Assembly: GCF_017310505.1 (NCBI RefSeq) | Contig: NZ_CP065957.1 | Location: forward strand, 558,001 to 622,000 | Direction: 5' to 3' | Origin: Methylacidiphilum caldifontis | GTDB taxonomy: Bacteria; Verrucomicrobiota; Verrucomicrobiia; Methylacidiphilales; Methylacidiphilaceae | DNA: 64,000 bases | Shown here: positions 1 to 64,000 of the stretch, piece after piece | Numbering within the stretch: the first letter of the stretch is position 1 | How the letters are laid out: every line of letters begins with the position of its first letter | Position numbers and translations under genes: made by a program | The notes under the pieces: model-generated | Told to the model about the DNA's origin: nothing | What the model saw: only the letters and a program-made list of their open reading frames with translations | Databases searched by the model: none

Positions 1-2353
1 GCTTGATTCGTTCCCATGGTGGATTGCCAAGAACAACATCGAAGCCGCCTTTTTCCATAACCTCAGGAAAAGCAACGTGCCAGTGAAAGAACCTATGTTT
101 GCGGGCAAGCTCTCGTGCAAAATTTTCGACCTCACGACGACTCTCAATGCCAAGCACTACCCGATATAGATCTTCAGTAACGGGGACACGATCCAATGTC
201 TCTTTGATCTTGGGAGCAAAAAATGCAGCCACGAACAGATCTGCTTGGAGTTTTATACGTTTTTGTGTGGTATTCTCCTCCACTTTCTCCCATGCGGACC
301 GTTTGCTTGCAATGTCTTCCAACGTTTCTTCGGGCATTTTGTCGAAATCAGCAGTGACAGCAGCGATCGACTTAAGGCTATCAGGATCAAACAAGTTGCC
401 TTGTACAAAACCTTCCATAGCTCGATTTTCTCGATTTTTATTTCGAAGACTGCAACAGATCACTTTGCAATCTCCTATTAACTCTTTGTATGCATCATTT
501 GGAATTCCCTTCTCCAAGATGGAGGGATCAAGCACTCCAACAAGACTATCTCCACACTGAATATGGTGGTCGAGGAATGTGAGTGGTTTACTAGGTTCAA
601 TTGTTTCTATCCAGAGAGCAGTACGACAAAGTTCAACCGCTAGTGGGTTACGATCCACTCCATAAATAGAATGCTGGACTACCTCACGCAATGCATGCTG
701 TCGCGTGATCTCATCAGGAGTATCAGTACCAGATTCAAGACGAGCAATTTCGGTTGCCATGCGACGAGCGGCAGCAAGGAGGAAGTGCCCTGATCCACAG
801 GCAGGATCAAGGATCTTAAGATCAAGAAGCGCTTTCCGAGGGTTTCCCGAAGAGTTTGCGATAACATCCGCCATAACAGGTTCGAGTGCCGATTTTATGA
901 GTTCGTTAACAAGGACAGCAGGAGTGTAATAGGATCCTGTCAACTTGCGTTCCGAAGTACTCTTTTTCTCTCCATTGGATCGCTCAATAAAATCAAATTT
1001 CCAAGGTCTTGTGTTTACATCTATTTGTGGATGGAGTTCGAGAAGGCTTTCGTATACAGAACCTAGCTCCTCCATGCCTATGTCGCGATAGTTTACCCTG
1101 GCAAGTCTACCGTTAGTTTGGAAAAAGCCGAGACTTCGAATTGCCTCGAGCAAGAATTTGTTGCTGATCTGTCCAGTCTCCAATATCTTGCATTGATTTT
1201 CCTCAAATAGCCCACCTAATGCAGGTAATCCCAAGGTTTGTTCCCCTCGTGCTAGGCAGCCAAAGAGAATCTTCAAGCCCTGCCATAAATCATCGTGGTG
1301 ATCATAATGGCGACGTTTGCCTGCGAAATCTCGCAGCTTTGCAAGACTATAGCCTTGCTCATAGATGGCACGCTGGTCGTCGGTTGCCTGCGATATATGA
1401 AGAAGATTGCGCTCTTCAGCAGTAAAGAGGAATAGAAGTCGGTATACAAGACGCAGTAGTTGTTGAAAATAATCTTGGACTGCAACCTGTCCTTCCTGAA
1501 GTGCAATCTGCAAATAATCATTTCCTGGATGCTGCAAAAAACCGTTGCCGAGCTGGAGCAACCCATTCTTGACTCCTTCCCGTAAATGTTCGAGCGCCCG
1601 TTCGCCAGTTTGGTGCGCTTCGACTCTCCACCGTTCTATTATCGTTGAAGCTGCTTTACCATCTGCCGATCTGAAACGCGAGGCATGAATGATCAGCCAA
1701 AGTGTTGCAAAATCTGGATAAAGCTGTTCGGAAAATATCAAATTGAGGTCAGCCTCAACATACGCTGGTCGAGTTAAACTTGGATTATTTCGCAGGACTC
1801 TTATCTTGGCACCATTGGAGATAATGCCCCACCGCACATCATTACTCGCATTCAGAAAGTCCTGCATAAGCGCATGTGGCGATCGACGTCGTCCTTCACT
1901 TCCAAATCGTAAATCAGCCCGATCGAGTTCAAACTGGATCGTGGTAAAGAGAATTGGCATGGAACCACCCAAGGCCAAGTGAGTAATTGGGAAAGAGTGT
2001 CCATCAATAACTAACGGAGGAGTACTAACAAGGTCATCGAAGCCGAAAATTTTTTTGAACAACGGCACAAGCCAGCCGTCAATACCAACTTCGTTGGTTA
2101 TTAGATCTGCCTGTTCACGACCTTTAGTATAATTTGCATATAAATCATTCGCTATTCGCCAATAACGTGCAAGTTCCTCTCTAAGGACAAACGAACGAGT
2201 CAAGCCATAATCGTGATTGGACTGATTTGTGGCTTCCTGTGCAGCTATCACGTTCAGAAACTCCGGAGGGAAAATTCCACCCTCTACCCGCAGGGCTATG
2301 AAGCCGGTTTTCTTACGATTTCGAGTAATAGTCCAATTTCTCATAACTTTCAT
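1..2353 (-). CDS. Eco57I-type adenine-specific DNA methyltransferase, DISARM-like cassette (partial)
   Basis: This is the third gene of a leftward cassette, and its C-terminus lies beyond the left edge. Translating the minus strand by hand gives an open frame of at least 784 codons. SAM-binding motif I, DPACGSGHFLL, begins near residue 516, and the catalytic amino-methyltransferase motif NPPW is at about 777-780. The long N-terminal region before motif I is typical of large Eco57I/type IIG-like methylases found with helicases in DISARM-type systems. The likely role is methylating host DNA at N6-adenine so that the partner helicases spare it. I chose the ATG at 2353, with AAGAAGAAA just before it; a second ATG lies at 2344. 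The frame stays open upstream of 2353 into the end of the SNF2 gene, so a non-ATG start further up is possible. The target site cannot be told from sequence. Confidence 0.85.
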   Translation of the reverse strand, partial: MKVMRNWTITRNRKKTGFIALRVEGGIFPPEFLNVIAAQEATNQSNHDYGLTRSFVLREELARYWRIANDLYANYTKGREQADLITNEVGIDGWLVPLFKKIFGFDDLVSTPPLVIDGHSFPITHLALGGSMPILFTTIQFELDRADLRFGSEGRRRSPHALMQDFLNASNDVRWGIISNGAKIRVLRNNPSLTRPAYVEADLNLIFSEQLYPDFATLWLIIHASRFRSADGKAASTIIERWRVEAHQTGERALEHLREGVKNGLLQLGNGFLQHPGNDYLQIALQEGQVAVQDYFQQLLRLVYRLLFLFTAEERNLLHISQATDDQRAIYEQGYSLAKLRDFAGKRRHYDHHDDLWQGLKILFGCLARGEQTLGLPALGGLFEENQCKILETGQISNKFLLEAIRSLGFFQTNGRLARVNYRDIGMEELGSVYESLLELHPQIDVNTRPWKFDFIERSNGEKKSTSERKLTGSYYTPAVLVNELIKSALEPVMADVIANSSGNPRKALLDLKILDPACGSGHFLLAAARRMATEIARLESGTDTPDEITRQHALREVVQHSIYGVDRNPLAVELCRTALWIETIEPSKPLTFLDHHIQCGDSLVGVLDPSILEKGIPNDAYKELIGDCKVICCSLRNKNRENRAMEGFVQGNLFDPDSLKSIAAVTADFDKMPEETLEDIASKRSAWEKVEENTTQKRIKLQADLFVAAFFAPKIKETLDRVPVTEDLYRVVLGIESRREVENFARELARKHRFFHWHVAFPEVMEKGGFDVVLGNPPWERIK

Positions 2354-2387
2354 TTTCTTCTTGCCATTTCGAACTATCAGCCGGTCT

Positions 2388-5255
2388 TCAAAGCTTAGCC
2401 ATGGGGATGAGCACGTAGAGTCCAATTTTGTCAACGGGAGGCACCGAGATAACGCGGTAGCGTATTCCACAGGCATCGCTTGCTTCTCGGACACGACGAT
2501 GATCCGCAAGCAGTTCTACAGCTCGACGTTCTGCAATCTCAGCAAAACTAGCCCCAAGTTGGGGATTGAGCCTAAGTGCCTGAGTCAGAAAATGAACCTT
2601 CTGACCATCTTCCATGTTTCGGCTAGGTTTCAGAGAAAGAAGTCCCAATGCATCTACCTCATTTAATATTTTTGGAGCTTCCGTTCCACGGATTGCAACT
2701 CCGAGACATTCTTCAGCTAACAATACTTTCATAGGAGTATAACGTCCAAGTTCATCGCGTTTTTCGACAGTAATCTGGTAACGCAACCGAAGGAGATAAA
2801 CGATTGTCCGTGCATCTACTGCATCTGTGAACATTGCACTATACCGTGCTCCAAAATTCGGATTTTCATCTTCCAGGGCACTCTCAACGATATAATCACC
2901 CAAGATAGCGACAAGAGGATGAGTCCTGTGAATATGCAGTACGCTGCTCGGAACTGGATTCTGAAAACCAACACGGATGGTGCCTTTGAGTCCAACCTCT
3001 TCCAGTCGATCACGAAGTTCGCTACGCAAATGATCCAGCGGAAATTTCCAATGATCGCAACAACATTCCAGCGGGGCACCGAGCCGTTCGGCAGCTTTCG
3101 ATACGAATCGCTCGACATCTGATGCACCTCCGAGTATGGAAACCGCCTTGTACCACTCTGGCACCACTTCTTCAGGTCGCAAACGGCGTTGAGCAAAAAC
3201 AGTACGAGTCATCTTGCCACGCGCTATTTCCCAAGCATTGTCAACCTCCGCCTCTATCTCTCCGAAGTCGAATGCAAGTTGTTGCGTAGCTTCAATCTTT
3301 CGTCCCTTTTTTATCAATACAGACTTCATAATAGCATCGATAACCTTGGTGCTGTCCTCAGGCAATGGTACCGTAATGCCAAGCTCCTTGCGAATCTTCT
3401 CTGCTTTTCGCAGGATCACTTTTAACACAGCACCATCGACTGGATTATTCTCACCATAGATCATAAGGCAACGTACTACTTTAGAAGCTTGGCCAAAGCG
3501 GTCAACTCGCCCTTCACGTTGCTCATGACGAGTAGGATTCCAAGTCAGATCGTAATGGACCACTGCATTAAAAAATTGCTGTAGGTTAACACCTTCCGAT
3601 AAGCAATCGGTAGCAACAAGTACGGGAGAGACTCCATCTGGTAACTCTCTGAGTGCTTCTATTCTTTCTTCTCGCTGGTCAGGAGTGAGCTCTCCTGTTA
3701 CAACTATGACGGACGCTTTATGCTCTGGAAGTAAAGACTTCAATTGTTCAGCCACGTAGTAAGCTGTGGCGATATACCGGCAAAAAATCACTGGTTTGAA
3801 TCCCTGATTCAGGAGCTTAAGAATTTCAGTCGAGACAATGGCGATTTTAGGATCGGACTTCAGACCACGCAGTTTTTCAGCTTGCCTAATAAGCATCCGA
3901 AGCACTGCAGCATCTTCTGGTGATTCTACCGTTCCAGCTGGAACAGTTTCATTAAGTGTTAAAATATCATCGGCCATTCCGTCAATGACCGTCTCAATAG
4001 CTGTCTGGTCAAGCTCAGCGATTTGCTCGGCTTCGTTTCCTCTCTCCACCACTTTTAGGCGGGTGCGAAGAGCAAGTGCGGCTGCTGCAGGGCTCGATGA
4101 GATGCACCGAAGTAACGCAAGAGCTGCCCACCACGACATGCGTCGTTCCAGTTCTGTTTTTCCCTCAGCACTTTGAACCATGCTTTGAGCATAATCAAGA
4201 ACCATGTCGAAGAAATCTCCCCATGATCCGTTTAATTTGTAAGTTGCTTCTCTACTTTCACGCACAGGAAACCCAATAGAATCTCGCCATTCCGTAATGT
4301 CGCTACGTCGCCTCTGAACGAAATGATTGGCTAACTTTTCACGCAAGTGTCGACGTTCTTCTCCTTCCGGCAATTCACTCAAGGCACTAAAACAGGGGTC
4401 AAGGAGAGCAAGGAGATTGTAAAAAGCGACATCATAACCGGAATGTGGTGTAGCGGTAAGGAAAATCATGTGCCTGTTACTCTTTTTAGCAAGACCCTTA
4501 ATAAGCTCGTATCGTTGATGACGTATCCTTGTGCTCGATTGAACACAGGTATGAGCTTCATCAATGATCACAAAATCCGGGCAGGCACGGAAAAAGTCCT
4601 CTCGACGCCTATCAGATTTAATATAATCTAGAGATACTACTGTGAATGGATAAACCTGGAAAATTGACTCGTCCGGCCTTAATCCTTGCTCCAGACGGGG
4701 TACGGTTCCAGTGCGGACTGTTTCAGCTTCTATATTAAATTTGGATGCCAGCTCCTTTTGCCATTGCTCGCAGAGATGTGGTGGACAAATGACTACTATT
4801 CGTTCGATCTCGCCTCTGTCGAGCATCTCTCTTGCAATGAGACCAGATTCAATCGTCTTCCCAATTCCGACATCGTCGGCGATCAGGAGCCGAATAGTTT
4901 CGAGCTTGAGTGCCATGAGTAATGGTACCAACTGGTAAGCGCGAGGCTCTACAGAGATGTTACCGAAACAACGAAATGGGCCAGCCCCTGTCCTCAATTT
5001 CAGACGCAACGCATCACGCAGAAGCAGGGCACTATCCCATGCACCTGGACAAGGAGTATCGGGCAACTCGAATGTTGCAGGTTTCGGTTGCACAGACTCA
5101 AGTGGCAAATAAATGAGGGTGGCGTCATCCTCACTGCCACCGAGAGGACGGAGTCGTAACAGATTTGGCCGAGTTTCTGGCAACACTACCCATTCACGTC
5201 CCCTTGCCTTAACCAGAGTTCCAGGTTGATAGGAAATCTTTAAGCTCATAGGCAT
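2388..5255 (-). CDS. drmD: SNF2-like helicase, DrmD-like
   Basis: This 955-residue superfamily 2 ATPase has a short N-terminal beta-rich region (1-60). The helicase core shows Walker A (VGIGKT, Lys133), a DEAH box at 232-235, the SAT-like motif LTATPHSG, and a C-terminal helicase lobe with the arginine-finger motif HEQREGRVDRFGQ. The layout fits DrmD, the SNF2 helicase of class 1 DISARM, and the methylase next door supports this. The likely role is ATP-driven DNA or protein translocation that recognises or blocks incoming phage DNA. The gene follows the large DUF1998 helicase by about 15 nt and precedes the methylase by about 34 nt, all leftward, so the three are probably one transcript. The DrmD assignment comes from architecture and context; a generic RapA/HepA-like helicase is the alternative. 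Confidence 0.75.
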   Translation of the reverse strand: MPMSLKISYQPGTLVKARGREWVVLPETRPNLLRLRPLGGSEDDATLIYLPLESVQPKPATFELPDTPCPGAWDSALLLRDALRLKLRTGAGPFRCFGNISVEPRAYQLVPLLMALKLETIRLLIADDVGIGKTIESGLIAREMLDRGEIERIVVICPPHLCEQWQKELASKFNIEAETVRTGTVPRLEQGLRPDESIFQVYPFTVVSLDYIKSDRRREDFFRACPDFVIIDEAHTCVQSSTRIRHQRYELIKGLAKKSNRHMIFLTATPHSGYDVAFYNLLALLDPCFSALSELPEGEERRHLREKLANHFVQRRRSDITEWRDSIGFPVRESREATYKLNGSWGDFFDMVLDYAQSMVQSAEGKTELERRMSWWAALALLRCISSSPAAAALALRTRLKVVERGNEAEQIAELDQTAIETVIDGMADDILTLNETVPAGTVESPEDAAVLRMLIRQAEKLRGLKSDPKIAIVSTEILKLLNQGFKPVIFCRYIATAYYVAEQLKSLLPEHKASVIVVTGELTPDQREERIEALRELPDGVSPVLVATDCLSEGVNLQQFFNAVVHYDLTWNPTRHEQREGRVDRFGQASKVVRCLMIYGENNPVDGAVLKVILRKAEKIRKELGITVPLPEDSTKVIDAIMKSVLIKKGRKIEATQQLAFDFGEIEAEVDNAWEIARGKMTRTVFAQRRLRPEEVVPEWYKAVSILGGASDVERFVSKAAERLGAPLECCCDHWKFPLDHLRSELRDRLEEVGLKGTIRVGFQNPVPSSVLHIHRTHPLVAILGDYIVESALEDENPNFGARYSAMFTDAVDARTIVYLLRLRYQITVEKRDELGRYTPMKVLLAEECLGVAIRGTEAPKILNEVDALGLLSLKPSRNMEDGQKVHFLTQALRLNPQLGASFAEIAERRAVELLADHRRVREASDACGIRYRVISVPPVDKIGLYVLIPMAKL

Positions 5256-5270
5256 TCATTCCATGAATCA

Positions 5271-8200
5271 CTAACCAAAAGACTCAACAGATGCAGAGGT
5301 ATCTGTGGAACCGAAAAGCCATCTATACCTAGAGAGAATTTCGGGCCAGGATTTTTGGTCGGCAGGAAATCGTATAACGGTATACCCCGCATCCTCAAGT
5401 CTTGCAGTTATCGTTTGATCTAATGTCTTTTGAGTATTGCCCGCGTGATGAGGACCGTCGATGTATATAAGAGTCTGTTTGCTCTCGTAAGCAAAATCAG
5501 GCCTGGTCTTAAAAGATTCGAGATAAGGTTGCGCTTTATCTGGAAGGTGAAATCCACCATCTTTTAAAAATCTAAGCCATTCCTTTTCAAGCGTGGATAC
5601 CGAAGCATTAATCATCTGCTCAAAGCTCTCGCTTGAATTATAGGAACTCCCACTCGTGCTTCGAGTTACCCTCGTAAGACGGCAAAGGAAATCGAGCATC
5701 ATCTCGTTCTTTCTATCAATATCTTTATGTTCGAGTTGGTTCCGATAACTAAGAAGACAACGGTAACAACCAGCCTCGCAAGTATAATATTCGTTTTTAA
5801 GGTCTTTATAGTCGATCCATTGACCCGAAATTGAACTAAAGTGACAAATTTCCAGTGCTTTTCGAGCAATGCGTTGTATGGCTTTGGCATCGCTAGCGAT
5901 TCGAGTCAACACGCCTGCACCACCTTCGGCCGCCTCGTAGAATAGTATGCTTCGTCTATTTTCCATATCAGGCAAAGGTTCAGCAGCAAGCTCAGCTTCT
6001 TCCAGCTGGAATTCCTGTTCAATTCCTCGCTTGAAGGCGTATTGAAGCGTAGTCATAACCTCTTTTGGAAATGTTCCTTTTGGAATTAAGATGAGTGCAT
6101 TACGCGTGTCTTCGACAAAAGGTGTAATACGTTCAATCTTTTTCCCTTCCCTCACGGAATCATCCTCATCATCCGTTGGCGCCTGAGAATCTTTACACCA
6201 CTCGCCTGTTTTAACGTCAATGGCAAAACCGTAAATCGACTTGTCTTTGCGGCGTCGCCAACCGAGATTGACCCTCCAGATTGTAGCCGCAGGACCATAG
6301 TGGAGTTCGAGTATCTTTTTGCCCCCCTCGATAAAAACTGATGACTGAACACGAGGTTTCCCATTAGTCATGGCGAAATGTAGAGTAGTGATCATCTCGT
6401 AACCCTGACGTTGTCGTTCTTCATCATCCGAAGTAATCCGCATCGCACGGCGGGTTGAAACCTGTTCTATTCGATAAAGGTTATAGATAAGGCGTCCACC
6501 ATCGAGTTTATAACCGCAATTGACGCAACACTCGAAACGGCTTTGCTCTCCGAAGTGTCCGTATCCGCAGTTAGGGCATAATCGGGCGGTTTTTAGCGTA
6601 AGCCATGAAGAAGTCGTAACGCTGCTTTCGTCACTAATTGTTAAAATCGCGCGTTTGACTCTATAAGTGCTGCCTTCATGATAGATTATCGATCTAGGTC
6701 CGAATTCACTTAATCCGATAAAGCGAGGCCGACTCAGAAAAGTTTCTCGGGCAACTTTTCCCTTTCTCCCTGGAATGAATGCAAGCAATGGTAAACGAGG
6801 GAAATTATATCCAGGCAAGAACCCTTCAGAGGCGAGATAGCGATAAGTATAAAAATCGGAATTCATCGTTGCTTTCGCGTCAAGGAGCAGGGAATTCTGC
6901 ATAAAGGCTTCGTCATGGCGAGTCTTAGCCTCACGCCTTTCTTGTTCAGTGGCTGCAGCATTACTAAGGATATCTTGAGCAAGCTCCATTTGTTTTTTCG
7001 TTGCCCGATACAGTGAACGCCAACGTTGAAACGCATTATTGAACTGGTGAGGAGCTCCTTTAATCACATTTTCAAGCCAACTCGGGGTATTCCATGGGGC
7101 CCGTGCGACATCGAGATCATCCCTGAGCATGGCAAGAATGCGGTTACAACGATAAATTGACTGGGCAACCACAGTCGGCTTGTTGATTTCTATTGCAATG
7201 TCTTCGCGCAGAGGAAGTTTATCCGTATCATCTAAGTCAAGGACATCGCGCACTGAATCGCCGAGTTTCTTTCCAGTCTCAGCAAGCCAGACCGCATGAA
7301 GATGACTCTTTACTAGATCTTCATTAGCTAGATCAATTGTTGGAGGGTTGACTGCGCCAGCGACCATACGCGCTGGATCGGAAAAGAAGTACTGATCATG
7401 AGGTGATTTTGCGGCACAATATGTGATCACCAGTGCTGGTTGTCCGCTCCGTCCAGCACGGCCGCTGCGCTGGGCATAATTTGCAGGAGTTGGCGGTACA
7501 TTTCTCATATATACAATGTTCAGAGTCGAGATATCAATGCCTAGCTCCATGGTTGGAGAACAAAACAATACGGGCAACCCATCGGGCTCGAGTTTTCCAT
7601 TAACGATCTTCTTCTGTGAAAGCCCCCTGCGAAATCGCTCCTCTCTTTCTATCCGGATTTCAGGCTCAACTTGCGCAGTATGCTCACGCGCTTCTAACTG
7701 GTGTAAAAAGCGATCAGATTTTTCCAGGAGCTTCGAGATATTCTCATAAAGTGCTCGGTAGAAAGTGTTCAGCTTTCCGGCTTCTTCTACCTCTTGAATC
7801 TCAGGACGCCGCCATTCGAAAGCCGAACTGTCAATCCGATAGCCGATAAGTTCCCGGCCAAGCTCGGTCGGTTCCACATAACCATGAATCTTAAGGATAC
7901 GTAGAATATCGTCGACTATGGCGTTGTATATATCCTCATCGAATTTCGGAGGAAAATGCGGATTATCATTCCAGGTAGATGGAGACCTCAGGAATCGTCC
8001 AAAAGAGGAACGCCAAGAAATGAAGATGATTTCCTGACGGGCAGTACTCGTCTTGACACGTGGGACCATATAGCGATTGGAAATAAGTTGTTCGCCTTCG
8101 GATAGACCCCAAGGCTCTTTAAGTTCGTTGAAACTACGATTGCGAATCTGTTCCTGGAAACTGGGATCAAGATATATCGTCTTGATACAGAGAGTTTTTC

Positions 8201-10529
8201 TCATTCTGTCTAGCAATTCTTTAACAACCTTGTACCTTTGTTCAGGTTTTGCTGATGCAAGCAATAAATGTGCTTTCCTCCATTCCGCTTCATCTGAGCA
8301 ACAATCCTTTATCCCCTGATATTCAATGGATAGCAACTTGAGCTGTTCGAGGTTAGGATTGGTAATCCGCCAACCAGATCGAAGATCAAAATATAGCCGA
8401 TACCCCAACACGTCGCGCAACGTCTTTATCGTATTCTGTGCCTTAATCCCTTTAGCTTCCGGATTTGCTGCATAGTCGTCGGGTTCGAGATGCAGATGCT
8501 CAATAACCTTCTGGGTAAGCATATCGTTTGTGATTCGATGATCAGGATGACTACGAATTGCAGCAAGCAGCGCACCACGCAGCAAGAGGATCTGCACGAA
8601 ATCGTTGAAATGACCTGCTTGAAGGGATGCATCCTGACGATTATCTGTAAAAGCCAAAATCTTTTTGGCCTGATCGTTGAGATTGGTCTTGATCAAATAC
8701 TTAAGCGCAGAGATTGTGAGGATGGTAGTCGCAGAACTGCGCCCCTCGCTCGACAATCCAGAAAGTTTGGTAAGATCACTGCGTACGTTTCCATCATAGG
8801 ATACGCCACAGCGTAGGCAGAACCGGAAAGGACTTGATATGAACCAAGCACGAAGACCATCGCTAACAACCTGTCCGTTCAGACCGAGTTGAATCAAAAT
8901 CGGTTGATATTGACGATAATTGGCTTTCAGCCGACCTGGATTTGTAGTGAAGTCAAGCCAATCTTCAGGATAGTGCTTTTCGAAATTGTTTGGATCGAAG
9001 ATGCCTTCGTAATCAGGCATGAGATATCCAGATTGAAGTTCTTCATTTTTGCTCGATTGCTCAGTAAAATCTCGAGGGCTGAACGATTGTGGTTGCTTGT
9101 TGACCATGGTCGCCCAGACTGGGAAGTACTCTTGCCCGCATTCGCGGCAAAAACAAAGATTAAATAGACTGCGTTGACGATCGCCTGGTTTAAACTGTTG
9201 ACCATCGACCGTGATAAATCGTTTTCCTTTTTCTTCCAGCGTCGAATAGACATTCCAAGCACCACTGATAAACTGATGGAGACGAAAGGCAAAAAATGGA
9301 CGTCCCTTGTCATCGCGAGTTTCATACGCTTTGAGCAGAAAATCCGCTAAAAATGAATGGCATTTGTCTTGGAGAAGCCCGCTTTCCTTTGAAAGCTTAC
9401 TTGCAGCTTCGTCAATAGTCAGAGGATGTGAAATGCGAACATATTTATCTCCTTGCATTTCAAGGCCTAGTCTTTGTTCAATCCAAGCTGCAACTGGGTG
9501 CATAGCAAGATCATTCCAACTTGGTGCTGGAGGAATGCCAGCCATTATGGCTTTAGCAAGTGCGCTACGATCAATTGGTACTTCTTTTAAAGTTACCCGT
9601 TCGATTGTCTCAGTAATGATATTTTCCGCTTTGACTTTCGTACCGAAAAGTCGTGTAGCAACCTCAGCGACAGCGCAAGCACGCGTTGTTGCATCCCCCT
9701 CTGATGCCATGGTTGCAGAAGTACCAATACAGAGAAGCTTGTCGTTGAAGCGTTCACGAACACGGCGTACAAGCATGGCAACGTCAGCGCCCTGCCTACC
9801 GCGATAAGTATGCAGTTCGTCAAGCACTAGGAACCGCAGTCCAATGGCAAGGGAACGGATAGAAATATCGACAGGGAGGAAACGAGTCATAATCAGCTCG
9901 AGCATGACATAGTTGGTGAGGAGGATATCCGGTGGATCTTTCGCAATCTTCTCCCGCTCATCATCTTTTTCCTGACCAGTATAACGGGCGAAAGTGACAG
10001 GAGATTCACCTTTTTTATAGCCATATTTGAGGAACTTCTCAAGTTCCTCAAACTGGCTGTTACACAGAGCATTCATTGGGTAGACTACAATTGCAGAAAT
10101 CCCCTTACATTCCCCGTCCGCACGCTTGCGCCGCAATATGTCATCTACAATCGGTATTAGGTAACCAAGTGACTTGCCTGAGCCCGTTCCAGTGGTCAGA
10201 ATATAGCTTTCCCCTCGTCGAGCTGCCTCAATTGCATCGTGCTGGTGCTTGTGCAGTATAATTGGCTCACCAACAGGATTGTCCGCAGATTTTATTCGGA
10301 AGATCTTGGCACATTCAGGATCAAGGATACCTTCTTGGATTAGATTGTCGATCTTGCCACCTGAAACGAAATTAGGGTTGATCTGGATCAGAGGAGATGG
10401 CCAAAATCGACCATTTCGATAAGCTTTATCAACCTCCTCTTTGATGTCTTCAGCAAGGATTTTAGTAAAACTACGCGAAAAACGTTCATAATCCTCAATC
10501 AATTTATTGCGGAATTCAAATACGTTCAT
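5271..10529 (-). CDS. Very large DEAD/DEAH helicase with DUF1998 (MZB) and nuclease-like C-terminus
   Basis: This protein of about 1,750 residues leads the cassette. Numbered from the ATG at 10529, Walker A (TGTGSGKS) is at 113-120 and the DELH box at 237-240; the second lobe ends with QRSGRAGRSGQPA. Beyond it come Cys-rich zinc-binding clusters (CFCRECG; LCPNCG with CVNCG) and a DUF1998/MZB block with the four-Cys signature CEAGCYRCLLSY. The last 80 residues (RPDFAYESKQTLIYIDGPHH) resemble Vsr/DUF559-type PD-(D/E)xK nucleases. DISARM splits helicase and DUF1998 between DrmA and DrmB; here they are one chain, as in Druantia DruE. An upstream in-frame TTG at 10556 would add nine residues, but MNVFEFRNKLIEDYERF looks like a natural N-terminus. 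The defence role is inferred from the architecture and the methylase and SNF2 partners. Confidence 0.75.
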   Translation of the reverse strand: MNVFEFRNKLIEDYERFSRSFTKILAEDIKEEVDKAYRNGRFWPSPLIQINPNFVSGGKIDNLIQEGILDPECAKIFRIKSADNPVGEPIILHKHQHDAIEAARRGESYILTTGTGSGKSLGYLIPIVDDILRRKRADGECKGISAIVVYPMNALCNSQFEELEKFLKYGYKKGESPVTFARYTGQEKDDEREKIAKDPPDILLTNYVMLELIMTRFLPVDISIRSLAIGLRFLVLDELHTYRGRQGADVAMLVRRVRERFNDKLLCIGTSATMASEGDATTRACAVAEVATRLFGTKVKAENIITETIERVTLKEVPIDRSALAKAIMAGIPPAPSWNDLAMHPVAAWIEQRLGLEMQGDKYVRISHPLTIDEAASKLSKESGLLQDKCHSFLADFLLKAYETRDDKGRPFFAFRLHQFISGAWNVYSTLEEKGKRFITVDGQQFKPGDRQRSLFNLCFCRECGQEYFPVWATMVNKQPQSFSPRDFTEQSSKNEELQSGYLMPDYEGIFDPNNFEKHYPEDWLDFTTNPGRLKANYRQYQPILIQLGLNGQVVSDGLRAWFISSPFRFCLRCGVSYDGNVRSDLTKLSGLSSEGRSSATTILTISALKYLIKTNLNDQAKKILAFTDNRQDASLQAGHFNDFVQILLLRGALLAAIRSHPDHRITNDMLTQKVIEHLHLEPDDYAANPEAKGIKAQNTIKTLRDVLGYRLYFDLRSGWRITNPNLEQLKLLSIEYQGIKDCCSDEAEWRKAHLLLASAKPEQRYKVVKELLDRMRKTLCIKTIYLDPSFQEQIRNRSFNELKEPWGLSEGEQLISNRYMVPRVKTSTARQEIIFISWRSSFGRFLRSPSTWNDNPHFPPKFDEDIYNAIVDDILRILKIHGYVEPTELGRELIGYRIDSSAFEWRRPEIQEVEEAGKLNTFYRALYENISKLLEKSDRFLHQLEAREHTAQVEPEIRIEREERFRRGLSQKKIVNGKLEPDGLPVLFCSPTMELGIDISTLNIVYMRNVPPTPANYAQRSGRAGRSGQPALVITYCAAKSPHDQYFFSDPARMVAGAVNPPTIDLANEDLVKSHLHAVWLAETGKKLGDSVRDVLDLDDTDKLPLREDIAIEINKPTVVAQSIYRCNRILAMLRDDLDVARAPWNTPSWLENVIKGAPHQFNNAFQRWRSLYRATKKQMELAQDILSNAAATEQERREAKTRHDEAFMQNSLLLDAKATMNSDFYTYRYLASEGFLPGYNFPRLPLLAFIPGRKGKVARETFLSRPRFIGLSEFGPRSIIYHEGSTYRVKRAILTISDESSVTTSSWLTLKTARLCPNCGYGHFGEQSRFECCVNCGYKLDGGRLIYNLYRIEQVSTRRAMRITSDDEERQRQGYEMITTLHFAMTNGKPRVQSSVFIEGGKKILELHYGPAATIWRVNLGWRRRKDKSIYGFAIDVKTGEWCKDSQAPTDDEDDSVREGKKIERITPFVEDTRNALILIPKGTFPKEVMTTLQYAFKRGIEQEFQLEEAELAAEPLPDMENRRSILFYEAAEGGAGVLTRIASDAKAIQRIARKALEICHFSSISGQWIDYKDLKNEYYTCEAGCYRCLLSYRNQLEHKDIDRKNEMMLDFLCRLTRVTRSTSGSSYNSSESFEQMINASVSTLEKEWLRFLKDGGFHLPDKAQPYLESFKTRPDFAYESKQTLIYIDGPHHAGNTQKTLDQTITARLEDAGYTVIRFPADQKSWPEILSRYRWLFGSTDTSASVESFG

Positions 10530-10556
10530 AACTTTCTTTGATCTTGATCTGGTCAA

Positions 10557-11061
10557 TATCGGTTAGGTGATAGAATGGCAGGTAGAAAAACACGTAGATA
10601 CATGACCTTTGCCGTAATTCTCAAGCCAGAAAAAAATTCCCGCCAATGGTAAAAGTATAATAAGAACCAGTGCAGCGTATATTTACGGTTACAATTGGCT
10701 TGCGCACAATGCCAATTCGTGAGGGTTGATGCGGATATTGGTTTCCATGTCTCAGCAAGACAGTTAAAAACACTCAAAAGATTAACAGAATCCATTCTTT
10801 TTACAATAATATGCAGAGAGGCATATCACAATATCTTTTCTTATCTAGTCAAGGATTTTTTACTTTTTTCAGATTACTGTAATTCTTTTGATTCACTAAA
10901 CTCTATTAGGATGAGATAACACATCCATTATTCTACATGAATGTTATCTTAATCAACGTAATAAAAAAAGACAATGTGGCTTATAAGTCACCAAAACAGA
11001 TACCAACATCAATTGATTTATAAGTTTCTATCCAAAGAAATTTGAGAAAAAGAAATAGTTA
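10557..11061. other. Intergenic stretch with no convincing gene
   Basis: About 500 AT-rich bases separate the leftward helicase cassette from the helicase remnant. The open frames here (for example 10553-10795 minus, 10695-10919 plus) are short and of low complexity, with no recognisable domain. The promoter of the leftward cassette must lie here, but I cannot pick a clear -35/-10 pair. Confidence 0.5.
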
Positions 11062-11665
11062 AACGGAAACTTATCTGTGGAAATGCTTACAGGGCGATGA
11101 AAAAGATGTAATTTTTCTCTCTATGGTTGCCGCCCCCAACCAACAAGTAGAAGCACTTACCAAATATATTTATAAACAAAGATTTAATGTCGCAGCAAGT
11201 AGGGCTAAAGCTCAAATGTGGCTTCTTTATTCAATCGGTCCAAAAGAACTACACCCAGACTGTATGCGTAAAAAACTATTAGATCATTTCTTAAATTATA
11301 AACCAAATCAAATAGATGCTCCTGATTTTGACAAATGCGAAAGCAAATTTGAAAAAGAGATCGCTACCTTGATACATAAAAAAGGATATGCTATTGAACT
11401 TCAATACAAGGCTTTATCTTCAGCAAATTATCGCATCGATATCGTCATCAAAGGCAATAACAATCGTCTTGCCATGGAATGTGATGGACCACATCATGAA
11501 GAACCAAAACAAATTCAAGATGATATTTCTAGACAACGATTACTTGAAAGATGCGGATGAAAATTTTGGAGAATTTCACTTTCTAAATGGGAATGGAAAG
11601 GAGAAAGAACTTTAGAGCCTCTTTGGCAAAAATTAACATCAAAAGGTATTACACCTGAAGCATAA
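11062..11665 (+). pseudogene. C-terminal remnant of SF1 (AAA_12-type) helicase with DUF559/Vsr-like nuclease tail
   Basis: The frame opens after a TAA at about 11059-11061 without a start codon and reads LQGDEKDVIFLSMV, the motif V region of UvrD/RecD-like AAA_12 helicases. Next comes RFNVAASRAKAQMWL, the motif VI region. The tail has FEKEIATLIHKKGY and RIDIVIKGNNNRLAMECDG, as in the Vsr/DUF559 nuclease domain that ends many such large defence-associated helicases. A TGA at 11558-11560 sits where the family has Trp. The same frame continues past it with KFWRISLSKWEW and TLEPLWQKLTSKGI to the TAA at 11663-11665. The gene has therefore lost all its N-terminal domains and gained a nonsense codon. 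It looks like a relic of another defence gene next to the DISARM-like cassette. Confidence 0.8.
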
Positions 11666-11910
11666 AGAACAAAGCTGTCTTTTGCCTATTTACATAACAT
11701 ATATTATGACCTGACCTCTTTTTGAAATTGTGTAAATATTATATACATAATTTCCTTTTTTATTTCATAATCACTTATAATCGATAATTCTTTTCTTTCA
11801 TCTAAATATAATATTACTCAATCTTGTCGTCATAATGTCGTTATGTTAAATATTACCTAGTATTATTATTTCTCCTTGCATGTATATCAGATTAATAGAT
11901 TCTATGCAGT

Positions 11911-14232
11911 ATGTATTCCTTGAGTTATCTTCTTAAAAGGAACTCTGTAGCAATATTTATTGTAATCTATTATGGATTATATACTGAATATTTAATGTGT
12001 CAGCAATCTGAAGATAGAAAAGAAGTTACTAATCCCAAGGCTCTCCTCGCTCAGAATCAAACGACTATTACATCAGAACAATCTCCATCTCAACAAAATC
12101 AAACCGTACAGAATACAAAACCAACAAGACCCTATATTAAAGCTGATAATTCTGGAGTTGTTATGCCAGAAGTAGTAGTGACCGAATCTGAACCTTCCTT
12201 AACTGTACCTTCAGCACAACAGATGAAGAAGATACTCGAAGAGCTTCCCGCTAGTTCTAATCTAATCGAAGCAAAAAGGGTTCGACAGGGAAGAGCGGCC
12301 ACTCTACAGGATCTGTTTTTGTTTCAACCAGGTATCTGGACTCAGCCAGGATTTACAGGTCCTAATGCTTTTAGAATTTCCATTCGAGGATCTGGACTTT
12401 CGACGGGTGCAGGGACTGAACGTGGTATATGGTTTTTACAAGATGGTATGCCCTTAAACCCACCCGATGGGGTACTTTTCAACCAAGGGGAATTCGACCC
12501 TTTAGCCTACCAGTATTCGATGATATACCGTGGGGCTGAAGCTTATAATTATGGGTTTGCAACACTATTTGGAGCTGTTAATTTTGTAACCTATACTGGT
12601 TATACTGCTCCGGCTTATTCTGCATACTTTACTGCTGGAAGTTTCGGCTGGCTTCAAGGTTCTATTGAAGCAGCAGGAGTCGAATCAAAAACTGATTATT
12701 TCGCCGTATTATCTGATGCTTCTGCAGAAGGATACCGCTTCCACAACAGTTTTAACAATGCTTGGCTTAATACGAATGTCGGTTATAAGATCTCCCCCAA
12801 TATTGAAAATAGGATCTATTTTACTTATTCCAATCAACAATGGCAAGTCCCCGGTCCCCTTGCCCTTGAAGAAGTTTTAACGAATCCAACAACCGCTAAT
12901 CCCGCTTACGTGGAGGGAGATTACCGGCAATTTTGGGATACTACTCACGTCGCTGATAAAGCAACCTATGCTATTGACCAAACCCAATCCATTAACATGG
13001 GAATTTCTTGGACAAATCTGCATCAAATAACCTTTTATGGGCTTTTTTTCCAAAGTTCTAATAATTTCTTTTCTTTGCCCCTTAACTATGTCCGAACGGC
13101 TGATCTTTATGGCCACCGGAATATGCTTGTAGCTGGAGTCATGCCAATGGGTGAGTTTTATCAAGAAAATTGGAATAGGCTCCTTGGGACTATTCAAGGA
13201 ATACCGATGGCTACTTACAACATGACCGTTGTCAATATTCCTATATATGCTTATGATCAATTTTGGATTACAGATAGATTTTCAATTAATCTAGCCCTAC
13301 AAGCTATTTATGATCGATTAACCAATGAAGCCTATAAGGATCTCATCCATCGAAGTGTCGATACAACCCTTACCTTTAGCCAGTTTAACCCTAAATTAGG
13401 ACTTTTATATCAACTCGATGCCAATAACCAGATCTACACCAGTGTTGCCCGTAGCTATGAGCCCCCTTCCCTTTATGAAACAGCTATTTCCCCAACCGCC
13501 TTACCAGCAAATCTTGCACTCTATCCCAATTTAGCTCAAACAGCCATCACCGCTGAAATCGGTACTAGGGGACAATGGGATAGATTAAATTGGAGTGTTG
13601 CTTTTTTCCAATCTTGGGTAACCAATGAGCTGCTCGAAGTTTCTTTAAACCCTCCACTCAACACTCTTATTTATACTATCAATGCTCCCCCAACAACGAA
13701 TCGTGGAATTGAAGTAAGCCTAAATACCTTACTAGCCAAGGGGTTAATGGTCAGCCAAGGGGAACTCCAAAATCAAGATCAAATAATGTTATATCAAATA
13801 TTCGATTGATATCGATTTTATTTTAATGGTAATTATTTTTCCCCCCTTACCCATCATGAAATCACGTTTCGAGGCAATCAACTCTTTGGCGTTCCAGAAT
13901 ATTCTTACATGGCTCAACTTCTCTACCAACATCCTTCAGGGTTTTATATAGGTCCAAACGTCATGGCTTGGTCTACTTATCCCGTAGATTTACTTAATAC
14001 CACATTCGCCCCAGGAACAGCTTTACTCGGTTTTCGGATCGGTTATCAAAATCCTAAAAAGCATTTATCCATTTACCTTGACGGAAGAAACCTCACCAAT
14101 GAACATTATGTGGCCATGGTCAGCGATGTTTTCGACGCTTCAAATGGAGGAAAAATTCCTCTTTCTAAACAAACCTATTTCTGGCCAGGGGATGGATGGG
14201 CTATCTATGGGGGGATTTCATGGAACTTTTAG
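11911..14232 (+). pseudogene. TonB-dependent outer-membrane receptor interrupted by one in-frame TGA
   Basis: The N-terminal hydrophobic signal region (about residues 12-30) is followed by a Gln/Ser/Thr-rich linker. The plug domain includes TLQDLFLFQPGIW, AFRISIRGSG, GIWFLQDGMPLNPPDG and YRGAEAYNYG. A long beta-barrel follows. It ends with SIYLDGRNLTNEHYVA and a terminal aromatic strand (YGGISWNF), as expected for BamA-dependent insertion. Codon 633 is TGA (13807-13809). The same frame resumes at once with YRFYFNGNYF and runs to 14232, so the gene is whole apart from that codon. In related receptors the position is occupied by an aromatic residue. The protein would import a siderophore or other iron or metal chelate using TonB energy; the substrate cannot be told. 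Without readthrough, the product loses its last seven or so strands. Confidence 0.8.
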
Positions 14233-14459
14233 CTTTGTAACTACTCCCTGTTCTAAAAAATCCTATTCATTCATCTAATATAGTTCATTTTAGTTTACTT
14301 GTTGAATCCCTAATCTTTTAATGGTTTGTTAAAATAGTTATTGCTTTTTTTTCTAAAAAAGACTACAAGCATTTATTCAAGCATATTTTTTTTCTAATTG
14401 AGACATCAGTGGACATGATTTTTCTATAAAAAGATAAACCAAGCTTCTATTATTTCCCT
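14233..14459. promoter_or_regulatory. AT-rich spacer upstream of the CRISPR-Cas operon
   Basis: This 227-nt non-coding stretch lies between the TonB receptor and cas10. All genes from cas10 to cas2 read rightward with short gaps or overlaps, so the operon promoter is expected here. I see poly-T and poly-A tracts but no clear consensus promoter. Confidence 0.35.
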
Positions 14460-17444
14460 ATGAACTTCTGGCAACAAAAACTGCTTGCTTTTTTACATGA
14501 CCCACCCTGTAAACCCTTTAATGTCGGGGAACATAGAGAAATTGCAGAAAGATGTATTATTGACGCTGGTTTTAATGAATTAGATCTTAAATTCAATTAT
14601 CATGTTTGTGATCATATCGCCGCTGCTGCTGATAGACTCATATTTCCTAAGCCTTTTATAGTTCATGCAGAATTTACAAGTACTCATGATTCTCCTTATC
14701 ATCATACCCTTGGGGGAGGAAAATTGCAGTTTTCTGAACCCATTAATAGTTCCGAAGCTGAAAATTTCGTTAAGCAACTTCAGCCGACCTATCTGACCTA
14801 TTACAACCTTGAAGCTATTGAAGACAAAACATTCGATGGGTTTGAAAGAAATGGAAAAGATTGGGCTAATTTCTTTTTGCATTGGCGATTATGGAAAAAA
14901 TTCGTATCAGAAAAAGATCCTAGGCTTGTCTTTTTGCCTGCGGACACTCGCATCCCAGATCATTCTATTTGGACTCATTGTGCCATTACAAGTGCTCTTC
15001 AAGGATGCGTTGAAGTTGAAGGTTACTCCATAAAATCTTTTGATCCCGCCTTTCTTCTTTTTCAAATCGGACCCGTCCAGGAATTCATTGCTCAAGCAAG
15101 AAAAACAAAAGATCTTTGGAGTGGAAGCTATCTTCTTTCCTGGCTAATCGCTCATGCAATAAAAGCTGTAACGGATAGAATAGGGCCAGATGCTATCATC
15201 TATCCTGCTCTTTTTAATCAACCTTTATTTGATTTTTTACACAAAGAAGAACTATATGAAAAAGTTAAGACTCCTGATAACAAAACTTTGTGGGACGAGG
15301 AATTTAGCTCTATTTCTCCCCAAGCAATCTTAACCCCAAACTTTCCTAACCGCTTTCTTGCCCTTATTCCATCCCCCAAAGCATTCGAGATAGCTAATGC
15401 TGCTGAAAATGCTCTCAAAGAAGAGTTAAGAAGGATTGCCGATAGCTGTAAATCATATCTTAAGGATGAGATTGGAATGGAATGGAATGAAAACATTCAA
15501 AAAAGATGGGAAGAACAAATTAGTTCTTTTATTCAGGTTTCATGGTTAGTATATCCCTGGGAAAAGGATATAGTAAAATCAATTGATTTGTTTAGCAAGC
15601 TACCTTTGCAACGATCTGTTGATCAAGAAACTTCTCCCGCAGACAACCTTAGAAAATTATATGATTATGCAAGAACGAGACCTAGAGAGGAACTAGATCC
15701 ACGTAACTTTAGACATATTGGAAATGAAATTGTCTATGATTCTCAAGGTCTTCCAATCATTGAAAATAGTGGTTTCTGTTGGTCAGCCTATTATGCAATA
15801 ACCGATTATCTTCATGCTGCTAGGAGAAACACAAGAGATTTTTCTTTCCTAGGATCACCTTCTGAATTTCAACTTAAGAAAGGAGTTCCAAAGGATACAT
15901 ATTCGGGCAAAGAAGAATCTATAGGTGGGGAAAAATGGCAAAAAATTTTAAAAAACAAACTACCTTACCTTTTCAAAGAAAACGAGCATCTAGGGGCTCT
16001 TAATCTCATAAAAAGGATCTGGGACAAAGCCTATTTAATCAATGTCCACAAACTTTTTCCCCAAGTCTTTGATTCTGTTCCAGATATAGCTGCACTCGAC
16101 TGGCTAAAAGAAAAAACAAATGAGTTAAAAAATAATACGACACATAAAGATTTCACAGTAGCTATAGAAAAAGCAATTGAAAATAAAGAGCTCAATTTGT
16201 CTAAAAAGGATATAAAAACTGACTTAGAAAAAGAAGGCGTTTTCTCTTCTTTTCCTTCTCTTTATTTTCAAACTGAAATTCAACAAATAAAAAAAGATAA
16301 AAATGAAACAACTAAATTCTCAAACTTAGAAAATGCATTAACATGCTTAAAAAAATTACAAAAAGGTGAAAAAATATCAAAACCCAATACCTATATTGCT
16401 ATTTTAGCAATGGATGGGGATTCGATGGGAGAATGGCTTAGCGGACAAAAAACCCCTGAAATAGGAGAATCTCTAGCTAAAAGCATAAAACTCTATTTTA
16501 CTGAAGATATTCTTAAAATTAGACGCCCACTATTCCCTAGTTTCCACCTTGAACTGAGCCAAGCATTAGCCAACTTTTCAATTTTTTTAGCTGCTCCAAT
16601 CGTTAAGCATTTTAATGGACAGTTAATTTATTCAGGTGGTGACGACGTTCTAGCCATGCTTCCTGCAGAAAAAGCTTTAATATGCGCATATGTCTTAAGA
16701 ATGGCTTTTAGAGCTGAAAAGATTTCTCGAACTGATCCAGATTTTGATCTAAACATGCCGCAATATTTTCCTGGAGTACTAGAAGATCAACAACAAGGTT
16801 TTGTTGGATTAAATGGAGAATGGGAAGGATGGAAAAGCTATGGGTTAATAAAAAGTATCCCTAGAGGATATCATCTCCTTCTTATGGGCGATAAAGCAGA
16901 CATCTCAGCAGGCATTGCTATTGGACATATTCATAGTCCACTACAAAATCTAGTCAATAGTGCTAGAGAAGCAGAAAAAAAAGCAAAATCAGCTGACTAC
17001 GGAAAAGCTTCCTTCGTAGTTAACCTTTTTAAACGTTCAGGAGAAATTCTTCAATGGGGTTCAAAATGGTCTTCTAATCAAACCAATACAAAGTGCTATC
17101 CCATAGAAATTATTGAAAAACTAAAGACTTTTTATAATGAAAATAAAATCTCAAGCAGGTTTCCTTATAGGCTTGCAGAACTCACACTACCTTATATATC
17201 CCATAAAGCTCATGATTCCATTGTAAAAGAAAACTTCGATGAGCTTAAGCCAATCATAGAAAAAGACTTCACTTTTGCTCTTTCTCAACATTTCGATACT
17301 AAAAACGACAATTCGATAGAAGAAGAAAAAGAAAAATTTGAACAAATTGGCAAAGAATACCTGGCCCAATCCAAAAAACTATTAGATTTTCTTGGTCCTT
17401 TTTTGACTTTTGCTTTCTTCAAAGAAAAAGGAGAGACAGGATGA
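14460..17444 (+). CDS. cas10: Type III-B CRISPR large subunit Cas10/Cmr2
   Basis: At 994 residues this is the signature subunit of the Cmr effector complex. The N-terminus carries the HD-like motif FLHDPPCKPF (His13-Asp14), with further His/Asp residues near 45-60. Two cyclase-like palm domains follow. The first has LAMDGDSMGEW (Asp652/Asp654); the second has the catalytic GGDD motif at 726-729 followed by VLAMLPA. An intact GGDD predicts synthesis of cyclic oligoadenylates from ATP when target RNA binds, which fits the two CARF genes downstream. The gene ends in a 4-nt ATGA overlap with cmr3, showing tight translational coupling. The HD site looks partly degenerate compared with the type III-A HD nuclease, as is common in Cmr2, so I cannot say whether it cuts DNA. 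Confidence 0.95.
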   Translation: MNFWQQKLLAFLHDPPCKPFNVGEHREIAERCIIDAGFNELDLKFNYHVCDHIAAAADRLIFPKPFIVHAEFTSTHDSPYHHTLGGGKLQFSEPINSSEAENFVKQLQPTYLTYYNLEAIEDKTFDGFERNGKDWANFFLHWRLWKKFVSEKDPRLVFLPADTRIPDHSIWTHCAITSALQGCVEVEGYSIKSFDPAFLLFQIGPVQEFIAQARKTKDLWSGSYLLSWLIAHAIKAVTDRIGPDAIIYPALFNQPLFDFLHKEELYEKVKTPDNKTLWDEEFSSISPQAILTPNFPNRFLALIPSPKAFEIANAAENALKEELRRIADSCKSYLKDEIGMEWNENIQKRWEEQISSFIQVSWLVYPWEKDIVKSIDLFSKLPLQRSVDQETSPADNLRKLYDYARTRPREELDPRNFRHIGNEIVYDSQGLPIIENSGFCWSAYYAITDYLHAARRNTRDFSFLGSPSEFQLKKGVPKDTYSGKEESIGGEKWQKILKNKLPYLFKENEHLGALNLIKRIWDKAYLINVHKLFPQVFDSVPDIAALDWLKEKTNELKNNTTHKDFTVAIEKAIENKELNLSKKDIKTDLEKEGVFSSFPSLYFQTEIQQIKKDKNETTKFSNLENALTCLKKLQKGEKISKPNTYIAILAMDGDSMGEWLSGQKTPEIGESLAKSIKLYFTEDILKIRRPLFPSFHLELSQALANFSIFLAAPIVKHFNGQLIYSGGDDVLAMLPAEKALICAYVLRMAFRAEKISRTDPDFDLNMPQYFPGVLEDQQQGFVGLNGEWEGWKSYGLIKSIPRGYHLLLMGDKADISAGIAIGHIHSPLQNLVNSAREAEKKAKSADYGKASFVVNLFKRSGEILQWGSKWSSNQTNTKCYPIEIIEKLKTFYNENKISSRFPYRLAELTLPYISHKAHDSIVKENFDELKPIIEKDFTFALSQHFDTKNDNSIEEEKEKFEQIGKEYLAQSKKLLDFLGPFLTFAFFKEKGETG

Positions 17445-18709
17445 TAACATTAGACCTTATTCCTTTTGATACACTATTTTTCCGAGATAGTCGACCCCTG
17501 GCTGCTGGTAGTAGTTTTGGGCATGGTGCAAACTGGCCACTTCCTTGTACAATACACGGTGCATTAAGAACAGCTCTCCTTTCTTTTGCCGGAGAATTAC
17601 CATCTGAGCCCAAAAATGGCTGTCAGCGAAAAGGAAAAGTAATGGGAGAAATAGGAACCGATGCATTTAATTGGCTTAATATCAAAGGCCCCTTTCCTGT
17701 AGATCTTAGAAATGAAGAAGTCTATTTTCCAAGACCATTGGATCTTTCTTTGGATTCTGATCTGAAAACTCTTAAGTCCTGCCGCCCATTAAAAATTTCA
17801 AATAATACTTATAAATCTAATCTTCCTTCTCCTATATGCTACCCCGTTGTTTCGTCTACTCCACCTACAAAGAAGGAAGCACCAAGATGGATTCCTTCTT
17901 CTCTTTTCGAAAGATATCTTAAGGAAGAAAGTTTTATCTATGATGTGGAAAAAGTTTTTTGGGACTCAGAATATAGAATTGGAATAGCTATTGACCCTGA
18001 AAGTCAAACTGTAGTAGAAAGTCAATTTTTTGCAGCAGAACATTTGCGACTAAGAGAAGATTTCGCCTTGCGTGTTTTAACTAACAGCCCTCCGGATCAT
18101 AAAAAACAGAATACAACTGAACAAAGCCTTACTCCTGAGAACCTGGATCAACTTACGATAACAGTTGGAGGAGAAAACAGGTTTTGCAAAGTAAAGAAAG
18201 CTTCTAAACAATTAGATTTTTCTAACAAGGATCATATCCAATCAACAAGGCTTAAATGGGTACTTCTTACTCCCGCTATTTTTCGCCAAGGCTTTTTGCC
18301 TGGCTGGATTAATGCGAACAGCACCGCTCAATGGAATGTTTGCCTTCGGCTAGTCGAGAAAGAGAGTCGTCGAGAGTTCCGAAGAAGGCGAAAAATAGAT
18401 CCTAATTGGAAATATGTTCCAGAAAATGACCCAGCTGAACAGATTATAGCACGGCTTGTAGCCGCTTTTATTGGCAAGCCTGTTGCTATCAATGGTTGGG
18501 AAATATTTTCAGGATCTGGTGGTGGACCTAAACCTACGCTTCTTGCTGTACCTGCTGGATCTGTCTTTTACTTTGAAACAGAAAGTGAAAACGAAACAAA
18601 AAAGTTAGCTGAAGCCCTCCATTTTCGATGCCGCTCTGACTTTTATGGAGAAAAAGGACTAGGACTTGGTCTTTGTGGAACTTGGTCTTATTCTGAACTC
18701 TTATTGTAG
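17441..18709 (+). CDS. cmr3: CRISPR type III-B protein Cmr3 (Cas5 group)
   Basis: This 422-residue protein starts MITLDLIPFDTLFFRDSRPL, a characteristic Cmr3 N-terminus, followed by FGHGANWPLPCTIHGALRTA. Near the C-terminus a glycine-rich segment (GSGGGPKPTLLAVPAGSVFYF) and GEKGLGLGLCGTW match the RAMP fold. Cmr3 pairs with Cas10 and binds the 5-prime handle of the crRNA, capping the foot of the complex. The ATG overlaps the cas10 stop by 4 nt. About 77 nt separate it from cmr4. Confidence 0.93.
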   Translation: MITLDLIPFDTLFFRDSRPLAAGSSFGHGANWPLPCTIHGALRTALLSFAGELPSEPKNGCQRKGKVMGEIGTDAFNWLNIKGPFPVDLRNEEVYFPRPLDLSLDSDLKTLKSCRPLKISNNTYKSNLPSPICYPVVSSTPPTKKEAPRWIPSSLFERYLKEESFIYDVEKVFWDSEYRIGIAIDPESQTVVESQFFAAEHLRLREDFALRVLTNSPPDHKKQNTTEQSLTPENLDQLTITVGGENRFCKVKKASKQLDFSNKDHIQSTRLKWVLLTPAIFRQGFLPGWINANSTAQWNVCLRLVEKESRREFRRRRKIDPNWKYVPENDPAEQIIARLVAAFIGKPVAINGWEIFSGSGGGPKPTLLAVPAGSVFYFETESENETKKLAEALHFRCRSDFYGEKGLGLGLCGTWSYSELLL

Positions 18710-18786
18710 GCTTGTCCATAGACGTCTTAGAGGATGAAAAAATATTTTAATTTCATTAAATTTTAAACGAAAAAGGAGAATAAAAA

Positions 18787-19725
18787 ATGACAGAATCCAT
18801 GCAAATCCTAAAACAAGGAAAACCTGCTTTAGCTTTTCTTTATCTTTTTACCCAAACTCCCCTGCATATTGGAGCAGGCAGTTCAGTGGGAGCAATAGAT
18901 CTCCCTATTATCAGAGAAAGACACACGGGATTTCCCATAATTCCGGGGAGTGCTATTAAGGGAGTTTTTCGTGATGAATGGGTTAAAAAAGATACTTTGG
19001 AAATTACCGATGAAGGGAAAAAACTTTTTGGTGTTGGATCAGATAGTGAGGCTCAAAGTGGATTAATTCAGTTTACTGAAGCTAAACTATTAGCATTTCC
19101 AATCCGATCTTTAAAAGGTTGTTTTGCTTGGATTACTAGTCCACTTATACTCAAACGTTATTTCAGAGACTTACATAAAAATGATTTTTCAATGCCTAAT
19201 TCTCTTATTGATAATAAAGCTTTATTCAAAAAAGATAACCCAATTTCTATAGAAGATCACTCAACTACTGCTAAGGTCATTTTAGAAGAGTATATTTTTG
19301 AGTATTTAGATGATCCTCCTGAAATTTTATATTCAATATTAACAGAAGAACTAACACACAAAAATGAAATCTTAAAAGAGATACCTAAAAGAATAGTAAT
19401 AGTAAGCGATGGAACAATGAGTTTTTTTACACAAACTGCTTGCCAGATTGCTCAACATGTAAAAATTGATGATAAAACAGGTACTGCTGAAGAAGGAGCT
19501 TTGTTTAATCAGGAGAATGTGCCTTCTGAAACTCTTTTTTATAGCGTTGTAAGAAGGAGTTCTATTAAAAACGACTCTTTTGATCCATTCGAGAAGTTAA
19601 CAAGTAAGATTAAAGAAAAAAACCATCTTTTCCAATTTGGAGCAGATGCAGGAACTGGTCTTGGATATTGTACAACATTCTTAAACTACAAGCTTCATAT
19701 TCAGCAAAGCGAAAACCAATTTTAA
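18787..19725 (+). CDS. cmr4: CRISPR type III-B backbone protein Cmr4 (Cas7 group)
   Basis: This 312-residue RAMP protein has the Cmr4 N-terminal signature TPLHIGAGSSVGAIDLPIIRE, then GFPIIPGSAIKGVFRDEW. Asp38 in GAIDLPI corresponds to the aspartate that cuts target RNA at 6-nt intervals in characterised Cmr4 proteins. A C-terminal glycine-rich segment (FGADAGTGLGYC) completes the fold. It should polymerise along the crRNA as the backbone. AAAGGAG lies just before the ATG as a good ribosome-binding site. Confidence 0.94.
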   Translation: MTESMQILKQGKPALAFLYLFTQTPLHIGAGSSVGAIDLPIIRERHTGFPIIPGSAIKGVFRDEWVKKDTLEITDEGKKLFGVGSDSEAQSGLIQFTEAKLLAFPIRSLKGCFAWITSPLILKRYFRDLHKNDFSMPNSLIDNKALFKKDNPISIEDHSTTAKVILEEYIFEYLDDPPEILYSILTEELTHKNEILKEIPKRIVIVSDGTMSFFTQTACQIAQHVKIDDKTGTAEEGALFNQENVPSETLFYSVVRRSSIKNDSFDPFEKLTSKIKEKNHLFQFGADAGTGLGYCTTFLNYKLHIQQSENQF

Positions 19726-19743
19726 ACTAAGCGAGGTAGTATT

Positions 19744-20103
19744 ATGAGCACAATGACAAACTTAGATATACTCAGAGCTAAACATGCATTAAATAGAGCA
19801 AATAATTTAGATAAAAAAAATGTTAATAAAATACCAGGACTAATAATGTCCAATGGATTATTATCTACTCTTGCTTATATTATTGACAAAAAAAGTGATT
19901 CTGAAACTTCCAAAGCCATGGAGGCTGTAATTGATTATTTAAAAGAAAGAAATGTGATATCCAAAAACACAGTTACCGGTGCTCTCCAGGAATTAACCAA
20001 CGGCGATTCCATTAAATTACAACGAGCTACTTTTGAAGCATTACAATATCTTTCTTATCTAAAAAGATTTTCTGAAAAAAAGGAAATTCAAAAAAATACT
20101 TAA
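19744..20103 (+). CDS. cmr5: CRISPR type III-B small subunit Cmr5 (Cas11 group)
   Basis: This 119-residue, mostly helical and lysine-rich protein sits between cmr4 and cmr6, as Cmr5 does. N-terminal RAKHALNRANNL and C-terminal FEALQYLSYLKRFSEKKEI fit the small-subunit family, which lines the minor filament of the complex. It begins 18 nt after cmr4 behind GCGAGGTAG and is followed by cmr6 after only 3 nt. Confidence 0.88.
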   Translation: MSTMTNLDILRAKHALNRANNLDKKNVNKIPGLIMSNGLLSTLAYIIDKKSDSETSKAMEAVIDYLKERNVISKNTVTGALQELTNGDSIKLQRATFEALQYLSYLKRFSEKKEIQKNT

Positions 20104-20106
20104 TCA

Positions 20107-21009
20107 ATGAATAATTATATTGCTATTAAACCAATCAAAGAATTAATAAAAAAAAATAATCCTGATTCACTTGCTCTTTGTTTAGTAAAATACGTAGATC
20201 CTAGGAAAAATAATGGATTTAATGCAAAAGAATATTACTTCAATCATTTAAAAACTATAAAGCTAAATCTAAAAAGAATCGACACTTGGTGGAATTTTAT
20301 ACATTCCATTCCAAAAAATCGAATATTTTATTTTCAACTACAATCTCAAAAACTGCTGATCAATACAGCCGCAGTAATCACGGGAAAATTTGGAGTATGT
20401 ATTGATTATTACGGAATCCCTTATATACCTGGAAGTGCTGTTAAAGGTTGCGCTCGAAGCGTAGCAATCAAAGAGTTGCGAAATGCTTCAGAGGCCAATA
20501 AGGCTGAGTTGTTATCTACCATTGCACTGGTTTTTGGATGGTCAGAAGCAGACTGGACAAAAAATGAAACTCTTTCTGATTTTTATTGGGGATGTAACAA
20601 AAATGATGAAATTTTAAGTGATGCTGCCTCATTAATAATGGAAAAGATAATTGGAAAGCACAACAAACAACTTATTCAAGAAATTCCAAACTTTGCAGGC
20701 ACAGTTTCTTTTTTGGATGCTTATCCAATACCTCTAAAATTTTATCCTTCAAATTACAATACCTATAACTCTTATCATCATCGTGATTTTCCTCAATATC
20801 CTCATCCTGTAACACGCAACCATATCTTCAGTTTTTGTCTGATTCCTTCTCCAAAACGAATTTTGGTAGATGCCCTTACTAAGAGTATTGGTTGGCTCAA
20901 AAAAGGACTAGAAGATCATGCAATAGGCGCAAAGAAAAAAAATGGTTATGGAAAATTTATAGACTGTACCGAAAAAGTTAAAAGAATGATTAATAAAACA
21001 ACTAGATAA
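20107..21009 (+). CDS. cmr6: CRISPR type III-B protein Cmr6 (Cas7 group)
   Basis: This 300-residue RAMP protein has a central signature YYGIPYIPGSAVKGCARSVA (about 101-120). A conserved block near 205-250 reads GTVSFLDAYPIPL. A C-terminal Lys-Gly loop (GLEDHAIGAKKKNGYGKF) matches Cmr6 families. It should cap the head of the Cmr filament. It is the last subunit gene; no cmr1-like RAMP gene is present anywhere in the window. Confidence 0.9.
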   Translation: MNNYIAIKPIKELIKKNNPDSLALCLVKYVDPRKNNGFNAKEYYFNHLKTIKLNLKRIDTWWNFIHSIPKNRIFYFQLQSQKLLINTAAVITGKFGVCIDYYGIPYIPGSAVKGCARSVAIKELRNASEANKAELLSTIALVFGWSEADWTKNETLSDFYWGCNKNDEILSDAASLIMEKIIGKHNKQLIQEIPNFAGTVSFLDAYPIPLKFYPSNYNTYNSYHHRDFPQYPHPVTRNHIFSFCLIPSPKRILVDALTKSIGWLKKGLEDHAIGAKKKNGYGKFIDCTEKVKRMINKTTR

Positions 21010-21266
21010 TAAAAAAAACAAGAAAAAAGAAACATAAAAAAATAAGTCAAATAGTGAGTTACTAGATACATGTAAACTGAATGAAGTGCATTTTAGAACT
21101 CTACAATTAAATCAAATGATTAATAGGATTTGATTTTCAAATTCGAATTCTTACTTGAACATGGAAAAATTATTTATTCAAGTACCGACGACAATAATAT
21201 TCTTTTCAGTGGTTTATGAGAATTTTTATCTTCGAATATTTCCTTACCTGATGAATAAGAAAAGCT
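21010..21266. promoter_or_regulatory. AT-rich gap between Cmr subunit genes and the CARF effector genes
   Basis: About 257 nt of very AT-rich sequence with no open frame of note. It is the longest gap in the cas locus apart from the leader, so the accessory CARF genes may have their own promoter here. No clear consensus boxes were identified. Confidence 0.35.
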
Positions 21267-22358
21267 ATGAATCAAAAAAAAGAAACTATTTTATTAGCTG
21301 TTGTAGGTACATCTCCTGCAGTTATTCCTGAGACTATCTGGGGGCTTATCCATGAGTCTCCTCCTCTCTGTCCTCGTTTCATTGATGTCATTACAACAAC
21401 TGCTGGTAAAAGATCAATAGAATCCGAACTGTTAAATCCAGGAAAAAATTCCTTATCTATCTGGGATGAATTTAGACAAGGGTTAATCGATAAAAAAAAG
21501 ATAAGTCCTGATTCAGTTATCCTTAGAGAGATCAAAGTTATTCCCTCTCCTCTTAAAGAGCAAGGTAAGTGTGTGGAGTTGGAAGATATTCGCACAGCCA
21601 AAGAAAATGAAGATGCAGCAGATTACATTCTTGAAGAAGTAAGGAAAATTACAGAAAACCCTGACACTCTTCTCATTGCTTCAGTAGCTGGAGGAAGAAA
21701 AACAATGAGCATCCTACTCTCCATTTCCATTTCCATGCTTGGTAGAGAGGGAGATAGACTTACTCATGTACTAGTCAATGAACCCTATGATGATCCACGG
21801 CTTCAACCCAAATTTTACTATCCAACACAAAAAGAACAGCTTCTAAAGACAATATCGAGCAGTGTAGTACATGCTAAAGATGCCAAAATTGAGTTAGCAA
21901 ACATCCCCTTTGTTAGATTTAGAGAGCTTTTCCCAAAAGAGCTAGGAAGATTCCCAGGTCGATTCACAAATCTGGTCCATGAATTTTCCAATGAAATTAA
22001 AAAGTTAAATCCTAAGCTCGATTTCGATCCTCAATCTGGAAAAATCATAATCAACGACCAGGAAATCGCGCTAAAAGGTAGAGAACTGGCATTTTTTGCT
22101 TTTCTCTGGGATAGGAAAAAGAAAAATCTTCCACCCCTAGAAACTCATAATGATGTTGATAATCTCTTTCCTAGCTTTTTTGAGCAATGGAAAAAGGAAA
22201 ATACTCAATTAAGCGCTTCAATAAAAGATTGGGATCTCGACATTGAAGATTATAGAAAATGTTTGAGTAACTTAAGAAAAAAATTAAAAGTTAACGGTTT
22301 AGGAAAATACAGTGAACTATTTTTCCCAACAAGAGGAAAAGTTGGTCTTCCTTCCTAA
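21267..22358 (+). CDS. CARF-domain protein of the NE0113/Csm6-like family with winged-helix C-terminus
   Basis: At 363 residues it starts with a CARF-type Rossmann domain: ILLAVVGTSPAVIPETIWGL at 8-27 and the ligand-loop motif SVAGGRKTMS (139-148), followed by HVLVNEPYDDP. These match the family usually labelled CRISPR-associated NE0113 or ring-nuclease Csm6. Residues about 255-363 (IALKGRELAFFAFLW, then CLSNLRKKLK) read like a winged helix rather than a HEPN RNase. No RxxxxH HEPN motif stands out in this region. It is therefore best seen as a cOA sensor that regulates the locus or degrades the cOA signal. The position after cmr6 and before a second CARF gene supports a role in cOA signalling. 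Confidence 0.82.
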   Translation: MNQKKETILLAVVGTSPAVIPETIWGLIHESPPLCPRFIDVITTTAGKRSIESELLNPGKNSLSIWDEFRQGLIDKKKISPDSVILREIKVIPSPLKEQGKCVELEDIRTAKENEDAADYILEEVRKITENPDTLLIASVAGGRKTMSILLSISISMLGREGDRLTHVLVNEPYDDPRLQPKFYYPTQKEQLLKTISSSVVHAKDAKIELANIPFVRFRELFPKELGRFPGRFTNLVHEFSNEIKKLNPKLDFDPQSGKIIINDQEIALKGRELAFFAFLWDRKKKNLPPLETHNDVDNLFPSFFEQWKKENTQLSASIKDWDLDIEDYRKCLSNLRKKLKVNGLGKYSELFFPTRGKVGLPS

Positions 22359-22461
22359 CACATTCGATCTGCATCCATTATATCAAGGAAAAGCTCTTAG
22401 ATGGTAAAGAGAAAGACCGAGGAGCCAAAAATAATTTTTTATAAACAAAGGAGTAATTATA

Positions 22462-24363
22462 ATGCAAAGAAATGGTAATGATTATGATAGGCCAAATATT
22501 ACTTCTTTGTCACAGAAAAATATTCTTCTATGCACCTTAGGAGAATCTTGGATCATTCTTATAGAAGCTGCAGATTATAAGCATCTTGATGAAATTCATT
22601 GTTTAACAGGCATTTCAGCAAAAGTTGAATCCAATTTTGAAAAACTTTTTTCTTCTTTTGAAAAAAGGAACTGCACTTTTGGCATATGGCAATTGAAAGG
22701 ATTCAATGAAGCCGAAACTCAAGAACAGGTAGAAAACTTCAATGAAACGCTTTTTAGGTGGTATCTGTACCATTTACAAAAAAATAATCAGTTGCCATAT
22801 GCCTGTATTGCTGGTGGATACAAATCGATGGCAGCTGTTCTCCATAAAGCCGCTTATAGCTTTGGATCAAAAGGAATATTCCATATTCTAGTCAGTGGAG
22901 ATCCTCCTAAAGATGAAGAAAATTATAATATAGCTAAGCTTGAAAAAAGAATTTTCTATGTTGATCTCGGAGAAGAACAAGGATTTGACGCTTTACATGA
23001 ATTAAAATCGGGTGATTTTCCCTTAGAATGTTCACAAATAAGAAAATACAAGAATATTCATCATTATCTAATCGATATTCCTTCAAAGAAAAACTTATGG
23101 GAGGTATGTAAAAACACATTAAAAAATATTTCTAGAAAGGCTAAGGCCTGGGATAAGAAAGAGAGTCTTCCTTTTTCTATTCTTGCTGTTGCTCCTGACA
23201 GCTTTATAGATTGGCTTAACAAAAATGTTGACCCACAGGAAGACAAAAATTGGATCAAGCAACTCCCAAAGATCGAATTGCACTGCCATTTAGGCGGTTT
23301 TGCAACTCATGGTCGAGCATTAGAAGAAGTTAGAAAAAAAGCAAAAACACAACAAAGTAACTTCCCCCCTCCCCCTCCCTTGCCTGAGGGATGGCCAGAA
23401 CCCAAAAAAGAGATAGGTCTTGAAGCCTATATGAAGTTAGGCAATGCAACAGGATCTAATCTTCTTAAAGACCAGGGTTGCTTAGAAAAACATTGTCAAC
23501 TTCTTTATGAAGCATTGTGCGACGACAACGTTGTTTATGCTGAAATACGCTGTTCACCAAATAACTATGCAACTCCTCAGGATGGTCGATCAGCTTGGGT
23601 TGTGTTAGAAGAAATCAGAAATTATTTTCAACAAGCAATGGATAAGAAGAAAAGAGAAAATTTTGAAGCTTTTTGCCACGTCAACCTCGTCATTATTGCT
23701 GACCGTAAAAGCGCTGATCTTTCCTCCTTAAGTCGCCATCTTTCTTTAGCTATCACTGCAAATCAGCATTTTCTAGTACAATGGGAAAGTTGTGCTATCG
23801 TAGGAGTGGATTTAGCTGGTTTTGAATCAAGGGAGACGAGGGCTGAACTTTTTTCTTATGACTTTACTCCAATTCATCGATGTGGAATAGCAGTTACGGC
23901 TCATGCTGGAGAAAATGATGATGCTGAAGGCATATGGCAGGCTATATTTAAGCTGCATGCCAGAAGATTAGGCCATGCTTTAAGTTTAAAAAATTCAAAA
24001 GATCTTTTAAGAACCGTAGTGGATAGAAAAATTGCTATAGAGTTATGTCCTTATGCAAACTATCAAATTAAGGGATTTTATCCAATGCAAGGAAAAGAAG
24101 AATATCCTTTTTATGATTATCATAAAAAGGGAATTGTTGTTACGGTTAATACAGATAACATAGGTATAAGTAAAGCCAGCCTTTCAGATAATTTTCTTTT
24201 TCTTTCAACCAAACTTTGTCCTCAACTTACGAAAATGGATATTTTGAGGATCATCTCTAATTCAATTAGGGCTGCCTTTCTTCCTTACAAGGGTCAAATG
24301 GAGCTTCAGAAGAAAGTTGAAGATAAATTGAGCAAACTCATTCAGCAATATGTCCAGGTTTGA
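22462..24363 (+). CDS. CARF-adenosine deaminase fusion, Cad1-like type III CRISPR effector
   Basis: This 633-residue fusion has an N-terminal CARF domain (about 20-160): NILLCTLGESW, then CIAGGYKSMAAV with GGYKSM at 118-123. A linker (about 165-265) leads to a C-terminal metal-dependent adenosine deaminase domain (268-630). Deaminase motifs are ELHCHLGG (His274, His276), TAHAGEN (His481, Glu484), RLGHAL (His505) and VNTDN (Asp565). All expected zinc ligands and the catalytic Glu are present. The residue after Asp565 is Asn, where classical deaminases have a second Asp that contacts substrate. Family knowledge: CARF-deaminase fusions in type III loci (Cad1) bind cyclic oligoadenylate and convert ATP to ITP, stopping phage growth. 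The same activity is inferred here. A GGAG site (AAAGGAGTAATTATA) precedes the ATG. Confidence 0.9.
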   Translation: MQRNGNDYDRPNITSLSQKNILLCTLGESWIILIEAADYKHLDEIHCLTGISAKVESNFEKLFSSFEKRNCTFGIWQLKGFNEAETQEQVENFNETLFRWYLYHLQKNNQLPYACIAGGYKSMAAVLHKAAYSFGSKGIFHILVSGDPPKDEENYNIAKLEKRIFYVDLGEEQGFDALHELKSGDFPLECSQIRKYKNIHHYLIDIPSKKNLWEVCKNTLKNISRKAKAWDKKESLPFSILAVAPDSFIDWLNKNVDPQEDKNWIKQLPKIELHCHLGGFATHGRALEEVRKKAKTQQSNFPPPPPLPEGWPEPKKEIGLEAYMKLGNATGSNLLKDQGCLEKHCQLLYEALCDDNVVYAEIRCSPNNYATPQDGRSAWVVLEEIRNYFQQAMDKKKRENFEAFCHVNLVIIADRKSADLSSLSRHLSLAITANQHFLVQWESCAIVGVDLAGFESRETRAELFSYDFTPIHRCGIAVTAHAGENDDAEGIWQAIFKLHARRLGHALSLKNSKDLLRTVVDRKIAIELCPYANYQIKGFYPMQGKEEYPFYDYHKKGIVVTVNTDNIGISKASLSDNFLFLSTKLCPQLTKMDILRIISNSIRAAFLPYKGQMELQKKVEDKLSKLIQQYVQV

Positions 24364-24432
24364 CGTCATGTCATGTCTAAACACTTGAGATAAAAAAACT
24401 CTTTTTTATGTTTTGAGGAAAAAAGAAGAAGT

Positions 24433-25440
24433 ATGCCTTCTGCTTATTTAATTCAGTCTTATACTAAAATCTCACTCTATTCAGAAAGACTCCAAGTCGT
24501 TGGATTAAATGAAGAAAGTGGTTCAGAAGAAGTTATTAGAGAAATTCCTTTAAGAGAACTCGAAAGAGTTGTATTGGATCAAACTGTTTCTATTACTACT
24601 CCAGCTCTCTGTGAATTGATGAACCGGAACATTCCCATTTCTTTTTTGGGTTTTAATGGACAAATTATAGGAGGATTTCTTCCTCCCTTAAATTCACATG
24701 GCCTGTGGAGACAAAAGCAATATCAGAATAGCTTAGATCCCAAATCTGTTCTTACATTCTCAAGTAAGCTCATTAGGGGAAAAATTTATAATCAAAGGCG
24801 TTCTCTTCAAAGGCTAAGCTTAAACAGAAATATCAATATAGAAAAAGATCTCCAATGGCTAAATCAAATTCTCTTCAATGTTGCTTCAGCTTCCACTGTT
24901 GACGAAGTTCGAGGATACGAAGGAGCCACTACAGCCCGTTATTTTCAAACTTGGTCTACCTTTTTACCAAAAGAATTTCCTTTTGAGCGCAGATCCACTC
25001 GTCCTCCACTCAATCCTGTAAATGCTTGTATATCATTTGGTGCAACCCTTCTTTACAATGAAATGACGGCTCTTATTCATCTCCATGGACTTGATCCCGC
25101 ATTAGGTTTTTTACATGCTCCAGAAAATGAAAGATGGTCTCTTGCTTTAGATCTCATTGAACCCTTCAGACCCGTAATTGTAGAAGCATTAACACTAGAT
25201 CTTTTTAGCCACAAGATTCTTAATCATGAGCATTTTGAAAAGAAAAACGGGGGTTGTTATTTAAACGAATCAGGAAGAAGAAAATTTCTTGCTCAATATG
25301 AAACTAGATTAGAAAGACAATTTCTTTCTGAATTTGCCAGTTGTAGAACGACCCTAAGAGTGCAATTAGAATCTTGCGCCTGTTCATTCAAAGCGGCTTT
25401 AGAGGATCCAGAAAAATTTGAACCTTTCTTAATGAATTAA
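24433..25440 (+). CDS. cas1: CRISPR integrase Cas1
   Basis: This 335-residue Cas1 has the catalytic triad in place: Glu163 in RGYEGATTARYF, His228 in LGFLHAPENE, and the acidic pair Asp240/Glu243 in LDLIEPFRPVI. With Cas2 it integrates new spacers at the leader end of the array. The protein is a plain Cas1: there is no reverse transcriptase or Cas6 domain fused to it. An AGGAAAAAAGAAGA stretch precedes the ATG. cas2 follows 2 nt after the stop codon. Confidence 0.95.
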   Translation: MPSAYLIQSYTKISLYSERLQVVGLNEESGSEEVIREIPLRELERVVLDQTVSITTPALCELMNRNIPISFLGFNGQIIGGFLPPLNSHGLWRQKQYQNSLDPKSVLTFSSKLIRGKIYNQRRSLQRLSLNRNINIEKDLQWLNQILFNVASASTVDEVRGYEGATTARYFQTWSTFLPKEFPFERRSTRPPLNPVNACISFGATLLYNEMTALIHLHGLDPALGFLHAPENERWSLALDLIEPFRPVIVEALTLDLFSHKILNHEHFEKKNGGCYLNESGRRKFLAQYETRLERQFLSEFASCRTTLRVQLESCACSFKAALEDPEKFEPFLMN

Positions 25441-25442
25441 CC

Positions 25443-25829
25443 ATGAGCAGAAATGATGAATACACAGAAAATCAATCTGAAGAACCATCTTATTGGTGGT
25501 ATGAAGCTTTTACCCCTTTACCCAGCAGAAAAAAACCACCAGGAGAGAAAAAAATGCTCACTGTTATTGCATATGACATTTGTGATGACAAGAGATTACA
25601 TAAAATAGCAAAAATTTGTGAAGATTATGGTGTAAGGGTTCAGTTTAGTGTTTTTGAGTGTTATTTAGAAGAATCAGAATTGGAAGGGCTTTGGAAAAAA
25701 TTACTTTCAGAAATCAATCCAAAAGAAGATAGAATTGTTGCCTATAAAATTGATTCTAGATTAGCGAAAGAAATTAAAACAGCAGGTACAATGGTTTGTT
25801 CAGAGAAAGTACTCTGCTTTTTGGTATAA
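25443..25829 (+). CDS. cas2: CRISPR adaptation protein Cas2
   Basis: The open frame gives 128 residues, but Cas2 homology (LTVIAYDICDDKRLHKIAKICEDYG) begins at the in-frame ATG 25554. That start has AGGAGA at 25541-25546, seven bases upstream, and gives the normal Cas2 length of about 91 residues. The 25443 start lies right after the cas1 stop and has no ribosome-binding site. Either the 37 extra residues are an unusual extension reached by coupling, or the true start is 25554, which I favour. Asp in the YDI motif is the conserved acidic residue at the dimer interface. It works with Cas1 in spacer integration. Confidence 0.9.
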   Translation: MSRNDEYTENQSEEPSYWWYEAFTPLPSRKKPPGEKKMLTVIAYDICDDKRLHKIAKICEDYGVRVQFSVFECYLEESELEGLWKKLLSEINPKEDRIVAYKIDSRLAKEIKTAGTMVCSEKVLCFLV

Positions 25830-26110
25830 TGTATAATATTTGAAAATTTTACGGTTTTTTATTATAAAATGATAACTTGAAAATTTTATGACGGTAGTTT
25901 TGTTTTAAAAATTTCTAATTTAGGTATTGACTACAAATAATATAAAAAAAGATATCCCAATACCCATTATTATCATGCTGGTTATGAATAAGTTATTATT
26001 ATCAATTGCAATTCTAAAAAATTTAAAGCAAATAGAATGCCAATCTAAAAATACAGTCAATACCTTAATATATATTTCTATTTTGATATTCAAAGACTTA
26101 GAAATTCGCA
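25830..26110 (+). promoter_or_regulatory. CRISPR leader
   Basis: 281 very AT-rich bases lie between cas2 and the first repeat, the expected place for the leader that drives array transcription and marks the site of spacer insertion. TATAAT-like hexamers overlap the end of cas2, and a TTGACT lies near 25927. I cannot decide on one promoter. The small frame at 25927-26115 is low-complexity and not a credible gene. Leader polarity agrees with the degenerate repeats being at the far end of the array. Confidence 0.7.
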
Positions 26111-29100
26111 GTTAGAACTAGAGATGAAGCCGAAAGGCAATTGAGACGAGATATCCGATTACCTGAATAATGTTAACGGGTCAATCGTTAGAACTAGAGA
26201 TGAAGCCGAAAGGCAATTGAGACTTACTAGCTTAGCTACCTGATACGACCTAGCAGCCTTTGTTAGAACTAGAGATGAAGCCGAAAGGCAATTGAGACCT
26301 TTTCGGCCTCTTGGATGGCATTTTTTAAGGTCTCGTTAGAACTAGAGATGAAGCCGAAAGGCAATTGAGACTCATAATTGGCTCCCTTCCTTGCTATGTT
26401 GAAAATTAACGTTAGAACTAGAGATGAAGCCGAAAGGCAATTGAGACGTCATTCTTATCACTTTCCCTTTCGCAGGAAAGCCCATTTGTTAGAACTAGAG
26501 ATGAAGCCGAAAGGCAATTGAGACCTCAAGACCGTTGATGGCAATGATTTTATTATATTCTGTTAGAACTAGAGATGAAGCCGAAAGGCAATTGAGACTG
26601 GTTCCCAATAATATATATAAAATGATATTGGCCTTTCGTTAGAACTAGAGATGAAGCCGAAAGGCAATTGAGACCCTTGTTTGTTGTTCCACAAGTATTC
26701 TTTCATTTTATTACCGTTAGAACTAGAGATGAAGCCGAAAGGCAATTGAGACAGTCTCCCAGCCTTGATAACCAGAGATTGGGCGGACTCGTTAGAACTA
26801 GAGATGAAGCCGAAAGGCAATTGAGACAAATCTCGCATTTAACTTTCATTTATATTATTCCCCAGTTAGAACTAGAGATGAAGCCGAAAGGCAATTGAGA
26901 CTCAGCCATCCAATTACCTCTTCCTTTTTCATTTCTTTTTGTGTTAGAACTAGAGATGAAGCCGAAAGGCAATTGAGACATAAAAGCTGATATAGTTTTT
27001 CTTCATTCATTTCTTTCCGTTAGAACTAGAGATGAAGCCGAAAGGCAATTGAGACTTGAGATTTAATAATTTTCCAGAGTTCAGGAACTGATGTTAGAAC
27101 TAGAGATGAAGCCGAAAGGCAATTGAGACGGATTTGTCTTTTTAACTTTCTCCAGAAGTTTCTTGGAGTTAGAACTAGAGATGAAGCCGAAAGGCAATTG
27201 AGACGAATTAATTCAATTACTTGACCTGGATGAGCTGCTGCTCGTTAGAACTAGAGATGAAGCCGAAAGGCAATTGAGACGAGCTTCCGTGGGCTGATGG
27301 CGGGAAAACCACAACGCAGTTAGAACTAGAGATGAAGCCGAAAGGCAATTGAGACGCGCAAACTTTTTCAAAGAACTTTTCTGGCTCCTGAGGTTAGAAC
27401 TAGAGATGAAGCCGAAAGGCAATTGAGACTTCAGAGGAATAAACTCTCCCCGGAAAATATTTTTCAGTTAGAACTAGAGATGAAGCCGAAAGGCAATTGA
27501 GACGCGTCCTTCATTATCGACAATGAGCTTACTAAAATTAGTTAGAACTAGAGATGAAGCCGAAAGGCAATTGAGACCTTCCCCTCATAATTCCATCCAG
27601 CCCAAGGATGGAACGTTAGAACTAGAGATGAAGCCGAAAGGCAATTGAGACTCCAACACGGAAAGATATAATCCGGCTCGTCTTTATTGGTTAGAACTAG
27701 AGATGAAGCCGAAAGGCAATTGAGACGGGTACTGCTGAATCATTACCACTAGAGATTGATGTTGTTAGAACTAGAGATGAAGCCGAAAGGCAATTGAGAC
27801 ACATATACAATTCCCAATCTTCCCTTACTTTTTGGGAAAGTTAGAACTAGAGATGAAGCCGAAAGGCAATTGAGACTCCATTATGTATTCTCCCCCCGGA
27901 AAGTATTCATTAAGTTAGAACTAGAGATGAAGCCGAAAGGCAATTGAGACGGTTTTTTGAGGACTCGCCCGAGCCCTCATTTTACGTGTTAGAACTAGAG
28001 ATGAAGCCGAAAGGCAATTGAGACGCTGGCTCATGCTTGTTGAGCCAGACAAGCTCTTTTACTGTTAGAACTAGAGATGAAGCCGAAAGGCAATTGAGAC
28101 AACTTCCTTCCCCGTTACGGGGAAGAAAATAAACACTTGTTAGAACTAGAGATGAAGCCGAAAGGCAATTGAGACCCCCTCAACCCAGATTGGTTCTGAG
28201 TTGAGGGGAATGATAGTTAGAACTAGAGATGAAGCCGAAAGGCAATTGAGACATTTCCTATGATCTATAAGCCGATCTTGGTAATCAAAAGTTAGAACTA
28301 GAGATGAAGCCGAAAGGCAATTGAGACGGGAAATATTTATTAAGATCTTCCTCAACCTGATCGAGGAAGTTAGAACTAGAGATGAAGCCGAAAGGCAATT
28401 GAGACTTCCTCGACCTTATCAAGGAATTGAGCCACATCAGGGAAGTTAGAACTAGAGATGAAGCCGAAAGGCAATTGAGACGCTCCCAGTTGGCCAACTG
28501 GAAGCACAATTCCTTCTACCGGTTAGAACTAGAGATGAAGCCGAAAGGCAATTGAGACAGCCTTCTAAATAATACTCCTCCGCTATGGAGGAGAGATGTT
28601 AGAACTAGAGATGAAGCCGAAAGGCAATTGAGACCAGCCAATATCTCCAATTTACCTCGATCTCATACGGTAGTTAGAACTAGAGATGAAGCCGAAAGGC
28701 AATTGAGACAAAGAACACACCTCTGGTACCATGGTAGATGTGAATGTTACGTTAGAACTAGAGATGAAGCCGAAAGGCAATTGAGACGAGGGTGAGGGTT
28801 AGGATTGGGGTTCCCACCTACCTTCGTTAGAACTAGAGATGAAGCCGAAAGGCAATTGAGACCGTCTTCTTTTGCAAGTGAAGGTAAGCGGTGTGTTCTG
28901 TTAGAACTAGAGATGAAGCCGAAAGGCAATTGAGACAGCAACCCGAACCGGGCCACTCCCCCGACGGAGGATGATGCAGCGTTAGAACTAGAGATGAAGC
29001 CGAAAGGCAATTGAGACATAATCTTTCGGCCAATGCTTTTCTACATAAGCTTTTGTTAGAACTAGAGATGAAGCCGAAAGGCAATTGAGACACCCGTTTT

Positions 29101-30825
29101 GAAACAGCCATTCCTTAGATCTTATATGGGGTTAGAACTAGAGATGAAGCCGAAAGGCAATTGAGACGGGGAAACAAAGTGCCCGTAATCTTTCACCGGG
29201 AAAACGTTAGAACTAGAGATGAAGCCGAAAGGCAATTGAGACTTTGCCATCGTAGTTCCAACCAGCCCAAGGGTGGAACTTGTTAGAACTAGAGATGAAG
29301 CCGAAAGGCAATTGAGACGAAATTTCGAACAGCAATCTCCCGACTTTTCTTTTGGGAGTTAGAACTAGAGATGAAGCCGAAAGGCAATTGAGACCATCAA
29401 CCAATTCCTTGGAAGCTAACTCACTCAAGTCAGTTAGAACTAGAGATGAAGCCGAAAGGCAATTGAGACTCCATTTACAGTCTATGTATTCTGGCTCATT
29501 GTAATTGTTAGAACTAGAGATGAAGCCGAAAGGCAATTGAGACTTATGAGGTTAAAATGAAACCCGATAAGTCATATACATGTTAGAACTAGAGATGAAG
29601 CCGAAAGGCAATTGAGACCACTTTTCTCTACACTAATTACATACTCCTCACAACGTTAGAACTAGAGATGAAGCCGAAAGGCAATTGAGACGAAATTTCG
29701 AACAGCAATCTCCCGACTTTTCTTTTGGGAGTTAGAACTAGAGATGAAGCCGAAAGGCAATTGAGACAGCCCCCCTTTGTAAACATAGAGCCGCTCATTA
29801 TAAATAGTTAGAACTAGAGATGAAGCCGAAAGGCAATTGAGACCCCACAAGATTGTCGCGTTAAAAGGAATGACTGCTCCCAGTTAGAACTAGAGATGAA
29901 GCCGAAAGGCAATTGAGACAAAACCACTTCTACCATAGCTTCAAGATGATCTGGAGGTTAGAACTAGAGATGAAGCCGAAAGGCAATTGAGACCATCAAC
30001 CAATTCCTTGGAAGCTAACTCACTCAAGTCAGTTAGAACTAGAGATGAAGCCGAAAGGCAATTGAGACTCCATTTACAGTCTATGTATTCTGGCTCATTG
30101 TAATTGTTAGAACTAGAGATGAAGCCGAAAGGCAATTGAGACTCCTGGTTGAGGTTTTTTGAAGGCTCTACCCGAGCCCTGTTAGAACTAGAGATAAAGC
30201 CGAAAGGCAATTGAGACTTTATTTTCTATTTACGAGGATTCACCCGAATCCTCATCGTTAGAACTAGAGATGAAGCCGAAAGGCAATTGAGACTTCTAGC
30301 TCTTTCCTTGTTTTTTCTTTCATTGTTTTGCTCGTTAGAACTAGAGATGAAGCCGAAAGACAATTGAGACCCAGACCAGTTCTTTGGTTATATCCTCAAG
30401 GGGAAAGTTGTTAGAACTAGAGATGAAGCCGAAAGGCAATTGAGACGACTTTTCTCACTCTTATAATGTCTCCTTTATTCAAGGGTTAGAACTAGAGATG
30501 AAGCCGAAAGGCAATTGAGACAAACAGGCTTGTGGAAATATCTCCAATCAATGTGTCTAGTTAGAACTAGAGATGAAGCCGAAAGGCAATTGAGACTCAT
30601 CTTCCTCTACAAAAGTCCAATACCCTGAATCCCAAGTTAGAACTAGAGATGAAGCCGAAAGGCAATTGAGACGAACGAGAAACATTCCATGCTTCCCAGA
30701 CATGGTATTCCGTTAGAACTAGAGATGAAGCCGAAAGGCAATTGAGACGGGAAGTGCGGAAGATTTAGATTGATCTCTTTATCCTGATGTTAGAACTAGA
30801 GATGAAGCCGAAAGGCAATTGAGAC
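26111..30825 (+). CRISPR. CRISPR array, 63 repeats of 37 bp and 62 spacers
   Basis: I counted 63 copies of a 37-bp repeat that starts GTTAGAACTAG and ends ATTGAGAC, separated by spacers of 36-44 nt. The repeat contains GCC-GAAA-GGC, a 3-bp stem with a GNRA-type tetraloop, one base before the last eight bases. Those eight would be the 5-prime handle of crRNAs (AUUGAGAC), close to the handle known in type III systems, so transcription is rightward from the cas2 side. Two repeats near the right end each carry one G-to-A change (in the copies starting at 30181 and 30334), as expected at the old, leader-distal end. Three spacers occur twice, and a striking share form stem-loops. No cas6 gene is present to process it, so a trans-acting Cas6 or host RNase is needed. 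Confidence 0.99.
29319..30105 (+). repeat. Duplicated spacers within the CRISPR array
   Basis: Three spacers occur twice with identical sequence: 29319-29357 equals 29692-29730; 29395-29432 equals 29994-30031; and 29470-29506 equals 30069-30105. The order is A-B-C-D-E-A-F-G-H-B-C. Independent acquisition of three identical spacers is unlikely, so a segmental duplication through recombination between repeats, followed by partial loss, is the simpler reading. Confidence 0.95.
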
Positions 30826-30869
30826 TTCTTTTCACATTGTTTTATGCCAAACCTCCCAACAGTGTTGGA

Positions 30870-31958
30870 ACTAACTCTTCCGAAACTTCAAGATATAATG
30901 TGCTGTAGCTCAATGATATCGTCTTTTTATTCTGACTACATAGTCCATTTGAACGGATGATCAAAGAGCGAAAGCAAGTCGAGTTTATGAAGCAACGTAT
31001 TGAGCTTAGTAGGGATCCTGGATAAGAGCCCAATCACAGGCTTTCCCTTCGTAGATAGTTGGACCAAGCGGATTGATTGCAAGCGACGGGGCACTTTGGA
31101 AACTTTTTCGGTAAAATCCTTCTCTACCCATTCTATTCAGAACTGGGCGCTGGGCACAGAATCAAAATGCCTAGAAGCAGAGCCTTATATGATTACGAAC
31201 TCAGTCCGGTCCCAATGATTGATCTGACGGATTTCCAGGTAGCTTTTGAGCTCTTAGAAGGCTGACTTCTTCAAGCCTCTTGTAGTGCGTAAGGACTTGC
31301 TGATCCAAAGTTTTGGCTGAGGGAAGGTTAGTCTCCAAAAGATACCAGCCATCAATCGCCTCTTCATCCTAGAGCCGATCCAAATCAAGCTTCCACCGAA
31401 TCAGCCTTTGTCATCGACTCTGTACCGAAAGTATTTAACCTGGATTCCCTGGGGCGCTCAACTCACCCAGCTGGCGAGATTGACTTGATCCGTTCCCTTC
31501 CGTATCGATCGTGCTATTTGGCGCAGCAGTTCTTCCCCTTGTCCGATCCGTCTTTCCCGCCGCTCTCCGTCCTTTAGCACTCGCCACTCTCCTCCAGGAA
31601 TGACATAACAAATTCTCTGATGTTCGATCTCCAAGACCTAAGTCCAATCCGTATGCCAGGGCTGCCGATCTTCGGGAAGACTTCTGATAATCTCCTGCAA
31701 CTTCACCTGAGTTGCCCGAGTCACGTACCTGAGTTCTAAACCTGTCAACTTTTCCAGATTCCACCGGCACTTCATTCCCCCATCGAAGACGAAGGTTACC
31801 TCCTGAATCCCAAACCTTCGTTGCAGCATAACCTAAAGCCCCATTAAGGTCGTGTTATCTACTCGATTCCCTCGACGAAGCACCTCCACATGAATCGGAA
31901 TACCCCGACTATCAGTGACAACGACAAAAAGAACCTAAAACCGATCATGCCGATGATC
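30870..31958 (-). mobile_element. Truncated IS1634-like element with decayed transposase
   Basis: This segment is clearly homologous, base by base, to the one at about 43004-44090 in the same orientation, starting from CTTCCGAAACT in both. It contains the C-terminal two thirds of an IS1634-type transposase on the minus strand, broken into short frames by stops and frameshifts (pieces of the LELRYVTRATQ and EIIRSLPEDRQ region at 31638-31829). Homology stops near 31958, so the 5-prime third is missing. The left edge lies only about 45 nt from the last CRISPR repeat. The element is not functional. Confidence 0.8.
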
Positions 31959-32027
31959 TTGAGCTTTAGCATTAATTTATTGAATGGATACGAAAGATGA
32001 AACAAAAAGACACTTAAGAATAAACAG

Positions 32028-33905
32028 GTTGACATCCTCCCCGGCCTGAAGGCCGGAGATTCCTACGGCGCTCAGGGGTGGCATGGCGCCTCTCCTGGGT
32101 CGCTTCGGTGGGTTCCTGCTTCCGACCGCCAGCGCGGTTCGATCCACAGGCCATCCGGGCTGACGGCTTGCGCCATCCCGCTGCAAGCGTGTAGCGTGTC
32201 CTGCCCTTCGTCCCGCAACATTTGCATCCCACAAGAGAGGATGTTGATTGCACCGACCACATCGGCGTTGTCCTCAAAACCACATTCCACACACGCAAAC
32301 CGGGCCTGCGTCTGGCGGTTGTCCGCCGAAACGTGTCCGCAGCACGGGCAGGCGCGGCTCGTATTCTGCGGCGGCACGGTGATCAGCCGGCCGCCCCGCC
32401 ATGCCAGCTTGTAGTCCAGTTGGCGACCGAACTCGAACCAACCTTGATCCAGGATCGACTTGTTCAGGCCGGACATGGCCCGAACCTTTCGGCCTGGAGC
32501 CTCGACAGTGCCCGCCGCCGACCCGGACATGTTCCGTACCTGCAAGTCCTCGACGAAGACTACAGCGTGGTTTTTGCTGATCGCGGTCGAGGTCTTATGC
32601 AGGAAGTCGCGGCGGACATTAGCGATGCGTGCGTGGATGCGCCCAACTCTTGCTTTTGCCTTCCTCCAGTTGTTGCTGAATCTGACCCTGCGGCTCAATG
32701 ACTGCTGCGCCTTGCCCAACGCCATCTCATGCCGCCTGAAGCTGTGGAGCGGGGCGTAGAACGTGCCATCCGAGAGCGTAGCGAAGCGGGCGATCCCCAT
32801 GTCGATGCCAACCGTACCCCCTTGCGGGATAGGACGCTCCACCTCCCGCTCGGCCTGGATGCTCACGTACCACTTACCGCATGACTGGCTTACGGTGACG
32901 TTCTTGACTACACCGAGCACCTCCCGGCTGTTGCGGTAGCGCAGCCAACCGAGCTTAGGCAGAAAGATGCGGTTGTTGTGCTGCTCCAGCTTGATCTGCT
33001 TCGGGTCAGGATAGCGGAAGCTATCCGACATGCCTTTCTTCCTGAAGCGTGGGAAACCAGCCCACTTGGCAAAGAAGTTGGCGTAGGCTCGCTCCAGGTC
33101 TTTGAGAGATTGTTGCAAGGGATGCACCGGAGCGTCCTTGAGCCATGCCGTCTCCGCGCTGTTGCGCCACTCGGTGAGCAGCTTGCACAACCCAGCGTAG
33201 CCAAGTTTTTTCTCGCCTCGCTCGTGGCGCTCCTTCTGCAACGCCAGCGCCCTGTTGTAGACGAACCGGCATGAGCCAGCAAAGCGGCACATTTGCCGCT
33301 CCTGCTGGCCGTTTGGCATCAATTCGTACTTGAAGGCTTGGCGGATAAGCATGGAAACATTATACTTAGCCTATGGCGCAAAATCAAGATATAAGACATG
33401 GACGGCACTATGTCTTCAAGATGCACGTCCATTTGGTCTTCGTGACGAAATACCGCCGCAAAGTGTTCGACGACGACGCCATCAACCGGCTGCGCACGAT
33501 CTTCGCCAAGGTCTGTGCCGACTTTGAGGCGCAACTCGTCGAGATGGACGGCGAGGACGATCACGTCCATCTGCTCGTGGAATATCCGCCCAAGGTCGCC
33601 GTCTCCAACCTGGTGAACAGTCTCAAGGGCGTATCCAGCCGGCTGCTGCGCAAAGAGCGGCCCGACATTCAGAGCTGGTACTGGCGCGGTGTGCTGTGGT
33701 CGCCGTCGTACTTTGCTTCAAGCAGCGGCGGCGCGCCGATTTCCATTGTGCGCCAGTACACCAGAGCAGCTGCAGACGCCACACTGAAAACGGGCCAAAG
33801 GCGAAGTTTCGGCGAAGCCAAACCCAAGGACGGCTACGCCGTCCGCGCTATCCTTCCCCGCCCTGAACGGCGGGGCAAGCCCGCGCACTTGGTCAAAAAT
33901 TACTT
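32028..33905. mobile_element. IS605-type element with divergent tnpA and tnpB
   Basis: The element is visibly richer in GC than its surroundings. It carries tnpB leftward and tnpA rightward, 20 nt apart, back to back. Each outer end has a hairpin of the kind recognised by Y1 transposases: CCGGCC-TGAA-GGCCGG at 32041-32056 next to the tnpB 3-prime end, and CCCCGCC-loop-GGCGGGG at 33856-33875 next to the tnpA end. No long terminal inverted repeats or target duplication are expected for this family. Both genes look intact, so the element may be active. The boundaries are approximate. Confidence 0.85.
32072..33352 (-). CDS. tnpB: RNA-guided nuclease TnpB (IS605 OrfB)
   Basis: This 426-residue TnpB has an N-terminal helix-turn-helix region (RQAFKYELMPNGQQERQM). 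The RuvC-like catalytic triad is complete: Asp184 in VGIDMGIARF, Glu268 in VVFVEDLQVRNM and Asp364 in DNADVVGAINIL. The zinc-ribbon cysteines are Cys335/Cys338 and Cys354/Cys357. Family knowledge: TnpB is guided by an omega/reRNA taken from its own 3-prime end and the transposon right end, and cuts DNA next to a target-adjacent motif, helping to retain the transposon. The guide RNA would map to about 32028-32100 on the minus strand, overlapping the right-end hairpin. It sits back to back with tnpA. Confidence 0.92.
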   Translation of the reverse strand: MLIRQAFKYELMPNGQQERQMCRFAGSCRFVYNRALALQKERHERGEKKLGYAGLCKLLTEWRNSAETAWLKDAPVHPLQQSLKDLERAYANFFAKWAGFPRFRKKGMSDSFRYPDPKQIKLEQHNNRIFLPKLGWLRYRNSREVLGVVKNVTVSQSCGKWYVSIQAEREVERPIPQGGTVGIDMGIARFATLSDGTFYAPLHSFRRHEMALGKAQQSLSRRVRFSNNWRKAKARVGRIHARIANVRRDFLHKTSTAISKNHAVVFVEDLQVRNMSGSAAGTVEAPGRKVRAMSGLNKSILDQGWFEFGRQLDYKLAWRGGRLITVPPQNTSRACPCCGHVSADNRQTQARFACVECGFEDNADVVGAINILSCGMQMLRDEGQDTLHACSGMAQAVSPDGLWIEPRWRSEAGTHRSDPGEAPCHP

Positions 33906-33915
33906 AGATATTTAG
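33373..33915 (+). CDS. tnpA: IS200/IS605 Y1 transposase TnpA
   Basis: This 180-residue HUH transposase begins with HGRHYVFKMHVHLVFVTKYR. The metal-binding HUH motif is DHVHLLVEY, and the catalytic tyrosine is in LWSPSYFASSSGG. It nicks and joins single-stranded DNA at hairpin ends through a covalent 5-phosphotyrosine link. The usual length is about 130-150 residues; the extra C-terminus reads through the left-end hairpin of the element and has no counterpart in the family. An upstream region shared with tnpB suggests overlapping divergent promoters. Confidence 0.9.
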   Translation: MAQNQDIRHGRHYVFKMHVHLVFVTKYRRKVFDDDAINRLRTIFAKVCADFEAQLVEMDGEDDHVHLLVEYPPKVAVSNLVNSLKGVSSRLLRKERPDIQSWYWRGVLWSPSYFASSSGGAPISIVRQYTRAAADATLKTGQRRSFGEAKPKDGYAVRAILPRPERRGKPAHLVKNYLDI

Positions 33916-34316
33916 TTAATGCAATATTGGATTAATGCAATAATTCGCTCATCAAAAGCAGAGGCCTTAGACATCAAGCTTGAAAGTTTATGGTATTGGC
34001 AAAGATGAGAAAGACAGTGAAAGAAAACATCAACAGTTTTGTCTGAATTTTCTCGTATAAGAAGCTTACTAGGCAGATCAATTGCAAGGGTAGCAGACTC
34101 CATCATGAATTCTGTACCTACTAATGGATTTCCAAAGACTAGCACTACGGTTGGGGGGAGTTTTAAACCAACTTCTTTTGCAGCTTGACTATGATCATAT
34201 GTTGCAAAAAGTCGAAAGCCTTCGCTTAATAATGCATTTTTCAGATGTAAAATCGTATCAGTAAAGTTACATACTGAACTATAACGAAACATTCCTTCAG
34301 GTAAGGTCTCAGTCAT
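33912..34316 (-). CDS. DUF302-domain protein
   Basis: This 134-residue protein shows the DUF302 pattern: GFRLFATYDHSQAAKEVGLKLPPTVVLVFGNP, then LVGTEFMMESATLAIDLPSKLLIRE. DUF302 proteins are small alpha-beta proteins of unclear function, often linked to sulfur or redox metabolism. The gene lies between two IS605-type elements, and its 3-prime end almost touches the end of the intact element, so both neighbours have been disturbed. It appears intact. It reads leftward and has no operon partner. An AGGAAAGAAT stretch on its coding strand precedes the ATG. Confidence 0.75.
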   Translation of the reverse strand: MTETLPEGMFRYSSVCNFTDTILHLKNALLSEGFRLFATYDHSQAAKEVGLKLPPTVVLVFGNPLVGTEFMMESATLAIDLPSKLLIRENSDKTVDVFFHCLSHLCQYHKLSSLMSKASAFDERIIALIQYCIN

Positions 34317-34332
34317 ATTCTTTCCTTTTTTC

Positions 34333-35742
34333 TTAAATTGTAGACCAATAGCCTAAGCAGCTCAAGTGACACTCCCATATTCCCTGAAGGGGATGGGCTT
34401 CTAGCCACATCTCGCAAGCTGTGGGCCGTTCCCGGAGGGAACCCGCACCGTTTCCGGCGCGTCGCTTGACGCTTGCGAACCGAGCTAGACAACTTTGGCC
34501 CGTGTCCAGCCGACTACTACGCCGGAGATGTCCCGGACGTAGATACGTGATGCGCTTTGGAAACGACACCACTTGACCAAATGCGATTGCATGCATATTT
34601 AGCGCACCCACGATATCCCTATGGCCTTCAAATCCACAGGCGCTGCATCGCCAGTTTCGCCCCTTGGGCTTGTGGCGATGACCGCATACGGGACACTGGC
34701 TGGACGTTCCTTGCTCCTCCCCGGTGAAGCACACGATGCGGTCTTGTTCCAACTTCTGTTCCAGATAGCTGATGTCCTTCCCGTACTCCCATTGGCTCAT
34801 ACGCTGATTGTGATGGCGTCCGGCATGCTTCCGGCGAACGCCGTCCGGGTTGCCAACGAAGAGAGCTTCGATGCCGCGCTCCTTGCAGAAATCCGCCACT
34901 ACCCGGATGCCCTTGGGGCGCAGGTCGCGGACTCGGCGATTATAGCGCAGAGTGAGCTTCGCTCGTGCCCACCCGAGCTTACGAGAGCTTCGCGAGCCCT
35001 TTTGACAGCGGGATCGCTTTCCCTGGATTTCGCCCAGTTGCTTGCTGTGCAGGCGCTTGAGGGATAGAATGCCGTGCCCAGAGACGACCAGAGCATCCCC
35101 CCTCATTGGTCACCACGGCAGCCTGGTGGATCTGCCCTAGGTCCACGGTGGCGCGCTTTTGCGTTGCCCCCTGGCTGGCAGTGGGGGCCGTGTTCTCTAC
35201 TTCAACGCGGATATGGAGTTCATGGTGCACACCGTTCCAGACCACCTTGCAGGCGGCTTTCCCGGTCAGCCATTGCGGGCGCGCTAGATCCAACGCTGGA
35301 CGCCCCCGCCCCATGAGGAGCACGATGGCTTTTCCTCTAACCCCATCGCCTGGGCCGGCCACATCAAGGGGAAGAACCGTTTGTCCTTGTAGGGATAGCG
35401 GATTTCTTTGCGACCCGCTTTGCGGTTTTCTCGGGCGGACTGCACCGCCGCATCAAACGCCCGAAAAACGTGCTGAATGCTTTGGGAGTGCAGGGCAAAT
35501 CGGCCTCCTTTGGTGGCTTCGTGAAACTGGCGCTTGCCAGGCCAGGGTAAATTTTCCCGCCTGGCAGCAAGGTGCATACCTAGGCAAAGATTCCATACGC
35601 GAGCCGCCTCCATCTGACCTTCACGGATGATGGTCTCCTGGCGTCGGGAAATTCCCTTGAGAGGAAAGATGCGTACCCGTTCCATACCTGTTATTCTAGT
35701 GCCATGAACGATACCCTGCAAGCCGGGAAACCCGCCTGACAC
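34333..35742 (-). pseudogene. tnpB: Frameshifted TnpB of a second IS605-type element
   Basis: Three overlapping minus-strand frames together spell one TnpB. The first is 35742-35284 (MERVRIFPLKG onwards, start near 35685). The second is about 35350-35090 (PQWLTGKAACKVVWNGVHH, VDLGQIHQAAVVTNEGG). The third is 35106-34333 and holds the C-terminal zinc finger (CPVCGHRHKPKGRNWRCSACGFEGHRDIVGALNM). Two frameshifts, near 35330 and 35100, break it. The catalytic Asp positions are still readable in VDLGQIHQ and HRDIVGALN. It belongs to a different TnpB subgroup from the intact copy. It is GC-rich against an AT-rich background. Confidence 0.85.
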
Positions 35743-36166
35743 ACTATCAGATAGCTATCACTTCGTGTGGATACCGAAGTATCGGCGCAAGATCCTGGTC
35801 GGTGAGATGGAAACAGCCGGCAAGGCGCTCATCGCCGAATGCTGCGACCAGCACGGCTTTCGATTGCTGGCCCTGGAGACGGATATCGATCATGTGCATT
35901 GCTTCGTGTCGGCCTCGCCCAGATGGGCTCAGGCGACGATTGTGGGTCTGCTCAAAGGGTACACCTCGCGCGGGGCTCCGGGAACGCTTCCCGAAGCGCG
36001 TGGCGCCTCTGTGACCGAGAACAGCTCTGGACACAGGCGTACTACGTGGGAACGGCAGGTGCGGTATCGGCAGAGGTGATCCGGCGACATATCGCGGAGT
36101 GTCAGGGGAAATAGCCACCCCTCCGGGTGGCGGCGCAGTCAGCCCATCCCTTGAAAAGGATGGGTA
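34374..36166. mobile_element. Second, decayed IS605-type element
   Basis: The element is bounded by two related hairpins, each with CCCAT/ATGGG stem ends and TGAA in or near the loop: 34374-34397 on the tnpB side and 36143-36164 (CCCATCC...GGATGGG) on the tnpA side. It has divergent tnpB and tnpA pseudogenes. GC content is clearly above the flanks. The ends are not those of the intact element at 32 kb, so the two came from different insertions. A further stem, CCACCC-CTCC-GGGTGG, follows the tnpA stop. Confidence 0.75.
35704..36114 (+). pseudogene. tnpA: Frameshifted IS200/IS605 TnpA
   Basis: The pieces are MNDTLQAGKPA from 35704, then YHFVWIPKYRRKILVGEM with the HUH motif DIDHVHCFVSASP, then the catalytic-tyrosine segment LWTQAYYVGTAGAVSAEVIRRHIAEC in another frame ending at 36114. 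At least two frameshifts are needed to join them, near 35740 and 35975. This transposase cannot work in its present form. It pairs with the broken tnpB next door. Confidence 0.82.
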
Positions 36167-36200
36167 TTCCCGCGCTGTTCTATAATATTTCTTTTTTAAA

Positions 36201-36908
36201 TTAAGAAACACCAGTTGGCTTTCGACTAATCGCAGCCAAATTATCGCTGAAACGGATTCCTTTTGCTAGAGGCCCGATCACCTTATCCCATGAGCAACGG
36301 AAGATTGGGCAATATCCTTTGTCAGTAAATTGAAACTGAGGAGATTCAAAACCCGCTTCCAAAAGAATGCGTTCGATATCCTTGCGTACTAAAGCTGTAA
36401 TATGTGCTGGATAACTTTCAGCAAGAAACAGGCTAAAATGACCCTTAAAAATTAATGCTGCTATAGCTCTCCAACTTTCGTTATTAGGAGTGGTCATAAT
36501 CAATATGCCTCCTGGGCAAAGCAATCTAAACCACTCGCGTGCTACCTCCCTTGGATTTTCAAGATGTTCAATGATTTCTGCAGCCACATTCACGTCAAAG
36601 CTCTCGGCAGAAAAGCCAGTTGGATGATTTAAATCTCCAACCCACCATTCGATGTTATCTGGCAAGTCTGGAGGCTTAGGCAATAAATCCGCTGCACAAA
36701 CTTTGTTAAAACGACCACAACGATGTAACCATTGTGTAAAAAGTCCTTTACCCGCACCAAAATCAAGTACTCTTCCTGAAAGAGAACACTTTTCAATAAT
36801 CCGTTCAATTAATGTATAAATAACATCTGAACTTGTTCCACCGCTTTTCTGGGATGCGTATAGTCTCCACTGGTTTATCGATTGTTTATTTTCTCTAAGG
36901 TTTTGCAT
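36201..36908 (-). CDS. Class I SAM-dependent methyltransferase
   Basis: This 235-residue protein has SAM motif I VLDFGAGKGLFTQWL (48-61), motif II around ADLLPKPPDL, the acidic motif GFSAESFDVNVAAEIIEHLENP, and the post-motif LCPGGILIMTTPNNESW. It resembles the UbiG/Methyltransf_23 group often found with glycosyltransferases in cell-surface gene sets, but its substrate is unknown. It reads leftward, away from the rightward glycosyltransferase, across a 367-nt AT-rich gap. The 3-prime end is next to the decayed IS605-type element. Confidence 0.8.
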   Translation of the reverse strand: MQNLRENKQSINQWRLYASQKSGGTSSDVIYTLIERIIEKCSLSGRVLDFGAGKGLFTQWLHRCGRFNKVCAADLLPKPPDLPDNIEWWVGDLNHPTGFSAESFDVNVAAEIIEHLENPREVAREWFRLLCPGGILIMTTPNNESWRAIAALIFKGHFSLFLAESYPAHITALVRKDIERILLEAGFESPQFQFTDKGYCPIFRCSWDKVIGPLAKGIRFSDNLAAISRKPTGVS

Positions 36909-37275
36909 TAATTAATTTATGGGTAGCCTATAAGATTTAGCCAGTAAATCAATTCGAATTTCCAATCTGATTTTTAAGAAAATTATAAGATAATGGTTTT
37001 TATTTTCTAAATCTTTCTAGGGTCATCCTTATTATAATAAAGGATAGACTTGGTAGTCACAAATTGATGTAAAAGAAGTATAACTCTTTTAAGGGTAATA
37101 ACATAGAGGGAGTCTAAAAACCAAAGATTGCCACTATTGGCTATGTTAATGGTCGAAGATGTTCTATTTTGGATGTTTTCAAAATAGAAATTAAGAAAAC
37201 ATAAAATAACTTTTCATTCCAAGAAAACTCCATTGAAATTACAATATTTTCCTTATATGTACTACGATAAAAACA
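36909..37275. other. AT-rich divergent intergenic region
   Basis: This gap of about 370 bp separates the leftward methyltransferase from the rightward glycosyltransferase. It must contain both promoters. I see no RNA gene, repeat or credible small open frame in it. The minus-strand frame at 37141-37461 overlaps the glycosyltransferase start and looks spurious. Confidence 0.5.
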
Positions 37276-38292
37276 ATGGTTTCTGCATTTCCTTACCACT
37301 TTTCCATTATCATTGATACCTACAACTATTCTCAATTTATTGGAGATGCTATTGAAAGCGTACTTAAACAAGATTTTCCTCAAGACCGCTATGAAATCCT
37401 CGTTGTGGATGACGGTTCTACGGATGAAACACCAAAGATTATTCAGGAAAAATTCCAGCATCGCGTCAAATACATTTACAAACCCAACGAGGGTCAGGCC
37501 TCAGCTTTTAACCGTGGCTTTGAAGAGTCAAAGGGAGAGTTGATCTGTTTTCTTGATGGAGATGACTTTTGGCTTGCTGAAAAACTTTCTACTTTATGGC
37601 AAATTTATACCCAGACAAACATTGGTTGCTTTTATCATGATCTTATCCTAGTCGGTTCACCTGCTCCCTGGAAAAGCGTTTTAACTTTTAGTCCTTTTTC
37701 AAAGCTTGAACTGGTAGCCCCTAATGCTTATCTCCTTCCCCTGGAAAAAGCTGATCTGCTCTTTTCTTTCGCCGTACCTACCTCGGGCATCACCTTACAC
37801 AGAACGGTAGCCCAAAAAATTTTTCCTTTAGCCAAGGTTACTTACAAATTAAATGCAGACTTTTTCCTCCAAGCCCTTGGGCTTGCTTTTTCTCCTTTTG
37901 TTGTGGTTCGAAGTCCCTTGGGGTTTTACCGGTGCCATCCTCAAGGCTGGGGTATATGTCTCAGTTTTACTCCTGAAGGTTATAAAGGCCAAATTGAAAT
38001 TGCAGAAAAAGTAAAAGCTTTTTTGCTTGAGCTCCAATCTTCTTGTTCTCTTTGTTCCTTAATTCAAACTGTTGAAGAGGAAATTGCCTTCCGGCAGTTT
38101 CTTTTAGATCTTTCTTGCCTTTCCAAATACCGTTCTTTTTTTCAAAGCTGTCTTTACTTAAGCAAAGAAAAATCTCTTTTTTCTTTTTGTAGAAAAATTG
38201 TCTATTTCTTGCGTATTTGGCTGGGAGATTCCCTGTTTCTTAAAGGGTTTAACATTTATAAACATTTGTTTTCCAAACCGCCTCTTTCTTAG
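37276..38292 (+). CDS. Family 2 glycosyltransferase
   Basis: This 338-residue GT-A fold enzyme has an N-terminal nucleotide-sugar binding region: FSIIIDTYNYSQFIGDAIESVL, the VVDDGSTDET block (43-52), and the metal-binding FLDGDDFWL (about 92-100). GT2 enzymes transfer sugar from a UDP- or GDP-sugar to polysaccharide, lipid or protein acceptors. The acceptor here is unknown. No transmembrane segment is obvious, so it should act at the cytoplasmic face. It is a stand-alone gene. Confidence 0.9.
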   Translation: MVSAFPYHFSIIIDTYNYSQFIGDAIESVLKQDFPQDRYEILVVDDGSTDETPKIIQEKFQHRVKYIYKPNEGQASAFNRGFEESKGELICFLDGDDFWLAEKLSTLWQIYTQTNIGCFYHDLILVGSPAPWKSVLTFSPFSKLELVAPNAYLLPLEKADLLFSFAVPTSGITLHRTVAQKIFPLAKVTYKLNADFFLQALGLAFSPFVVVRSPLGFYRCHPQGWGICLSFTPEGYKGQIEIAEKVKAFLLELQSSCSLCSLIQTVEEEIAFRQFLLDLSCLSKYRSFFQSCLYLSKEKSLFSFCRKIVYFLRIWLGDSLFLKGFNIYKHLFSKPPLS

Positions 38293-38396
38293 TTAGTTGT
38301 ATCAAGTTTTAGATATTCTCAGAAAAGGGAATAAAATCTTAGAACTAAAAGCCCGAGACCAAAGGATAACTAGAGTTTTTAATTCTTAAATATGCT

Positions 38397-39473
38397 GTGA
38401 GCAAAACAACAGTTTTTATCCTTGTTCTTTTTATTGGTTTTATCATCGCAGGGCAAAGCCTTTTAAAATATCATCTTGGGTTCGTAGCGGACATTCATCA
38501 TGCCTACCAGATGCTCGAAAAGAAAAGACCAACTTTAGATCAAGTTGAAACAGCTGTTGAAGAAGCCATTCCTGATTTTTTCTCACCGATAGAACTTGAA
38601 GAAATCCATGAGGAACAGGCTCCTTTTGGATTACGACTTGATTGCTCGCTCACGGTTTCTGCAGACATGGATATTTACAAGGTTTATTCAGAGCCTATTC
38701 TCCAAGACCCCGAGGAAGTAAAATCTCTTGATCTTATCCCCAAGGACCTGCGTGAGATGGCCCTGGCTGATGTAGCCAACACGGTGTTTATACCCGGATT
38801 TCCTGCGGGTATGACTTTTGAGCGTCAAACTAAACAACTTCTTTTTAAACGGGGAGAAGAAATTACTCTTAAGGTTAACGTTAGGGCCTCCGAGAACTCA
38901 CGAGGTGGTTGGACCACCGAGGCTGACATAGAAGATGCCCCTTGGAAAATAAAAACTCCAGGCTGTTTTTTGAAAACAGCCCTAGAACTTGCTGAAGATG
39001 AAGCCAAGGAAATAAAGAGTTGGAGTATGATATGGAAAAAATACTGGGCCTTAGAGAATAACCCTGCAGAAAAAAATAGGGTTTTAAAAGCTTTTGCTAG
39101 TCAAAAACAGAAACAGCCTACAGAGACAATAAAAAAGGAAGAATTAAGGACAACACAAAAGGCTCTACAAGAGCAAAAGCCAGCAATACCAACCCCAAAA
39201 AGATCGTTCAAAAGTAATTTTGAGCCCTGCATTGTCAAGGTTGCCTTTTTCAAAGCTGATGCTGTCTATAAAGAACGAGGCTCAAATATAACCATTCGTA
39301 TTACTAAGACCCTAAAAATTCTTTCCTACACCATTCCCGAAGGAACAAGAGCCTTTGGTTGGGTCCTCAAAAACGATGGTAAAAGAGGGATGGAAGTCCA
39401 ATTTGTTCGTGCTGTTTTACCTCGAGGAACGGTTGTAAAGTTTAGTAGGAAAGCCAAAGTTATTCCTATATGA
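38397..39473 (+). CDS. Hypothetical membrane-anchored periplasmic protein
   Basis: This 358-residue protein, with a GTG start, is not one I recognise. One N-terminal hydrophobic segment (about residues 5-25, VFILVLFIGFIIAGQSLL) should anchor it in the inner membrane with the rest outside. A charged, Gln/Lys-rich linker (about 230-275) separates an N-terminal domain from a C-terminal domain of about 80 residues rich in beta-strand pattern (VKVAFFKADAVY to VVKFSRKAKVIPI). The next gene, an Slp-like protein, follows after 19 nt, so the two are probably co-transcribed and both act in the envelope. Confidence 0.7.
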   Translation: MSKTTVFILVLFIGFIIAGQSLLKYHLGFVADIHHAYQMLEKKRPTLDQVETAVEEAIPDFFSPIELEEIHEEQAPFGLRLDCSLTVSADMDIYKVYSEPILQDPEEVKSLDLIPKDLREMALADVANTVFIPGFPAGMTFERQTKQLLFKRGEEITLKVNVRASENSRGGWTTEADIEDAPWKIKTPGCFLKTALELAEDEAKEIKSWSMIWKKYWALENNPAEKNRVLKAFASQKQKQPTETIKKEELRTTQKALQEQKPAIPTPKRSFKSNFEPCIVKVAFFKADAVYKERGSNITIRITKTLKILSYTIPEGTRAFGWVLKNDGKRGMEVQFVRAVLPRGTVVKFSRKAKVIPI

Positions 39474-39492
39474 GGATAATGGCTCGATATTC

Positions 39493-40053
39493 ATGAGGCG
39501 CAAATTTTTTGATCCCAAGCAGCATAACTGGATTGAAAAAAGAATCTCTCCTTTACTACCCCAAAGACATTTATCTTTTTCCCTTTCCCTATTTATGTTA
39601 TTTTTGCTTGTCCTTTTTATCTATCCAGCACATGGATCTCTTATTCCCAAGGAAATCCTAAGCAAATTAAAAAAACAGCCCTCTTTTGAAACCTTACTCA
39701 AGGATCCCGATCTCTATAAGGGCCAATTGATTCTCCTTGGAGGTATGATTCTTTCTAATGATCCTTTAGAAGACCGTACTGAACTGCTAGTCGAACAGAG
39801 GGAGCTGAGTCATTCTGGAAAACCTAAAAGTTCTTCTCATAATAAAAAGAGCTTTTATGTCATTTCAAAGGATTTTCTCGATCCAGAAATCTATACTCAG
39901 GGCCGCTTGGTAACCGCCTATGGCACTATTAAGATAAGCAGACGTTCGGAGAAAAAAAAGATTTATCTTGAAGCACGCTCTGTCTATCTTTGGCCGCAAT
40001 TTAGCCCTCCAGCAGGAGGATACATAGGCATAGGTCCCGGTTTTTTCTTCTGA
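39493..40053 (+). CDS. Slp-family envelope protein lacking a lipobox
   Basis: This 186-residue protein matches the Slp (starvation-inducible outer-membrane lipoprotein) pattern: SFETLLKDPDLYKGQLILLGGMILSN, then DRTELLVEQRELS, then FLDPEIYTQGRLVTAYGTI. Slp proteins normally carry a lipidated Cys after the signal peptide. Here the hydrophobic segment (about 28-48) ends YPAHGSLIP with no Cys, so it is either cleaved by signal peptidase I or stays anchored. The N-terminus (MRRKFFDPKQHNWIEKR) is longer than a usual signal region. The C-terminus is Pro/Gly/aromatic-rich. Confidence 0.75.
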   Translation: MRRKFFDPKQHNWIEKRISPLLPQRHLSFSLSLFMLFLLVLFIYPAHGSLIPKEILSKLKKQPSFETLLKDPDLYKGQLILLGGMILSNDPLEDRTELLVEQRELSHSGKPKSSSHNKKSFYVISKDFLDPEIYTQGRLVTAYGTIKISRRSEKKKIYLEARSVYLWPQFSPPAGGYIGIGPGFFF

Positions 40054-40182
40054 ATTTCTTCTCTTAAAAACCACTGTATAGGTCTTAAGACTATATCCAC
40101 AACAACCCTTTGCTTCCTCACAAAACCATTTTTTTTTGTAAAAGAGTCAAGCAAATCTCCTTATTTTCACGGGTTTTTCCAA

Positions 40183-40788
40183 TTGCTAACTTTTTCAGCC
40201 ATGGGCAACGATATTGCTTCAATCACTGAAGCTATTCTTAAAGAGATACCCGAATGCTGTCGGTTGAGTGAAAAAGATATAGAAAAGATCTCTTCATTGA
40301 GGCCTTATCTGTATCCTTTGGAAGATAGGCTTGTCAAAGGTTTCTACGACGTGCTTTATGGCTATCCTCCCACCTCTTCGATTTTTGATCTTTCTGAAAG
40401 GGAAAAAAGAGAATGGACATTAAGAAACTGGTGGAGAAGAACTCTTGATGGCCCTTTTGACCTTCACTACTGGACATGGCAAGCGGCAGTAGGCATCATC
40501 CATATTCGTCGAAAAGTCAAAAACCCCATGATGATTGGCATGTGGGCTTGGATCCTCAACTTTTTAGGAAAAGAATTATCAAAGATTTTATCTTATGATG
40601 AATTTACAAAGGTCTTAGAAGCTTTCCACAAACTTGCAGCAACAGCTGAAGCTTTGACCGCCGAAAGTTATCTTCACCACTATCTCCTTGCCCTTTGCCA
40701 TGCCACAGGAACTGATCTTCAACTTATCGATCGGCTTGTTCTTATCGAACTGGAACAAGTTCAAAAGACCCTTAGCCAAAAAAGCTAA
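40183..40788 (+). CDS. Protoglobin-like heme protein
   Basis: This protein of about 201 residues, with the better ATG possibly at 40201 (MGNDIASITEAI), fits the protoglobin/globin-coupled-sensor globin fold. The segment WTWQAAVGIIHIRRKVKNPMMIGMWAW holds the likely proximal His (in GIIHIRRKV). The aromatic-rich RNWWRRTLDGPFDLHYW precedes it. There is no sensor output domain, so it is a single-domain protoglobin that may bind O2, NO or CO. That would suit a microaerobic methanotroph, though the role is inference. It stands alone, convergent with ispF. Confidence 0.8.
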   Translation: MLTFSAMGNDIASITEAILKEIPECCRLSEKDIEKISSLRPYLYPLEDRLVKGFYDVLYGYPPTSSIFDLSEREKREWTLRNWWRRTLDGPFDLHYWTWQAAVGIIHIRRKVKNPMMIGMWAWILNFLGKELSKILSYDEFTKVLEAFHKLAATAEALTAESYLHHYLLALCHATGTDLQLIDRLVLIELEQVQKTLSQKS

Positions 40789-40845
40789 CTTTTTTATTTA
40801 AAGGCTGCTTTTAAGGGCTAAACAAAGTTTCCGTAACCATTAGGT

Positions 40846-41334
40846 TTAATCAATCCCTTTGCTAATCAGGCAACTTGCAAAAGCGGCAATTCCTTCTTGC
40901 CTTCCAATAAAACCGAGTTTTTCATTGGTTGTTGCCTTGATACCCACCTGGGCTTGGTCAATGCCTAGAGAAGATGAAACTCTTTGTTTCATCTCTTCAA
41001 TAAAAGGAGAAAGTTTTGGTCTTTCACAAATCACAATGGAGTCAATGTTTTCGATCCGCCACTTTTCTTTAAAAAGGATTTGGCTGATCTCTTCAAGAAA
41101 AACCAAGCTCGATACATCTTTCCACTTTGGATCACTATTCGGGAAAAAAAACCCGATATCTCTTTTGCCCATAGCCCCAAGCAGGGCATCAGCTATAGCA
41201 TGAATTAAAACATCACCATCTGAATGACCTAAAAGACCTAATTCAAAGGGGATGTTAACTCCACCCAAGATCAACTTTCTACCTTGGGCAAGCCTGTGGA
41301 CATCATAACCGATTCCTGTTCTAATCATGGGCAT
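40846..41334 (-). CDS. ispF: 2-C-methyl-D-erythritol 2,4-cyclodiphosphate synthase IspF
   Basis: This 162-residue enzyme of the MEP isoprenoid pathway converts CDP-ME 2-phosphate to ME-2,4-cyclodiphosphate. The zinc ligands are visible: Asp11 and His13 in GIGYDVHRL and His45 in LGHSDGDVLIHAIADALLGA. The substrate loop DIGFFFPNSDPKWK and the C-terminal IKATTNEKLGFIGRQEGIAAFA are typical. The true start may be Met3 (MIRTGIGYD). It is a single gene, convergent with the protoglobin gene. Confidence 0.97.
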   Translation of the reverse strand: MPMIRTGIGYDVHRLAQGRKLILGGVNIPFELGLLGHSDGDVLIHAIADALLGAMGKRDIGFFFPNSDPKWKDVSSLVFLEEISQILFKEKWRIENIDSIVICERPKLSPFIEEMKQRVSSSLGIDQAQVGIKATTNEKLGFIGRQEGIAAFASCLISKGID

Positions 41335-41403
41335 AGGGTAAAGAATGTAAAAAAAAATAAAAATACTTTTTTAAAATTCTCATTCTGTCTTTAATTTAAT
41401 TCC

Positions 41404-42276
41404 GTGAGCGGTATAAGAATTGCCCTACTAGGGACGGGAATACTTGGGCATAGCATCGCTGAAAGACTGCTCCACACCTATGATTCTCTTTATGTGTACA
41501 ACCGTAGTCGGTCAAAGGCTGAAGATCTCCTCTCTCTTGGAGCAACTCTGTGCAATACTCCTGCCGAAGCCATTGCGGCTGCCGATGCCCTTTTTTTAGT
41601 TTTAACCGACGCCAAAACCACGAAAACGGTTCTGGCTTCGGCTGAAGAAAAAACTCTTTTTGAGAAGAAAACCTTTTTCCAGCTCGGAACGATTAGCCCT
41701 ATGGAAGCCGAGGAGTTAAATGCTTACATTACGCAAAAAGGAGGGGTATTCATAGAACTGCCTGTGTTGGGCAGCAAAAATGAAGCTAAAAACGGTTCTT
41801 TGCTTTTAATGTTTGGGGCAAACGAGGAACAATACCACAAATGGCATGATTTTTTATCCTCGCTGGGAAAAGTTTTTTTTGTCGCTGAACCCAAAAAAGC
41901 GGCTGTTTTAAAACTTGCCCTCAATCAATTGATCATTTCATCCATGGTTGGGTTTTCTTTAAGTTTTGCAATGGTGATTAAAGAAAATATCGATCCCAAA
42001 CTTTTCATGAACATTCTGCGGGCAAGTGCGCTCTATTGTTCAACTTACGATAAAAAACTGCCACGGCTGGTAAAAAAAGATTATGAACTTGCCAATTTTA
42101 CTTTAGATCTTCTTTTAAAAGACCTTAAATTATGCTTGGAAGAGACAGAAAGACTTTCCATAGAGTCTGCTCCATTAGAAATTTCAAGAACGATTATTGA
42201 GCAAGCCCTAAAGCGTGGATACGGACAAAAAGATTATTCAGCTCTTTTTGAAGCAATTTTTTCACCCAAACCATGA
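41404..42276 (+). CDS. NAD(P)-dependent beta-hydroxyacid dehydrogenase family protein
   Basis: This 290-residue enzyme, with a GTG start, has the N-terminal Rossmann motif IALLGTGILGHSIAERL, the family block FFQLGTISPMEAEELNAYI (substrate-binding region) and the catalytic-lysine segment AAVLKLALNQLI. It belongs with 3-hydroxyisobutyrate, 6-phosphogluconate-like and glyoxylate/succinic semialdehyde reductases. The exact substrate is unclear. The stop overlaps the ATG of the cupin gene by 4 nt, so the two are translationally coupled. Confidence 0.88.
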   Translation: MSGIRIALLGTGILGHSIAERLLHTYDSLYVYNRSRSKAEDLLSLGATLCNTPAEAIAAADALFLVLTDAKTTKTVLASAEEKTLFEKKTFFQLGTISPMEAEELNAYITQKGGVFIELPVLGSKNEAKNGSLLLMFGANEEQYHKWHDFLSSLGKVFFVAEPKKAAVLKLALNQLIISSMVGFSLSFAMVIKENIDPKLFMNILRASALYCSTYDKKLPRLVKKDYELANFTLDLLLKDLKLCLEETERLSIESAPLEISRTIIEQALKRGYGQKDYSALFEAIFSPKP

Positions 42277-42563
42277 ATACTTTATCTTCTAAAGCCATTA
42301 TCATTGAAAAAAATCCCTCGCAAAACAAACTTGATGAACTAGGTGTTGCCCGTTGGCCCATATGGGAAAAAGAACCATCCTCTTTTGACTGGAGCTATGA
42401 TCAAAAAGAATGCTGCTATATCCTTGAGGGTGAGGCCCTGATCCAGGTGGGAGAAGAAAAACCTCTTCGGATAAGTCAAGGGGAACTGGTGACCTTTCCC
42501 GCGGGTCTGTCTTGCCACTGGGTAATAACGAAAAAAATAAGGAAACATTATCAATTGGGTTAA
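42273..42563 (+). CDS. Small cupin (DUF861-like) protein
   Basis: This 96-residue single-domain cupin has the two typical motifs: WSYDQKECCYILEGEALIQVGEEKPLRI and GELVTFPAGLSCHWVITKKIRKHYQ. It resembles the (S)-ureidoglycine aminohydrolase-like cupin_3 group, whose members are mostly of unknown function. Motif 1 lacks the usual two His residues, so metal binding is doubtful. It overlaps the upstream dehydrogenase by 4 nt. The tRNA-Glu gene follows. Confidence 0.85.
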   Translation: MNTLSSKAIIIEKNPSQNKLDELGVARWPIWEKEPSSFDWSYDQKECCYILEGEALIQVGEEKPLRISQGELVTFPAGLSCHWVITKKIRKHYQLG

Positions 42564-42633
42564 CTTATTTTTTTATTTTAGTCGGAGTTGAGAAAATTTT
42601 AAATCTCTATTATCTATTTCTAATTAAACAAGA

Positions 42634-42709
42634 GGCCCCATCATCTAGTTGGTTAGGATACGGCCCTCTCAAGGCCGGTGGACGGGTTCGAATCCCGTTG
42701 GGGCTACCA
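42634..42709 (+). tRNA. tRNA-Glu (anticodon CTC)
   Basis: A full cloverleaf is readable. The acceptor GGCCCCA pairs with TGGGGCT. The D-arm holds AGTTGGTTAGGAT. The anticodon stem CGGCC/GGCCG has loop CTCTCAA, with CTC at 42668-42670. The T-arm is CGGG-TTCGAAT-CCCG. The discriminator is A and CCA is encoded (42707-42709). It reads GAG codons. The next 4 kb hold an insertion sequence and an unusual gene module, so this tRNA may mark the edge of an accessory region. Confidence 0.95.
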
Positions 42710-43003
42710 CAATTTACTTCTGAGATTATGCCAATATATTTTTTTTGTGTGTGTGAGGCACGGAAAGATAGAGATTAGATATGGATTAAAAATTTTTTGT
42801 GAAACTTTCTTTGAAATGGATGCCTCAATTTTTTGCAATTTTTATGTGTTTTGGGATATTTTTACCCTGTTTTAAAACGATTTGAGACAAACATCTTGAT
42901 TTTGTTCAATCAACTTCATTTTCTCTTGAGATTTTTCAAAAAGAAGTTTCCTGCTCTGTTTATTAAATTTAGTATTTAATATTATTACCATTTTGTTAAC
43001 TGA

Positions 43004-44560
43004 ACTTCCGAAACTTTGAGATATAAGATGTTGTAGCAGAACAATATAACATTTTTATTCTGCCTACAAGGCCCATTTGGGCGGCTGAGCGAAGAGCGGA
43101 AGCAGATCGAGTTTATGAAGCAACACGTTGAGCTCTGTAGGAATCTTGGATAAGAGCCCGATCACAGGCTTTCCCTTGGTAGAAAGTTGGACCAAGCGGA
43201 TTGATTGCAAGCGACGGAGCACTTTGGGAACTTCTTCAGTGAAGCCCTTCGCTACCCATTCGGTTCCGAGTCGGGCGCTAATCCAGAAGGCCAAGAAGCA
43301 GAGCCTTATGTGGTTACGGACCCGGTCCGGCCGCCAATGATAAACCGGACGAATTTCCATGTAGCCCTTGAGCTCGGAAAAGGCGGCCTCAACCTCTGCA
43401 AGTCTCTTGTAGTGCGTGAGGACTTGTTGATCCGAAGCTTTGGCCAAAGGGAGGTTAGTCTCCAAAAGATACCAACCATCGATCGCCTCTTCTTCCTTAA
43501 CCCGATCCAAATCGAGCTTCCACCAGAACCGGCCTTTGGCGTCAACCCCATACCGAAAGTATTTATGCGCCTGGATTTTCTGGAGCGCCCGTCCAACCCG
43601 GCTGCCCAGATTAACCGGATCCGCTCCCTTCCGTATTGACCGTGCTATTTGGTGCAGCAGCTCTTCTCCTTGCTCGATCCGTCTTTCTCGTTGCTCCCTA
43701 TCCCGTTGTGCTCGCCACTCCCCTCCGGCAATAACATAGCGAACTCCCTGCTGTTCGATCTCCAGAATCCGAGTCCGATCCGTAAGCCAAAGCTGGCGAT
43801 CTTCGGGAAGACTTCTGATAATCTCCTGCAACTTCGCCTGAGTTGCCCGAGTCACGTACCTGAGTTCCAGGCCTGTCAGTATCTCCAGGTTCCACCGGCT
43901 CTTCATCCCCCCCGTCGAAGACAAGGGTCGCTTCCTGGATCCCAAACCTTCGTCGCAGCGTAATCAAAAGCCCCGTCAGGGTCGTGCTATCTGCCCGGTT
44001 TCCTCGAAGCACCTCCACGTGAATCGGAATCCCCCGACTATCCGTAGCGACGGCAAGAAGAACCTGCAGCCTATCCTGCCGATGATCCCTGCTGTAGCCA
44101 TATTGGGCCAAGCCAGCTGGACCATCTCCTTCAAAATATACACTGGATAGATCATAGAGCACCAGGCTTGCTCCAGTCGGTTGAGACTCCTCGTAGAGCT
44201 TCTTCTCGATCCCGCTCCAAAGCCACCCGAGTTCATCCAATCGCTTTATTGACAGCCTCCATACAGAAAAGCCACCTATCCCTCCAGCGCATAAAAGGCC
44301 AAAGCATCCGGGGCTTCCCACTCCTCCAAGGGAACAAGCTTCTTCCCCTGCAAGATTGCCCTGACTGCATCCCGGACTTCTTCAGGCATCCGAGTTAGAT
44401 TGGCTAAAATCCTCGTCTTGACCTGGTTGCCCACTCGGTAGGACTCCCTGACGAGATAAGACCGATAGATCTTGCCTTTCTGGTAGGTACGAACCTCCTG
44501 TAAATACATGCCTACATGTATATCAAAATATGAGAAAATAATCAACAAAAATAATTCACA
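43004..44560 (-). mobile_element. IS1634-like insertion sequence, transposase frameshifted
   Basis: The left edge is placed where homology with the second copy at 30.87 kb begins (CTTCCGAAACT). The right edge is placed just upstream of the transposase start and is approximate, because I could not make out terminal inverted repeats. The copy at 30.87 kb lies in the same orientation, so about 12 kb is flanked by direct repeats of this element. Confidence 0.8.
43064..44548 (-). pseudogene. IS1634-family transposase, broken by two frameshifts
   Basis: Three minus-strand frames read in order as one transposase. The first is 44548-44276 (N-terminus; likely start Met at 44509, MYLQEVRTYQKGKIYR). 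The second is 44321-43698, which includes LVLYDLSSVYFEGDG with the first catalytic Asp and ATLVFDGG with the second. The third is 43945-43064, ending with AEVEAAFSELKGYMEIRPVYHW, the E region of the IS1634/IS4-type DDE domain. Frameshifts fall near 44290 and 43920. The catalytic residues remain, so the decay is recent, but a full-length protein cannot be made without recoding. Confidence 0.85.
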
Positions 44561-44697
44561 TTTATTCCCATAATACGTCCTACATTGTTGGCCCTAAGTG
44601 CTTTGTCTGCCTAAATTTTACTCAAAATTATAAGGAAGATCGGCTAACTCTAATGCGAAAAAGAAAGAAAGTATCGATTGTTGTTTATTATGACTAC

Positions 44698-45315
44698 CTA
44701 TAAATTTAAAGTTTTTATGACAACAAAAGCCCTGAGAACTTCATCTGTTGCGTATTTCCAAAATCGTTTTGATCGTCGGTAAAATATAACTGATGAAAAT
44801 ATACTCAATAAAAACAATATCAAAGTGGATATTTTAAATACAAAAATCACGAAATACATCAAAAATAATGATTCAAATAAAAATAAAACAAGCCACCCCC
44901 TATACAAACCGTAATAGGCGTTAAATACAGAAACTCGACCAGTTTCATCTTTGATAGAGACTAACGTATAACATAGATTCCATAATCTGTTTTCGTCTTG
45001 TTTTTGTAGTCCAAAAAATTCTTTTGCTTGGTACAAGATTTCCTTTTGCTTATCATCGTAACTTCCTTTATCCTCTGGGATCAAAAATCGAAAAAAACTT
45101 ATATCATTTATTAGATTCGCAAATCCCTGGACCAAGTGTCCTACATAAAATGCAATAATAAGCCAGATTAAGGTAGTGTCTAAACTAAAAGATATTATAT
45201 GAAATTGAAAAAAATAAAATGCGTCAAAATCAATAAGCAATAGTGTAAATGCCCCAACTATAATATAGCTGATTACGTCATAAACATTAAGCTTTGAAAA
45301 AAACTTTTCCTCCAT
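44698..45315 (-). CDS. Hypothetical multi-pass membrane protein of the twin-MBL module
   Basis: This 205-residue protein is not one I recognise. Four hydrophobic segments are visible: about 13-31 (VISYIIVGAFTLLLI), about 47-65 (LIWLIIAFYVGHLVQGF), and a pair near 145-185 (WLVLFLFESLFLMYFVIFVF and STLILFLLSIFSSVIFY). A soluble central loop holds KQKEILYQAKEFFGL. It starts about 3 nt after the preceding MBL gene and is the last of three tightly packed genes. By position it may anchor the two MBL proteins at the membrane or act as their effector; this is inference only. Confidence 0.7.
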   Translation of the reverse strand: MEEKFFSKLNVYDVISYIIVGAFTLLLIDFDAFYFFQFHIISFSLDTTLIWLIIAFYVGHLVQGFANLINDISFFRFLIPEDKGSYDDKQKEILYQAKEFFGLQKQDENRLWNLCYTLVSIKDETGRVSVFNAYYGLYRGWLVLFLFESLFLMYFVIFVFKISTLILFLLSIFSSVIFYRRSKRFWKYATDEVLRAFVVIKTLNL

Positions 45316-45318
45316 AGC

Positions 45319-46137
45319 TTAACAATTTTGATTGATATGAATGATGTAGTTGCCAATAGCCGGAATTATAATTGTTATTCTCCCATCTTTACGAGTTGTT
45401 AGAACCTTTCTAATACTCCCACTAATGTTTAAACCTCTACAATGTTGAGCGTAGAGATTATGGCTTTGTGTTTCGTGCATTACCGGCTTATCAGAAATAA
45501 TTATTATATCAGGAGCACAGTAATCGAACACTTCACGACAATAGCCATTTTTTCTTCCATGATGAGAAGCAATTAAAATATTTGTTCGCTTCAAACATTT
45601 TACAAATTTTTGGTTTTCTAAAAATTTTTCCCACCCAGCGGCTTCAAGGTCTCCTGGGAACATTACACCCACTCCGTTGTAAGCAACAAAAGTAACAACA
45701 CTGAGATTATTTGTATCTTGAAATTCTTTCAACGAATGATGAAAATAAGCGATTTCCATCTCATAGCTTGGGCATATCGGTGAAATGAAAACATTTCGTA
45801 TCCAATATAAAGCTGTTTTCACCGCATCGTGTACTTCGCCACTTTCTTTGATTTTTTTATGTTCCAACCAGTCGGGATCAATATTGCTGTTGTAAGCAAT
45901 ACTTTCGGGGAAGATATTCATTTTGAAATTTACTAAATCGGATAGATGATCTTGGTCCAGATTACTTAAAACAATACAATGAGGTTTTTGATTGCGTTGT
46001 TGCAACCAGCTTGAGGGTCGCCAATTTGTAGATTTGTTGCATCCAGCTCCTATCAATATCAAATGGCCACATGGCGTCTCTACAGCACTACACTCTCCAT
46101 GTTCAACATCAAAAATGTGAATTTTCATCGGCTTCAT
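45319..46137 (-). CDS. ComEC/Rec2-type metallo-beta-lactamase-fold protein (second of pair)
   Basis: From the ATG at 46137, which overlaps the previous stop codon as ATGA, this gives about 272 residues. An upstream in-frame ATG at 46149 is less likely. The MBL fold shows at KIHIFDVEHGECSAVETPCGHLILIG, SNLDQDHLSDL (metal site, about 58-67), VGVMFPGDLEAAGWEKFL, and ILIASHHGRKNGY. In the first metal motif the leading His is Asn (N-x-D-x-D-H), so metal site 1 may be altered. The closest known fold is the extracellular MBL domain of ComEC-like competence proteins, but this is a stand-alone soluble version. Its partner genes on both sides overlap or nearly touch. Confidence 0.8.
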   Translation of the reverse strand: MKPMKIHIFDVEHGECSAVETPCGHLILIGAGCNKSTNWRPSSWLQQRNQKPHCIVLSNLDQDHLSDLVNFKMNIFPESIAYNSNIDPDWLEHKKIKESGEVHDAVKTALYWIRNVFISPICPSYEMEIAYFHHSLKEFQDTNNLSVVTFVAYNGVGVMFPGDLEAAGWEKFLENQKFVKCLKRTNILIASHHGRKNGYCREVFDYCAPDIIIISDKPVMHETQSHNLYAQHCRGLNISGSIRKVLTTRKDGRITIIIPAIGNYIIHINQNC

Positions 46138-47021
46138 ATAGGATACCATTTATTGCTGTAATCCCAAAACTCTGTCCGGAAAATTATTTTTTCCTCCTCA
46201 TTTATACGAACCTTTACATTTCCATAATACTTGGTTGATAAAACTAACCCATGCTTTTTGTAAGTATCGCGGTCATAATCAACGCCTTCCGCAACTGAAA
46301 CCACTGTTAACCTCGGTTTTACTGCTTCCAAAAAATCTATTGAAATGTGATTTTTACTTCCATGACCTGGTGCTAAAAGTATAGAAGATCGCAATTCGTT
46401 TTCCTCATAGTTTTTTACTACATCGTCCAATGCTTGCTTTGAGGCATCTCCAGTAAGCATGACTCTTACTCCATTGTATGTAATTTGAAGTACATAACTT
46501 AAATGATCGTATTCCTTACTCTCTTCTGCTATTTTTATAAGCTCTTTATTTGGTGAAAGTATTTTAATTCCATCTTGTACCCAACAACAATCAGCATTTG
46601 TATTTCGCAAGGGACTTAAAACATTAACATTCTTAATGCTTCCTTTTTTTAAGGATTGATAAAACTCCCAATCTGTTTTGTCATAAAGAGAATTTTCCCA
46701 GCCACCAGGATTTGGTTTATTTTCCGGGACATGCCAAAAATTCCTTATATACTTCTTATCAAAAAGTGTTTTTAGCCCTGACATATGATCCATATCAGGG
46801 TGCGTTAGAATAAATCGGAAAATTTCTTCATTGGGAAAATTGTTCTGTATATAATCAGTTGGATTATTGTGATTCGCTTTTTGCAAACGCTCCATTGAGG
46901 TTCTTTTGCTTTGTGAAAATGACCTGGAGTCGTCTATATCAATTACGCTTAAACGGCCCGATGGAAATTTAATTATTGTACAATTTCCTTTTCCTACATT
47001 TATAAAGTGAAAATCTAACAT
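46134..47021 (-). CDS. ComEC/Rec2-type metallo-beta-lactamase-fold protein (first of pair)
   Basis: This 295-residue stand-alone MBL protein starts MLDFHFINVGKGNCTIIKF. The metal motif FILTHPDMDHMSGL (His74, Asp76, Asp78, His79) is the H-x-D-x-D-H form seen in ComEC-type domains. RVMLTGDASKQAL and LLAPGHGSKNHIS supply the later ligands, and a terminal SVAEGVDYDRDTY segment follows. No signal peptide or membrane segment is seen, so it is cytoplasmic. It leads a three-gene operon and is only distantly similar to the second MBL gene. Likely activity is phosphodiesterase or nuclease; a defence role is a guess from context. Confidence 0.8.
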   Translation of the reverse strand: MLDFHFINVGKGNCTIIKFPSGRLSVIDIDDSRSFSQSKRTSMERLQKANHNNPTDYIQNNFPNEEIFRFILTHPDMDHMSGLKTLFDKKYIRNFWHVPENKPNPGGWENSLYDKTDWEFYQSLKKGSIKNVNVLSPLRNTNADCCWVQDGIKILSPNKELIKIAEESKEYDHLSYVLQITYNGVRVMLTGDASKQALDDVVKNYEENELRSSILLAPGHGSKNHISIDFLEAVKPRLTVVSVAEGVDYDRDTYKKHGLVLSTKYYGNVKVRINEEEKIIFRTEFWDYSNKWYPI

Positions 47022-47032
47022 ATTATTTAATC

Positions 47033-47624
47033 CTAATATTTATTCTTAATCTCTTTAACCTTAACATGGCGTCTCACCTGAATCAATTTTAACGATGGTA
47101 TGAAAAGAAAAGTCAGCCGTTTGGAGACTCGATATTGATCTTGGAACATATCTTTTTGCAGGGGGTATTTCCTGGAGTTTGAGCTGATATTGGATTTATT
47201 CTTTGACATAGTTATAAAACTATTCTATTTACCTAGACAAATATAATCAAATGATTTATTTAAAAAAAATATATATACTTAATCTTTACATAGAGCTTTT
47301 ACCTCCGCACGCGCACTTAGAGGATTGGACAAGATCAACCATAAAGATAATGAACTCCAGCTGAAAAAAACCGGGTAAAGTACCAAAGGGAGTAGTATAA
47401 ATTCATTTCCTCCAGACTCCCATTATTCTTTTTGACCACTCGACATGAAAAATGAAAAAGGATATAATGTGTAAAAACAAATTGGAAAATTTTCTGCTTT
47501 GCTCGCTACAAGGCAAGTGCCGCCGCTAGGTGGGATTATCGTGCCGTCTGCATCACAACATCTATCTAGCGTTCTGCTGGAAAAAGGTTCAAAAGAGTTG
47601 TAAAGTTGTATAGTGATTAGCTTC
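47033..47624. other. Intergenic stretch, no convincing gene
   Basis: About 590 bases between the twin-MBL module and the sensor kinase gene. The minus-strand frame at 47423-47632 (69 residues) is Cys- and aromatic-rich with no family resemblance and overlaps the kinase stop, so I do not call it. The promoter of the leftward MBL operon should lie at its left side. Confidence 0.5.
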
Positions 47625-49328
47625 CTAATCAAAAAGTGGAAAAAGTAAAGAAAAAGTGCTTCCCTCTCCTAGTGTTGAGCTGACCTTGACTTTACCCCGG
47701 TGGTTTTCCATAATTTTCTGAACGATCGCTAATCCAAGACCCGTTCCCTGTTTTTTCCTTGTCAAAAACGGAACAAAAAGTTCTTCTATTTCCGCCTTCG
47801 ACATTCCTGATCCTGAATCTTTAACCCTGATAGCTAAATAAGGATCCGTTTCGGTTTCTTCTATTTCAGCTATGATTTCAAGAACTCCTCCCTCTCCCAT
47901 CGCTTGGGCTCCATTAAGGATGAGGTTCAAAACCGCCTGTTCAACCTGTGATCGTTCAGCTTTAATTTTAGGAATGGAAGGAGAAATAGAGGTTTTTACC
48001 TCGATTTTTTGCCCCGCTAATTTATGCCGGGATAATAGAAGAACATCTTCGATGATTTCTTCAACTTTCAACGATTCCAAAGAGGGTTGGGTGGCTTTCC
48101 CTAACACCAGGACTTGATCAACGATCCGGTTCATCTGGATCATCTTTTTTTCAAGAACTTCCAAGTCTTTTTGAGACACTGGGTCATGTTGTATTCTCGT
48201 TTTTAAGCTATGAATAAGCATGTGGATTACCGTAAGGGGATTTCTGATTTCATGAGCAATTTCTGCGGCCAAAAGCCCAAGGGAAAGCAGCCTTTCCCCT
48301 TCCCTGAGATTTTCCTCGGTTTGAACAATCCGATCAAGGAGCCTAGCTTTAGCCAGGGCCACCGCCGAGAGATCGGCAAGGGTTTGTAGTAGCTGGATCT
48401 GGCTATTTGAAAACCGGTGAGGAAAGGCGGTAAAAAGGGCAAGCACCCCCTGGCATTCGCTGCTAAAAACAAGAGGAACAGACAAAAAAGAAACCATCTC
48501 TTTTTCCATAGCCAACTCAGGACAATGGATCAAAGATTCTTCATGAATATCCTGTATAGCCAACGGCTTGCACTTTTTGACGACGACCCCAAAAATAGAC
48601 TCACTTAAAGAGATCGTCATCTTCTCTTTTTTCATGGTTTCTTTGTCCTTGTCACAAGAAGCGATGAGATGGAGTTCAGTCTTATCTGGATTGAGAAGAA
48701 ACAACTTTCCCTTGTTGGCATTCATAAACGTCACGGCATTCCTTACTACCCCTTCTAAAGTCTTTTCAAGATCTTCCTGGGAAACGATCGTTCGGCCTAT
48801 CTCAATAAGAGTAGAAAGTTGGTCAGCTTGTTGTCGGAGTTTTTCAAATTCCCATGCCAATGATAACCATTGGGCGGATTCCGCAGCAATGGCTTCCAAC
48901 TCCTTTTCGTGTTCCAAGCTATAGTGAGCTTTTTGATGGCTATCGACGTTAAGGACACCGATGACGGTGGATTGCCATTCTATGGGAACGGCCAACTCCG
49001 ATTGAATCCGAGGGTCTATGGAGACATAACGCCAATCTTTTGTGACGTCGTCAATGCGCATGGTCTTAGCCGAGTTAATGACCCAGCCGGTAATCCCCTC
49101 GCCCACTTTAAGCTTGGTTTTTTTGGCTTTATGTTTAAGGCCAAAACTGGCTTCTATATCAAGCAAACCCGTATTGGGATTGAATAGAACAAAAGAACCG
49201 CTATCCGATGCTGTTCGACTAATCGCTATTTTCAAAAAATGCCGGATAACTCCCTGAACCGTCAGCAACTTCTTTACTTTTTCAATGGATATTTCACCAC
49301 TCAATTTCCGCAGATGAGCAAGATGCAT
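47625..49328 (-). CDS. Sensor histidine kinase with two GAF domains
   Basis: This 567-residue soluble kinase has a GAF domain at about 15-160 (GEGITGWVINS, SELAVPIEWQSTVIGVLNVDS) and a second at about 175-330. The HisKA helix follows, with phospho-acceptor His359 in LAAEIAHEIRNPLTVIHML. The HATPase domain has the N box (LNLILNGAQAM), G1 (VKDSGSGM) and G2 (GTGLGLAIVQKIM). There are no transmembrane segments, so it senses a cytoplasmic ligand. It starts 34 nt after glnD in the same direction, so it is probably co-transcribed with this PII-modifying enzyme. A nitrogen-sensing NtrB-like role is a reasonable guess. No response regulator lies beside it. Confidence 0.9.
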   Translation of the reverse strand: MHLAHLRKLSGEISIEKVKKLLTVQGVIRHFLKIAISRTASDSGSFVLFNPNTGLLDIEASFGLKHKAKKTKLKVGEGITGWVINSAKTMRIDDVTKDWRYVSIDPRIQSELAVPIEWQSTVIGVLNVDSHQKAHYSLEHEKELEAIAAESAQWLSLAWEFEKLRQQADQLSTLIEIGRTIVSQEDLEKTLEGVVRNAVTFMNANKGKLFLLNPDKTELHLIASCDKDKETMKKEKMTISLSESIFGVVVKKCKPLAIQDIHEESLIHCPELAMEKEMVSFLSVPLVFSSECQGVLALFTAFPHRFSNSQIQLLQTLADLSAVALAKARLLDRIVQTEENLREGERLLSLGLLAAEIAHEIRNPLTVIHMLIHSLKTRIQHDPVSQKDLEVLEKKMIQMNRIVDQVLVLGKATQPSLESLKVEEIIEDVLLLSRHKLAGQKIEVKTSISPSIPKIKAERSQVEQAVLNLILNGAQAMGEGGVLEIIAEIEETETDPYLAIRVKDSGSGMSKAEIEELFVPFLTRKKQGTGLGLAIVQKIMENHRGKVKVSSTLGEGSTFSLLFPLFD

Positions 49329-49362
49329 TTTAACCCTTCAAGCCGTTTTATAATCCTTTATT

Positions 49363-52077
49363 CTAAATGCCTATGGCCTTGCGTATATTTTTTAATATTG
49401 ATTTAATCTCTTCTTCCTTCACGACTTTTTGTCCGCTACTGTTCAAAATGTAAAAAGTATCCAGGGCAGCTCCCTTCTCGGTTGCTATACGAGCCGAAAC
49501 AATTTCTATGCCAAGCTCCAAAAGAGCATTTGATATTCTATAGAGAAGAGCCGGTTTATCTGGAGTTTGAATATCTAAAATCGTGTAGTTTTTAGAAGAG
49601 TCCTGATCGAAGCTAATAGAAGTGGGAAACTCTCCTTCAATTTCCTTTTTAACTGTGATCCCGGGTTTAGGAATACGGCTAGCAATGTCAAAAGATTCAT
49701 CAAGAAACACTTCTTCAAGTATTTTACAAAAAGGATCTTTATACTGTTCTTTTGAAGCAAATTCCATTTTGGATGTACAGACCTTGAAAACGTCGAGTAT
49801 GATACCGTCGCTACGAGTGTTAATATCGGCACTCAAAATAGAAAGGCCAATAATGGAAAAACTCCCGCAGATCCGGGAAAAAACGCCTAACCTATCCCAA
49901 GTTACAACAATGACTTCTGAATAGTCAAACTCAGGCTTGTCTATCCATTTAACCACGGGAGCCAAAACATTGGAATGGGAGTCGAGTTGTTTTTCAAGGA
50001 AATGATGAATAGTTTCAATATGAACCGCGATCGATTCTTCAGAAAAAGTCTGGAAATATCTTAAAGGCAGGTTATTAAAATGTGCATCCACTTCTTCTTG
50101 ATCAATCTTTTCAGAAAGCCTTTCCTTTGTTTTTTCTTTTATCTGTTCTATCGATTTTCTGCGCTCGATAATAAACTCTTCCTTGTTCGATAAAGCTTGG
50201 GAGGTCTGACGATAGAGCTCCCATAGTAGAAGGTTTTTCCAACTTGACCAATTTTTGGATTCTCCGGTTCCTTCTTGATCGGCAAACGTCAGTAACATTA
50301 GCATATCCAGTCTTTGCTGGGTCATGACTATCCGGGCAAACTCTAAAATGGTTTCCTCATCTTCAAGATTACGCCTGGCCGCGATCTGGCTCATTAAAAG
50401 ATGTTGATCAACCAGAAAAACGAGCAGCGAAAGTTCCTCAGAAGATAACCTCAATCTTTTTGCTACATTCATGGCATGGATCGCACTCTGTTCTTCATGA
50501 TGTCTTTTATGGCTGGCCGCTCTTCCCGTATCATGCAAAAGAATAGCTAAATAGAGAATAAAGGGATTTTGTAGCTGATGAAAAAGGGTGGCAAACTGTT
50601 TGTAAGGCGCTTCTTTTGCTCCAATGAGAGAGTCAATCACCTCGAGGGCGCGCAAAGTATGTTCATCAGCCGTGTATCGGTGGAAAAACTCATGCTGGAC
50701 CAGGCATCTGAGCGGAGCAAACTCAGGGAAAAGCCTTCCCAACAACCCAATTTCATGCATCTGCCGGCATATTTCCCCTACTTGGCCTTTCCGAGAAAAT
50801 ATCAAGCGAATAAGGTTCCTTACGTCTTTACGACGCAAGAAGTTATAATTGATGAGATGCAACCGGTGTTTGATCTGCATCTTTAGAGTTGTCCCTATTT
50901 TTAAGCCCCATCTTTGGATAAAGGAAAAGGCTCTTAAAATAAGAATAGGGTTTTCAGTGAGTTTTTCTGGGTTAACGACTTCCAGGCTATGATCTTCGAT
51001 TGTAAAAGAACCTATGTTTTTTTTAGCCTTTGATCTAGAAAGAAATCCTTTTTTTTGGTAAGCGATTGCTTCAGCCGTACTATTTGCAATGAGATAGATC
51101 TGCAGGGCATGGTCGTAATATTGTCGCATGAATTCCTCGACCCGGCCTAAAATATCTTTTTGAGGATACCCAAAGGCATTAGCCACTTTGCCCTGGTTCC
51201 CAAGGGTCAAGAGGTCAAACTTTCTTTTTTCACGGTAATGCAACTCTTCGCGTACACGAAGAAGAAAATCATAGGCATTTTTCAGTTTTTCCCAATCCTT
51301 GTTATCAATCCACCGCTCTTTTACAATTACTTCTTTTTGAACTATTTTTTCCTTGACCCGAGCTATCCAAAAAAGATTCTGGTAATCCCTTAATCCTCCA
51401 CAGCCCCATTTAATGTTAGGTTCTTGAACTAGGACCGTACCCCCATATTTTTTATGTTGTTCTTTCAAATCTTCAAAACGCCATTCGATAAACTCCTTTT
51501 CCTTTCCCGTTATACAGGAGGGCTCAAAAACATCCTGAAATTTTTTCCACAAAACTTTCGAGCCACAAATCAAGTCGGAATCAAGAAGTGCAGTTTTAGT
51601 TTGCAAGTCTTTATTAGCCGCGGCTATGATTTCATCCAACTGATGCGTCGAATGCCCCACATCCAGTCCGATGTCCCATAGAAAATAAAGGATTTGGTGT
51701 ATGAGTTCAAAAATTGATTGTTCACTTTCTTTTTTGAGATCATAAAGAAAAAGCAAATCGATATCACTGGCTGGAGAAAGTTCTTGCCTGCCAAATCCAC
51801 CCACAGCTAAAAGACAAATTGCAGGTTCTTTCAAAGCCATTTGCGGATAGACCTGTTCGAGGGCCATCGTCCACATGTGAGTCAACACCGCTCTGAAAAG
51901 CTCTGCCCGCTTATAGGTGATCGCTCTGCCACCGGATCCTAAAGCATATTCCATCCTAAGATGATGGGACTCTTTTTTTAAAAAATTTCTGTAAAATGAA
52001 ACCAGCTCTTTAGGTTTTCTTTTGCTCTGACTCCATTGCTTTTCTATTTCTCTCAGGAACTTTTCGAATGAACTCAT
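49363..52077 (-). CDS. glnD: Bifunctional [protein-PII] uridylyltransferase/uridylyl-removing enzyme GlnD
   Basis: At 904 residues this has the full GlnD architecture. The nucleotidyltransferase motif AVGGFGRQELSPASDIDLLF has catalytic Asp105 and Asp107. An all-helical region follows, then an HD phosphohydrolase domain (ILLHDTGRAASHKRHHEEQSA, around 515). Two C-terminal ACT domains begin with IVVTWDRLGVFSRICGSF and LDIQTPDKPALLYRISNAL. It adds UMP to PII proteins when glutamine is low and removes it when glutamine is high. All active-site motifs look intact. It leads a probable two-gene operon with the GAF kinase. Confidence 0.96.
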   Translation of the reverse strand: MSSFEKFLREIEKQWSQSKRKPKELVSFYRNFLKKESHHLRMEYALGSGGRAITYKRAELFRAVLTHMWTMALEQVYPQMALKEPAICLLAVGGFGRQELSPASDIDLLFLYDLKKESEQSIFELIHQILYFLWDIGLDVGHSTHQLDEIIAAANKDLQTKTALLDSDLICGSKVLWKKFQDVFEPSCITGKEKEFIEWRFEDLKEQHKKYGGTVLVQEPNIKWGCGGLRDYQNLFWIARVKEKIVQKEVIVKERWIDNKDWEKLKNAYDFLLRVREELHYREKRKFDLLTLGNQGKVANAFGYPQKDILGRVEEFMRQYYDHALQIYLIANSTAEAIAYQKKGFLSRSKAKKNIGSFTIEDHSLEVVNPEKLTENPILILRAFSFIQRWGLKIGTTLKMQIKHRLHLINYNFLRRKDVRNLIRLIFSRKGQVGEICRQMHEIGLLGRLFPEFAPLRCLVQHEFFHRYTADEHTLRALEVIDSLIGAKEAPYKQFATLFHQLQNPFILYLAILLHDTGRAASHKRHHEEQSAIHAMNVAKRLRLSSEELSLLVFLVDQHLLMSQIAARRNLEDEETILEFARIVMTQQRLDMLMLLTFADQEGTGESKNWSSWKNLLLWELYRQTSQALSNKEEFIIERRKSIEQIKEKTKERLSEKIDQEEVDAHFNNLPLRYFQTFSEESIAVHIETIHHFLEKQLDSHSNVLAPVVKWIDKPEFDYSEVIVVTWDRLGVFSRICGSFSIIGLSILSADINTRSDGIILDVFKVCTSKMEFASKEQYKDPFCKILEEVFLDESFDIASRIPKPGITVKKEIEGEFPTSISFDQDSSKNYTILDIQTPDKPALLYRISNALLELGIEIVSARIATEKGAALDTFYILNSSGQKVVKEEEIKSILKNIRKAIGI

Positions 52078-52170
52078 CTTAGTTTTGCAACTTCAACTCA
52101 ATTCATTTATCATAACTCAACCCCGCAATCTTTCCACAAACTGCTCAACAAAACTAATAAGGATGATAAA

Positions 52171-52911
52171 ATGATTCGGCTAGGACTTAACATCGATCAT
52201 GTTGCTACATTAAGACAAGCAAGGTATAAACAAACCCCTTTTTCTTCGCTTGCTAATCCGTCGCCCCTTGAGGCAGCAAAAATTGCTCAAGAAGCTGGAG
52301 CCCATTCCATCACCGCCCATCTTAGAGAAGACCGTCGGCATATTCAAGATGAAGATATGCGACTTATCCGAGGGGCGGTTAGAGATTTGAACATGGAAAT
52401 GGCTCCTATAAATGAAATGGTGGAGATCGCTTTGCAAATCAAGCCTAATGAAGTCTGTTTGGTCCCAGAAAAAAGAGAAGAAGTAACCACGGAAGGTGGA
52501 CTGGACGTTGCCGGCAACTTGTCAACAATTAAAAAAGTGGTTAATGAACTTTCCCAGGCAGGAATAACGGTAAGCCTTTTTATAGATCCTGATCCGGTCC
52601 AACTTAAGGCCGCCAAAGAAGCATCAGCCCACTGTATCGAATTGCACACCGGTCAATATGCTCTAGCAACTGAACCCAAAGAGATTGAGGAAGAAATTGA
52701 AAAGCACAAGTATTGTGCTCATCTTGCAAAGGAACTTAACCTACAACTCAATGCGGGCCATGGACTTAATTACAAAAATGTTAGCCGTTATATACACTCC
52801 GTTCCTTTCCTTCATACCCTAAATATAGGCCATGCGATCATCTCTGAAGCCCTTTTTTGTGGACTTAAACATGCCGTCCAAAAAATGATCCAGTTGCTCG
52901 ATAAACAATAA
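52171..52911 (+). CDS. pdxJ: Pyridoxine 5-phosphate synthase PdxJ
   Basis: This 246-residue TIM-barrel enzyme condenses 1-deoxyxylulose 5-phosphate with 3-amino-2-oxopropyl phosphate to make pyridoxine phosphate. Signatures: LGLNIDHVATLRQAR, GAHSITAHLREDRRHIQDED, PNEVCLVPEKREEVTTEGGLDV, VSLFIDPDP, IELHTGQYA, NAGHGLNYKN, and LNIGHAIISEALF near the C-terminus. The length is normal. It is followed 11 nt later by acpS, the same pdxJ-acpS pair found in many bacteria. Confidence 0.97.
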   Translation: MIRLGLNIDHVATLRQARYKQTPFSSLANPSPLEAAKIAQEAGAHSITAHLREDRRHIQDEDMRLIRGAVRDLNMEMAPINEMVEIALQIKPNEVCLVPEKREEVTTEGGLDVAGNLSTIKKVVNELSQAGITVSLFIDPDPVQLKAAKEASAHCIELHTGQYALATEPKEIEEEIEKHKYCAHLAKELNLQLNAGHGLNYKNVSRYIHSVPFLHTLNIGHAIISEALFCGLKHAVQKMIQLLDKQ

Positions 52912-52922
52912 GTAGCAATCTT

Positions 52923-53294
52923 ATGAAAATCATAGGATTAGGAATTGACTTGGTAGAAAATAGCCGGATCGAATCACTTTATAGTCGATATGGTGAGCGG
53001 TTCTTAAAAAAAATCTATAAAGAGACTGAACTTTCCTATTGTTTAGCCAGGGCCAATCCCATTCCCCATCTTGCAGCTCGGTTTGCAGCAAAAGAAGCAG
53101 CGATCAAAGCCTTGGGGAGTCCCGTTGCTTATTGGAAAGATATTGAAGTGGCTTCCCTAAGGAACTCCCCTCCAAAACTGCTATTTCATGGTGAGATCTC
53201 AAAGCTTTGTTCATCCAAAGGAGTAAGCTCTATTCTTTTATCCTTTACTCATACTCCCCTAGCTGCCACGGCGGTTGTTATTCTTGGAGGTTGA
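52923..53294 (+). CDS. acpS: Holo-[acyl-carrier-protein] synthase AcpS
   Basis: This 123-residue enzyme moves 4-phosphopantetheine from CoA to acyl carrier protein. Magnesium-binding Asp9 is in GLGIDLVENSRIE, and the second motif RFAAKEAAIKALG carries the catalytic Glu. SFTHTPLAATAVVI ends the protein. It is the second gene of the pdxJ operon and is followed by a terminator-like hairpin. Confidence 0.95.
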   Translation: MKIIGLGIDLVENSRIESLYSRYGERFLKKIYKETELSYCLARANPIPHLAARFAAKEAAIKALGSPVAYWKDIEVASLRNSPPKLLFHGEISKLCSSKGVSSILLSFTHTPLAATAVVILGG

Positions 53295-53371
53295 CCTTTT
53301 AAAGGATAATCAAGCGGGTGGTAAACCTAACAATGATTTTTTTCGGTGGATCCTATTGCTTTTTTAAGATC

Positions 53372-53390
53372 AATACCGAGCGGTATTTTT
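53372..53390 (+). terminator. Rho-independent terminator after pdxJ-acpS
   Basis: A 6-bp stem, AATACC pairing with GGTATT around a GAGC loop, runs straight into a T run. It lies about 80 nt downstream of acpS in the convergent gap before the leftward methyltransferase gene. Confidence 0.6.
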
Positions 53391-53540
53391 CCCTTTGATT
53401 TAAAAAAAACAGGATTTTTCCTTTCAGCTATAGGTTTTTAATAAATAACAGGGCTAAAAAAAACAGGGGAGAATCCCAGCTTTTAGCTGACAGCTGCACC
53501 GTTTAATCGATCAAGGCTATAGCTCAAAGTTTTTCTTGAT

Positions 53541-54410
53541 TTATTTTGGCTTTTCACAGATCAAAAAAAGGATCGAATGAGGAATGGCTATACCTTTTGG
53601 AGTTTTTAATCTATCTAATGCCTGTTCGATATGAGATATAATTTTTTTTCTTTGAAAATCAGGGAACTCCCGGAGCAGGCTTCCTCCACTGCTCGACTCA
53701 TAAAACCGGATAAGTTCCTCTCCGGTTTTAAACAGATCAATGTAGTTTTGGGTTTTTGTTTCTAGGATTTTAAAACCGCTTTCAAGGACAAGTCCCTGGG
53801 CTTCCTCAGCTTCCCGTCTATACTCGGTTGTATCAAACTCCTTGGGGACGTAGCCTAATACAGATTGCACTGATTTTCTCACAATCGACATTAAAAATAG
53901 GTTTTGTTGCTTAGCCCCCATCGCTATGCCTAATTTTCCCCCTACTTTCAATAAACGATAAATATCCGCTATGGCCTGTGGTTTGTTGTCGATCCAATGA
54001 AAAACGCTATTGAGATAAATGACATCAAAATAGTTATCTTTGAATAGATAAAGATCTTCGGTGGAAGCAACTTTAAACTTAAGGTTTTCCTTTTCTCTCC
54101 TGCGTGCTATGTCAATCCTAAAAGGGGAAGGATCGATCCCAATGACTGTACCTTCCCTCCCCGTTATTTCAGCCACGTAAGCAGCCAGTCTTCCTGTGCC
54201 ACAACCGATATCAAGCACCTTCTGGCCTTTTTTAATTTTCAATAAAGAAACAAGCTTTTTCCCCTGGATGAACTGAGGATTACTTAATTTGTCGTACTCA
54301 GAAGCTAACTGGAAGGAATCATAGAAATAACTTCCTGGCTGACAAACAATCACGGCCCCTGGATAAAAAAAGAAATAAATAAAAAGAAAAAACCTACAAA
54401 ACGACTTCAT
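53541..54410 (-). CDS. SAM-dependent methyltransferase with N-terminal hydrophobic segment
   Basis: This 289-residue protein has a Methyltransf_11-type core: KVLDIGCGTGRLAAYVAE, GIDPSPFRIDIARRR, DNYFDVIYLNSVFHWID and LLKVGGKLGIAMG. The first 23 residues (MKSFCRFFLFIYFFFYPGAVIVC) form a signal peptide or anchor. That is odd for a SAM-dependent enzyme, because SAM is cytoplasmic. Either the protein is anchored facing inward or the true start is further down. The C-terminal half has only one Cys in the usual ArsM-type positions, so I do not call it an arsenite methyltransferase. The substrate is unknown. Confidence 0.75.
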   Translation of the reverse strand: MKSFCRFFLFIYFFFYPGAVIVCQPGSYFYDSFQLASEYDKLSNPQFIQGKKLVSLLKIKKGQKVLDIGCGTGRLAAYVAEITGREGTVIGIDPSPFRIDIARRREKENLKFKVASTEDLYLFKDNYFDVIYLNSVFHWIDNKPQAIADIYRLLKVGGKLGIAMGAKQQNLFLMSIVRKSVQSVLGYVPKEFDTTEYRREAEEAQGLVLESGFKILETKTQNYIDLFKTGEELIRFYESSSGGSLLREFPDFQRKKIISHIEQALDRLKTPKGIAIPHSILFLICEKPK

Positions 54411-54638
54411 TGGGTTTTAGCCCTAATGTATTAGAAAAAGGATCAGAGAAAGCTTATTTATTTCATCCTTATAAAAATCGTAAAAGGCTACATTTAATAT
54501 CTTTAGGTTATTTTTTTAGGCCTTTTATTCCTTGTTGGATAGCGATTGAACAACAAAAGAAAAAAGGGCTAGTCTTATTCTTTGTTATAAAACAAAAATG
54601 TATCCAAGTTTGTTTAAAAGAAGTTCAGTCAAAAAAGA

Positions 54639-55568
54639 TTATTTGCTGACCAGCCTTTTGGGAGAAGGATATACACAAGGACAACACCCCATGACCTGGC
54701 AGAAAACTTTGCTAAAATAACTTAAGCTGGAATAGCCGACAGCAAAAGCGGCTTCCGTGACATTGTAATCACCTCTTTTTAAAAGCTCCGCCGCTTTTTC
54801 AATCCGAAGATTACGGATGTAAATAGGAATAGTCATACCCATTTCTTTTGAAAAAAGCCTACTTAAATACGAAGGACTCACTCCAACATATTGTGCAAGT
54901 TCAGTTAGCCGGATAGAGCGAGTAAAATGTTCTTTAAGATACTCCTTTGCCTTTTCAACAATTAACTTATGCGCGGGTGAAAAAGGGCATATCTTGACAT
55001 CGGTATTGATCGGTTCAAAAAGGACTTCTGCAGCGGCTTCAAGGGATAAAGCATGGGCAAAAAGAGTCAATGTTGGCTGAGAGAATGTTCCCGACAGAAG
55101 GTTTTCCAGCCGGACTCTCAGAGACGAAGACATTATTCGAGGAGAGCCGATCAGGGGTTCTTCTCTTTTGCCTTCAAGCCAAGCTTTGACGGGCGGAAGA
55201 AGCCATTCTTCCATCCCCTTAAGTTCCTCCGCCAAGGCTTGCCTAGACCATTCCACAGTTACAAACTGGGCATATTCTCCAGCCTTTCTTTCCGCATGCA
55301 ATCTCTTTTTTGAAATCGCATAAAAACCGACTGTTCCAGGTCGAAATTCAACCATCGATCCGTTCGAATAAATGACACCATGCCCTAGATTATTGATACA
55401 GATTTCCAAGCTGTTGTGATGAAAGCTCTTCGACCAGTCAAAATAACCATCGATACGGGATTCAATAAGCTCCAAACTCCAACCATGAGAATAAAAACCC
55501 CCGGCCAGCTGTCTCCACCTGCCCGAAATATCTTTCCATGCCCCTTCTTCAATTTTAGAAAGGTTCAT
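54639..55568 (-). CDS. AraC-family transcriptional regulator
   Basis: At 309 residues, the last 100 hold two helix-turn-helix motifs: RLTELAQYVGVSPSYLSRLF and VTEAAFAVGYSSLSYFSKVF, the standard AraC DNA-binding domain. The N-terminal 200 residues form a cupin-like ligand or sensing region (CINNLGHGVIYSNGSMVEF). It lies 20 nt after kdpE and in the same direction, so it appears to be part of the kdpDE transcript. Its targets are unknown. Confidence 0.9.
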   Translation of the reverse strand: MNLSKIEEGAWKDISGRWRQLAGGFYSHGWSLELIESRIDGYFDWSKSFHHNSLEICINNLGHGVIYSNGSMVEFRPGTVGFYAISKKRLHAERKAGEYAQFVTVEWSRQALAEELKGMEEWLLPPVKAWLEGKREEPLIGSPRIMSSSLRVRLENLLSGTFSQPTLTLFAHALSLEAAAEVLFEPINTDVKICPFSPAHKLIVEKAKEYLKEHFTRSIRLTELAQYVGVSPSYLSRLFSKEMGMTIPIYIRNLRIEKAAELLKRGDYNVTEAAFAVGYSSLSYFSKVFCQVMGCCPCVYPSPKRLVSK

Positions 55569-55588
55569 CTTTTAACTCACAAATAAGC

Positions 55589-56308
55589 TTATTTTATGCC
55601 ATCCTCTGGATCCAAAATCATCAGCCTATACCCGACTCCAGGTTCGGTTAGCAGAATTTTAGGTTGCAGCGAGTTTTCCCCAATCTTTTCTCTAAGCCTG
55701 GCCATGTAAACGCGCAGATAATGAATCTGGTCCATCCCCCGTGGACCCCATACTTCTTGTAATATTTGCCTATGAGTTAAGACTTTTCCTGCATGACGAA
55801 CCAGAAGTCTTAATATGCCATATTCGGTAGCCGTCAGCCGTAGTTCTTTCTTATGGAAGAAAACCCTCCTGTTAACTAAATCCACTTCAAGACCATCCGA
55901 CCGGAAAACCTGGAGGTTGTCTTGAGGCTGAAGTCTTCGTAAAAGTACTCTCATTCTAGCCATCAGCTCCTCTTCTCCAAAAGGCTTGGTTAAATAATCA
56001 TCAGCCCCATAATCTAGAGCTTGGACTTTATCTTTTTCCTGGTCAATAGCGGACAGCACCAGAATTGGCACCTGGCTCCATTCCCTTATCCTCTGGATTA
56101 CAGTTGTTCCATTCATATCTGGCAACAGAAGATCTAAAATAACAATATCGGGTCTTCTTTGAGCCGTTTCCAAGATACCTTCTTCTCCCCTAGAAGCAAG
56201 AAAAACCCGATACCCTTTTGCTTCAAGAATCAGTTTCAATAGTTTTAGTATCTGCGGTTCATCATCAATAACCAGGACAGAAATCGGAATCTGTTTTTCT
56301 CTGTTCAT
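55589..56308 (-). CDS. kdpE: OmpR-family response regulator KdpE
   Basis: This 239-residue regulator has a receiver domain with the acidic pocket VLVIDDEPQ (Asp15-Asp16), phospho-acceptor Asp59 in DIVILDLLLPDMNG, and LTKPFGEEELMARM (conserved Lys). The winged-helix output domain (LTATEYGILRLLVRHAGKVLTH, then YLRVYMARLREKI) is of the OmpR/PhoB type. It sits 9 nt after kdpD, its cognate kinase. It should control potassium-uptake genes, although no kdpFABC genes are seen in this window. Confidence 0.95.
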   Translation of the reverse strand: MNREKQIPISVLVIDDEPQILKLLKLILEAKGYRVFLASRGEEGILETAQRRPDIVILDLLLPDMNGTTVIQRIREWSQVPILVLSAIDQEKDKVQALDYGADDYLTKPFGEEELMARMRVLLRRLQPQDNLQVFRSDGLEVDLVNRRVFFHKKELRLTATEYGILRLLVRHAGKVLTHRQILQEVWGPRGMDQIHYLRVYMARLREKIGENSLQPKILLTEPGVGYRLMILDPEDGIK

Positions 56309-56317
56309 ACTCGGTCT

Positions 56318-59020
56318 TTATTTTTTCACAGGTTCTTCGGTTGGCATAGGATGAACTTCTGGAACACTTTCAAGAGGAATAACGATGGAAAAGACAGCTC
56401 CTCCTTCAGGCCTATTTTGAACAAGAACCTTACCCCCATGAGCATCAACTACACCTTTAACAATGGAAAGGCCTAATCCCGTTCCACCCGGTGGTGCTCC
56501 TGTACCTCGATAGAACTTCTCAAATATCCGGTTCAATATTTCGGGGTCTATCCCTGGTCCCCGATCAGCTACCCGGATGACAAGCGCGTTTTTTTTCACT
56601 GAAGCACTGAGTTCAATTGGAGAAGAGGGCGGAGTATGTAAGGCCGCATTGAGCAACAAATTATTCAAAGCTTCTAACATTAACGAAAAATCAATTTTAA
56701 TTAACGGTATTCCAGGCTGGATATCTACCTTAAGCTGCCTGCCGGCTAACTCTTTTTGTGTTTCTTTAAGAGAAAGATTAAACAGGTCGTGGATATCCGC
56801 CCATTCTTTCTTGAGTTTGAACCTTCCCGACTCGATTCTAGCCATATCAAGAAGATTCCTGACAATTCGATTCAGTCGAAGAGTAGCCGACCTGATTTCA
56901 TCGATAATCATAGCCCTCTTTTCGCTCGACAAATCTTCCTTGTTCAATGATTCGATAGCGGTGGTTATGACCGCAATAGGCGTTTTCATTTCATGGGATA
57001 TGGAATTGAGCAGTGTGCGGCTAAGCCTTTCGGATTCCGCAACCACTCGAGCATGCTCGGCCAGCTCAGCCAGCCTTTGTCGATCGATAACAAGAGCTAT
57101 CTGGTTAGCAAAGGCTTGAATCAAACTTTTTTGATCAAAAGAAAGGGATTGGATCCCAGGCAGGCTTATTCCAAGTACCCCTACAGAACCCTTGTGCGTA
57201 GAAAGAGGTACATAATAGGCCTTGGAAAGAGGGAGATTTTCAGTAAATCTACCCGCCGCTTTACCATGTTCAAAAGCCCATGCTGCAACACTGGCTTCTT
57301 TTTCGGTAACCTTAAGGGTACTTGCCCAATGGGGTAACCCTGAAAGCTTGTTATCGAAGGGATTAACGAGAAAAACGGCTACTTCGGCTTGGAAAAAATG
57401 AGAGAGCTGCTCAACAACCTTGATGACAATTTCATCGAGACCTGCAGCTTGCGAAAGCTCCTGACTTAGCATATAAAGAGCTGAAATTCTAGCCTCTCTT
57501 CTTCTTTCAGCTTTTTCTTGAGCTCTCAATCGCGTAATGAACTGGCCTAGAACAAGAGCAACTACAAAATAGCTGAACACCACAAAACCGCTTTCTATCC
57601 CTTGGATCCCAAAGGAAAATTTTGGAGATAGAAAACAAAAATCCCAGATTATGGCACTTAACAAGGCAGCTACAAGGACAGGACCCCTGCCCACAAACAG
57701 GGCAAGGATTACTATGCCCAAAAGATAGATCATTCCAATCGATCGACTTCCGATCCATTGGTTAACCCACAAGCAAAAAAGGGTAATTGCAAAAATAACC
57801 AAGCAGGTTAGCCCGTATTGTGAAAAACTCGATTCGGGAATGGGTAAAATTTTCTGTTTTTTTGTCTCTCTTTCCTTTTCTTCTTCACCGACGATATGAA
57901 TGTCTATCTCTCCGCTTTCCCTCACCAACCGGTGAAGTAAGGACCGACTTTTAAACCATTCAACAAGTCCTCTTCCCCTGGGTTTTCCAAAGACAATCTG
58001 GGTAATGTTCCACTGCCTGGCAACTCGCAGAATACCCCGGACAATGTCCTCGTCGGCCGTAGTAATGATCTCGGCTCCCAGATGCTTAGCTAATTCAATG
58101 TTTTTTGAAAGCCTTTGTTGGTCTTCTTCAGCTAAAACCCTACTCGTTTCCACGTATACCGCATACCATGGACATTTCAGGCTTTCAGCGTTCCTCCTCG
58201 TCCATTTAATGAGAGCCTCAGAGAAAGGACTTGCACTGATGGCCACCAGTAACCGGTGAGAAATTTTCCATGGTCCTTGGATATGCATTATCTGCATGTA
58301 TTCCTGGACGTCTTTGCCCGCTTTTTCAGCCGCAAGTCTCAAAACGATTTCTCGAAGCGCTCTTAAATTGCCTTCCCTAAAAAAATTCAGCGCTGCTGCC
58401 CGAGCTTGGTCGGGAATGTAGACTTTGCCCTCGGCAAGTCGTTTGAGCAGATCTTCAGGAGAAAGATCAACCAGTTCAATCTCCGCTATGTCCACAATGC
58501 TATCAGGAACCTTTTCGTAAATAGGGGCTCCTGTGATATGGCTGATCATATCTGTCCGGCTCTCAATGTGTTGAACATTAAGAGTAGTATAGACATCGAT
58601 ACCCGCTTCAAGGATTTCCAGTACATCCTGGTATCGCTTCAGATGCCTCATTCCAGGCGCGTTGGTATGGGCCAACTCGTCTACAATGACAAGTTGGGGT
58701 TTTCGTTCGAGGATCGCATCAAGATCCATCTCTTCCAGGAAGATATCTCTATACTGGACGATTTTTCTTGGAATGATAGGGATACCTCGAGTGAGCAGCT
58801 CGGTTTCTTTTCGCCCATGGGTTTCGACATATCCAATAACCACATCTTTGCCATTATTCAATTCAACCTGGGCTGCCTGGAGCATTGCATAGGTCTTCCC
58901 CACTCCGGGACACATGCCGAGGAAAATTTTTAAACTCCCCCTGTTCTTTTCGCCCTCTTCTTTTTGTACGACCTCAAGCAAGGCATCTGGATTAGGTCGG
59001 TTATCGATCTGATCTTGCAT
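56318..59020 (-). CDS. kdpD: Osmosensitive K+ channel sensor kinase KdpD
   Basis: This 900-residue kinase has the complete KdpD layout. The N-terminal KdpD domain has Walker A GMCPGVGKTYAML (35-47) and DELAHTNAPG. A USP-like domain follows (LLVAISASPFSEALIKW). Next come four transmembrane helices (about 405-500), then a GAF domain and a HisKA domain with His676 in SISHEMKTPIAVI. The HATPase domain has LLLNAALHTPP, VADRGPGID and GGTGLGLSIVKGV. It senses low K+ or osmotic stress and phosphorylates KdpE. It leads a kdpD-kdpE-araC run. Confidence 0.96.
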   Translation of the reverse strand: MQDQIDNRPNPDALLEVVQKEEGEKNRGSLKIFLGMCPGVGKTYAMLQAAQVELNNGKDVVIGYVETHGRKETELLTRGIPIIPRKIVQYRDIFLEEMDLDAILERKPQLVIVDELAHTNAPGMRHLKRYQDVLEILEAGIDVYTTLNVQHIESRTDMISHITGAPIYEKVPDSIVDIAEIELVDLSPEDLLKRLAEGKVYIPDQARAAALNFFREGNLRALREIVLRLAAEKAGKDVQEYMQIMHIQGPWKISHRLLVAISASPFSEALIKWTRRNAESLKCPWYAVYVETSRVLAEEDQQRLSKNIELAKHLGAEIITTADEDIVRGILRVARQWNITQIVFGKPRGRGLVEWFKSRSLLHRLVRESGEIDIHIVGEEEKERETKKQKILPIPESSFSQYGLTCLVIFAITLFCLWVNQWIGSRSIGMIYLLGIVILALFVGRGPVLVAALLSAIIWDFCFLSPKFSFGIQGIESGFVVFSYFVVALVLGQFITRLRAQEKAERRREARISALYMLSQELSQAAGLDEIVIKVVEQLSHFFQAEVAVFLVNPFDNKLSGLPHWASTLKVTEKEASVAAWAFEHGKAAGRFTENLPLSKAYYVPLSTHKGSVGVLGISLPGIQSLSFDQKSLIQAFANQIALVIDRQRLAELAEHARVVAESERLSRTLLNSISHEMKTPIAVITTAIESLNKEDLSSEKRAMIIDEIRSATLRLNRIVRNLLDMARIESGRFKLKKEWADIHDLFNLSLKETQKELAGRQLKVDIQPGIPLIKIDFSLMLEALNNLLLNAALHTPPSSPIELSASVKKNALVIRVADRGPGIDPEILNRIFEKFYRGTGAPPGGTGLGLSIVKGVVDAHGGKVLVQNRPEGGAVFSIVIPLESVPEVHPMPTEEPVKK

Positions 59021-59204
59021 TATTAAAAATAGAAGCTATGAATAAGGATTTAGCCAAATGAAATTAAGCAAATATAGAAGATTTTGAAAATTTTATGTTT
59101 TTAATTATTGTAAAACTAAATCCGACGACTATCTTAAATACCTTTATCGAAAAAGCATATAACAGTAAATAATAGATGCAATCCTATTAGAAGGGACAAC
59201 GATT

Positions 59205-59867
59205 ATGGCACAATCTATCACTCTTAAGGCTAACCTAAGAAAATCAATCGGGAAGTCTGCAGTCAAAAAACTACGGTCTAAAGATAAAATTCCTGCTATC
59301 CTTTATGGAAAAGGAACTTCTGTTCCCTTGGAAATTCTAGCATCGGAATTTAAAAATCTTTTTCATGGAAAAAGAATAGAAAAAGTCCTTTTAAACCTAG
59401 AAATTACAGATGCCCAAGAAAAAAAGTCTACCTTGGCATTTCTCCAGCAAATTCAACTCCATCCTCTCACCGACAAGCTCCTTCATTTAGATCTCCATGA
59501 GCTCTCCGCCGATGAGAAAGTCCATGCAGAAATAGACCTCATTTTTACAGGCGAGCCCCAAGGCTTAAAATCGGGTACCGCAAATCTGGATATATCGTTA
59601 CGTAGAATCAAAATTAGTTGTTTTCCTAAGGATCTGCCCGACTCCATCTCTGTATCAATAGATCATTTGCAAACGGGCGAATCTCTTCATGTAGGAGACA
59701 TTCCTTTACCTCCAGGGGTCGAATCGCTGAGCCCAAAAAATCAGGTTGTTCTGTCGCTTGTTGCAGCCAAGGGTGGAGAAGAAGAGCAAGCTGCTGGTGC
59801 TGCTGAAACTGCTGAACCCGAGGTCATAAAAGAAAAGAAAGTCAAAGCTGAAGAATCTTCACAATAA
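59205..59867 (+). CDS. rplY: 50S ribosomal protein L25/general stress protein Ctc
   Basis: This 220-residue long form of L25 has the N-terminal 5S-rRNA-binding domain (residues 1-95, KIPAILYGKG) and the C-terminal TL5/Ctc beta domain (VHAEIDLIFTGEPQGLKSG, HLQTGESLHVGDIPLPPGV). A charged acidic-Lys tail (about 190-220) follows. It binds 5S rRNA on the large subunit. It is the first gene of a rightward translation cluster with pth, rpsF, ssb and rplI. AGAAGGGAC precedes the ATG. Confidence 0.95.
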   Translation: MAQSITLKANLRKSIGKSAVKKLRSKDKIPAILYGKGTSVPLEILASEFKNLFHGKRIEKVLLNLEITDAQEKKSTLAFLQQIQLHPLTDKLLHLDLHELSADEKVHAEIDLIFTGEPQGLKSGTANLDISLRRIKISCFPKDLPDSISVSIDHLQTGESLHVGDIPLPPGVESLSPKNQVVLSLVAAKGGEEEQAAGAAETAEPEVIKEKKVKAEESSQ

Positions 59868-59902
59868 AGGGTATTTAAGCTACTCTTTAGAGGATTTTCA
59901 CT

Positions 59903-60457
59903 GTGTTCCATATTGTGGTTGGTTTAGGTAATCCGGGAAAGGAATATGAGAATACAAGGCATAATATCGGATGGAAGGTAGTCGAAGAGCTAGCCAAAAA
60001 ACAAAACCTTTCTTTTAAAAGGGATAAAGAGAGCCAATCGAAGATCGCATCTAAGGAAAAAGTGATTTTTGTCCTTCCTCTAACTTATATGAATCTGAGT
60101 GGTCAGGCTGTTTCTTATCTTTTAAAAAAACTGAATTGTCGAGCTCAAGATATCCTTGTTATCCTTGATGACATTTTTTTACCCCTTGGAAAATTGAGGT
60201 TTAGGATGAAAGGATCTTCCGGGGGGCATAAAGGACTCCAATCTCTTATAGAGGAACTGCATACGGTAGAAATTCCAAGATTGCGTTTGGGCATCGGCCC
60301 TTTACCCGAAGGTGAAGAGTTGGCCGATTATGTGCTCAAGCCCTTTTCTGAAACCGAAAAAAGCAAGGTCGAAGAAATGACTACTAAGGCGATTCAATTT
60401 TATGAATCCTTGCAAAAAGATGGAATTGAAATTGCATTGAACAAAATTACTTCATAA
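59903..60457 (+). CDS. pth: Peptidyl-tRNA hydrolase
   Basis: This 184-residue enzyme has a GTG start and recycles tRNA from dropped-off peptidyl-tRNA. Conserved residues: Asn10 and His20 in VVGLGNPGKEYENTRHNIGW; the LPLTYMNLSGQAV block; ILDDIFLPLGKLRFR with the conserved Asp; and GSSGGHKGLQSLIE. All active-site positions are present. It follows rplY after 35 nt. Confidence 0.96.
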   Translation: MFHIVVGLGNPGKEYENTRHNIGWKVVEELAKKQNLSFKRDKESQSKIASKEKVIFVLPLTYMNLSGQAVSYLLKKLNCRAQDILVILDDIFLPLGKLRFRMKGSSGGHKGLQSLIEELHTVEIPRLRLGIGPLPEGEELADYVLKPFSETEKSKVEEMTTKAIQFYESLQKDGIEIALNKITS

Positions 60458-60512
60458 AAGTAACTATTAATTAAAGTATAAAAGAAAAGATTTTTTCACA
60501 GAGTAATCCCTC

Positions 60513-60848
60513 ATGAACAGAACTTATGATGCTCTTTATATTCTTGATGTACAAGGTAAAGAAGACTCCCTTAAAGAGATGATCGAACAGATCGAAAAAA
60601 CGATCAATCAATTGGGCGGTAATGTTCTGAGCCTCCAAAAAATGGATAGAAGAAAGTTTGAAAGGGTGGCTGGAAAAATTGACTCAGGTTATTATGTTAA
60701 CATGGGTGTTGAATTAGCTCCTCAGAGTCTTAAAGAACTTGAAACCAAGCTTAAGGCCAATCCTTCTATCTTCAGGCAATTTTATGTGAGAAGAAAAAAG
60801 GGACTGTCGGCTGTTCCAAAAGACCAGTTGCAAAATATCGTGACTTAA
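60513..60848 (+). CDS. rpsF: 30S ribosomal protein S6
   Basis: This 111-residue S6 begins MNRTYDALYILDVQGKEDSL. The family GGNVLSLQKMDRRKFERVAGKI and C-terminal SIFRQFYVRRKKG fit the S6 ferredoxin-like fold that binds S18 and 16S rRNA. It sits 6 nt ahead of ssb, the common rpsF-ssb pair; rpsR, which often follows ssb, is not between ssb and rplI here. Confidence 0.93.
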   Translation: MNRTYDALYILDVQGKEDSLKEMIEQIEKTINQLGGNVLSLQKMDRRKFERVAGKIDSGYYVNMGVELAPQSLKELETKLKANPSIFRQFYVRRKKGLSAVPKDQLQNIVT

Positions 60849-60854
60849 TTTTTT

Positions 60855-61292
60855 ATGGCTGACTTAAACAAAGTTTTCCTTATAGGCAACTTAACACGGG
60901 ATCCCGAATGCCGTTATACTCCAAAAGGCACACCGGTGGGCGATCTTTCTCTGGCTATAAACAGCTCTTACCGAAGTCAAGATGGTCAGGTCAAAGATGA
61001 AGTTTGCTTTGTCGAAGTTGTTATCTGGGGTCGGCAGGCTGAAACATGCAAAGAATATCTGCAAAAGGGTTCCCTGATATTCGTTGAAGGGAGGTTGCAG
61101 ATGGAACAATGGGAAACAAAAGAAGGGGAAAAAAGGTCGCGGATGAGAGTGAGGGCTGACAGGATTCAATTCCTTGGAAAAGCCAAGGGATCTAGCCAAC
61201 CTACTCCTGTTGAGTCTTCATCAACCAAGACTGATACTGCCTTTTCTCCTCCAGAAGAACCCCAAGCGGGTGATGAAGAAGTCCCCTTTTAG
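60855..61292 (+). CDS. ssb: Single-stranded DNA-binding protein
   Basis: This 145-residue SSB has an N-terminal OB fold: LNKVFLIGNLTRDPECRYTPKG, FVEVVIWGRQAETCKEYLQKG and SLIFVEGRLQMEQWETKEG. A flexible Ser/Thr/Pro linker follows and it ends in the acidic tip DEEVPF, which binds partner proteins. It protects ssDNA in replication and repair. It lies in the rpsF-ssb-rplI run. Confidence 0.96.
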   Translation: MADLNKVFLIGNLTRDPECRYTPKGTPVGDLSLAINSSYRSQDGQVKDEVCFVEVVIWGRQAETCKEYLQKGSLIFVEGRLQMEQWETKEGEKRSRMRVRADRIQFLGKAKGSSQPTPVESSSTKTDTAFSPPEEPQAGDEEVPF

Positions 61293-61351
61293 ATCTTGAC
61301 AACTCATGAAAGAAAAAGGAATAAAAGTCTCCCATTAGAATAGGATTTACT

Positions 61352-61942
61352 ATGGATATAGAAGTTATTCTTAATAAAAAACTCGATAAACTTGGCGCCG
61401 AAGGAGATCTAGTCAAAGTCAAGGCGGGCTTTGCTCGAAATTACTTGATTCCTAACGGTTTAGCCACTATTGCTACAACGACTACGAAAGCACAAGTCGA
61501 ACGGCTAAAAAAAATGCGTGCCGAAAGGGAAGAAAAAGAAAAAGAACAGGCTTTAGAGCTAGCTTCAAAAATCGGCTCGCTTCGACTCACCTTTAATTTA
61601 TTGGGAGAAAAAGAGACGAATAAAGTCTTCGGTGCCGTGACCACCCAAGATATTTGTGAAAGACTTCTTCAAGCAGGAATCGAGGTCGATAGAAAAAAAA
61701 TTTCCTTGGATAGACCTCTTAAGGAATCAGGCCTTCATGTTGTTCCTATACATATCCATCATGATGTCTTGGCTCAATTGCAAGTGGAGATAATTTTCCC
61801 CAAGAAAGAAAAAGAAGCGGAAAAGGAAAGTAGCCAAGAAAAAGCCAAGAAAGGTGACAAAAAAAAGAAAGATAAAAAAGAAAAAAAGGAGAAACAGCTT
61901 AAGAAAACCAAGGCAAAGAAAGCTGAAGATTCATCAACTTAA
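61352..61942 (+). CDS. rplI: 50S ribosomal protein L9, with Lys-rich tail
   Basis: This 196-residue L9 has the N-terminal rRNA-binding domain (VILNKKLDKLGAEGDLVKVKAGFARNYLIP), a connecting helix, and a C-terminal domain (VFGAVTTQDICERL, LKESGLHVVPIHIH). L9 is normally about 150 residues. Here a highly charged Lys/Glu tail from about 150 to 196 has been added, made almost wholly of K, E, A and D. It is probably disordered and may add RNA contacts. GGATTT lies before the ATG. Confidence 0.94.
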   Translation: MDIEVILNKKLDKLGAEGDLVKVKAGFARNYLIPNGLATIATTTTKAQVERLKKMRAEREEKEKEQALELASKIGSLRLTFNLLGEKETNKVFGAVTTQDICERLLQAGIEVDRKKISLDRPLKESGLHVVPIHIHHDVLAQLQVEIIFPKKEKEAEKESSQEKAKKGDKKKKDKKEKKEKQLKKTKAKKAEDSST

Positions 61943-62045
61943 TCAAGGCATACCCTGCAGCAGGGGGGATTACAATCAGATCATTTAACTAGACTCAGTG
62001 CTATGGTTTTCGATTTTGTGGGGATAGCAGGGAAAGGAAAACTCT

Positions 62046-64000
62046 GTGAAACCCAATGTTTTTCTCTTCTTGCTTAACATCAGAATAGAAGAACATATTA
62101 ATCTTAAGTTTTCCTTAGCTTTTCTTTTCTTTTTTTTAATTTCCTTTGACATAGCCCTTTGCCAGTCCTCCTCTTCTCAAGAAGGACCTAATCTTCCTCC
62201 CCTTCCCTCTTCGATTGACGCTCAACCTAAAAGTGTTTCTCCTTCACCAAGTCCAAGCCAAACGGGCGGTTCTTCCAACCTTGCTCAAGAACAATCAGAA
62301 CAACTGACTCCCTCTGCTCCCCGCCTTGCTCCTCCATCACCGCCCGAAACCCCTCCCACAGAAGAAGAAAAACCCGTCGAACAAGCCGTACAACCTCCCC
62401 CCCATGCTATCCCGATCAAAAAAAAACCTAAAAAAATTGTCGGCCCACCTAGTGGGGCGGAAAGCCAGAAGAAAGGCCCAACAGTTAAGGAAATTGAAAT
62501 CGTCTACGTTGGCCCCAAGTCGGTGAATCGGTCCATGATTCTTTCCAATATGCGCACAACGGTAGGGCAACCTTACTCAGCAAGCACGGTAGAGGAGGAT
62601 GTCAGGAATCTTTATGCGACTGGACTTTTTACTAACCTTAGAATATCGACTGAACAAGTTGCCGAAGGAGTGAAGGTCATTGTGATCGTTCAACCTAAAC
62701 CGCTGGTCAAAGAGGTCACTATCCAGGGAGCAAAGCAGATCCCTATAGAAAGGATTAAAAAACAGATTAAAACAAAGATTGGAGATCCTTTAAGTGAGTT
62801 CCAAGTTTCAGCGGATGCGGAAAAAATCAAGGAATACTATCAAAATCATGGTTTTGGTAATGCCCAGGTCACCTACAAAATCGATGTTAATGAAGAGTTC
62901 GGTCGGGCTATCGTTAGTTTCTCGATTTCCGAAGGAGAAAAGCAGTTCATTGTAATGGTTAATTTCGTCGGCAATAAAGCCTTCAGTAATGCTGAGCTGC
63001 AAAAACAACTCAAAACGAAAAAAAAGAATATCCTTTCCTTCGTAAACAAATCGGGAATTTTTAAAGAAGACCAACTTCAAGAAGATTTAAGAAAACTCAA
63101 GGAGTTTTACCAGGATCATGGTTATATCGACATGCAAATCAAGGATGTCAAGGTATCTAGCCCACAAAAAGAGCAGATGGTTGTGACAATCACTATTTTT
63201 GAAGGAATCCAATATAAAGTAGGGACTATTCAATTCCAGGGCAATGTTATCCATCCTAATAGTGATCTACTCGATAGCATCAAAATGAAAGAGGGTAGCG
63301 TGTTTTCTCCCAAAGGACTTGATGACGATATCAAAGCGATTAGGGATCTTTACGGCAAACAAGGCTATATCGATGCGGAAATTAAACCTGAAAGATTAGC
63401 TAACATCGAAAATGGCCGCATTGATTTGCTCTTTAAAATATCGGAGGGCAGCCAGGCTTATATCGATAAAATCATTATCCAGGGCAACAACCAGACCAAA
63501 GACAAAGTTATCCGCCGGGAACTGGCGGTGGCCCCCGGAGATGTGTATGACAGCGTTAGGGTTGATGCGAGCAAGAAAAGGTTAGAAAATCTGGGTTACT
63601 TTGACAAAGTGGAGATCAATCCCCAGGACACCAACATTCCTAATAGGAAAAACATGGTCATTTCAGTCCAAGAAAAAAGAACAGGAAATGTGACTTTTGG
63701 ACTGGGATATAGCACGATTGAAAGTTTGCTTGGGTTTGTCGAACTCAACCAGGGAAATTTCGACATCGCCAATCCTCCTTCTTTTACGGGCGCTGGACAG
63801 AAATTTAGGTTTAGGTTGCAACTGGGTATTTTCATGGAAAGTGCCATGTTATCTTTTACCGAACCCTGGTTTATGGATCAACCGCTAATGGTCGGTTTTG
63901 ACCTCTTCTTCAATCAACTGACCTATCTTCAGTTTTACAACGGATTTAACGAAACCCAGTATGGTTTAGATCTGCGTCTTGCCAAAAGACTAAACCAGTG
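62046..64000 (+). CDS. bamA: Outer-membrane protein assembly factor BamA (partial)
   Basis: At least 650 residues are seen before the window ends; the GTG start at 62046 follows GGGAAAGGAAAA. A signal region (about residues 20-42) is followed by about 100 residues rich in Pro, Ser and Gln, then POTRA domains: VKEIEIVYVGPKSVN, VKEVTIQGAKQI, FIVMVNFVGNKAFSNAEL, VGTIQFQGNVIHPNS and YIDKIIIQGNNQTKDKVIRREL. The beta-barrel begins (TGNVTFGLGYSTIESLLGFVEL, FTEPWFMDQPLMVGF). BamA inserts beta-barrel proteins, such as the TonB receptor, into the outer membrane. The low-complexity insert before POTRA 1 is unusual. The frame has no stop before 64000. Confidence 0.95.
   Translation, partial: MKPNVFLFLLNIRIEEHINLKFSLAFLFFFLISFDIALCQSSSSQEGPNLPPLPSSIDAQPKSVSPSPSPSQTGGSSNLAQEQSEQLTPSAPRLAPPSPPETPPTEEEKPVEQAVQPPPHAIPIKKKPKKIVGPPSGAESQKKGPTVKEIEIVYVGPKSVNRSMILSNMRTTVGQPYSASTVEEDVRNLYATGLFTNLRISTEQVAEGVKVIVIVQPKPLVKEVTIQGAKQIPIERIKKQIKTKIGDPLSEFQVSADAEKIKEYYQNHGFGNAQVTYKIDVNEEFGRAIVSFSISEGEKQFIVMVNFVGNKAFSNAELQKQLKTKKKNILSFVNKSGIFKEDQLQEDLRKLKEFYQDHGYIDMQIKDVKVSSPQKEQMVVTITIFEGIQYKVGTIQFQGNVIHPNSDLLDSIKMKEGSVFSPKGLDDDIKAIRDLYGKQGYIDAEIKPERLANIENGRIDLLFKISEGSQAYIDKIIIQGNNQTKDKVIRRELAVAPGDVYDSVRVDASKKRLENLGYFDKVEINPQDTNIPNRKNMVISVQEKRTGNVTFGLGYSTIESLLGFVELNQGNFDIANPPSFTGAGQKFRFRLQLGIFMESAMLSFTEPWFMDQPLMVGFDLFFNQLTYLQFYNGFNETQYGLDLRLAKRLNQ

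Follow-up and report, generated by a model that had tools for sequence, protein, structure and literature searches.

A 64,000-nt stretch of Methylacidiphilum caldifontis DNA (hereafter the window) carries a type III-B CRISPR locus in which, with a rough probability of 85%, a CARF-adenosine deaminase (ADA) fusion, Cad1, serves as the main cyclic oligoadenylate (cOA) effector by converting ATP to ITP, and a second CARF protein, CARF1, serves as another cOA sensor and likely regulator. Specifically, Cas10, given its GGDD motif, would respond to target RNA by making cyclic oligoadenylate. cA4 (or cA6) would then be bound by the Cad1 CARF dimer around Lys121, and the ADA sites of the Cad1 hexamer would turn ATP into ITP, a conversion expected to stop growth and phage production, as both of these steps are known in relatives. 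CARF1, with its Crn1/Cad1-CARF fold, would most likely read, and perhaps cleave, cA4, and would most likely regulate transcription of the cas and effector genes.

Layout of the locus

A preliminary description of this DNA, made from the sequence, had reported a two-CARF type III-B locus with Cad1. We confirmed this observation, and its interpretation as a whole was partly supported. Both CARF ORFs lie where they had been placed, and the Cas10 palm is intact as claimed, with an HD motif besides. The statement that Cas10 is followed by the two CARF proteins holds for the locus but not for the next gene, i.e., cmr3, cmr4, cmr5, and cmr6 intervene:

14460..17444, + strand: cas10/cmr2, 994 aa, with LHDP (residues 12-15) as its HD motif and SGGDD at 725-729 (TIGR02577, 1.6e-75)
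17441..18709, + strand: cmr3 (PF09700, 1.5e-50)
18787..19725, + strand: cmr4 (TIGR02580, 4.3e-60)
19744..20103, + strand: cmr5 (PF09701, 1.1e-16)
20107..21009, + strand: cmr6 (TIGR01898, 1.8e-12, 47.8 bits, slightly below the cut-off of 51.1; PADLOC Cmr6, 3.2e-14)
21267..22358, + strand: CARF1, 363 aa, CARF at ~1-246 and predicted OmpR-type winged helix at ~250-363 (TIGR02584/NE0113)
22462..24363, + strand: cad1, 633 aa, CARF-adenosine deaminase fusion (phmmer to solved Cad1, Foldseek)
24433..25440, + strand: cas1 (PF01867, 1e-82)
25443..25829, + strand: cas2 (PF09827, 2e-22)
26111..30825, strand unassigned: CRISPR array with 63 copies of a 37-nt repeat and spacers of 36-44 nt

Cas10/Cmr2 with GGDD, the product of the only TIGR02577 gene in the whole genome, Cmr3-6 in the locus, and Cmr1 in trans together place the system in type III-B. 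The remote Cmr1 lies 91-92 kb downstream of cas2 (PADLOC 8.4e-13, yet below the TIGR01894 cut-off), within a separate cluster 86 kb off that also encodes a Csx3-AAA ring-nuclease candidate and a second Cmr6, with Cmr1 and this Cmr6 at a distance of 86-94 kb.

CARF1, a putative sensor and regulator

CARF1 falls in TIGR02584 (NE0113; 2.5e-56, 191 bits against a cut-off of 80.65), a family labeled ring nuclease by NCBIfam; a limited literature search found no experimental study of the family. By sequence and model, CARF1 is a CARF domain fused to a C-terminal winged helix of predicted OmpR/PhoB type. Since the VIA fold rows cover residues 4-246 only, the winged helix rests on the secondary structure of the AF2 model (pLDDT 93.7) and on a C-terminal profile, for which the best PDB match was CpxR (4e-05) and all 17 sequences at E ≤ 0.01 were named response regulators. 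The CpxR match lies mostly over the first strands and helix (best stretch E 0.0024), the wing hairpin was not clear in DSSP, and Trans_reg_C matched only 3 of 63 CARF1 members (best E 0.0044), the window's own domain being unmatched. Searched alone against the PDB, CARF1 gave no phmmer match at E ≤ 1. Two other attributes were considered and rejected: an R-X5-H at 232-238 that might denote HEPN is unconserved (R in 7 of 63 members, H outside the six commonest letters), and the membrane anchor implied by the PADLOC label CARF_TM is ruled out by a top 19-residue hydropathy of 1.4.

Within the CARF fold, VIA placed CARF1 nearer to Cad1-CARF (Z 15.4) and to ring nucleases (Sis0455, 14.9; by Crn1 entry, 14.9 for 7z55 and 14.6 for 7yhl) than to Sis0811 (11.9) or Csa3 (9.9). 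The archaeal proteins Csa3 and Sso1393/Sis0811 likewise combine CARF with a winged helix, one being a transcription factor and the other a ring nuclease, whereas the winged helix of CARF1 resembles response regulators. The Crn1-type residues Ser16, Glu22, Asp107, Arg144, and Lys145 are all present in CARF1. Matched by motif position rather than structural alignment, they correspond to Sso2081 Ser11 (54 Ser and 7 Thr among 63 members), Glu17 (62/63), Asp75 (63/63), and Arg105-Lys106 (63/63). The structure alignment of CARF1 took 62 of 80 fetched loci (78 usable; 16 dropped by choice, with no fixed rule).

Because these cA4-binding residues are kept, CARF1 could be a regulator, a ring nuclease, or both. 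The preliminary description had proposed it as an off-switch for the signal, and this stands only in part: the Crn1 residues speak for it, but CARF1 is not a bare CARF, and its winged helix brings transcription regulation into competition with that role. The strongest rival, to which we give somewhat less than even odds, is that CARF1 is chiefly a ring nuclease, its CARF dimer cleaving cA4 and ending Cad1 activity while the winged helix tunes or inhibits it (cf. Sso1393/Sis0811). The family name, the fold scores to Crn1, and the conserved counterparts of the checked Sso2081 residues would all fit, as would Sso1393, a wHTH-bearing CARF protein that degrades cA4 (PMC10018336). However, cA4 binding without cleavage would require much the same residues, the match to the Cad1-CARF fold is equally strong, the genome already has the Csx3-AAA candidate, and some Cad1s (TaqCad1) cleave cA4 themselves.

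Gene neighborhoods bear on both readings. Across 80 related loci, with neighbors called by tblastn, the next known gene after CARF1 was cas1 in 28 and cas10 in 11, whatever the effector. An off-switch would suit this effector-agnostic co-occurrence, but the site ahead of cas1 or cas10 favors a regulator. CARF1 occurred in 19 of 39 Verrucomicrobiota type III-B genomes with TIGR02577 Cas10 above cut-off, and 8 of 27 CARF1 genomes had no Cas10 above cut-off. As a Cad1-specific partner it was rejected: of the 39 genomes, 7 of the 9 carrying Cad1 encode it, as do 12 of the 30 that lack Cad1 (Fisher p 0.065), and given this weak association we regard it as an accessory of III-B systems in general. 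Some match to Cad1 was seen in 114 of 288 genomes, of which nine were picked as Cad1 genomes, the remaining 105 matching the ADA part only; the nine include one retained though the Cad1 N-terminus runs off its contig. In five intergenic stretches of the locus no operator-like repeat was found beyond chance, the longest common word being 12 nt (at least 12 in 40 of 100 shuffles).

Cad1 and the predicted output

Judged by its matches, the protein encoded at 22462-24363 belongs with Cad1 (CAAD) as an orthologue, ordinary for the family. Against solved Cad1 chains, phmmer gave 9ebt (E 1.4e-160), 9c67 (5.6e-160), and 8z3k (3.6e-139), and the PADLOC CARF_ADA model matched residues 19-629 at 4e-163; on these values, the agreement of motifs and profiles is not due to chance. 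A PHROGs search matched neither Cad1 nor CARF1 at E ≤ 0.1. Every residue invoked for a fusion of CARF to an ADA domain was located: GGYKSM (118-123), HCH (274-276, with H276 the second His of HxH), HAGE (481-484), GH (504-505), and Asp565. In structure, the AF2 model (moderate, pLDDT 81 from 7 sequences) hit 9mmw in Foldseek at 7.4e-64, and its ADA domain superposed on 9ofd at 2.1 Å (TM 0.91). Modeling of the fusion against Cad1 structures, suggested earlier, succeeded for the domains singly but not for their arrangement, the full-length model superposing badly (rmsd 17-19 Å, TM ~0.6). The Cad1 structure alignment took 6 of 10 loci (length and completeness filter).

Cad1 has already been characterized in at least three species, and two of these relatives, TaqCad1 (the 9ebt group) and BabCad1 (9c67), both matched through residue numbering, are each ~48% identical to the window protein. 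TaqCad1 of Thermoanaerobaculum aquaticum, likewise a CARF-ADA protein of a type III-B locus (PMC12669630), shares 278 of 571 aligned residues, with identity at 203 of 338 ADA-domain positions and at only 59 of 173 in CARF; BabCad1 of Bacteroidales, from a type III-A context (PMC11645235), shares 280 of 582. In the alignment, H274, M324, H481, H505, and D565 occupy the five BabCad1 positions (H243, M294, H448, H472, D533) where alanine mutation abolished toxicity, and the hexamerization Trp (Bab W349) is kept as W379. The TaqCad1 metal ligands are also conserved, as is the motif-II lysine of CARF (K121; Taq K106, Bab K104), whose replacement by alanine abolished binding in TaqCad1 (PMC12669630) and by itself had no effect in vivo in BabCad1 (PMC11645235). 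The active site is not that of a canonical adenosine deaminase: in the Cad1-specific substitutions HLGG and TDN, G278 and N566, aligned with TaqCad1 G264 and N549, replace Asp residues of canonical ADA. Since the pair contacts ATP in TaqCad1 (PMC12669630), these substitutions would mark ATP as the substrate, and the enzyme should work poorly on adenosine and dATP.

Other ligand residues have changed. TaqCad1 motif-I Thr10 is Glu28 here, and relative to BabCad1 we found H11->E28, T35->G50, and N130->D147; at the inter-domain ATP site, K589 is kept as K622, with R161->H179 and K165->S183, a trio needed in BabCad1 but perhaps not in every Cad1. Given these five unconserved residues, ligand preference and the second ATP site may differ from those of BabCad1.

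The claim that no HEPN RNase is encoded nearby held up. None was found among nine scanned locus proteins, and the Csx1 of a genus-mate found no homologue in the genome; PF22230 (Csx1 CARF) also found no match there, a weak control as the real genus-mate Csx1 scores 16.9 bits, below cut-off. The TaqCad1 locus differs in having a Csx1 RNase beside Cad1, the neighbor here being the CARF-wHTH protein. Deamination by Cad1 is the likely main cOA output, as had been proposed, but the proposed depletion of a nucleotide pool is only half right: Baca et al. saw ITP increase while ATP did not drop (PMC11645235). As to ITP clearance, a NUDIX-like partner accompanies 6 of 10 related cad1 loci. LngCAAD (Li et al. 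2025), presumably from Limisphaera and with 8z3k as its structure, reportedly acts together with a NUDIX hydrolase, whereas the window locus has no NUDIX gene beside cad1. For this reason the chromosomal Ham1-type ITPase (PF01725, 2.1e-52) would be the candidate for ITP removal.

It is improbable that the system is non-functional or silent, with Cad1 a relic. Relatives may be losing effectors, as in one genus-mate cad1 is broken and csx1 reduced to a remnant, and cmr1 is split from the locus: tblastn in the window found none between cmr6 and CARF1, whereas 39 of 80 related loci carry it. A csx1/csx3 scar, sought in the same interval, gave no convincing match. However, the locus ORFs are open, active-site residues are conserved, 61 of the 63 array repeats are perfect (the other two with one mismatch), and Cmr1 and a second Cmr6 are present in the remote cluster. 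Least probable of all is a Cad1 acting on dATP, adenosine, or RNA, or mainly through a ring-nuclease CARF: the divergence from BabCad1, and TaqCad1 as a ring nuclease cleaving cA4 with mild in vivo defence (PMC12669630), would allow it, but Gly278 and Asn566 are conserved, and the studies consulted (PMC12669630, PMC11645235) report little or no activity on adenosine, AMP, dATP, and RNA.

Implications for type III-B immunity

Taken together, cOA-triggered conversion of ATP to ITP is the best reading of what would be a known kind of system, to which a hot-spring methane-eating bacterium adds a thermoacidophile enzyme. As a natural locus where Cad1 may be the sole cOA effector, it offers a clean test of ATP-to-ITP conversion by itself. 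The CARF-winged-helix protein is the less-known part. A more speculative and rather doubtful extension makes CARF1 a bacterial counterpart of Csa3, i.e., a cA4-sensing, perhaps cA4-degrading, OmpR-type transcription factor tying the alarm to expression of the effector operon and of cas1-cas2, and hence to spacer acquisition. If so, one signal would let Cad1 stop growth and also reset or retune immunity, and pairing with CARF1 would make the Cad1 arrest timed and reversible; regulation of cas1-cas2 upon cA4 would provide an alarm-memory link in bacteria, as thought for archaeal Csa3.

The locus and a remote cmr1 cluster

The genome is a single contig of 2.25 Mb, and its CRISPR locus reads, on the + strand, cas10, cmr3, cmr4, cmr5, cmr6, CARF1, cad1, cas1 and cas2, together with a 63-repeat array. 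The two CARF genes are:

21267-22358 (+), CARF1, 363 aa, TIGR02584/NE0113 family, CARF and winged helix
22462-24363 (+), cad1, 633 aa, encoding the CARF-adenosine deaminase (ADA) fusion Cad1 (also CAAD)

The locus copy of Cas10 (TIGR02577) and the cad1 product (PF00962 deaminase) were each the only one found in the whole genome. Within the array, two identical 113-nt stretches lie at window 29282-29767 and three spacers are each present twice, which is probably explained by a block duplication there. The cas locus itself is without cmr1. Outside the window, 86 kb beyond cas2, lies a remote cluster (G000:C1:669,558-677,413 in the genome; also L145:3559-11414) that would provide, in trans, the missing Cmr1 and a candidate ring nuclease.

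Features of the remote cluster
Csx3-AAA: PADLOC 6.7e-51
Helicase: 1495 aa, its C-terminus carrying a nuclease domain
Cmr1: PADLOC 8.4e-13; Pfam RAMP 1.4e-06; TIGR01894 below cut-off
Second Cmr6: 1.4e-29

A short ORF at window 11123-11560 (+) matches the MTES_1575 nuclease domain and resembles the tail of the remote-cluster helicase; it may be what is left of a cluster that was duplicated or moved. To the left of the CRISPR locus, window 2391-10556 (-) carries two helicases, one of SNF2/DEAD type and one DruE-like (1761 aa; PADLOC DruE3 4.1e-98), a possible Druantia-type defence. The GC content of window 32001-36000 is 57%, as against 34-47% in the remaining 4-kb blocks, and its ORFs resemble IS200/IS605 and TnpB parts; this is a probable mobile-element insertion near the array.

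Cad1: residues and model

The 633-aa protein aligns with solved Cad1 chains across nearly its whole length, with 280 identities over 582 aligned residues to 9c67 and 278 over 571 to 9ebt. We assigned these chains to the Bacteroidales BabCad1 and the Thermoanaerobaculum aquaticum TaqCad1, respectively, via residue numbers, all residues being at the positions given in the papers. By alignment, H274, M324, H481, H505 and D565 are counterparts of five BabCad1 residues, each of which is reported to abolish toxicity when mutated to alanine (PMC11645235), and H276 is the second His completing HxH. Gly278 and Asn566 stand where an ordinary adenosine deaminase has two aspartates; their counterparts in TaqCad1 are described as contacting ATP, and the TaqCad1 substitution N549D as abolishing ATP deamination (PMC12669630). 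Lys121 corresponds to K106 of TaqCad1, the lysine reported there as required for cA4 binding (PMC12669630), while the BabCad1 single mutant K104A is reported to be without effect in vivo (PMC11645235). W379 is the counterpart of a tryptophan that the BabCad1 hexamer is said to require (PMC11645235). Some residues differ: motif I has E28 in place of His or Thr, and H179 and S183 replace the Arg and Lys of the BabCad1 inter-domain ATP site.

By the defining features that can be tested from sequence, the protein is therefore a Cad1, and the preliminary description of a Cad1-like fusion is borne out by the near-full-length match and the retained key residues; its reading of the Cad1 system was mainly right. 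The activity would be that of the characterised relatives. In a fold search with the AF2 model, whose quality is moderate (pLDDT 81), the best match was Cad1, and the ADA domain of the model alone superposes on 9ofd at 2.1 A. The proposed comparison with known Cad1 structures held for fold and deaminase domain but not for the inter-domain arrangement, which the model does not reproduce, since it fits poorly when superposed over its full length (rmsd 17-19 A).

cad1 in the family and around related CARF1 genes

Six genomes of the genus and family were examined for CARF1; G000, G042, G149 and G262 carry it, and G054 and G008 do not. In G042, of the same genus, cad1 is located 3' of a cmr1 and 5' of cas10, and a CARF-HEPN Csx1 (PADLOC 8.1e-110) and a Csx3-AAA lie between cmr6 and CARF1. 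In G149, also of the genus, CARF1 is intact, csx1 is only a remnant and cad1 is broken (L148:11946-14809), its pieces lying in different frames and separated by ~1.1 kb with a GH108 (phage-lysozyme-like) ORF (PF05838, 3e-07). Because this copy is broken and G054, G008 and G262 are without a Cad1 match, cad1 is only variably present within the family. A 2019 paper describes the CRISPR systems of Methylacidiphilum kamchatkense Kam1 and M. fumariolicum SolV as apparently functional (PMC6688271).

Across named genomes, we scanned the best 80 of 533 CARF1 loci, with neighbour genes called by tblastn (E 1e-6). Of these 80 loci, 39 have cmr1, 38 a Card1/Can2-like CARF-nuclease, 11 Cas6, 11 a Csm6-HEPN type, 10 an additional CARF-HEPN-like protein (weak Pfam match), 10 cad1 and seven a NUDIX-like protein (19.4 bits in Pfam, slightly below the cut-off of 21.1). 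Fifteen contigs stop ≤1.2 kb past CARF1 and 13 loci have no known gene after it; in the remaining 52, CARF1 is followed by cas1 (28), cas10 (11), cmr1 (6) or another gene (7). A Card1-like gene accompanies eight of the ten cad1 genes, and in six (L074, L075, L078, L112, L121 and L122) a NUDIX-like gene comes next after cad1 in the order of the genes called. Reportedly, Li et al. 2025 found CAAD paired with a NUDIX hydrolase converting ITP to IMP. Neither a NUDIX-like nor a Card1-like gene was found in the window with those queries; elsewhere the genome encodes three NUDIX proteins and a Ham1-type ITPase.

CARF1, a CARF-winged-helix protein

CARF1 matches TIGR02584 at 191 bits; a 2014 survey placed NE0113 with the CARF families that lack an effector domain, predicting for it a role in transcription (PMC4012209). 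In its AF2 model (pLDDT 93.7), residues 251-352 form three short strands followed by three long helices and one short helix, and the wing is seen as a single bridge residue at 359. Searched against the PDB, a C-terminal profile from the alignment of CARF1 and 62 relatives matched response-regulator DNA-binding domains in all 17 sequences at E ≤ 0.01, the best being CpxR (4e-05 whole sequence, 0.0024 best stretch); Pfam matches of single members were weak (Trans_reg_C in 3/63).

The CARF half is closest in fold to the CARF of Cad1 (Z 15.4), followed by the Crn1 ring nucleases Sis0455 (Z 14.9) and Sso2081 (Z 14.6), whereas Csa3, a known CARF-wHTH transcription factor, is more distant (Z 9.9). 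Counterparts of five of the Sso2081 residues described as binding and cleaving cA4 (PMC10018336) are conserved, namely S16 (54 Ser and 7 Thr of 63), E22 (62/63) and D107, R144 and K145 (each 63/63). As Sso1393/Sis0811 is a known CARF-wHTH ring nuclease, both kinds of CARF-wHTH protein exist, so that sequence cannot decide whether CARF1 is a transcription factor or a ring nuclease. It is this CARF-winged-helix neighbour, rather than the deaminase, that merits more attention.

Follow-up and report, generated by a model that had tools for sequence, protein, structure and literature searches.

Hairpin-bearing spacers suggest capture of folded invader DNA by a reverse transcriptase-free type III-B adaptation module

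The window analyzed here, a 64-kb stretch of DNA from a Methylacidiphilum-like bacterium, carries a CRISPR-Cas locus typed as III-B (Table 1). Its cmr genes are followed by genes for two CARF proteins, cas1, cas2, and a long CRISPR array; no separate Cmr1 was found among the scanned operon proteins, and a related locus, L120, carries one. The NCBIfam name of the first CARF protein is ring nuclease NE0113. The type III-B array has its own adjoining Cas1-Cas2 and looks active, and the interval between cas2 and the first repeat is the presumed leader because both mismatch-bearing repeats sit at the array's distal end. The preliminary description of this DNA rightly stated that Cas1 has no reverse transcriptase (RT); in addition, a PF00078 search of the whole genome, in which positive controls were detected, returned no RT.

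Table 1. Genes, array, and hairpin-related spacers of the type III-B locus, in window positions
Feature	Position	Strand	Evidence or description
cmr2/cas10 (type III-B effector)	14460..17444	+	PF12469, PF22335, TIGR02577 254.9 bits (cut-off 79.4)
cmr3	17441..18709	+	PF09700, TIGR01888 (above cut-off)
cmr4	18787..19725	+	TIGR02580 203.9 bits (above cut-off)
cmr5	19744..20103	+	PF09701, TIGR01881 (above cut-off)
cmr6-like RAMP protein	20107..21009	+	TIGR01898 47.8 bits, slightly under cut-off 51.1
CARF protein, PADLOC class CARF5/CARF_TM	21267..22358	+	TIGR02584, PDLC01909
CARF-adenosine deaminase (Cad1-like effector)	22462..24363	+	PF00962; PDLC01908 CARF_ADA 542 bits
cas1	24433..25440	+	PF01867 277.9 bits, TIGR00287; without RT or Cas4 fusion
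cas2	25443..25829	+	TIGR01573 60.5 bits
Presumed leader, cas2 to first repeat	25830..26110	+	Inferred from position
CRISPR array	26111..30825	+	63 repeats GTTAGAACTAGAGATGAAGCCGAAAGGCAATTGAGAC; 62 spacers, 59 unique
Spacer 20	27578..27614	+	8-bp stem 27591/27606, 1 nt from 3' end; reverse complement FHPWAGWNYEGK
Spacer 23	27801..27839	+	7-bp stem 27811/27832, 1 nt from 3' end
Spacer 25	27951..27987	+	Imperfect stem GAGGACTCGCCCGAGCCCTC
Spacer 26	28025..28063	+	8-bp stem 28026/28041, 1 nt from 5' end
Spacer 27	28101..28138	+	8-bp stem 28107/28119, 3-nt loop, internal
Spacer 28	28176..28215	+	9-bp stem 28176/28200, flush with 5' end
Spacer 30	28328..28368	+	6-bp stem flush with 3' end; reverse complement FLDQVEEDLNKYF
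Spacer 31	28406..28444	+	Site homologous to spacer 30 (FLDKVEE); hairpin at opposite spacer end
Spacer 32	28482..28521	+	16-nt palindrome CCAGTTGGCCAACTGG at 28486-28501: 8+8 without loop, 6 bp when a 3-nt loop is required
Spacer 33	28559..28597	+	7-bp stem 28575/28587
Spacer 42	29243..29281	+	7-bp stem 29254-29260/29274-29280
Spacer 55	30218..30256	+	8-bp stem 30234/30246, 4-nt loop

That the spacers are rich in hairpins, as had been claimed from eight listed stems, is borne out: all eight were found in place. The stem at 28107/28119 proved to be 8 rather than 7 bp long, and spacer 42, whose stem had been called near-perfect, holds a ninth perfect stem. When a loop of at least 3 nt is required, stems of at least 7 bp occur in 8 of the 59 unique spacers (9 with the loop-less palindrome), as against a mean of 1.43 in the dinucleotide shuffles that had been proposed as a control, none of which (0/200) reaches 8; for stems of at least 8 bp, the figures are 5/59 and 0.32. 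The shuffle mean agrees with the earlier estimate of about one such spacer at random, and 38-mers from the remainder of the 64-kb window, which is the sole source of the host background, match it (1.45 and 0.42 at the two thresholds). Tested against the natural excess of other arrays, taken as 1.7-fold (at least 7 bp) and 2.8-fold (at least 8 bp), this array alone still stands out (P of about 0.004 and 0.003, respectively). Its hairpins bunch in spacers 20-33, where 8/14 have a stem of at least 6 bp versus 4/45 elsewhere (permutation P 0.009).

The cas1 gene of this locus marks a clade whose arrays have the hairpin excess in common. Across Verrucomicrobiota, 47 arrays with 945 spacers share the same adaptation module and repeats of the GCCGAAAGGC type; an RT-free Cas1/Cas2 adjoins Cmr genes wherever checked, and a Csm1 match was found in one Verrucomicrobiota genome only. 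Clade spacers contain 78 stems of at least 7 bp versus 18.7 expected (ratio CI 3.1-5.1) and 41 of at least 8 bp versus 4.8, and held-out clade arrays, retrieved with a different query, show the same excess (10 versus 3.1 and 5 versus 0.65). Control arrays, assembled as type I but including outgroups with at least one type III-A array (L146), have 36 stems of at least 7 bp versus 20.9 expected, a 1.7-fold excess (ratio CI 1.2-2.3) that differs from that of the clade (P 8e-6). L146 has an excess of its own (6/95 versus 1.8), and the presence of such arrays in the control pool makes the contrast conservative. In hosts with both systems, hairpin spacers make up 15/112 in III-B arrays versus 3/229 in type I arrays. 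The hairpin excess thus tracks the adaptation module, not the host, and the earlier suggestion of a possible preference of the adaptation machinery for hairpin DNA gains support from this same-host difference and from its repetition in 47 arrays. Of the 32 clade arrays that hold 10 or more spacers, 24, drawn from a wide range of hosts and habitats, include hairpin spacers and 8 have none; more than 80% of spacers lack a strong stem, so that hairpins would be a preferred rather than an exclusive substrate.

The geometry of the stems, on which the preliminary description is silent, offers a further clue. In clade arrays, the stem lies 0-1 nt from a spacer end in 37/68 cases versus 17.9 expected (P<1e-5), with 22 flush stems at the 5' and 15 at the 3' end; loops are mostly short (3-8 nt), and hairpin spacers are marginally longer than others (39.1 versus 38.5). 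The flush register is absent from the type I controls (11/23 versus 8.5) and the outgroups (4/13 versus 5.0), and in the small held-out set the effect is not significant (8/24 versus 5.4). That fragments often end at the foot of a hairpin points to selection of folded DNA by the capture machinery.

Several hairpins sit within readable coding sequence, and arrays sample homologous sites repeatedly: spacer 42 covers the coding site of spacer 20 (KFHPWAGWNYDGK) with a shift of about 2 nt, and hairpin spacers are four times likelier than others to overlap another spacer of their array (10/68 versus 28/706, P 0.0009). The appearance of hairpins at homologous sites in diverged sequences, as in spacers 20 and 42, indicates that they are present in the invader. 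The invader itself was sought widely. Neither INPHARED phages nor PLSDB plasmids (the latter queried with spacers 1-36) yielded a protospacer, nor did phages searched with the spacers of other arrays; 60 hairpin spacers searched against 388 Verrucomicrobiota genomes matched only array copies and low-complexity sequence, and scans of IMG/VR for the recurrent sites with degenerate or exact patterns found none. Two contigs matched by pattern, L170 and L273, were dismissed as chance, the L170 site falling in a different small zinc-finger protein beside an SSB-like gene, and host self-targeting was rejected after a spacer search of the host and its relatives.

We consider it probable that the RT-free type III-B adaptation module, with Cas1-Cas2 encoded beside the Cmr, Cad1-like, and CARF genes, favors invader DNA able to fold into hairpins with short loops, and that the fragment it captures tends to end at the stem base. 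The hairpin would form in a single strand or in an extruded cruciform; exonucleases trimming single-stranded flanks would halt at its foot, or a structure-specific nuclease, possibly Cas1 itself, could cut at the stem base. The resulting fragment of about 38 nt, with a hairpin at one end, would then be integrated, and spacers effective against viral mRNA, that is, antisense spacers, would be kept. Since no protospacer was found, we infer the source strand and the trimming. Observation covers the hairpin excess, its tie to this module rather than to the host, the flush register, the antisense coding bias, and the lack of a detected RT; inference extends to the DNA nature and single-strandedness of the folded molecule, the enzyme that sets the end, and recognition of the structure by Cas1-Cas2 itself. 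In a bolder version, which we consider less likely than not, Cas1-Cas2 of the Verrucomicrobiota III-B clade would itself be structure-specific, recognizing a hairpin or cruciform, cutting the stem base, and setting the spacer boundary with this end instead of a PAM; spacers would then be chosen by a PAM-like rule based on structure.

Hairpin spacers would also arise by unbiased sampling if the viruses of these hosts were rich in palindromes or terminators. The 1.7-fold excess of type I arrays over shuffles indicates that part of the signal is natural, and the bunching of hairpin spacers in one stretch of the window's array looks as though one invader gave many. Yet the excess is small in type I arrays from the same hosts and the same phylum, the signal recurs in three quarters of the larger clade arrays despite their varied hosts and habitats, and clustering is no clade rule (23 adjacent hairpin pairs versus 26.3 expected). 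The earlier idea of a targeted element full of small palindromes such as terminators is mostly unsupported, given that a T-run adjoins only 1/78 hairpins and that several lie in coding sequence. Target composition, moreover, leaves the flush ends unexplained, and we regard it as an unlikely source of the pattern. Flush ends and perfect stems would fit instead an origin of the stems after capture, by snap-back priming of the 3' end during prespacer processing or by template-switch correction of quasi-palindromes during array replication; the hairpin fraction climbs slightly with spacer age, from 0.06 in the newest fifth to 0.11 in the oldest, and one L125 pair is identical over 22 nt up to the inverted-repeat edge, past which the two differ. 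In-array correction, however, would yield no flush ends, and in the protein-readable cases (spacers 20/42; L116 13936/14622, whose flanks are covered by 13861 and 14927; L120 15650/16507), both arms fall in conserved coding sequence, which makes this origin quite improbable.

Structured RNA or its decay products could likewise have been turned into DNA and captured, the RNA hairpin shielding the ends, as hairpins generally do. Spacers of the clade show an antisense coding bias (120/180 versus 92/187 for type I-C), and the target strand carries slightly more stems with G.U pairs than the crRNA strand does. The bias, however, is as strong in non-hairpin spacers and can be produced by selection, both spacer ends are used, and the Cas1 matches, of about 335 aa, contain no RT match. 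Perfect stems are enriched 4.6-fold, stems with a single G.U pair, counted in spacers that lack a perfect one, only by 1.3-1.8-fold, and spacers stand slightly further from shuffles in DNA energy than in RNA energy (z -0.54 versus -0.46); with moderate confidence, the stems reflect DNA rather than RNA pairing. We rejected RT-mediated RNA capture as first choice after the empty genome search, and an RNA source seems very unlikely. Selection after capture, whereby crRNAs with self-complementary spacers or targets within hairpins work better and are kept, found no direct support, although the antisense bias suggests that selection acts; a folded target or guide should impede pairing, and neither flush ends nor the symmetry of the two ends would follow, leaving this explanation with hardly any credibility.

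The proposed capture of folded DNA by a type III-B module has parallels in known systems. In Streptococcus thermophilus, type III-A adaptation prefers single-stranded DNA secondary structures (Zhang et al. 2021, as reviewed in PMC9048733), the preferred sites listed in that account including single-strand origins, oriT, riboswitch attenuators, and rRNA and tRNA genes; there, too, an RT-free Cas1-Cas2 favors stem-loop-rich DNA. In Staphylococcus epidermidis (Aviram et al. 2022, as summarized in the same review), type III-A adaptation is similarly RT-free and PAM-independent and is enriched for rRNA and tRNA genes, but it is tied there to how strongly a region is transcribed and to free DNA ends, and the summary does not present hairpins as the captured unit. 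RT-Cas1 type III systems, by contrast, acquire spacers from RNA (e.g., PMC11014452), whereas the Cas1 described here belongs to type III adaptation without an RT domain. Closer relatives, Methylacidiphilum Kam1 and SolV, are reported to have type III CRISPR-Cas loci with 17-23 spacers (PMC6688271); their Cas1 proteins are 90% and 83% identical to ours and the repeat family is common to all, hairpins are not among the features discussed in the parts of that report available to us, and their arrays, with stems of at least 7 bp in 0/14 and 1/29 spacers, are too small to show the effect. Whether type III Cas1-Cas2 itself or other elements recognize DNA secondary structure was listed as unknown in the 2022 review (PMC9048733), and the clade bears on how type III systems without PAM or RT choose spacers: nature has left in it strong evidence of such choices, over hundreds of spacers and several hosts, with type I arrays as an internal control. 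That type III-A adaptation prefers structured single-stranded DNA is already published, from newly acquired spacers mapped in a laboratory strain in the S. thermophilus case as that review relates it; the present analysis adds type III-B, a clade-wide archive of natural arrays across a phylum, hairpins that often lie in ordinary coding sequence, unlike the sites listed for S. thermophilus, and a register that the review's account of that system does not mention, in which the base of the stem often sets the end of the spacer.

The source organism is Methylacidiphilum-like, and its genome, one contig of 2,254,698 bases, holds a type III-B system (table below) and a second system of type I-D with its own Cas1, Cas4 and array. 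Within the III-B array, segments have been rearranged or duplicated: spacers 43, 44 and 45 recur as 48, 52 and 53 (29319-30105). The effector is possibly reduced: between 14460 and 21009 a separate cmr1, present in the related locus L120, was not recognised, and the sole Cmr6-like protein scores just under its cut-off. The CARF-adenosine deaminase (Cad1-like, 22462-24363) also accompanies III-B in L120 and L125 and may be stably associated with this clade; in L125 (Roseibacillus ishigakijimensis, 5926-8583) its frame also matches a REP-associated tyrosine transposase over residues 496-598, meaning either that the effector gene carries an insertion or that frames were merged.

Coordinates of the type III-B system in the window
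Feature	Coordinates	Strand	Remark
Type III-B CRISPR-Cas operon: cmr2, cmr3, cmr4, cmr5, cmr6-like, CARF protein, CARF-adenosine deaminase, cas1, cas2	14460-25829	+	
CRISPR array, 63 repeats, 62 spacers (59 unique)	26111-30825		after the type III-B operon

All eight spacer stems listed in the preliminary description were found in place, and the excess it had claimed withstands dinucleotide shuffling. Perfect stems of at least 7 bp with loops of at least 3 nt occur in 8 of the 59 unique spacers (1.43 expected) and stems of at least 8 bp in 5 (0.32 expected), counts that 0 of 200 shuffles attain; 38-mers drawn from the remaining window agree with the shuffle expectation. In a first sample, orthologous arrays within the host family, two of Methylacidimicrobium type showed enrichment (5/29 and 4/27) and four others did not (0/14, 1/29, 0/20 and 1/23); type I arrays of the same family hosts showed none either. 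An alignment of seven Cas1 proteins, scanned against bacterial and archaeal genomes, extended the sample to a clade of Verrucomicrobiota arrays sharing this adaptation module. Arrays were called by a custom script, those with partly recovered repeats being excluded from the discovery pool. Among 774 clade spacers, counted as independent, stems of at least 7, 8 and 9 bp number 68, 36 and 17, against 15, about 3.5-3.9 and 0.8 expected. A second clade set, obtained with a different query, gave the same excess (10 against 3.1; 5 against 0.65), and the pooled clade comprises 47 arrays and 945 spacers, with 78 hairpin spacers against 18.7 expected. Effector genes typed at three more loci (L120, L116 and L125) were III-B in all three.

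Controls were arrays adjoining other Cas1 proteins, mainly Verrucomicrobiota arrays obtained with type I-D Cas1 (spacers of 33-34 nt, repeat end ATTGAAAC), plus type I-G outgroups. They show a small but real excess over shuffles (36 against 20.9, ratio 1.7; for stems of at least 8 bp in the type I control arrays L213-L252, 8 against 2.2). Natural invader DNA thus holds more perfect hairpins than its shuffles, which alone are too weak a null, and the fair test sets clade against control arrays: P is 8e-6 at 7 bp or more and 3e-4 at 8 bp or more. Bootstrapped over arrays, the ratios at 7 bp or more (clade 3.1-5.1, controls 1.2-2.3) are without overlap; at 8 bp or more they are 5.2-12.7 and 1.3-4.9. 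The contrast is conservative, since type III-A is represented in the control pool by at least one array, L146. That array (11660-20176, from a Chloroflexota MAG) itself has hairpins in 6 of 95 spacers against 1.8 expected, all six stems lying 0-3 nt from the spacer 3′ end, so the rule may extend past Verrucomicrobiota III-B.

Stem placement inside clade spacers is non-random. With chance conditioned on hairpin size and spacer length, 37 of the 68 strongest stems lie within 1 nt of a spacer end against 17.9 expected (P<1e-5), 22 at the 5′ and 15 at the 3′ end, and the excess persists without the three largest arrays (17 against 9.9, P 0.008). It is absent in type I arrays (11/23, 8.5 expected) and outgroup arrays (4/13, 5.0 expected); a small held-out set points the same way without significance (8/24, 5.4 expected). 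Loops are short, most commonly 4 nt. The flush register suggests that one end of the captured fragment is produced at the hairpin foot.

Could the invaders alone account for the excess? The type I and III-B systems of one host may meet different viruses, but in genomes with both, the cleanest control, hairpin spacers number 3 of 229 in type I (2.2 expected from shuffles) and 15 of 112 in III-B (2.8 expected), a gap hard to obtain from the viral pool, which is an unlikely sole cause. Nor are the hairpins terminators, which the preliminary description had offered as a possible source: a T-run follows 1 of 78. Protospacers were found neither in phage and plasmid records nor in IMG/VR or 388 Verrucomicrobiota genomes, so the naturalness of the hairpins was judged from spacers that overlap or match homologous sites. 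On the target strand, spacers 20 and 42 (FHPWAGWNYEGK and KFHPWAGWNYDGK) carry both hairpin arms in their conserved part, in near-identical register; spacers 30 and 31 share FLD(Q/K)VEE and have their hairpins at opposite ends. In L116 (11634-16613), about 9 of 61 spacers, read as reverse complements, match one stretch of an invader gene, some 50 codons long (joined, KSLAMKSAKDYIGETSRFYASGLLSVIRQVGNHLPEIEDEAMRLVSSRGFH) and represented by several diverged versions, and flanking spacers span both sides of one hairpin; this stretch has no relatives in PHROGs, phage records or IMG/VR. An overlapping partner is four times likelier for hairpin spacers than for others. These observations argue for hairpins that already exist in the invader and are probable capture hot spots; they speak against snap-back synthesis as the origin of the stems. 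A pair in L125 is harder to place: neighbouring spacers at 11745 and 11818 have 22 nt in common and part close to the boundary of a 12-13-bp inverted repeat, a pattern reflecting either fold-back synthesis or a palindrome dispersed in the invader. Four L120 spacers (14873, 15108, 19044 and 20273) fall on differing versions of one gene site (AQTMCPECW, zinc-ribbon-like).

Capture of RNA hairpins would predict roughly equal enrichment of perfect stems and of stems with one G.U pair. In spacers lacking a perfect 7-bp stem, however, the excess of G.U-containing stems is only 1.8-fold for the target strand and 1.3-fold for the crRNA strand. Folding energies computed with DNA parameters set spacers apart from shuffles slightly more clearly than those computed with RNA parameters. 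As a whole-genome search also found no reverse transcriptase domain, DNA is moderately favoured as the folded molecule. Clade spacers prefer the antisense coding orientation (120 of 180 confident calls), as expected where mRNA has to be recognised, whereas type I-C spacers show no preference (92 of 187).

Read most economically, the data suggest that invader DNA, single-stranded or supercoiled, folds; that the hairpin would mark or protect a fragment, whose end could arise at the stem base either because an exonuclease stops there or because the DNA is cut; and that Cas1-Cas2 would then insert about 38 nt. The folding of invader DNA is well supported; which enzyme and which strand take part is what we infer.

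The literature searched, which mostly lacks subscription papers, yielded nothing on hairpin spacers in Verrucomicrobiota. According to a review (PMC9048733), type III-A of Streptococcus thermophilus acquires spacers preferentially where displaced coding strands form DNA secondary structures, and whether Cas1-Cas2 itself recognises such structures is left open there; by that account, laboratory work on III-A has already revealed a structure preference. The arrays described here differ in belonging to III-B, in being natural and spread across a phylum and in drawing on hairpins within coding sequence; they extend the preference accordingly and add to it an end register at the stem base.
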